Of a stretch of DNA of 21,462 nt, positions 1 through 21,462 are shown in pieces. The position numbers and the translations under genes were made by a program. The DNA is from a virus, in the IMG/VR virus record IMGVR_UViG_3300036852_000027, positions 1 through 21,462 of that record, one strand, 5' to 3'. The notes under the pieces are model-generated. The model worked only from the letters and a program-made list of their open reading frames with translations, had not been told where the DNA came from and searched no databases. Positions within the stretch are counted from its first letter, which is position 1, and every line of letters starts with the position of its first letter.

Positions 1-155
1 GACCCCGACTCTGAGGGCGACGGGCTGGAACTTGGCGATACACTTGCACTCGGACTAACTGACGCACTAGGTGATTGGGACGCACTCGGACTCACGGAAG
101 GTGATACTGACGCGCTTGGACTAGTCGAAGCACTAGGGCTCACGCTAAAGCTGGA
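1..155 (-). repeat. Ser/Pro/Ala-coding repeat in tail hub gene
   Basis: About 50 codons in which nearly every second residue is Ser, arranged as SP-S-x-S units with x = A, V, T or Q. Ser is encoded by AGC, AGT, TCA, TCC and TCG in mixed order, so the pattern is conserved as protein rather than as recent DNA duplication. It continues past the left edge. Confidence 0.85.
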
Positions 156-1976
156 TGCCGCCGTCGTCGCACATACCTTGACCCCATTGGTCGCCCCGGT
201 CAGCGAGTAGGTCTGCACGCAGAACTGGTAAGTACCCGCGATGCCCGCAGGCCAGTCAAAACGGGCCTTGTTGTCGGCGTCCGGGCTGAGGCGAATGGGG
301 CTGAGTGTCTGCACGCCACCGGGCTCCGTGACATAGAGCCGCGCGTACTGGCCGCCTGCGTAGGAGCCGAAGATGATTGCGCCCGTGATGAACGACTCTA
401 GAGTGCCTGAGATGCCCACTTGGAGCGTGTACTGGAGCCCGTTGGGTGGGAGCAGCGCAGTGTCAAACGCTGCGGACGGGGGCGCAGTGGCCCAGACGAT
501 AGCAGGGTTCGTGCCATCACTGCCCTCAGGCGCACCAAACACGCTCAGCCCGATGGAGTACTGGTCTTCAGTGGCTGCCAGCCGAAAGTTGTGCTCACCC
601 TCGTAGCTGACATTCGGCGTGCGCGCGTGCACCCGGAACACCTTCTCCACAAACGGGTCAGTCCACCTGAACCTGTAGACATCTCCGGGCCATAACGACT
701 CGCCGACAGCGCCTGCGTTGATGACCAGCGGTGGCAGGGGCTGTGAAAGCGCGCGGCCAGCCTGCACTACCAGCTTCTGTGCCAACGACGCACTGGCCAC
801 ACCGGGAAACTCCATCGTGTGCGGGGCCGTGCGACGCTGTACCTGCCAGTTGGCCGGGTCTTCATAGATCGCCGGGCGGGGCTGGTAGTTGTTATCGGCG
901 TTGGTGTAGTTGAGGATCACCCGGTTGAACGTGTCGGCATAATCGCCGGGCGTGTACTCCTCGACATTGGACAGGTTGGCTGGGCTAAGCAATGGTAGCG
1001 CAGGAATTGAGTAGTCTTTGCGTATCAGTTTGATCTTCAACCCATCGCTGGGGTGCTCGTAGACCTCGGCATCCACGCTCTGCCTCAACTGATCAAACAC
1101 ATCCTGCACGCGCCCACCCGTGTTGATCTCGCCGCTGAAGCCGTTAGCTTCGGCAAACACAGTAGCCGCAGCCGCCCGCCAACTGGGCAAGTGAATGTTG
1201 CCCACTGGGTACTGAGCCCCATAGTCAGCACTCGTCGCCCACTCGTACATAGCATGGATGCGGTTATACGAATCGTCAGCCAGTCGCGCATCCCCGGTAC
1301 CCAGCACGTCTGGCCACGCCATCACCTCCACCTTCCACTCACGCAGCTGCATTGCCTCTGCTGGCCCGGCGTTGAAGTACCCTGATTCAGTCGCACCAGA
1401 GCGACCACGGATGATTAGGGCGGCCACGCCATGCAACCCCGGCACGTTGCCCTCCACCGACGCGAGGTAGGGGTTGCGTGGTTGGGTGTAAGTGCCGCCT
1501 AGTACATCACAGACACCGTAGATGCCACCCTGCCCCGGTGGTTGGTCACCACCAAACAACTGCGGGTCATCGAGCAGCAGCGTCCCCCCAGCGTTGTCAA
1601 ACAGCGGGGCCACCGCACAAGGCAGGTCTTGCACGTACACCTGATGCACGCGGTTAATCGGTCCCCAGCAAAGCGCAAACCCCTGGCCCACGTAGTAGCG
1701 ATAGGAGACCGTGATAGTGTCCAGCAGGAACGCAAACTCCCCCGCCCACAGGTAATCGGTCCAATGACTGTCGCGCTCCACGGCCCGCGCACTGAAGTCG
1801 CCCAGCCAGATACGTTGCGGCGTGGTCTTCCACTTGCCGCGCACGTAGGGGATCGGGCGTGTCTCATCGCCTTTGTTGGCGTTGAGTAGATCCTCGAACG
1901 TACCTTTCTTGGGCCGGGGACGAGTGATTTCGCCCAGCCACAGTTGGCCAACGATGAGTGCTGCTGCAAAGGACAT
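1..1976 (-). CDS. Tail tip / central hub protein (J-like), partial, with Ser/Pro repeat at the window edge
   Basis: The frame is open for 658 codons from the ATG at 1976 and leaves the window without a stop, so the C-terminus is missing. The ATG follows directly after the TAG of the DUF2163-like gene. The first ~350 residues have the feel of phage tail-hub (lambda J/GTA hub) N-terminal regions, with IPYVRGKWKTTPQRIWLGD near residues 42-60. This is recognised from general resemblance and gene position, not from a diagnostic motif. Residues ~500-607 look like a beta-sandwich (fibronectin/Ig-like) domain. From residue ~608 to the edge the protein is a Ser-Pro-Ala/Val repeat (SVSPSAST and variants). 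Being last in the tail cascade after tape measure and L-like protein, it should form the distal tail tip and contact the host. The Ser/Pro stretch may be a linker to a further receptor-binding domain or a terminal tail; the window cannot decide. Confidence 0.75.
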   Translation of the reverse strand, partial: MSFAAALIVGQLWLGEITRPRPKKGTFEDLLNANKGDETRPIPYVRGKWKTTPQRIWLGDFSARAVERDSHWTDYLWAGEFAFLLDTITVSYRYYVGQGFALCWGPINRVHQVYVQDLPCAVAPLFDNAGGTLLLDDPQLFGGDQPPGQGGIYGVCDVLGGTYTQPRNPYLASVEGNVPGLHGVAALIIRGRSGATESGYFNAGPAEAMQLREWKVEVMAWPDVLGTGDARLADDSYNRIHAMYEWATSADYGAQYPVGNIHLPSWRAAAATVFAEANGFSGEINTGGRVQDVFDQLRQSVDAEVYEHPSDGLKIKLIRKDYSIPALPLLSPANLSNVEEYTPGDYADTFNRVILNYTNADNNYQPRPAIYEDPANWQVQRRTAPHTMEFPGVASASLAQKLVVQAGRALSQPLPPLVINAGAVGESLWPGDVYRFRWTDPFVEKVFRVHARTPNVSYEGEHNFRLAATEDQYSIGLSVFGAPEGSDGTNPAIVWATAPPSAAFDTALLPPNGLQYTLQVGISGTLESFITGAIIFGSYAGGQYARLYVTEPGGVQTLSPIRLSPDADNKARFDWPAGIAGTYQFCVQTYSLTGATNGVKVCATTAASSFSVSPSASTSPSASVSPSVSPSASQSPSASVSPSASVSPSSSPSPSESG

Positions 1977-2795
1977 CTAAACTGCTCGTATCCCGTCGTT
2001 AGTGAAGTCGCGGTTGGGCGTCAACTTCCAGCCACCCCAGGCTTCACCACTGTTAGTGGCCGACCCGTATAGCACGCTACAGGTTTCCAGTGTCAAGTCG
2101 TCGCCAGCAAACACGTCCACGGTGTCACTAAGCTGGATCGATGTAGCCGGGAATGCCCGGTTCAGCGTCAGTACCCCCGCCACAGCCTTCTCCACCGTAC
2201 GCCAGTCGTTGTCTGGAGTGCGTATCATGCCGCCCTTGTAGTAGGCGTCCACCTGTGCCAATCCTGTCACGGTGACTGTAGGCTCACTGACGTCGTCCGA
2301 CTTAGCGCTGACCACCACCGACTCCTTGAAGTCCTCGATGTTCACCGGGCAGCGACCATCGCCGATATGGAACCTGCACAGCGGGTTGAGTGACTCAGTC
2401 AGCGCTTCTCTACCAAAGTGAATCTCCTGCTGGGTTTTGCAAGTGAGTTCAGCCGCGCGGAACGAATCACGCCAAGCGACGCGGACTATCCTGCCTGCCC
2501 AGTGGGGCGCAACCTCAGTGACTGCCAGCCCGCTCACTGCCAACACCTCCCAGATACGCAACTCGATGCCAAATGGCGGTGGGTGTGAGATGTAGTTCAT
2601 GGCTACGCTGAGGTCGTCACGCATGCGCACGGTGATGCGCGCCTGTGACGGGTCGGAACTAAAGGTCGGTGGAGTGTGCGAGATAGAAGTGAAGTCGTAT
2701 TGCTCCCCGGCATAGGTCAACCCGTGGGCCACGTTGGTATACGTCGACGCGCCCGAGGGGTCGGCAAAACGGTAGAGGTAGAATTGTTCGCTCAT
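1977..2795 (-). CDS. Minor tail / hub protein of the DUF2163 (BR0599) / lambda L type
   Basis: 272 aa. It starts at an ATG overlapping the stop of the upstream gene (ATGA at 2795-2792) and ends one base before the hub ATG. Central and C-terminal cysteines lie at residues 119, 140, 149 and 239, with the local motif CRFHIGDGRCPVN (140-152) and a GGWKLTPN stretch after the last Cys. This layout matches what I recall of the BR0599/DUF2163 family, which occupies the same place as lambda minor tail protein L. Lambda L uses four cysteines for an iron-sulfur cluster; whether this protein does is inference. Position between tape measure and J-like hub supports a role in tail-tip assembly, joining the tape measure/tube end to the hub. 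Confidence 0.72.
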   Translation of the reverse strand: MSEQFYLYRFADPSGASTYTNVAHGLTYAGEQYDFTSISHTPPTFSSDPSQARITVRMRDDLSVAMNYISHPPPFGIELRIWEVLAVSGLAVTEVAPHWAGRIVRVAWRDSFRAAELTCKTQQEIHFGREALTESLNPLCRFHIGDGRCPVNIEDFKESVVVSAKSDDVSEPTVTVTGLAQVDAYYKGGMIRTPDNDWRTVEKAVAGVLTLNRAFPATSIQLSDTVDVFAGDDLTLETCSVLYGSATNSGEAWGGWKLTPNRDFTNDGIRAV

Positions 2796-3202
2796 GCGGT
2801 GACTATTAGCGCGCCTGACGGAAACCTGAGCCGCTTGCCCACCTGGATACTCCGCGCTGGCTGAATTGCGCCGTACAGGTAAGTCTCAGTGAATGCACCC
2901 GAGGCCGTATCCACGATGTCGAAGGCAATCAAGTCGTTGTCGACCGACGACGGCACCGGGAACTCCAGCGGGTCCACGTTGACTGAGCGCGAAGTGAGTA
3001 GCGGGTCAGTGAATAGCGTGGCGGCACGGACGAGTGCCAACCGAACGTAGGCGCCATAGGTCGTCTCCGTGCCGCTACTCGTCTTGGTCGACGGGGTGGT
3101 GAGCAGGCGCAGGTACACGGTGGCTCCCAGCGTCGGCGTGATGCCGCGCAGGTAGAAGTTGAGTGCTTGAGCCGCACCAATGGCTGTTAGTCCGCCTGCC
3201 AT
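2792..3202 (-). CDS. Small tail protein (unknown family), downstream of tape measure
   Basis: 136 aa, starting at 3202, where the tape measure stop overlaps it. The body contains YLRLLTTPSTKTSSGTETTY followed by GAYVRLAL. This T-x-GTE-x-x-GxYxR pattern recalls small beta-rich phage tail proteins often found near tail-fibre or tip genes. The C-terminal half is rich in beta-type alternation (FPVPSSVDNDLIAFDIV, then TYLYGAIQPARSIQVGKRL). No signal peptide or membrane segment is seen. Location between the tape measure and the L-like protein matches the slot of lambda M (tail tip), but sequence similarity to M cannot be claimed. Function is inferred only as tail-tip or tail-fibre associated structural protein. 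Confidence 0.6.
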   Translation of the reverse strand: MAGGLTAIGAAQALNFYLRGITPTLGATVYLRLLTTPSTKTSSGTETTYGAYVRLALVRAATLFTDPLLTSRSVNVDPLEFPVPSSVDNDLIAFDIVDTASGAFTETYLYGAIQPARSIQVGKRLRFPSGALIVTA

Positions 3203-6200
3203 CAGCGCACCCTAATCCTGCGGCCAACTTCGTCGGCGTTCTCACTGATCACATTCATAATATCCCTCGCTCCTTCCGCGCTACGTAGATGCCCACCTAC
3301 CAGTTGTCGCCTATCCAACAGGTTAAGTATGCGCACGTTGGTCTGGGCTGCTTCACCACCAGCCAGTTGCAACTCAGGCGCGTGCACTGGTACCACCGAG
3401 CGTCGTGATGGTAGCGACGCCAGCATGTTTAGTTCCGCGTTACGCGCGCTGATTAACCCACCCTCGGCAAACCCTTGCACCCGCCCGTATAGCCCCTTGG
3501 TACGCGCCAGGAACTCTCGCAGAATGCGCACTTGATGAGCAGCATGCTTCGGGTCAGTAGTAAGCACCGCCTCGTCAAACCCACCCTCTACAATACGTAC
3601 CAGCCCGCCGGGTGTCGCCGGAAACATGCCGGTGGCTGCGACACTGGCCCCGGCCCCGCTGGCCAGCCCACTAAACGCCTGCGTCCCCGCTGCGGCCCCA
3701 ACGGCAGCGGCAAACGCTGCTCCCGCTGCTACGACTGCGGCGGTAAACCCAGTGGCTGCGGCTGTAATTGCCGTCGTGAACGCCACCCCACCTGTAGCCA
3801 GCGCGGTCCCAGCTGTCGCTCCGCCTGTCGCCATCGCGGCTCCGGCAGTAGTCCCACCGGTTGTTAGCGCCGCACTGGCCGTCGCCGCTGCGCCCGCATC
3901 ACCCGCTGCACCGGCCACCGCCCCACCCAGCCCACCTGTCGCACCTTCACCGCCGCCTCCGCCAAACCCAAACAGACGTTTGATCGAGGCGATGATGCCC
4001 CCACCTGCCCCAACCTGCTCGCCCGGTGTGCCAAAGATTGATTCAATTAGCTGCTCGCTAAACCTCTGCGCAATGAAATCTTCGATACGACCGGCTACGA
4101 CATCCAGTAGCCCCAGCAGCTTCTCCTGCGCGGTTTGTGTGCGATCGGTCAGGCTACGAAAGAAGTCAGCAAACCCCTCCTGCAACGCGTCGATGGACAC
4201 TGACCGCAACGCCTTATCGAAGTCAGCGGTCTCAGTCGTAGCTACCCGAATCTCTCGGGCCGTGGCCTGCGCATCCGTCGCCTGCTTCTGCAGCCCTTGA
4301 TCACCACTACGCTCAGCAATCTGACGTAACAACTCAGCCTGACGTTCCAAATCGGCCACGTACTCGCCATTCAGCTTCTTGACAAGGATGCGGCCTTCGA
4401 TTTCAGCCAGATCTCGATGGCGCACGGCCAGTTCGACCTCGGCAATCTTGGCTTGTAGTTCATCCTGTATGCGAGCAAACTCCTTGGCGGCGAGATTGAA
4501 CTGCTCGGTGAAGGTGAGCTTACCCAGACGCTCGATCTCCTGATCGATGTCCCTGATCTGGTCAGTAAGTTCCTTAGGTGGCTTCAGCGCACCCAGCTTG
4601 TCAATTGACTCCAGCAGGATGCCACGAGTTATCAGCAATCGCTGCTTCAACTCCTCCTCACCTGCTAGCCGCCGTTTGATCGCCTCGGTTTCCCTCAACC
4701 CCCGGAAATCCACCTCGTTGGCAATCTTCCGCTCCAAGTCAGCTTGCTTCTGCTTGGCGTTGGCGATGAATTGTTCGCTGGCAGTCAGCGTAGCCTGCGC
4801 GTCACGCAGCAGCACCGTGTTGCGGATTAGCTCGATTTGTTGCTGGTTGAGTTGTTTAGCTGCAGCAATTCGTTTCAGTTCGTCGGCGTCACGAGCTTTC
4901 TCAGCTTCAGCCTGCTCATCGTTTAGCTTGGCTTGGGTTTGCGCTAGCCCCTTCAGCGTCTTATCGAACTCGTCGATAACTTCTTGATTCAGCGCGCTCT
5001 CAATCGCACCCTGTAGCTTCGCAAACTCAACTTCCAGCTTGCGCACGTCCTCACGCTGTTGGACAGCGGCCTCAGCCAGCGCAAAGGTCACTTCATCGGT
5101 TAGCTGTTTGCGTTTAGCCTGGATCTCAATCAGCTTGCGTTCACCTTCAATAGCAGCGGCCTCAGCTTCCTTGGCCTGTGCTTGTCGGCGGGTGCGCTCA
5201 GCAGCCGGGAGACGCTGATCCGTAGCTTGTTTGAGTAGTCGCGCCTGAGCTAAGCGAGCCTGCTTAACCAATTCCCCCTGTGCCTCGGCTTCCTTGGCCA
5301 GCGCGGAATTAGTTAGTACCGCCCGCGTCTGCAGATATTCGCGGTAGGAGCGCAGTTGTTGCTTGAACGCTGATTCGTTAGCCCGTAACAACTCCTCGTT
5401 GCTGGCTTCCTGCTCGGCCACCCGCTTCTCACCCTCGGCCTTGACAATCGCAGTAATCGCCTTCTGCAGTTGCTCCTGAGCGTTGCGTAGCGCGGTGCCA
5501 GACTTATCACGCCCGCCCAGTGTCTCGCGCAGAAACTCGTCGATGGTTTTCTGCTGTACCTGGGCTTGCTTGCGTACGGCCTCGCTCAGCTCAGGGTTCG
5601 CGGCAATGAATGCGCGGAAGAATTTCAATGCTCCGTCAAAGGTCGTCGATGCCTCACGGGCTAGTGCGGCAGCCGAACTAATCAACTTCTTGCGTCGCTT
5701 CTCAGCTTCCTCGGCAGCGTCACCAGCTTTCACCAAATCGCCTGACTGCTCCTTTAGCACGGCGTTGAAGTCACGGGTGGCATCAGTCGCCTTGATCGTC
5801 TCAGCGGTGTATGCCTGCAGTTGCACCAGCGTCTGCTCTACATCGCCCCTGAACACACCCATGTTCTTGGCGGCGAGTAGTAGCTGGCGGGCAGTCAGTC
5901 CACTCTGCTGCTCCAGCGTAGCCAGCGTAGCCACCTGCTCCTTAGCCGTGCCGTTCAGGCCATCGGTGGATTCGCGCAGTTCCTGATTAGTAGTGACCAG
6001 TGATTCTGACTCAGCCTGCAACGCACCCAATGCATCCTCGACCGTAGCCGCGTTGATTCCCTGCCGGGCTAGCTGGCGAGACTGCTCAGCTGTGATCGTA
6101 TTGGATTGACGAATTGAATCAGCCAGTGCCGCGTTGGCTTGTACGCGTCGGACGTTGGACTCAATCTCGCGCTCGTTAGCCGTCACCTGGGCCAGCGTAT

Positions 6201-8040
6201 TAGCGAGCGAACCAGCGAGGTTAGCCGCACCCTGCACCTGTTCGGCTTGCTTGAGTTGCAGCACCTTCTCTAACTCGGTCCGTAGCGCTGCCAGTCGCTG
6301 TTCTTCGTCAGCGATCCCAGTAACACGAGCCTGCGCTTGCACGTTCAGGCCAGCGTAGACCTCGGCTAGTCGCTGCTCTTCCTCGCTGGTACGCTTGACC
6401 CCGCTGGCCAGCCCATCAAGGAACTTTAGCTGCGCCTCCAACCCGCTAATCACCGCCTCCTGCGCATCAACCTGATCCTTGCTGAGTTGAATCGCTTCCT
6501 TCTGCGACGACTTGTAGGCGGCGTAGATTGCTATGGCGGCGGCAATAGCCAGTCCTACGCCCACGAGGCTGGCAGCGACCAGCGAGTTGGCAGCAGCCAG
6601 CGTGGTCTCGGCCTCAGCTGCAGCGAGGGCACCTGTGGCCAGCAGGCGCAGGTTACGAATCACCTCACCTAGCCCGACTGTGCTCAATTGTGCAAACCCA
6701 ACAATGAGTCGGCCTACGCCAGTTGTCAGCTGCCCAAACACAAACAACACTGGTCCCAGCGCCGCCACAAACCCGCCCAGTACAACGATCAGTGACTGTA
6801 GGGGTCGAGGTAGATCACGGAAGGCTTCGGCCAGTCGAGTGATCACGGGTGCGGCGACGTCTATCAGCCTGCTGAGCACCGGCAGCAACGCCTCACCTAC
6901 CGCCGCACTGGCCCTGAACACGGTGTCACGGAAGTTCTCGAAGGCGTTGCGTGCTCCAGCGGCAGCGCGAGGCAGCTTCTCAAGCTGGCTGGTAAGCACG
7001 TTAAGGAACTCACGGGATGAGAGACCAAGTTCTTGGATGTCGTCGGCATTCACTGTGCCAAAGGCTTGAAGGAGCGCGCGGCCCACGGCAGGTGCGGCCT
7101 CGATGATTGGCCTCAAGTCTTGGCTAAGTACCTTACCTTTAGCAGCAAGCTGGCCCAACTGTACAGTGACTCGCTCCAGTTCGGCCCGCCCACCGCCAGT
7201 CAGCGCGATGGCGTTAGCAAACTGGACCAGCGACTTCTCGGCTTCAGCGGCACTGAACCCCACCGCCTGTAGCCGGATACTACCCTGGATCGCTTCCTCA
7301 AACCCAATCCCCGGTAACTTAGCAATCTCGGTCAGGCGCTTCAGTTGCTTCTCAGCCTCAGCCGACGAGCCTACGATGGCTGTCAGTCCACGTTTTAGCG
7401 AGTCTAGACTAACTGCCGCCTGCGTACTACTCACACCCAAGGCCACCAGCGGCGCAGTCAGCGCAGCCGTCAACCCGATGCCCAGCGTACTCAGTCCCTG
7501 ACCTATGGACCGCAGTGAGTTGCCGACCGCTTGCACCGTCTTGTTGAACTGTTCCGAAGCCTGCCGCTGCTTCTCCAACGAGCGCACAAACACGTCTGCG
7601 CCCCGTTGCGCCTCTCGCACCTGCACGTCGGCGACGGTCTTGGCCGCTAGGGTACGCAGGGCTTCCTGCCGAGCGGCTTGGCGGGCGGTGGCAGCGTTAA
7701 TGCGAGCCACCTCAGCCGCAGCCTTGTTGGTAGCCGCGGCCTGCCGGGCGGTGGATTGGGCCAAGCGCTCACGAGCCAAGGCCAGTCGCTCAGTCGTCTG
7801 GCGTGCTCGCTCCTCTCGGTTGGCCAACTCCTGCGCCTGTATACTGAGCTTCTGCTGTTGTTGCTGGAGACGCTGGGCTGAGGCTGCAGCCTTGTCGAAG
7901 TTGGTAGTGCCACCGACCTTGATGGAGGCGACGCGTTGGAGCTGTTTCTCAACCTGAGACAGACCCTTGAGAGTCCGATCCAGGTTGCGAAGGATCAGCT
8001 CTAAGCTAATGATGAGTTTTGTGGTGTCGTCGGCAGCCAT
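3202..8040 (-). CDS. Tail tape measure protein
   Basis: 1612 aa, the longest gene, placed right after the tail chaperones as in most siphoviruses. Residues ~20-170 are a charged, Gln/Ala-rich coiled coil. Residues ~180-440 carry the tape-measure core (LGIGLTAALTAPLVALG, then an AEAEKQLKRLTEIAKLPGIG region). Residues ~483-508 are a hydrophobic helix. Residues ~515-1300 are long Lys/Glu/Ala/Gln coiled coil. Residues ~1350-1470 are extremely Gly/Ala/Thr-rich and contain further hydrophobic stretches, and the last ~140 residues are mixed. The protein sets tail length and is ejected with DNA; hydrophobic and Ala/Gly parts may insert into the host membrane. At ~1.5 angstrom per helical residue the length predicts a tail near 240 nm. 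The ATG (8040-8038) has no Shine-Dalgarno sequence and sits inside an 8-bp hairpin. Confidence 0.93.
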   Translation of the reverse strand: MAADDTTKLIISLELILRNLDRTLKGLSQVEKQLQRVASIKVGGTTNFDKAAASAQRLQQQQQKLSIQAQELANREERARQTTERLALARERLAQSTARQAAATNKAAAEVARINAATARQAARQEALRTLAAKTVADVQVREAQRGADVFVRSLEKQRQASEQFNKTVQAVGNSLRSIGQGLSTLGIGLTAALTAPLVALGVSSTQAAVSLDSLKRGLTAIVGSSAEAEKQLKRLTEIAKLPGIGFEEAIQGSIRLQAVGFSAAEAEKSLVQFANAIALTGGGRAELERVTVQLGQLAAKGKVLSQDLRPIIEAAPAVGRALLQAFGTVNADDIQELGLSSREFLNVLTSQLEKLPRAAAGARNAFENFRDTVFRASAAVGEALLPVLSRLIDVAAPVITRLAEAFRDLPRPLQSLIVVLGGFVAALGPVLFVFGQLTTGVGRLIVGFAQLSTVGLGEVIRNLRLLATGALAAAEAETTLAAANSLVAASLVGVGLAIAAAIAIYAAYKSSQKEAIQLSKDQVDAQEAVISGLEAQLKFLDGLASGVKRTSEEEQRLAEVYAGLNVQAQARVTGIADEEQRLAALRTELEKVLQLKQAEQVQGAANLAGSLANTLAQVTANEREIESNVRRVQANAALADSIRQSNTITAEQSRQLARQGINAATVEDALGALQAESESLVTTNQELRESTDGLNGTAKEQVATLATLEQQSGLTARQLLLAAKNMGVFRGDVEQTLVQLQAYTAETIKATDATRDFNAVLKEQSGDLVKAGDAAEEAEKRRKKLISSAAALAREASTTFDGALKFFRAFIAANPELSEAVRKQAQVQQKTIDEFLRETLGGRDKSGTALRNAQEQLQKAITAIVKAEGEKRVAEQEASNEELLRANESAFKQQLRSYREYLQTRAVLTNSALAKEAEAQGELVKQARLAQARLLKQATDQRLPAAERTRRQAQAKEAEAAAIEGERKLIEIQAKRKQLTDEVTFALAEAAVQQREDVRKLEVEFAKLQGAIESALNQEVIDEFDKTLKGLAQTQAKLNDEQAEAEKARDADELKRIAAAKQLNQQQIELIRNTVLLRDAQATLTASEQFIANAKQKQADLERKIANEVDFRGLRETEAIKRRLAGEEELKQRLLITRGILLESIDKLGALKPPKELTDQIRDIDQEIERLGKLTFTEQFNLAAKEFARIQDELQAKIAEVELAVRHRDLAEIEGRILVKKLNGEYVADLERQAELLRQIAERSGDQGLQKQATDAQATAREIRVATTETADFDKALRSVSIDALQEGFADFFRSLTDRTQTAQEKLLGLLDVVAGRIEDFIAQRFSEQLIESIFGTPGEQVGAGGGIIASIKRLFGFGGGGGEGATGGLGGAVAGAAGDAGAAATASAALTTGGTTAGAAMATGGATAGTALATGGVAFTTAITAAATGFTAAVVAAGAAFAAAVGAAAGTQAFSGLASGAGASVAATGMFPATPGGLVRIVEGGFDEAVLTTDPKHAAHQVRILREFLARTKGLYGRVQGFAEGGLISARNAELNMLASLPSRRSVVPVHAPELQLAGGEAAQTNVRILNLLDRRQLVGGHLRSAEGARDIMNVISENADEVGRRIRVR

Positions 8041-8057
8041 TGGTTAAGTCCAATGGC
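8036..8057 (-). promoter_or_regulatory. Hairpin burying the tape measure start codon
   Basis: Perfect inverted repeat GCCATTGG/CCAATGGC with a 6-nt loop. In the minus-strand mRNA the AUG of the tape measure gene lies in the 3' arm (CCAAUGGC), so the folded RNA would hide the start. It begins 11 nt after the stop of the Com-like gene, and no Shine-Dalgarno sequence lies between. This resembles the translation-inhibitor stem-loop at mom in phage Mu. A ribosome terminating on the Com-like gene could also open it. Confidence 0.65.
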
Positions 8058-8067
8058 ACTCGGCAGA

Positions 8068-8253
8068 TTAGGCAGGTGCTCGCAGAGTTCGTAGTATAGC
8101 AGGGTTATCAGCCATTTGCTTGAGAATCATCGCCACTGAAACGATGGCTGACTTTTTACAGTGACGACACTTGAGTTCGACGACGCCGTAGAAGTCCTTG
8201 CTCACCCGACAAAGGAGCTTGGAGCAGGCGTCACAGCGTACTTCGATGAGCAT
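8068..8253 (-). CDS. Mu Com-like zinc-finger regulator
   Basis: 61 aa. The ATG at 8253 overlaps the stop of the upstream gene (TGATG). It contains two Cys pairs, CDAC (7-10) and CRHC (29-32), with the frame IEVRCDACSKLL near the N-terminus and VELKCRHCKKSAIV after it. This closely follows the layout of phage Mu Com (RCKNCNKLL ... IRCPRCK), a small zinc-binding protein that binds mRNA and activates mom translation. Com-like proteins occur in many phages with no mom gene, often near tail genes. Here the next gene is the tape measure, whose start codon lies in a hairpin, so the likely target is that RNA; this is inference. The C-terminal ~20 residues are helical and unlike Mu Com. Confidence 0.75.
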   Translation of the reverse strand: MLIEVRCDACSKLLCRVSKDFYGVVELKCRHCKKSAIVSVAMILKQMADNPAILRTLRAPA

Positions 8254-8468
8254 CAGGTCAGCCTCTGCTTACATAAGTCGCAATGTGAGCCAGTGTTTGC
8301 GCATAACGGCTGAAAGACAAGCTCGTCTAGTTCTACTCCATCAAGGTCAACGTCTACGAATCGATTATCGTTAGACTTTACGCTGGCCATAAATGACGCA
8401 ATCAACTTGCGATCCTCGTCGGTCTCTGGAATCAGTGACAGTTCAGAACCTGTTAAGTCGATTTCCAT
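8253..8468 (-). CDS. Small acidic protein of unknown function
   Basis: 71 aa, with the ATG at 8468 overlapping the stop of the chaperone gene (TAATG), so it is probably translationally coupled. It is acidic at the N-terminus (MEIDLTGSELSLIPETDEDR) and has three cysteines near the C-terminus (C55, C63, C66 in CANTGSHCDLCK) that could bind a metal together with a histidine. It sits between the G-T chaperone and the Com-like zinc finger, and the shared Cys character of the pair may indicate joint action. I do not recognise a family. Its presence as an open, coupled frame in a dense operon supports it as a real gene. Confidence 0.65.
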   Translation of the reverse strand: MEIDLTGSELSLIPETDEDRKLIASFMASVKSNDNRFVDVDLDGVELDELVFQPLCANTGSHCDLCKQRLT

Positions 8469-9339
8469 TAGCGCCCTGCCAGCTTACGCGACTTGGCCTG
8501 AATATGCGCAGGGATTTGCGACCACAGCGACTCACGTTCAGCAGTCAACCGCGCCTGCTCGTCAGCCGACAACTCGTTGAACCTGACGTGGCGTTGTGAT
8601 TCGAGCTTTAGCTGCTCCTCGTAAGTCATAAAGTGTCTACCTTTCTCCTTGGCTTGCGTGGCCTGCACCTGTCGCTCAGCCTGCCGCAGGTGACGCATGT
8701 AGTCTTGGTATGACTTGTCAGTGGCTTGCGCAACTCGCGCGCTAATTATAGCCTCCTTAAACCTGCGCCGCTCAACCCGATCAATCTCAGCCAGAAAGTG
8801 ATTAATGTGGGCCATGGTGTAGGTACTGGTAATATTCACCAACGGCCCATGACCATGTTGGATTAACCAGTCGACGTGTCCCCACCAAGCGTCGGGATTC
8901 GCTGGAGTAAGCTGCCGAACATGTGGCTGACCTTGTCGAAGTTGGCCTGGGTAAAAAAATCCAGGTTCTTCTCGACCACCTTAATGAAGATTTGCAAGCC
9001 TTCCATCGGGTCCTGCACTTCCAGAAACTCGGGTGGTTCGTTGGTGGCGACGCCAATCAGGCCGAGCACGCTTGGCCCGCTGATTGAGATGGCTGTGACG
9101 GCAAAGTCCAACGCTTCCTCGGCAGCCAACTGCGGCTTACCTTGCGCGTCCTTGGGCAAGGCCATTAACCGCTTCAACAAGTAGCCCATCGGGCCGACGT
9201 ACTCCAGTGCCCTCGTCATTGGGCCAAGGGTGAACTTGCCGATGGCGTAGGTTTTCCCGAAGGCGGTGACTAGCTCAGGCGCATTGACTAGTTCTTTAAG
9301 TGCAGACTCTTCGGCAGTAGGCTTGGTTGGTGTTGTCAT
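8468..9339 (-). CDS. Tail assembly chaperone G-T fusion made by -1 frameshift
   Basis: Reading the chaperone frame from 9339 to the heptamer T-TTT-TTT (8959-8953) and slipping back one base gives TAC at 8953-8951. From there the frame is open without a stop into the 8842-8468 frame, ending at 8468. The product would be 290 aa: 129 from the G frame plus 161 from the T frame. This is very close to the lambda G (140) and GT (279) sizes. The T part starts YPGQLRQGQPHVRQL and ends in a charged helical region (EEQLKLESQRHVRFNEL). G and GT bind the tape measure and recruit tube subunits during tail assembly. The 124-codon segment 8842-8468 alone would need a TTG start with no Shine-Dalgarno, so production by frameshift is the better explanation. 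Confidence 0.85.
8863..9339 (-). CDS. Tail assembly chaperone, unshifted form (G-like)
   Basis: 158 aa from the ATG at 9339, following the hairpin-bearing gap after the tube gene. It is helical and charged (ESALKELVNAPELVTAFGKT, LLKRLMALPKDAQGK) with a conserved-looking IGKFTLGPMTRALEYVGP stretch near residues 32-50. The size, the position between tail tube and tape measure, and the in-frame slippery heptamer at codons 128-129 (LDFFTQ) identify it as the G-type chaperone. The C-terminal 29 residues after the slip site are present only in this form. No Shine-Dalgarno sequence is evident before the ATG. It shares its first 129 codons with the G-T fusion. Confidence 0.82.
   Translation of the reverse strand: MTTPTKPTAEESALKELVNAPELVTAFGKTYAIGKFTLGPMTRALEYVGPMGYLLKRLMALPKDAQGKPQLAAEEALDFAVTAISISGPSVLGLIGVATNEPPEFLEVQDPMEGLQIFIKVVEKNLDFFTQANFDKVSHMFGSLLQRIPTLGGDTSTG
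8953..8959 (-). other. Programmed -1 frameshift slippery site T_TTT_TTT
   Basis: Seven T on the minus strand in the phase GA-T TTT TTT ACC, the ideal X_XXY_YYZ phase for tandem slippage of both tRNAs. Complementary pentamers CCTGG (8965-8961) and CCAGG (8950-8946) flank it, so the heptamer would sit in the loop of a 5-bp hairpin. Confidence 0.85.
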
Positions 9340-9513
9340 AGGCTTAGTTGGTTAAGGTGAGTGGCTCAGGTCGCTCAGCAGAGGCCTACAGGCTTAGTCT
9401 TTGGCGTCTGGCTCTATTCACAGTCTGTACTGCCCTCAATGACCACTCACAGTAGGCGGCAGACTATCCGTGATCTGCCAGCACGACTTACACAGGAGTC
9501 ACATCAATGACCG

Positions 9514-9531
9514 GGTAGTACACATACTACC
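9514..9531 (-). promoter_or_regulatory. Second small hairpin downstream of the 22-bp stem
   Basis: Perfect 7-bp inverted repeat GGTAGTA/TACTACC with a 4-nt loop, starting only 4 nt beyond the long hairpin. The two together form a tandem structured block. It could act with the long stem to pause polymerase or block 3' exonucleases. Confidence 0.5.
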
Positions 9532-9535
9532 ACAC

Positions 9536-9583
9536 ACGACAAGGGGCTGAGCAAGTGTTTCCACTCACCCAACCCCTCACCGC
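9536..9583 (-). terminator. 22-bp hairpin with GAAA loop after the tail tube gene (attenuator/terminator-like)
   Basis: Transcribed leftward, arms 9583-9562 and 9557-9536 pair at all 22 positions (about nine are G-U) around a GAAA tetraloop. Read on the plus strand, those G-U pairs would be C/A mismatches, so the structure belongs to minus-strand RNA. It starts 20 nt after the tail tube stop codon. No clear U-run follows, so it may be a partial terminator, an RNase III site or a 3'-end stabiliser rather than a classic terminator. Confidence 0.72.
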
Positions 9584-9603
9584 TCCGGCTCACAGGTCTC
9601 GCG

Positions 9604-10461
9604 CTAAACCGAAGGACTTGCTGAATGCGATGGTGAAGCCGAAGCTGACGGCGACACGCTTGGACTCATCGAAGCGCTTGGGAAAGCAGCAATCGGCGGG
9701 TCGAGATAGATAAAGCGAGCGAATTGCCCGGTAGCCGCAGCGGCTGATTTCAGCGTGTCGGTAAGCGCTGAGCCGTTAAGCACCAATTGTCCAAACTCGT
9801 CATTGATCAACCCAAAACTCTCCGCTGGGTCAAGTCGAGTTTTGTAAATGTCAACAATCGTGCGCTCAAAGTCTGACGAACCACCTCTCGTTACCGAGGT
9901 TGCCGTGTTCAGTCCGTCAAGACGTACCCAAATTTCAGGAGCGCTTGTTTTGAACACACCTACCTGACGAGCCGCAGCAATCGTGTAGTCGGCGGTAATT
10001 GGACCAGTTAATCCAGTGACGTCGGTAAAGTGAATCACACCGCTGGCGTCCACATCGTAGAAAGTCGGGTCAATTGCTACGGCATTGTCGTAGAGTACGG
10101 CATTAGTGACAATGCCGGTGGTCTTTAACGAGTAACGCTCAGTAACCGTAGGCGCACCCGCAAGCACGGCTTCGGCCGCTACCGAACTACCCGCTACCGC
10201 CGACCCTTCACCGTAGGTAGCCAACTCCATGTTGGATTCCTTGAAATCGTCGGTGGTAATAGCCACGGTAGCCGTCAACTCGGTGATGATACGCGCGTCA
10301 GTCGTGCGATTGCCGGTGTACGACTCCTTGTGCGTCAACGTCGAGGTAGCAAGCCCTAACGTCATCGCTGGCGCATTGCCGAACCAGTTAAACTCTGATG
10401 GGTTACCATCATCGTCACGGTTGCTCCAAAAGACTGGGCCTTGGCCCGACCAGAGACTCAT
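9604..10461 (-). CDS. Major tail tube protein with Ser/Pro C-terminal tail
   Basis: 285 aa. A perfect GGAGGT lies a few bases before the ATG at 10461, as expected for an abundant product. The body is beta-rich with few charges. It has the tube-protein style N-terminus (MSLWSGQGPVFWSNRDDDGN), a mid-region with FYDVDASGVIHFTDVTGL (residues ~133-150), and an FERTIVDIYKTRLDPAESFG stretch. The position directly before the chaperone and tape measure genes fixes the assignment. The last 24 residues (262-285) are a Ser/Pro/Ala repeat ending SPSASASPSHSASPSV. With a tube of many subunits, this tail would be displayed hundreds of times along the outside of the phage tail. The extension is not needed for the tube fold and may be a glycosylation site or adhesion surface; that is inference. 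Confidence 0.82.
   Translation of the reverse strand: MSLWSGQGPVFWSNRDDDGNPSEFNWFGNAPAMTLGLATSTLTHKESYTGNRTTDARIITELTATVAITTDDFKESNMELATYGEGSAVAGSSVAAEAVLAGAPTVTERYSLKTTGIVTNAVLYDNAVAIDPTFYDVDASGVIHFTDVTGLTGPITADYTIAAARQVGVFKTSAPEIWVRLDGLNTATSVTRGGSSDFERTIVDIYKTRLDPAESFGLINDEFGQLVLNGSALTDTLKSAAAATGQFARFIYLDPPIAAFPSASMSPSVSPSASASPSHSASPSV
9607..9678 (-). repeat. Ser/Pro/Ala-coding tail of the tube protein
   Basis: 24 codons ending the gene. The 16-residue stretch VSPSASASPSHSASPS is identical to the end of the protein at 12723-13100, but codons differ at many synonymous positions; an 11-nt core TCGCATTCAGC is shared. Confidence 0.88.
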
Positions 10462-10474
10462 AAGCTACCTCCAA

Positions 10475-10993
10475 TTAGTTGACTGCGTAATGTTTAAAGT
10501 TTCGTACCAGTGCGCTGTTATGGCGCGTTTTCTCATACCATTCGACCACTTCTGCAACCTTCTCGCGTGACCAGCCGTGGGCGTAAAACAGATGGTCTAC
10601 CATTCCAGCCATATGCTCAACCTTCTCGCACTCCGAGGTCACACCACCGATATTGGATTCGCGCTCAACTTCAATCTTGAACTCGCCACGGCGATTGATT
10701 ACACGCCCGCCAGCTTGAATCCAACGTTGTTGCGAGCCGGGGCACACCGCAGGCATTCCCCAGTAGTGATGGAAGTAGTGGTGCTGGATGGCCCTGAAGG
10801 CATCCATGGCTGACTCAAACTTCAACTTATCCTTGCTGGTCCAATTAAACTTAGCTACGGCAGGCTGGACGGCCTCGCAGGCTGCGCCCCATGCATCGGA
10901 GCATAGTCCGCGACCTTCAACTTGACAGAATCGTTCTTGGTGCGATTCAGGTCGTAGAGTCAAGCCATACTTCATCGCCTCGCTCAGTCTCAA
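10475..10993 (-). CDS. Conserved-looking phage protein of unknown function
   Basis: 172 aa. Its ATG overlaps the upstream stop (ATGA, 10993-10990), and its own stop lies just before the ribosome binding site of the tail tube gene. The N-terminus MRLSEAMKYGLTLRPES followed by a GRGLCSDAWGAACEAVQP segment recalls small phage proteins beginning MKLSEAI-x-x-GA with a later CALGAA motif, which I have seen in diverse phages without a known role. A His/aromatic cluster (HHYFHHYW, residues ~71-78) and several Cys residues suggest metal binding is possible. It lies among neck and tail genes, so it may be a virion or assembly protein, but no function is assigned. Confidence 0.6.
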   Translation of the reverse strand: MRLSEAMKYGLTLRPESHQERFCQVEGRGLCSDAWGAACEAVQPAVAKFNWTSKDKLKFESAMDAFRAIQHHYFHHYWGMPAVCPGSQQRWIQAGGRVINRRGEFKIEVERESNIGGVTSECEKVEHMAGMVDHLFYAHGWSREKVAEVVEWYEKTRHNSALVRNFKHYAVN

Positions 10994-11565
10994 CTGACAC
11001 CTCCCAGTGGTTCAATCACACGCACGGCTAGCAAGCCTTCAGCCGAGTGGCACAAAATACCAGCGCAGGGGATTGGTAGCATGGTTGATACCTGTAGCCC
11101 GCCGTGGTCGCGGATGTAAGCACCCGGCCCGGCAATGTGCGCGGTGACTGTAGCAAATCCAAGTTTAGGGTTAGCGTTCAACGTCGTCCTAATCACCTCA
11201 ACATTCGTGCTAAATACCGCTTCGCTGCCTGCGCCGAACTGGTAGGCATAAGCTAAGCCAAATCTGCGCGTTATCAAGTTCTGGCCTCGGGGCCGGGTTT
11301 CCTCGCGTGTGCCGTCTGACTGCGGTGGTGCCTGACTAAGCCCGAGCTCAGTGATCATCAGGCAGTTGACTCGCTGGTCAGTGCCACCTGAAGCTAGCGT
11401 CGTCACGTCAGCAGGTGACTTGAGCACCGTGGGGTCTTCACCTTCAGCCACCAAGTACGCGAGCGGTAAATAGTCAAGGATCTTGGCCTTCTTACCCGTG
11501 GCCAGCGGGGTGGTTAGCAGCGTAACGAGCTGCGTCTTGATCTGGTTCGCTGTTGGTGGTGCCAC
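10990..11565 (-). CDS. Probable tail terminator / tail completion protein
   Basis: 191 aa, starting 4 nt after the HK97 gp10-like gene. N-terminal helix (ANQIKTQLVTLLTTPLATGK), then a mixed region with RRFGLAYAYQFGAGSEAVF (residues ~100-118) and a helix NVEVIRTTLNANPKLGFA. The pattern of an N-terminal helix, beta strands and one amphipathic helix, together with the slot between gp10-like neck protein and tail tube, matches tail terminators (lambda U / HK97 gp11 position). This is an assignment by context and shape; no diagnostic motif is visible. It would cap the tail tube and join it to the head. Confidence 0.5.
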   Translation of the reverse strand: MAPPTANQIKTQLVTLLTTPLATGKKAKILDYLPLAYLVAEGEDPTVLKSPADVTTLASGGTDQRVNCLMITELGLSQAPPQSDGTREETRPRGQNLITRRFGLAYAYQFGAGSEAVFSTNVEVIRTTLNANPKLGFATVTAHIAGPGAYIRDHGGLQVSTMLPIPCAGILCHSAEGLLAVRVIEPLGGVS

Positions 11566-11569
11566 ATTA

Positions 11570-12013
11570 TTAGCTCACTGTGACGAATTGCTTCACCTTC
11601 TCAAGTGCCAGTCGATCAATCTGCGGTCGAGCCTGCGCGACGGCTATTCGGCTAAACCTGCGTGCAGCCATCCCAGCGCTGGCACCGTACCTATAGCCAC
11701 GTGGTGCAGGTTGACCTGTCTGTGCGCCCAGCCGACCAGTGCCATACTCGCCGAATGCTGGATACGGCGCACCCTTGTTGGTCGCTGTCGGAAACAGCCG
11801 ATACACCTTGCTCGACTTCTCAATGATCAATTCCTCCTGCAGCGAGTTAACCGTGGCCCCAGTGCGATGCCACCGCTGGCGGATGCTGGCTTCTTCCTCG
11901 CGCCTCAGTATCTGCGCGCCATCCAGCAGAATGTCATCCTGCAGCGCCTCAGCCTGTCGCCGAAAGTCACGGAACACTCGGCCTAGTTGTAGGGTCACTA
12001 GTTGCTCAGCCAT
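11570..12013 (-). CDS. HK97 gp10-like neck/tail completion protein
   Basis: 147 aa from the ATG at 12013, which overlaps the upstream stop as ATGA; the frame stays open further upstream, but that part lies inside the preceding gene. An N-terminal helix (VFRDFRRQAEALQDDILL) is followed by TGATVNSL (51-58), a beta region, and the signature YPAFGEYGTGR (84-94), ending in a helical segment (MAARRFSRIAVAQARPQIDR). The HK97 gp10 family typically shows TG-x-L..S followed by YA-x-F-x-E-x-GT-x-x and an aromatic/Ala-rich end, and this fits well. These proteins sit at the head-tail joint or act in tail completion. Neighbours are a head-closure candidate upstream and a terminator candidate downstream, as in HK97-type clusters. 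Confidence 0.75.
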   Translation of the reverse strand: MAEQLVTLQLGRVFRDFRRQAEALQDDILLDGAQILRREEEASIRQRWHRTGATVNSLQEELIIEKSSKVYRLFPTATNKGAPYPAFGEYGTGRLGAQTGQPAPRGYRYGASAGMAARRFSRIAVAQARPQIDRLALEKVKQFVTVS

Positions 12014-12378
12014 CAAACTCTCTCTCCAGTCGGCTGCAGCTTGAACTCGTAGCTTGGCACCGAGCCCACAAACGAGTCCTTGCTCACAAACTTGTAAACC
12101 GTGTCGCCTACTTTCACTGCGGTCATAGCTCGCAACTTCTCCAGCCTGCATCCATCCACGTCCTCGACTACCAGCCGCTTGAACTTCTTGCCAGCTACCA
12201 CGTCGCTGTATTCGTGCTTGTCCAGGTACCAGTGCGAGTCGTAGGTGGCTATCGGGTTGATATACGGCCCCGTAGTCACGTCGTACAGCTTCAAACAAAC
12301 CCCCTCAAGAAATATCGACCTCAGCCTGTCGTGTGCCCGGCCTCGTGCGCGAGCTATGCGCTGCCCCCGACTTGCCAT
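12013..12378 (-). CDS. Probable head closure / head-tail joining protein
   Basis: 121 aa. The start is taken as the ATG at 12378, which forms ATGA with the preceding stop; the same frame is open 74 codons further upstream but only inside the previous gene. It has a basic N-terminus (MASRGQRIARARGRAHDRLR) and then a beta-rich body with TYDSHWYLDKHEYSD and MTAVKVGDTVYKFVSKDSF. Size, beta character and position between an adaptor-like protein and the gp10-like protein fit head-closure (stopper) proteins. No family-specific motif is recognised, so this is a context call. Confidence 0.55.
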   Translation of the reverse strand: MASRGQRIARARGRAHDRLRSIFLEGVCLKLYDVTTGPYINPIATYDSHWYLDKHEYSDVVAGKKFKRLVVEDVDGCRLEKLRAMTAVKVGDTVYKFVSKDSFVGSVPSYEFKLQPTGERV

Positions 12379-12710
12379 CAATACACCCACAGGGTTGGGA
12401 CGCTGGTCGTGGCTACCCCACCCGTAATCGACGTGTCTCGTAACTCGGGCAGACCCAGCAGCAGGCGCATCCGCTTGCGTATGTCGTCCAGTGATTCCTG
12501 GTCTTCCAGCCGCACGCCTTCCTTGCCCCCCTGCAGCCCAATCAAGTCGCCTGGGGCAATCTGCTGCCAAGCGCTGATGAAGTCCAATACCCGCTCCCAT
12601 TGCGCGTCGTTCAAGTTATCAATGAGCGTGGAGATGTAGCTGAAACTTAACTCACCAGCCACCTCTCTCGTACTGTCAATGTCCTCATCTTCGATAGTGA
12701 CGGTTGGCAT
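12378..12710 (-). CDS. Probable head-tail adaptor (connector) protein
   Basis: 110 aa, beginning at the ATG at 12710 just after the Ser/Pro-tailed gene. Acidic N-terminus (TIEDEDIDSTREV), a predicted helix (ISTLIDNLNDAQWERVLDF), then a Gly/charged turn and a basic amphipathic helix (DDIRKRMRLLLGLPEL). The short helical make-up and the place two genes after the capsid and before head closure match HK97 gp6-type adaptors that dock under the portal. The call is mainly from gene order and secondary-structure feel. Confidence 0.5.
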   Translation of the reverse strand: MPTVTIEDEDIDSTREVAGELSFSYISTLIDNLNDAQWERVLDFISAWQQIAPGDLIGLQGGKEGVRLEDQESLDDIRKRMRLLLGLPELRDTSITGGVATTSVPTLWVY

Positions 12711-12722
12711 GCACGTACCTCA

Positions 12723-13100
12723 TCACGTCGACGGACTGGCTGAATGCGAAGGTGACGCGCTCGCAGACGGACTAACTGAACCGCTTGGCGAGCCCGATGC
12801 ACTTGGACTGCGTGACGCGCTTGGTGAACCGGAGCCACTTGGTGACGCGCTGGCGCTTGCTGCCGTGATAGTAGCCGTTTGCCATAGCCCGTCGGCGTCA
12901 ACCACGTGTAGCCCACCACCGGGGTGAAGCGCAATGGAGCCGATACCGTAAGCCGACGATGACCCATCGTTGAAGTTAGCGTCACGGCTAAGCTGGGTTG
13001 TGAGCCCAACTACCACCTCGTCGCCATTCGCATCCACGCCAAATGACAATGCCGCGTTAACCCGGATGATGTTATTGTTGATTCGTTTAAACCAGCCCAT
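12723..13100 (-). CDS. Small virion-region protein with long Ser/Pro C-terminal tail
   Basis: 125 aa. The ATG at 13100 is chosen because a perfect TTGGAGGT lies 7 nt upstream; a TTG five codons earlier would place the ribosome binding site inside the gene. The body (residues 1-81) starts GWFKRINNNIIRVNAALSFG and contains ANGDEVVVGLTTQLSR and GIGSIALHPGGGLHVVDADG, suggesting a small beta domain. Residues 82-125 are Ser/Pro/Ala/Gly repeats ending SVSPSASASPSHSASPST. The strong ribosome binding site and location shortly after the capsid gene suggest an abundant head or neck decoration protein. I do not recognise the N-terminal family. The tail is the longest complete Ser/Pro tail in the window and a candidate target of the operon's glycosyltransferase (inference). 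Confidence 0.72.
   Translation of the reverse strand: MGWFKRINNNIIRVNAALSFGVDANGDEVVVGLTTQLSRDANFNDGSSSAYGIGSIALHPGGGLHVVDADGLWQTATITAASASASPSGSGSPSASRSPSASGSPSGSVSPSASASPSHSASPST
12726..12857 (-). repeat. 44-codon Ser/Pro/Ala/Gly repeat tail
   Basis: Hexad-like units SPS-x-S-x with x = A, G, R, V or H. The final 16 residues before Thr-stop match the tube protein tail. Mixed Ser codons show old, protein-level repetition. Confidence 0.88.
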
Positions 13101-13150
13101 TGGATGTACCTCCAACTTAACTGCAAGTGCAGCCCGTGGTTACTTGGTTG

Positions 13151-13363
13151 CTACTTCTTCGTCGATTTCCAGTCTCCGCTGAGATCGCCGCGTGCGATCA
13201 TGGCCTTCAACTGCGTGTTGTTGAACTGCGCTGCCAGTTCGTCCTCCATGCCTACGGTGAACGTCACCGACTTGCGTTGCGGCCTGCCGTCACGCATCTT
13301 CTTCTCACCATCTACCACCATCACGCGGATGCCTCGGTGGATTGTGCGGTTGTCTTTAGCCAT
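13151..13363 (-). CDS. Small basic protein after the capsid gene
   Basis: 70 aa, starting one base after the stop of the major capsid gene. It has 17 Lys/Arg residues, with basic patches RGIRVMVVDGEKKMRDGRPQ and a C-terminal GDWKSTKK. The middle VTFTVGMEDELAAQFNN looks like a strand-helix unit. Many phages have a short gene at this position, some encoding head-completion or decoration factors, but I do not recognise this sequence. Tight spacing suggests translation coupled to the capsid gene. Confidence 0.65.
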   Translation of the reverse strand: MAKDNRTIHRGIRVMVVDGEKKMRDGRPQRKSVTFTVGMEDELAAQFNNTQLKAMIARGDLSGDWKSTKK

Positions 13364-13364
13364 A

Positions 13365-14414
13365 CTAGGTCACCAGCGTATTCTCGACCCTAAGCCGCTG
13401 TTCGTTGGGAATGGTTAGCGGATTACACTGCACCTCAACCTTCAGCTCCTTACCAGTCTGTGCCTCGTCGTAATACACTGTCATGCCACGCTGGTCGATG
13501 CCCGCGTTGCCCGAGGCTGCGGCTAGTTCCATCGCGCGCTTGACCGGCGCAAACACCGTGCGACCCACGACCCCACCTTGTGGCACCGCAGCGATATAGC
13601 CCGCTGGCCAGACGTTAGCTGACGAGGTTGCCGTACCACCATCCGTGAACTTCTCCACGGTGTCGTCAAACAAGAAGAAGTTGAACGGAGCGCCGAGGTC
13701 GCGGGATACGCGCTCGGCAAGGTCTGCACGGGTCATGCTGACACCGCCAATCAGGTCAGGTGCGTCAGCTTGAATTTCGCGTAACAGGGCCATGCGTAGC
13801 ACTACACCACTGACCGACCCAATCTTATCCACCGCATCCTCAAGGAAGGCGATGAGCAAGTCGTAGGCATTCTCACCGGGGTCGTCCCAAGCGGTGCCAG
13901 CGGTCGTCAGGCGCGCGGTGTCGAAGTCAAAGGACGTTTGGAAAGTTGAGCCCGTCTGTGGATTCATCGCGGTGATAATACCAGTCGCCCAGGTCGAGAA
14001 CGCGTCAACCTCAATACGGCGATAGTTGGCTTCGACTAACTGCGCGACCTTGCCGGGAATGCTGCGGCCTATGATCTGGTTAATCGCCGCCTCGTTCACG
14101 CCCGCACGCTCAGCCAGCTTCTGCAACTCGTACTCACCCCATTTGTAGTAGTCCTCGACGGGGACGATGCTGAGACGACGGATGTCCGGGGTCTTGTCTG
14201 GGATGAGTCTGCCGGGTGAGTTCCATTCCCTGCGATCTGACACGGGCCGGAAGTCCAGCGTGGTCACCTCGTTGATGTCCACCGAATCTACATCCTGACG
14301 CGGGAAGAACACGTCCCATTTGAGACGTCCCTGGTCGTTGGGACTGATGGTTTGCGCAACTACTGTCAAGGCGGCTGGCGAGAGTTCCTCAACCAGTGGG
14401 ATAAGCGATCTCAT
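13365..14414 (-). CDS. Major capsid protein
   Basis: 349 aa. AGGAGGT lies 7 nt before the ATG at 14414, overlapping the stop of the decoration gene. The protein has the make-up of lambda E / phage Mu-type capsid proteins: N-terminal LKWDVFFPRQDVDSVDINEV (extended arm), a helix-rich WGEYELQKLAERAGVNEA region (~92-109), a central GENAYDLLIAFLEDAVDKIG helix, VVLRMALLREIQ, and a C-terminal beta segment with EVQCNPLTIPNEQRLRVENT. Length (~350) and the upstream order scaffold, decoration, capsid match the lambda-like E family (HK97 fold). No N-terminal protease domain is present. It should be the most abundant virion protein. Confidence 0.85.
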   Translation of the reverse strand: MRSLIPLVEELSPAALTVVAQTISPNDQGRLKWDVFFPRQDVDSVDINEVTTLDFRPVSDRREWNSPGRLIPDKTPDIRRLSIVPVEDYYKWGEYELQKLAERAGVNEAAINQIIGRSIPGKVAQLVEANYRRIEVDAFSTWATGIITAMNPQTGSTFQTSFDFDTARLTTAGTAWDDPGENAYDLLIAFLEDAVDKIGSVSGVVLRMALLREIQADAPDLIGGVSMTRADLAERVSRDLGAPFNFFLFDDTVEKFTDGGTATSSANVWPAGYIAAVPQGGVVGRTVFAPVKRAMELAAASGNAGIDQRGMTVYYDEAQTGKELKVEVQCNPLTIPNEQRLRVENTLVT

Positions 14415-14425
14415 TCGTCAACCTC

Positions 14426-14839
14426 CTAGGTGTTGGTAACGTGAATCATACTGCCTGCGGCGTTGAATGCGGCAAGCTCGTTGGCCGTATAGGCGCGGCC
14501 AAGGTTATCTTCGGCAACGTCGCGGTTGATTTCGCCAATCGTGCCCATGCCGACCGGGATGGTGGCCGTGTCGGCAGCCAGCAGCGCATCGGTTGGCACG
14601 TAGTCGATAATCTTCTGTGGTTCAGGGTTGACGGCATAGATGAACTCGCCACCAGTGCCATCTGCCAACGTGCCATCCTTCTTGAACGGTACGCCTGGTT
14701 TCAGGAACCCGTCAGCGTCTACCTCGGCAGTGGTTAGTTCACTAATGTCCACCACCACCTGCTGCAACCCCAGCACCTTACCGACGAAGGGATGTCCATA
14801 AGTGGATGTCCCGGTTGTTTTGACTACTGATACTGGCAT
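14426..14839 (-). CDS. Head decoration-type protein
   Basis: 137 aa, lying between scaffold and capsid genes as lambda D-type decoration proteins do. AAGGAG lies about 10 nt upstream of the ATG at 14839. The N-terminus has GTSTYGHPFVGKVLGLQQVV, then a Gly-rich acidic region (FKKDGTLADGTGGEFIYAV) and a C-terminal helix (GRAYTANELAAFNAAGSM). The Gly/Thr-rich beta profile fits a capsid-surface protein that binds the expanded shell. Similarity to lambda D itself is not evident by eye, so the assignment rests on position, size and composition. Confidence 0.6.
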   Translation of the reverse strand: MPVSVVKTTGTSTYGHPFVGKVLGLQQVVVDISELTTAEVDADGFLKPGVPFKKDGTLADGTGGEFIYAVNPEPQKIIDYVPTDALLAADTATIPVGMGTIGEINRDVAEDNLGRAYTANELAAFNAAGSMIHVTNT

Positions 14840-14868
14840 GGCTCATTGTCTCCTTCGTCAGTGTGTGG

Positions 14869-15585
14869 TTAAGCTGTCTTGGCGATACCGAAGCGACTGG
14901 CTACGTCACCTGCTGTGGCTGCGGTCTGGTTCCACTGCTTGCCAAACTCGCGGGCTGCGGCAAACGGGTCAGCGGCTCCGGTTGCACCTGCGCTGGCCCC
15001 GCTGGTGGATACTGTCGTTTCACCTTTGGCCTTCAGCGCAGGTAGCAGTGGCGCGTAGGTAGCTTCAACGTACTCAGTGGCTACTTTCTCGACTACCTTG
15101 TCGCCGTCTTTAACCAGTGCGACTACCGACTTCTTGCCATCCTTCTCACGGATCTCCATGTCGGGTAGGTTGGCGAGTTGCAGGAATGCCGCTTCGTTGT
15201 AGCCCAAGGCCGCAGCTACCTTGCGCTGGTTCTCCACCCGCTGCGCCTTGGCTACCTCAGCCTTCAGCGACTCGTGCTCGGTCAGCTTGGTTTTCACCTC
15301 AGCTATCGGCCCGAGGGCTTTCACCTCGTTGAGCAGCTCGGCGTCAGCTTTGGCCACCGCGACGTGTCCGCGAGGCAAGCCGGAGGACTTGGCTGAATCG
15401 AGATCGGACTGAAGCTGAGTCGCTTTGTCGTCAGCTTCCTTCTTCTCGTTGAGTAACTTAGCGTTATGTTTAATTGCTGGATGATCGTTGGGAATATCAG
15501 CGTGCCACTTGCCGTCTTCACGCTTGGAATAATGCTCCCGCAAGGCTTCGGGAACATCGGTTTGATTACTATAGGCTGTTAGCAT
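14869..15585 (-). CDS. Capsid scaffolding protein
   Basis: 238 aa. It begins near DVPEALREHYSKREDGKWHA (residues 11-30), a pattern common at the N-terminus of phage scaffolds (x-P-x-x-L-R-x-x-Y). A long charged coiled coil follows (LLNEKKEADDKATQLQSDLD; LTEHESLKAEVAKAQRVENQ), with an Ala/Gly/Thr-rich C-terminal region. Scaffolds usually combine a coiled coil with a capsid-binding C-terminus and precede the capsid gene, as here. The ATG at 15585 has only a weak GGA a few bases before it and sits behind a terminator-like hairpin and two mini-hairpins, so expression is likely regulated at this leader. Confidence 0.78.
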   Translation of the reverse strand: MLTAYSNQTDVPEALREHYSKREDGKWHADIPNDHPAIKHNAKLLNEKKEADDKATQLQSDLDSAKSSGLPRGHVAVAKADAELLNEVKALGPIAEVKTKLTEHESLKAEVAKAQRVENQRKVAAALGYNEAAFLQLANLPDMEIREKDGKKSVVALVKDGDKVVEKVATEYVEATYAPLLPALKAKGETTVSTSGASAGATGAADPFAAAREFGKQWNQTAATAGDVASRFGIAKTA

Positions 15586-15588
15586 AAT

Positions 15589-15619
15589 GTCCGCTGGACT
15601 TTCTGTCTCCCGCTGGGAG
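15589..15619 (-). promoter_or_regulatory. Twin mini-hairpins with identical AGC loops before the scaffold gene
   Basis: In minus-strand RNA, CUCCC-AGC-GGGAG (15619-15607) and GUCC-AGC-GGAC (15599-15589) fold into two short stems with the same loop, 7 nt apart. The second contains the only GGA before the scaffold ATG at 15585, so folding would hide the weak ribosome binding site. They look like paired protein-binding sites, but this is unproven. Confidence 0.4.
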
Positions 15620-15636
15620 GTTGGTTTGTAAAGAAG

Positions 15637-15685
15637 AAAGCCTTGCTAACGAGAATCGCTTTACGATCCCCACCAGCAAGGCTTT
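15637..15685 (-). terminator. 22-bp terminator-like hairpin upstream of the scaffold gene
   Basis: In minus-strand RNA the arms 15685-15664 and 15658-15637 pair at all 22 positions around a 5-nt loop (UAAAG). The outer 11 bp are perfect Watson-Crick (AAAGCCUUGCU/AGCAAGGCUUU) and the inner 11 include five G-U pairs. CUUCUUUAC follows, giving a U-rich trail as in intrinsic terminators. It separates the portal/HNH block from the scaffold/capsid block. Confidence 0.72.
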
Positions 15686-15709
15686 AGTCCAATCTTGAAA
15701 AAGGAGCTT

Positions 15710-15910
15710 CTACCCTGACTGCATCCTCACGCGCCTGTCACAGTGGCCGCAGCGTTGATAAACAATACCTAACTTGCGTTCAATGGAAGCCAACTGCATC
15801 AACAACGCGTGACGTTGCTCGATCCAGAACTCACGGTCAGCAACTGGCGCTATAATAGGCGGTTTGTCGCCAGTGTCAAGAGGTTTAACAATTCGCACAG
15901 CTGGTTGCAT
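15710..15910 (-). CDS. Small protein with a CGHC motif, unknown function
   Basis: 66 aa. N-terminal Pro/Val-rich segment (MQPAVRIVKPLDTGDKPP), a helix with EFWIEQRHALLMQLASIERK, and near the C-terminus RCGHCDRRVR, a single CxxC-type pair. It starts 12 nt after the 59-aa gene and is followed by the terminator-like hairpin, so it closes a short run of small genes. No ribosome binding site is evident. The CGHC could be a redox or zinc motif, but one pair alone does not show a fold. Confidence 0.55.
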   Translation of the reverse strand: MQPAVRIVKPLDTGDKPPIIAPVADREFWIEQRHALLMQLASIERKLGIVYQRCGHCDRRVRMQSG

Positions 15911-15922
15911 GGTTGATAGTAG

Positions 15923-16102
15923 TTAGTTTTGTCGGTTCAGGACGTCTATTTGGGCCACGAAAGAATCGCATACCCAGCCTGCGGCAATGGTCTCATTGTC
16001 AAGTGCGACGCAGGCATTGATGGCCGATTGGGCCACACGGGGAACGTAGCAATCTTCAATGATTAGCACGAGAGGCCAGTAGTTGATTGTGTCGGTGTTC
16101 AT
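15923..16102 (-). CDS. 59-aa small protein, unknown
   Basis: A 59-aa frame from the ATG at 16102. It begins MNTDTINYWPLVLIIEDCYV and ends FVAQIDVLNRQN before a TAA. The ATG overlaps the stop of the 37-aa gene as ATGA, the coupling seen across this operon. It fills a gap that would otherwise be unused. The amino-acid mix looks like a folded helical protein (hydrophobic positions spaced, three Cys). The family is not recognised. Confidence 0.55.
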   Translation of the reverse strand: MNTDTINYWPLVLIIEDCYVPRVAQSAINACVALDNETIAAGWVCDSFVAQIDVLNRQN

Positions 16103-16212
16103 TCTCGCCCACTAACTAGCGCATGACGCTGCTTCATGTAATGCCGAGTCGTCGGCCAGTCAGGTGCATTAATAATCATCTCGTTTAGTAGGCTTATCAA
16201 GTCAGCTTTCAC
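16099..16212 (-). CDS. 37-aa protein with GTG start and strong ribosome binding site
   Basis: A short frame starting at GTG (16212) with TTGGAGGC a few bases upstream, the best ribosome binding site in the small-gene run. The protein begins MKADLISLLNEMIINAPDWP and ends in a basic stretch with RHYMKQRHALVSGRE. The stop overlaps the next start (ATGA). The strong signal and coupling support translation. It may have a role of its own or feed ribosomes into the 59-aa gene. Confidence 0.5.
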   Translation of the reverse strand: MKADLISLLNEMIINAPDWPTTRHYMKQRHALVSGRE

Positions 16213-16278
16213 CGCGCCTCCAATATTACGATTGCCATGCTCGCGCCAAAAAGCACGGCTAGCAACTTTCTTTTGTCG

Positions 16279-16719
16279 TCAAATTAAGTTACCGACACGT
16301 CTTGGGTTAGCTCGCTGAAATTCCTCTACTAACGTCGGCACCACAGCCGGATGCTCCGGTGATACTACTACCCGTTCAGCGGGTCGCAGCTTGACGCCCC
16401 TTGCCAATGTAGCGTCAGCCTTTTGGGCAAATTCCAACTTATCTTTTAGCTTGGGAATAAACGGCACACATTGAGACTCAGCTAACGCTCGCTCTTGATT
16501 ACAGTTTTGGCAAGCCAGAACGTGAAGCGTCCCGTCACGGTTAACGTGTCGTGCTCTTCGTTCTGGGTGCCAGCGTGAATACAGGTGATCAACGGTTGCG
16601 AAGTTAGGTAACCGCATACCGTCTAGGACAGTCAGTACGCCGCACCAAAAACAATGCGGGTTAACACGAAACAACCGCTGTCTCATTGGGAGACTAAAAG
16701 ATACCTGTTTCAACGACAT
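16279..16719 (-). CDS. HNH endonuclease
   Basis: 146 aa from the ATG at 16719, which overlaps the portal stop (TGATG); a TTG one codon earlier is also possible. A zinc-binding HNH core is visible: CFWCG (Cys23, Cys26), ATVDHLYSR (Asp44-His45, catalytic His), a basic linker (WHPERRARHVNR) and LACQNCNQERA (Cys70, Cys73, with Asn72/Asn74). The remaining ~70 residues are a basic helical tail (KLKDKLEFAQKADATLARG). Such enzymes nick or cut DNA; in phages they act with terminase during packaging or as free-standing homing nucleases. Terminase is outside the window. Its place between portal and scaffold is less usual than next to terminase, which leaves the homing explanation open. Confidence 0.85.
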   Translation of the reverse strand: MSLKQVSFSLPMRQRLFRVNPHCFWCGVLTVLDGMRLPNFATVDHLYSRWHPERRARHVNRDGTLHVLACQNCNQERALAESQCVPFIPKLKDKLEFAQKADATLARGVKLRPAERVVVSPEHPAVVPTLVEEFQRANPRRVGNLI

Positions 16720-18398
16720 CAATTGACCGCCTCGCTGGTCGTCGGTTTGGGAGTTTGCTGGCCTTCGACGGGTGCCAGACCTTCGGGCAGCTTAGCCTCG
16801 GGCAGCTTCGACTCCTGCTCGATCTTAGCCAGCTCGGCTGCGGCATCCTCAACCCCACACATGTTGCGCGCGGTCTCGTCACTTACCAGTGGCTGGTTCT
16901 TGGGCCCACCCGGCTGACGGAGTAGTATTGCCGTCTTCTGCTTCTCGGGGTCTGGGTCGCCAGCGTCAATCAGGCAGTTGAAGTCAGCGCGCAAGGTCGA
17001 GTACGTGGACACTTGGCCTGCGAGTTGGGCAGCAAGGCGCAACGTGACTTCCAGTTGCCATCGTCCGCTAGCATCCAGCACCACCTTGGATTCCTTGAGC
17101 GAGCGTTCAAACTCGCGGCGGGCTACTTCACGCGCTCGACCTGACGTGTCAGCCTTGTCGACAATCAACACATGGCGCTGGTGACACTGGGAATAGATGG
17201 CTTGCTTTTCCTGCGCGATGGTCTCCTTGAAGGTCTCTACGCTAACCGGGTCGTATACGCTGACATTCGGGTTGGTGTAGCCAACGATACTACGCCCGTC
17301 CTCTGAGTAAATGGGCCAGCCGTTGACGAAGTTCACCGCGCCTGCGCCAGTCTTGTACGTGCCGGGGAAGCGGCCTGCGGTCTTGGTAGTATCTGCGGTG
17401 ACGGAAACCTTGTTTGTCGCTGGCAGTGGTGGCTGAGCATTGGTGATGGTACGTTCTCGGCTGCCAGCCAGATTCACATTGCGCATCATCATGGTGTGGG
17501 CGAGGTTGAGTGCTCGCTGGTTCGACTGCACCTGTTCGGTGATCAATGCATCACGGGTTAGCTCGTAGATCAGCAACTGGCCACCGAGGTCGTAGGGTCG
17601 CAATTCAGTCGGCGCGCCCTTGTCGCGGACAATGCGGCAGACGGTCTGGCCTCCGTTGTTGAGAAAGCTAAGCTCCGCACAATTCGCCGTCACATTGCCA
17701 TTATTGTCGCGCTCCTGGAATAGGAAGATGCCAAGGTTGGCCTGCGTGTCGGGGTCAGTGAACACGCCTGCGACATCGGCAGCCACCGTCTCGAAGTAGA
17801 TGAAGTTGAGTGCGCTGGCTAAGTCGGGTTGCGCGGGAATCTTGCCGCCCAATGCTCGCGGGAAGAAGATGCGACGCACGGCCTTGCCTTCGCATAGCAG
17901 CATGGTGGTTGCCAGTTGCAGGTCGCGTAACGCTTGCCGGTTGTTCCACCACTTGATCAGGGTTTCGCCAGTCACATTCTCAAAGCTGGACTTGTTGGAG
18001 CGGTCGGTCTCACCCTCAGCCTGCAGGAACGACCAGATAGGCTCACGACCCAGAATGCCGCCAACGTGCGTCTTCACCACTTCCTTGATGACGTTCTCAG
18101 TGACGAAGCCAGCGCGGATGTCAGCTTTGATGGACGCGGCACCGAGGAGTGATGGCGGGGGCAGTTGCCCGATGAACCCCAACCCGTCCATCCAGTGATT
18201 GCCGCCGTAGAACTCGGTGGCTGCGAGGGCGGTAATTGTGCGTCGTGTCGTGAACCCCTGCTGTGTGGAGCCTGCACCAAGGGTCAACAGCGCGGTCAGC
18301 GAATTGGGCAGCGTGACCGTCCCATCGCCGACAGACATCTGACGACCCACCAGTTGGGCGGCATCGTCGAAGTCGTAGGATGTGAATGGCTTGCCCAT
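16719..18398 (-). CDS. Portal protein
   Basis: 559 aa, the large gene before the scaffold and capsid genes. The central part has helical and mixed stretches (NVTGETLIKWWNNRQALRDL; RALNLAHTMMMRNVNLAGSR), a strand-rich centre (NFIYFETVAADVAGVF) and a C-terminal acidic, Pro/Glu/Lys-rich tail (residues ~520-559). Length, gene order and this make-up fit a dodecameric portal at the capsid vertex through which DNA is packaged. I cannot assign it to a specific portal family by eye. The ATG at 18398 has no Shine-Dalgarno sequence and follows the upstream stop by three bases, implying coupled translation. The gene runs uninterrupted into the HNH gene. Confidence 0.75.
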   Translation of the reverse strand: MGKPFTSYDFDDAAQLVGRQMSVGDGTVTLPNSLTALLTLGAGSTQQGFTTRRTITALAATEFYGGNHWMDGLGFIGQLPPPSLLGAASIKADIRAGFVTENVIKEVVKTHVGGILGREPIWSFLQAEGETDRSNKSSFENVTGETLIKWWNNRQALRDLQLATTMLLCEGKAVRRIFFPRALGGKIPAQPDLASALNFIYFETVAADVAGVFTDPDTQANLGIFLFQERDNNGNVTANCAELSFLNNGGQTVCRIVRDKGAPTELRPYDLGGQLLIYELTRDALITEQVQSNQRALNLAHTMMMRNVNLAGSRERTITNAQPPLPATNKVSVTADTTKTAGRFPGTYKTGAGAVNFVNGWPIYSEDGRSIVGYTNPNVSVYDPVSVETFKETIAQEKQAIYSQCHQRHVLIVDKADTSGRAREVARREFERSLKESKVVLDASGRWQLEVTLRLAAQLAGQVSTYSTLRADFNCLIDAGDPDPEKQKTAILLRQPGGPKNQPLVSDETARNMCGVEDAAAELAKIEQESKLPEAKLPEGLAPVEGQQTPKPTTSEAVN

Positions 18399-18401
18399 TG
18401 A

Positions 18402-18734
18402 CTACGCGGGAACTTCCTCTTTCTCCAAACGTAATAGGTCTATACGTGCAAGTTCAGTTGCTGCACACTTAAGAAATCTATCCGTACTATGATTTCCTAC
18501 GAACCCGCCACAGTTAGCACACTTGTCGGTACGGTGATACTTCATATATCGCTCTATTCGCATCCGTTTGGGAAGTGTCTCAAACTCGGCTACTTCCGCT
18601 TCGGTCAGCGATAGCCAGCCCTCGGGGACTTCCTGCGGTAACTCCCACTTAAACGGAAACTGACTCTCGCGAACCGGAATCTTCTCTACTAACTCTCGTG
18701 GAAATTGTTCAATATCACCTGAGTACGGATTCAT
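18402..18734 (-). CDS. Small protein with CxxC motif, unknown
   Basis: 110 aa from the ATG at 18734, chosen because AAAGGAGC lies 6-7 nt upstream; the frame is open further upstream but that part is Cys/Gly-rich translation of the neighbouring gene. Contains ELPQEVPEGWLSLTEAEVAE, a basic segment (KRMRIERYMKYHRTDK) and CANCGGFVGNHSTDRFLKC (two Cys, His, then Cys), which could form a zinc site. Placed just before the portal gene. No family recognised. The good ribosome binding site supports expression. Confidence 0.65.
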   Translation of the reverse strand: MNPYSGDIEQFPRELVEKIPVRESQFPFKWELPQEVPEGWLSLTEAEVAEFETLPKRMRIERYMKYHRTDKCANCGGFVGNHSTDRFLKCAATELARIDLLRLEKEEVPA

Positions 18735-18745
18735 CTTAGCTCCTT

Positions 18746-18910
18746 TTAGAATGCCACCTTGTTCATCACCGACCACAGTGTGACGAGCGCAGCCGCAGCG
18801 AACACCACCCTGCACACATCCGCAGCCCACGGGTCACTGAGCTTCTGCACCTTGGCGAACACTAACCAGCCAATGAAAGCGACTAGCGCGACTAGGAATG
18901 GTATGGTCAT
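18746..18910 (-). CDS. Two-helix small membrane protein
   Basis: 54 aa from the ATG at 18910, with a GAGG about 9 nt upstream; the longer frame from 19048 is rejected because it lies within the preceding gene. Two hydrophobic segments are clear: TIPFLVALVAFIGWLVFA (residues 2-19) and DVCRVVFAAAALVTLWSVM (residues ~31-49), joined by a short charged turn (KVQKLSDPWAA). Such proteins can be holin-like or other phage membrane peptides. No lysis neighbour (endolysin) is seen, so holin is only one possibility. The gene starts 8 nt after the Ig-like gene. Confidence 0.6.
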   Translation of the reverse strand: MTIPFLVALVAFIGWLVFAKVQKLSDPWAADVCRVVFAAAALVTLWSVMNKVAF

Positions 18911-18918
18911 AAGTAGCC

Positions 18919-19305
18919 TCACGTTGACGGGGACACTGACGATGACGGGCTTACCGACGCACTCACCACCGGCACCACGCCATACAGGTTGATGATCCGG
19001 TAGCGATACTTGGCTGTGCCGTGCTTTATAGGTGAGCCGTAGTCCCACTCGACGGTGACTTCGGCAACCTCCGATGGCAGTCGCTGCTGGTAGATGCGGT
19101 TCTCAGCGCTTGTAATCTCCAAGTCTGCAGTGGTGCCCAGTGGGCTGATGGCGGTTTGCGGCAGCACGGCAATCTTCTTCTGCGGGCGGTCGATGCGATA
19201 GGTGGCTGACGACGGCACTACTGGAGCGCCGTCCTGGTCAAAAAAGCTGACCGTCACGAAGCTCGTCGTGCGCTCGTTCACTTCATCTAAGCACTCGTCA
19301 GCCAT
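18919..19305 (-). CDS. Ig-like beta protein with short Ser/Pro tail
   Basis: 128 aa from the ATG at 19305 (GAGG 9 nt upstream); an ATG five codons earlier has no ribosome binding site. The body reads as an Ig-like beta-sandwich: VTVSFFDQDGAPVVPSSATY, then a YRID strand, an acidic turn, EVAEVTVEWDYGSPIKHGTA, and a final RYRIINLYGV strand. Small beta-sandwich proteins of this style, ending in NL-x-G, are common in phage structural regions. The last 14 residues are SASVSPSSSVSPST. It is two genes downstream of the glycosyltransferase, with which it could be paired as substrate (inference). A role on the virion surface is likely but not shown. Confidence 0.68.
   Translation of the reverse strand: MADECLDEVNERTTSFVTVSFFDQDGAPVVPSSATYRIDRPQKKIAVLPQTAISPLGTTADLEITSAENRIYQQRLPSEVAEVTVEWDYGSPIKHGTAKYRYRIINLYGVVPVVSASVSPSSSVSPST
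18922..18963 (-). repeat. 14-codon Ser/Pro tail of Ig-like protein
   Basis: Two SVSPS units ending SPST-stop, the shortest of the four Ser/Pro segments. The terminal SPST matches the end of the protein at 12723-13100. Confidence 0.85.
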
Positions 19306-19471
19306 GTATCGTAACCTCATGTCGCTGCCAGCGCTTTAAGTTCATGGCTTCTAAAGAATAGTCGAAGAACTCGAATAGTATGTCCCGGTTGGGCGCTATG
19401 GAGATCTCACCAGTCTGGCCCATTTCATCACAGAACCAAAGGCTGTCCTCAACGTGTCTCAGTGTTACCAT
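19298..19471 (-). CDS. 57-aa small protein between glycosyltransferase and Ig-like genes
   Basis: A 57-aa frame from the ATG at 19471, which lies inside the end of the glycosyltransferase gene, to a TGA at 19298 inside the start of the Ig-like gene. It bridges the whole gap between them with overlaps on both sides. It begins MVTLRHVEDSLWFCDEMGQT and includes NRDILFEFFDYSLEAMNLKR, a plausible folded acidic/aromatic mix. A GGAG lies about 11 nt upstream (weak). Family not recognised. Support is the exact gap fit and the reasonable protein composition. Confidence 0.5.
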   Translation of the reverse strand: MVTLRHVEDSLWFCDEMGQTGEISIAPNRDILFEFFDYSLEAMNLKRWQRHEVTIHG

Positions 19472-21230
19472 TAGCAAGCTGCTCCAACCATTCAGTCATA
19501 CGACCAGCCAATTGCGGCCAGCCGGGCAAGGGATTGTCGGTCTCCTGCCAGCCCTTAGAGTATTTCTTATTTCTAAACTCGTCCACTGAAAACTTTGGCT
19601 TAGTCAGCGTGCGTCCATGCCCGGTGACGTCCACGTTGGGATATGCCGACTCCCAGTTGGCCACCTTGGTGCCGTCGAAGTTCCCCCGGGTGCCAGGTTC
19701 GTAAGCCATGGCCTTGACGTCAAACTGGCCACCGTTGGCCTCGATGAGTTCGATGCGTTTACGGTAGTGTTCCAGTAGTAGCAGACGATTGGCGCAAATG
19801 CCCGAGACTTGTTGGAGGCCGTCGGTACGCACGGTATGGCCATCCGAGTAGCGAACGCGCCAGACGTTGGTGTTGTAGTAGATCGTTGAATCGTCAGGCG
19901 GCGTGAAGTCGAAGTGGCTTGCCGAGTAGAAAACGTCGGACTCGCACAGAAACACGTAGTCGGCAGTTGAGCGACGCAGCCCTTCAAGAATCTGGTAGTG
20001 CATCGTAGTGCCGGACTTCTCTCGCTGCACGACGATCTGCCAGTCGCCGAAGTCCACACGCTCGTTCAGGGTGACGCAGCCCAGTTCGTGGCCATTGGTG
20101 GAGGCGCGCAGATTGTTGCGGGCGGCGAGTTCGAGGGTTTCGTCGTGGCTAAGGCACGAATAGTAGAGGGCGCATTTGGTTACTTGCCTAAGTGGCGGTG
20201 GTGGGGCTTGGCGACCATAGAACCTCTCACCCTCAGCCTTCACCAGTTGCACAGTGGCATTCTGCTCGTTGGACCAGTCAGGAATTGGGCTGAAGTGGTC
20301 TATAAGCCATTGCAGAGGGCGCACTTGCTTGTCCCACTTGTTGGTCAGCCACATTTCTTTACAACGGGCCATTGCGCGTTCTTTCATCCCGCCACCGGGA
20401 TAGGGGAAGTGGAGCCCGCCTACACGGAACATATGCGCGAACCAGACGTGAGAATTCGAGACTAGCCGACCACCGCTAAGCCACGACTTGCACGCCACCT
20501 CGGTGCCCTGTTGCCCCCAGCTGCCGTACCTCTCGTCACAGATGTCGAGGTGGAAGTACCTCTCGCGCCTGATGGCCCAGCAGGCTCCGAGTAGTGACAT
20601 AGTATCGTGGATCGTGGGCGGTTGCAGGTTGTTGCGCTTGACGTAATCACCGAAGCCGTGCGGGCAGTATTCCAGCTTGGTGTCAAAGCGCCAACAATGC
20701 ATGGAAGTGTTACGACGACCCGACTTGCGATCTACGTCACTGCCATCACGGCCATCACGCGGGAACCATTGCTTGACTTGTTTGACGTAGCGTGAGCCAC
20801 ACTGACCGCACTTGGCAGGTTGCGGTGATTGGTCCTTGAGCCAGCCGCACTTCTTGCACTTCCAGTTGAAGGCCAGCAAGTTGAATTGGGAGGCTACGAT
20901 TGTCCAGTCAGGCTCAGCGCCTTGCAATAGACCCACATCAAAGTTCTCGCTAACGGCGCAGTGAGCGTCCAGCTTGCACACCCATTCACCGGTAGCAATC
21001 CGCGCAGCTTCGTTGGTGGCTGCACGCTGACCAATTGACTTATTGTGATGAACGTAGGTAACACGAGGATGCTGGAACAGCGACTGAGGCGTCCAGCCAT
21101 CGAGAACAACAACGACTTCGCAGGCATCGGTCGTGTTGACTGTGACGTTCTCAACCGTGGACTTGAGTAGATCGATGTCGTAGCAGACTTCGTTGCGGGC
21201 GGGGATTAGGATGCTTAGCTTGTAGGCCAT
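19449..21230 (-). CDS. Two-domain glycosyltransferase, GT2/GT27-like, with zinc-ribbon insert
   Basis: 593 aa from the ATG at 21230. Domain 1 (residues ~1-300) has a GT-A start (LSILIPARNEV, 6-16), VVVVLDG (39-45), and GEWVCKLDAHCAV (81-93) with a DxH motif (Asp88, His90). A Cys4 zinc-ribbon-like insert follows (CKKC 125-128, CGQC 141-144), then YGSWGQQGTEVACKSW, GG and HVWFAHMFR (235-269). DxH plus WG..-E-W-GG-H-FR resembles polypeptide GalNAc-transferases, which start mucin-type O-glycans on Ser/Thr near Pro; GT2 relatives share parts of this. Domain 2 (~352-570) has DYVFLCESDVFYSASHFDF (424-442), resembling a second GT-A metal site (ESD). No membrane segment is seen, so it should act in the cytoplasm. 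Its place among structural genes with Ser/Pro-tailed proteins suggests virion glycosylation. A role in modifying host surface sugars or DNA is the alternative. Confidence 0.78.
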   Translation of the reverse strand: MAYKLSILIPARNEVCYDIDLLKSTVENVTVNTTDACEVVVVLDGWTPQSLFQHPRVTYVHHNKSIGQRAATNEAARIATGEWVCKLDAHCAVSENFDVGLLQGAEPDWTIVASQFNLLAFNWKCKKCGWLKDQSPQPAKCGQCGSRYVKQVKQWFPRDGRDGSDVDRKSGRRNTSMHCWRFDTKLEYCPHGFGDYVKRNNLQPPTIHDTMSLLGACWAIRRERYFHLDICDERYGSWGQQGTEVACKSWLSGGRLVSNSHVWFAHMFRVGGLHFPYPGGGMKERAMARCKEMWLTNKWDKQVRPLQWLIDHFSPIPDWSNEQNATVQLVKAEGERFYGRQAPPPPLRQVTKCALYYSCLSHDETLELAARNNLRASTNGHELGCVTLNERVDFGDWQIVVQREKSGTTMHYQILEGLRRSTADYVFLCESDVFYSASHFDFTPPDDSTIYYNTNVWRVRYSDGHTVRTDGLQQVSGICANRLLLLEHYRKRIELIEANGGQFDVKAMAYEPGTRGNFDGTKVANWESAYPNVDVTGHGRTLTKPKFSVDEFRNKKYSKGWQETDNPLPGWPQLAGRMTEWLEQLANGNTETR

Positions 21231-21233
21231 CGA

Positions 21234-21425
21234 CTATTTGCGTTTGAGCCCTTCGCTGTAGGACGCCAGCTTGGCCCACTCGGCAGGTGTAACGACCAGT
21301 GTGGCGAGAGTACGATCACCCCGACCCCAGTAGAGGGCAATTTGGTAGTTGCCGTCTGCAAGTTTCCTTAGGCGCAGTTCACGGCTGCTGGTTGTTTTCA
21401 CCGTGTAGTCCTTGGTTTCAGCCAT
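21234..21425 (-). CDS. Small basic protein, unknown
   Basis: 63 aa from the ATG at 21425, which has AAAGGGG 8 nt upstream; a GTG seven codons earlier lies upstream of that site and is less likely. Strand-rich start (DYTVKTTSSRELRLRKLADG), then NYQIALYWGRGDRTLATLVV and a helix (TPAEWAKLASYSEGLKRK). The profile is a small beta protein with a final basic helix. It ends three bases before the glycosyltransferase start, so the two are probably translated together. No family recognised. Confidence 0.6.
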   Translation of the reverse strand: MAETKDYTVKTTSSRELRLRKLADGNYQIALYWGRGDRTLATLVVTPAEWAKLASYSEGLKRK

Positions 21426-21462
21426 CGCAATTACCCCTTTACCCACATGAATGAGCGAATAG

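What the first reader, a model, noticed from the sequence alone, without database searches (positions are those of the whole stretch)
19449..21230. Candidate phage mucin-type O-glycosylation system: GT27-like enzyme in an operon with Ser/Pro-tailed virion proteins
Seen: the first domain of this 593-aa protein has DAH (88-90) after a GEWVCKLD strand and a distal WGQQGTE...W...GG...HVWFAHMFR block. Known: polypeptide GalNAc-transferases (GT27) carry DxH and a WGGEN-E-W-CGG-H-FR block, and transfer sugar to Ser/Thr in Pro/Ser/Ala-rich mucin-like peptides. Seen: four proteins in the same operon carry mucin-like Ser/Pro/Ala segments. Inference: the enzyme glycosylates these tails, giving the virion a sugar coat along the tail tube, at the tip and on head/neck proteins. 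Virion glycosylation by phage-encoded transferases adjacent to structural genes has been reported for some actinobacterial phages, but I know of no description of this GT27-like/Ser-Pro pairing.
Basis: partly seen in the sequence, partly recalled or inferred. Interest (0 to 1): 0.88.

Follow-up and report, generated by a model that had tools for sequence, protein, structure and literature searches.

The report
Phage sugar-coating enzyme with serine tails
A family of uncultured phages carries a relative of the animal enzymes that start mucin sugar chains, together with virion proteins ending in long serine-proline repeats, which suggests that these viruses build a mucin-like sugar coat on their own particles.

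Summary
On the minus strand, 21230..19449 encodes a 593-aa enzyme. Its N-terminal domain is related to polypeptide GalNAc-transferases (GT27): the 49 best PDB fold matches are GT27 enzymes (E ~1e-14), and the metal ligands D88, H90 and H266 are invariant in 71 relatives. A zinc-ribbon insert follows, then a second GT-A domain. There is no ricin lectin domain.

Four window proteins end in strictly alternating Ser/Pro segments: major tail protein, tail-tip protein and two small virion-region proteins. Homologous tail proteins of 203 isolate phages end before the tail, and those phages lack the enzyme.

Pairing holds across metagenomic viruses. 61 of 80 enzyme loci carry an SxSPS-rich ORF (up to hundreds of repeats, 114 of 114 same strand), against 1 of 120 random loci, that one being itself an enzyme contig. 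In reverse, 19 of 23 repeat-rich records encode the enzyme, against 0 of 40 random.

Most likely this is a phage-borne protein-Ser O-glycosylation cassette making mucin-like virion decorations. Sugar identity and activity are untested. Closest precedent is mycobacteriophage virion glycosylation, which uses unrelated enzymes. The cassette also occurs sporadically in Patescibacteria chromosomes.

The parts
19449..21230 (-). 593-aa dual-domain glycosyltransferase (P0001)
   Evidence: PF00535 E=3.4e-16; 37-67% identical relatives across 71 loci
20265..21230 (-). N-terminal GT27-like GT-A domain, residues 1-322
   Evidence: AF2 mean pLDDT 91.5; 49 best PDB fold matches are GT27; profile vs PDB best = GALNT1 E=3.7e-14
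20961..20969 (-). DAH (D88-A89-H90), metal-binding DxH
   Evidence: D88 and H90 invariant in 71 sequences; aligned with LDAHC of GALNT1
20799..20858 (-). Zinc-ribbon insert, C125, C128, C141, C144
   Evidence: C125 and C144 invariant, C141 at least 90%; weak rubredoxin-like hits
20424..20537 (-). Gal/GalNAc-T-like block D232-x5-WGQQGTE...H266-MFR
   Evidence: W238, G239, E244, H266, R269 invariant; aligned to the GT27 motif
19518..20183 (-). C-terminal second GT-A domain, residues ~350-571, with invariant E430-x-D432
   Evidence: AF2 pLDDT 96.1; listed PDB fold matches all glycosyltransferases, best E=4e-6; occurs as a separate adjacent ORF in other loci
18922..18957 (-). SVSPSSSVSPST tail of the 133-aa protein (gene 18919-19320)
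   Evidence: tail kept in L005, L006, L322 homologues
12726..12851 (-). 42-aa SxSPS tail of the 130-aa protein next to the major capsid gene (gene 12723-13115)
   Evidence: tail kept in L005, L006, L322
9607..9672 (-). 22-aa SxSPS tail of the major tail protein (gene 9604-10461, phrog_807 E=2.3e-53)
   Evidence: absent from isolate-phage homologues
3..146 (-). SxSPS stretch of the tail-tip/fibre protein (gene 3-1976, cut by the contig end)
   Evidence: PF13550 Phage-tail_3; L322 homologue matches phrog_1101 tail protein

Best explanation
The gene encodes a cytoplasmic, soluble, two-domain protein O-glycosyltransferase of a phage. The GT27-like N-terminal domain uses a divalent metal bound by D88, H90 and H266 and a nucleotide sugar to put a sugar on Ser residues of extended SxSPS segments. 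The C-terminal GT-A domain most likely adds the next sugar. The acceptors are Ser/Pro tails appended to virion proteins made from the same strand: tail tube, tail tip, and two head/neck-region proteins. Relatives also encode a giant repeat protein, a second GT27-like enzyme and sugar-modifying methyltransferases, so the virion would carry methylated short glycans as a mucin-like brush. Shown: sequence and fold homology, metal-site conservation, tails, genomic pairing. Inferred: catalysis, order of sugar addition, donor sugar, and the biological benefit (shielding, hydration, adhesion or reduced non-productive binding).
For: GT27 fold matches; profile E=3.7e-14 to GALNT1, better than bacterial GT2 enzymes at 2e-6; invariant D88, H90, E244, H266, R269 and C-domain E430, D432; C-domain is a GT-A fold. 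Co-occurrence 61/80 vs 1/120, Fisher 4e-33; reverse 19/23 vs 0/40; all 114 SxSPS ORFs on the GT strand, median distance 1.0 kb. Ser at -2/+2/-4/+4 in 94-95% and Pro-Pro spacing only even, mostly 4, 6, 8, which puts Pro at -1/+3 or -3/+1 of Ser. Isolate tail proteins lack the tail and isolates lack the enzyme. Conserved neighbours: paralogous GT in 94 loci, Methyltransf_24 families in 89, separate C-domain GT in 54.
Against: No biochemistry or mass data exist; no cultured member was found. 15 to 19 of 80 GT loci show no such repeat ORF (many are short fragments; some longer records such as that of L054 also lack a match). WGGEN reads WGQQG, so the donor may differ from GalNAc. Four repeat-rich records lack a detectable enzyme. 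Fisher values are not corrected for shared ancestry.
Confidence: 0.8

Rival explanations
1. The enzyme modifies a host glycan (seroconversion or surface polysaccharide), and the Ser/Pro segments are unmodified flexible spacers.
For: Phage GT2 enzymes are often serotype-converting (general knowledge); sugar-nucleotide genes occur in some loci.
Against: The N-domain matches peptide-modifying GT27 rather than lipid-linked GT2; no membrane segments are apparent in the sequence; reciprocal pairing with repeats; spacers would not need strict alternate Ser.
Confidence: 0.08
2. The enzyme glycosylates phage DNA (base hypermodification).
For: Phage GTs that glycosylate modified bases exist (cited in PMC12619734).
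Against: No base-modification gene family is recurrent in 124 neighbourhoods; pairing is with structural repeat proteins.
Confidence: 0.03
3. The sugar is attached elsewhere on the virion and the repeats are lectin-like or adhesive structures that co-travel with the cassette.
For: Some repeat proteins carry LamG or Gly-rich N-terminal domains.
Against: Short tails are appended to four unrelated virion proteins at conserved positions, the pattern of a recognition tag rather than of an adhesin domain.
Confidence: 0.07

Closest known systems
Mycobacteriophage virion glycosylation (Che8, Corndog, Myrna; Freeman et al. 2023, Cell Host Microbe, known here through PMC12363180, PMC10877033 and PMC12619734)
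   Same: Phage-encoded transferases modify capsid and tail-tube proteins, reported at their C-termini (PMC12619734). Che8 gp108 is a GT2+Methyltransf_24 fusion, as is the second enzyme of this family.
   Different: Che8 GTs are not detectable relatives (best 4 bits); Che8 capsid and tube have no SxSPS tails; Che8-type loci have at most 2 motifs; no GT27-like enzyme, no dual GT, no giant repeat proteins.
Eukaryotic polypeptide GalNAc-transferases (CAZy GT27)
   Same: GT-A catalytic fold, DxH, third His ligand, D-x5-WG...E motif; Ser/Pro-rich acceptors.
   Different: No N-terminal membrane anchor, no ricin-type lectin domain; zinc-ribbon insert; second GT-A domain; GEN to QQG.
Bifunctional two-domain GT-A polymerases (K4 chondroitin polymerase, heparosan synthase 2)
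   Same: Two GT-A domains in tandem in one chain (K4CP aligned over 604 columns).
   Different: Those polymerise glycosaminoglycans; here the N-domain is GT27-like and linked to peptide acceptors.
Bacterial serine-rich repeat adhesin glycosylation
   Same: Dense Ser repeats with dedicated transferases encoded nearby (general knowledge).
   Different: Different transferases, secreted cell-wall adhesins rather than virion proteins; repeat here is SxSPS with Pro.

Membership tests
GT27 (polypeptide GalNAc-transferase) | GT27-type GT-A catalytic fold | tested here: met
   49 best PDB fold matches are GT27, E 1e-14 to 2e-12; profile E=3.7e-14
GT27 (polypeptide GalNAc-transferase) | Metal site DxH plus distal His | tested here: met
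   D88, H90, H266 aligned with GT27 and invariant in 71 sequences; 3D geometry was not measured
GT27 (polypeptide GalNAc-transferase) | Complete D-x5-WGGEN-x-E motif | tested here: not met
   D, WG and final E kept; GEN replaced by QQG
GT27 (polypeptide GalNAc-transferase) | C-terminal ricin-type lectin domain | tested here: not met
   No PF00652 hit; C-domain is a GT-A fold
GT27 (polypeptide GalNAc-transferase) | UDP-GalNAc transfer to Ser/Thr with retention | not testable with these tools
   Needs an enzyme assay
Phage virion glycosylation systems | Phage-borne GT encoded with virion protein substrates | tested here: met
   Same-strand GT and Ser/Pro-tailed virion proteins, reciprocal enrichment
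Phage virion glycosylation systems | Sugars on the virion | not testable with these tools
   Needs mass spectrometry; no cultured member
Che8/Corndog glycosylation enzymes | Sequence homology to Che8 gp108-gp110 | tested here: not met
   Best score 4 bits with the A2 profile; Corndog record not found by the accession tried

The most novel reading that the evidence does not exclude
A widespread, so far undescribed prokaryotic mucin-type O-glycosylation system, phage-borne and sporadic in Patescibacteria chromosomes. GT27-like dual transferases recognise a modular SxSPS sequon tag, grafted onto tube, tip and head-region proteins and expanded to hundreds of repeats in giant proteins, and build a methylated-glycan bottle-brush on virions. 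This would give mucin-type glycosylation a viral or bacterial counterpart.
Probability: 0.6. Interest if true: 0.88.

Novelty: new variant of a known kind. Interest (0 to 1): 0.78.

Why it matters
Virion glycosylation has been shown for a few mycobacteriophages only. This cassette is found in hundreds of viral contigs, uses a relative of the enzymes that start mucin O-glycans in animals, and comes with its own recognisable acceptor tag, so it is directly testable by co-expression and mass spectrometry. If true it defines a common but uncultured class of sugar-coated phages, offers a soluble bacterial-expressible Ser O-glycosyltransferase with a short portable tag, and bears on where GT27-type enzymes came from.

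Tried and rejected
Isolate phages as a source of a cultured member: none with P0001 or L041 queries apart from one weak 30% piece; the paralogue query hit only the methyltransferase part in the 20 of 60 records listed. Tail as DNA-level microsatellite: rejected by mixed TCN/AGY Ser codons. Prophage explanation for the Patescibacteria loci: not favoured for L380 and L385, where tatC and other cellular genes flank the cassette and no capsid or portal gene was seen. Patescibacteria as general carriers: rejected, 3 of 286 other genomes. Papers: searches found no description of this GT27-like/Ser-Pro pairing; the primary Freeman 2023 paper is not held, nor is Corndog under the accession tried.

Full report
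Observation. The ORF 19449-21230 lies on the minus strand and encodes 593 aa. DAH at 88-90 and the distal WGQQGTE...H...R block are as described. All virion genes of the window lie on the same strand. Four of them end in Ser/Pro segments: the tail-tip/fibre protein 3-1976 (PF13550 Phage-tail_3; its homologue L322:18342-20750 matches phrog_1101), the major tail protein 9604-10461 (phrog_807 E=2.3e-53), a 130-aa protein next to the major capsid gene, and a 133-aa protein next to the transferase.

The enzyme. Pfam sees only GT2 (PF00535 E=3.4e-16), but single-sequence phmmer against the PDB already gives polypeptide GalNAc-transferases (E=2e-5), and a 71-sequence profile gives GALNT1 E=3.7e-14, far ahead of bacterial GT2 structures at 2e-6. 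AlphaFold2 gives a confident model (mean pLDDT 91.5). The 49 best Foldseek PDB matches are GT27 enzymes; rank 50 is K4 chondroitin polymerase, a tandem GT-A enzyme. Residues matching the GT27 metal ligands (D88, H90, H266) and W238, G239, E244, R269 are invariant in 71 relatives. Differences from GT27: the GEN of WGGEN is QQG, there is no ricin lectin domain, a zinc ribbon (C125, C128, C141, C144) is inserted, and residues ~350-571 form a second GT-A domain (pLDDT 96.1; listed fold matches all glycosyltransferases, best E=4e-6) with invariant E430-x-D432. In some loci the two domains are separate neighbouring ORFs, for example L011 10001-10987 and 10997-11710, which fits two cooperating catalytic units.

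The acceptor segments. In repeats from GT loci, Ser occupies positions -4, -2, +2 and +4 of Ser in 94-95% of cases, and Pro-Pro spacings are only even, mostly 4, 6 and 8. In a four-residue SPSx unit every Ser therefore has Pro at -1 and +3 or at -3 and +1. That resembles the known Pro preference of GT27 enzymes (general knowledge). Ser codons of the window tails mix TCN and AGY families, so the pattern is kept at the protein level. Homologous major tail proteins occur in 203 isolate phages (Pseudomonas, Vibrio, Stenotrophomonas); the matches in the 30 rows listed end at query residue 251-253, before the tail, and the B3 and DLP5 proteins stop there. None of 50,697 isolate records encodes the enzyme by tblastn. 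In metagenomic relatives L005, L006 and L322 the tube, 130-aa and 133-aa proteins have kept tails, while bodies are mostly 40-72% identical.

Pairing across viruses. 326 relatives were found in IMG/VR and 80 loci kept. 61 of 80 carry an ORF with at least 5 SxSPS motifs, against 1 of 120 loci drawn by an arbitrary 14-mer; that one, L205, is itself the L006 enzyme contig. A looser alternating-Ser test gives 65/80 vs 4/120. All 114 repeat ORFs lie on the strand of the enzyme, and the nearest one is at a median 1.0 kb. In reverse, records of at least 18 kb with a repeat-rich ORF, fetched by a DNA pattern, encode the enzyme in 19 of 23 cases (one weakly, E=7e-8), against 0 of 40 random records. Che8-type GT loci have at most 2 motifs, so the repeat does not follow any phage GT. 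These counts are not corrected for shared ancestry, but members are mostly 37-45% identical to the window enzyme.

The cassette. Recurrent neighbours in 124 loci: a second, single-domain GT27-like enzyme (94 loci), Methyltransf_24 proteins, partly fused to it (89), a free C-domain GT (54), and a UDP-sugar dehydrogenase (20). The window is cut just upstream of the enzyme. In the nearest relatives that side holds a repeat protein with 84-143 motifs, a GT-methyltransferase fusion and, in the L322 genome, an NDP-sugar epimerase. Methylated glycans are an inference.

Cells. In GTDB genomes the enzyme occurs almost only in Patescibacteria MAGs, yet rarely: 3 of 286 other Patescibacteria genomes and 0 of 188 other genomes of the phylum of the Myxococcales hit. 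L380 (a complete chromosome) and L385 show chromosomal islands beside tatC, and L380 has FnlA-, WecB- and WbjC/WbcJ-like genes, that is, a UDP-FucNAc-type route. A FastTree tree rooted on paralogues reconstructs a viral root with 14 virus-cell changes, suggesting repeated transfer; this is preliminary. The host of the window phage is unknown; its tail proteins resemble those of phages of Pseudomonadota.

Mechanism. Most likely the enzyme O-glycosylates tail Ser in the infected cell before or during assembly, the C-domain extends the sugar, and methyltransferases cap it. The likely result is a hydrated brush on tube, tip and head-region proteins. Activity, donor and benefit are untested.

Known or new. 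Virion glycosylation is known from mycobacteriophages (Freeman et al. 2023, seen through PMC12363180, PMC10877033, PMC12619734; primary paper not held). Che8 gp108 shares the GT2+Methyltransf_24 fusion, but its enzymes are not detectable homologues and its capsid and tube lack the tails. Searches found no paper on this pairing. I file it as a new variant of phage virion glycosylation, carried out by a GT27-like enzyme that is not a full GT27 member.

Noticed in passing
L380 (CP066693.1) 1894-17647; L385: The same GT27-like/repeat cassette sits in Patescibacteria chromosomes beside tatC, and in L380 with FnlA-, WecB- and WbjC/WbcJ-like sugar-nucleotide genes; the repeat proteins lack an obvious signal peptide.
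   Followed up: partly
L005:1969-6195, L006:2443-6708, L397:12284-14533: Giant proteins with 84-143 SxSPS motifs of unknown virion role lie upstream of the enzyme in the nearest relatives.
   Followed up: partly
L063:8529-10025, L005:6547-8688: Second GT27-like enzyme, often fused to Methyltransf_24, in 94 of 124 loci; Che8 gp108 has the same domain pairing.
   Followed up: partly
window 20799-20858: Zinc-ribbon insert inside the GT27-like domain, conserved in the family; role unknown.
   Followed up: no
window 16719-18398: 559-aa portal-like protein without any PHROG or Pfam match although conserved at 60-62% in relatives.
   Followed up: no
window 21234-21461: Small ORF just upstream of the enzyme, conserved in L005 (48%); unknown.
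   Followed up: no
L001:7257-7724, L002:8571-9143: HNH-type, homing-endonuclease-like ORFs inserted within the glycosylation cassettes (judged by eye).
   Followed up: no
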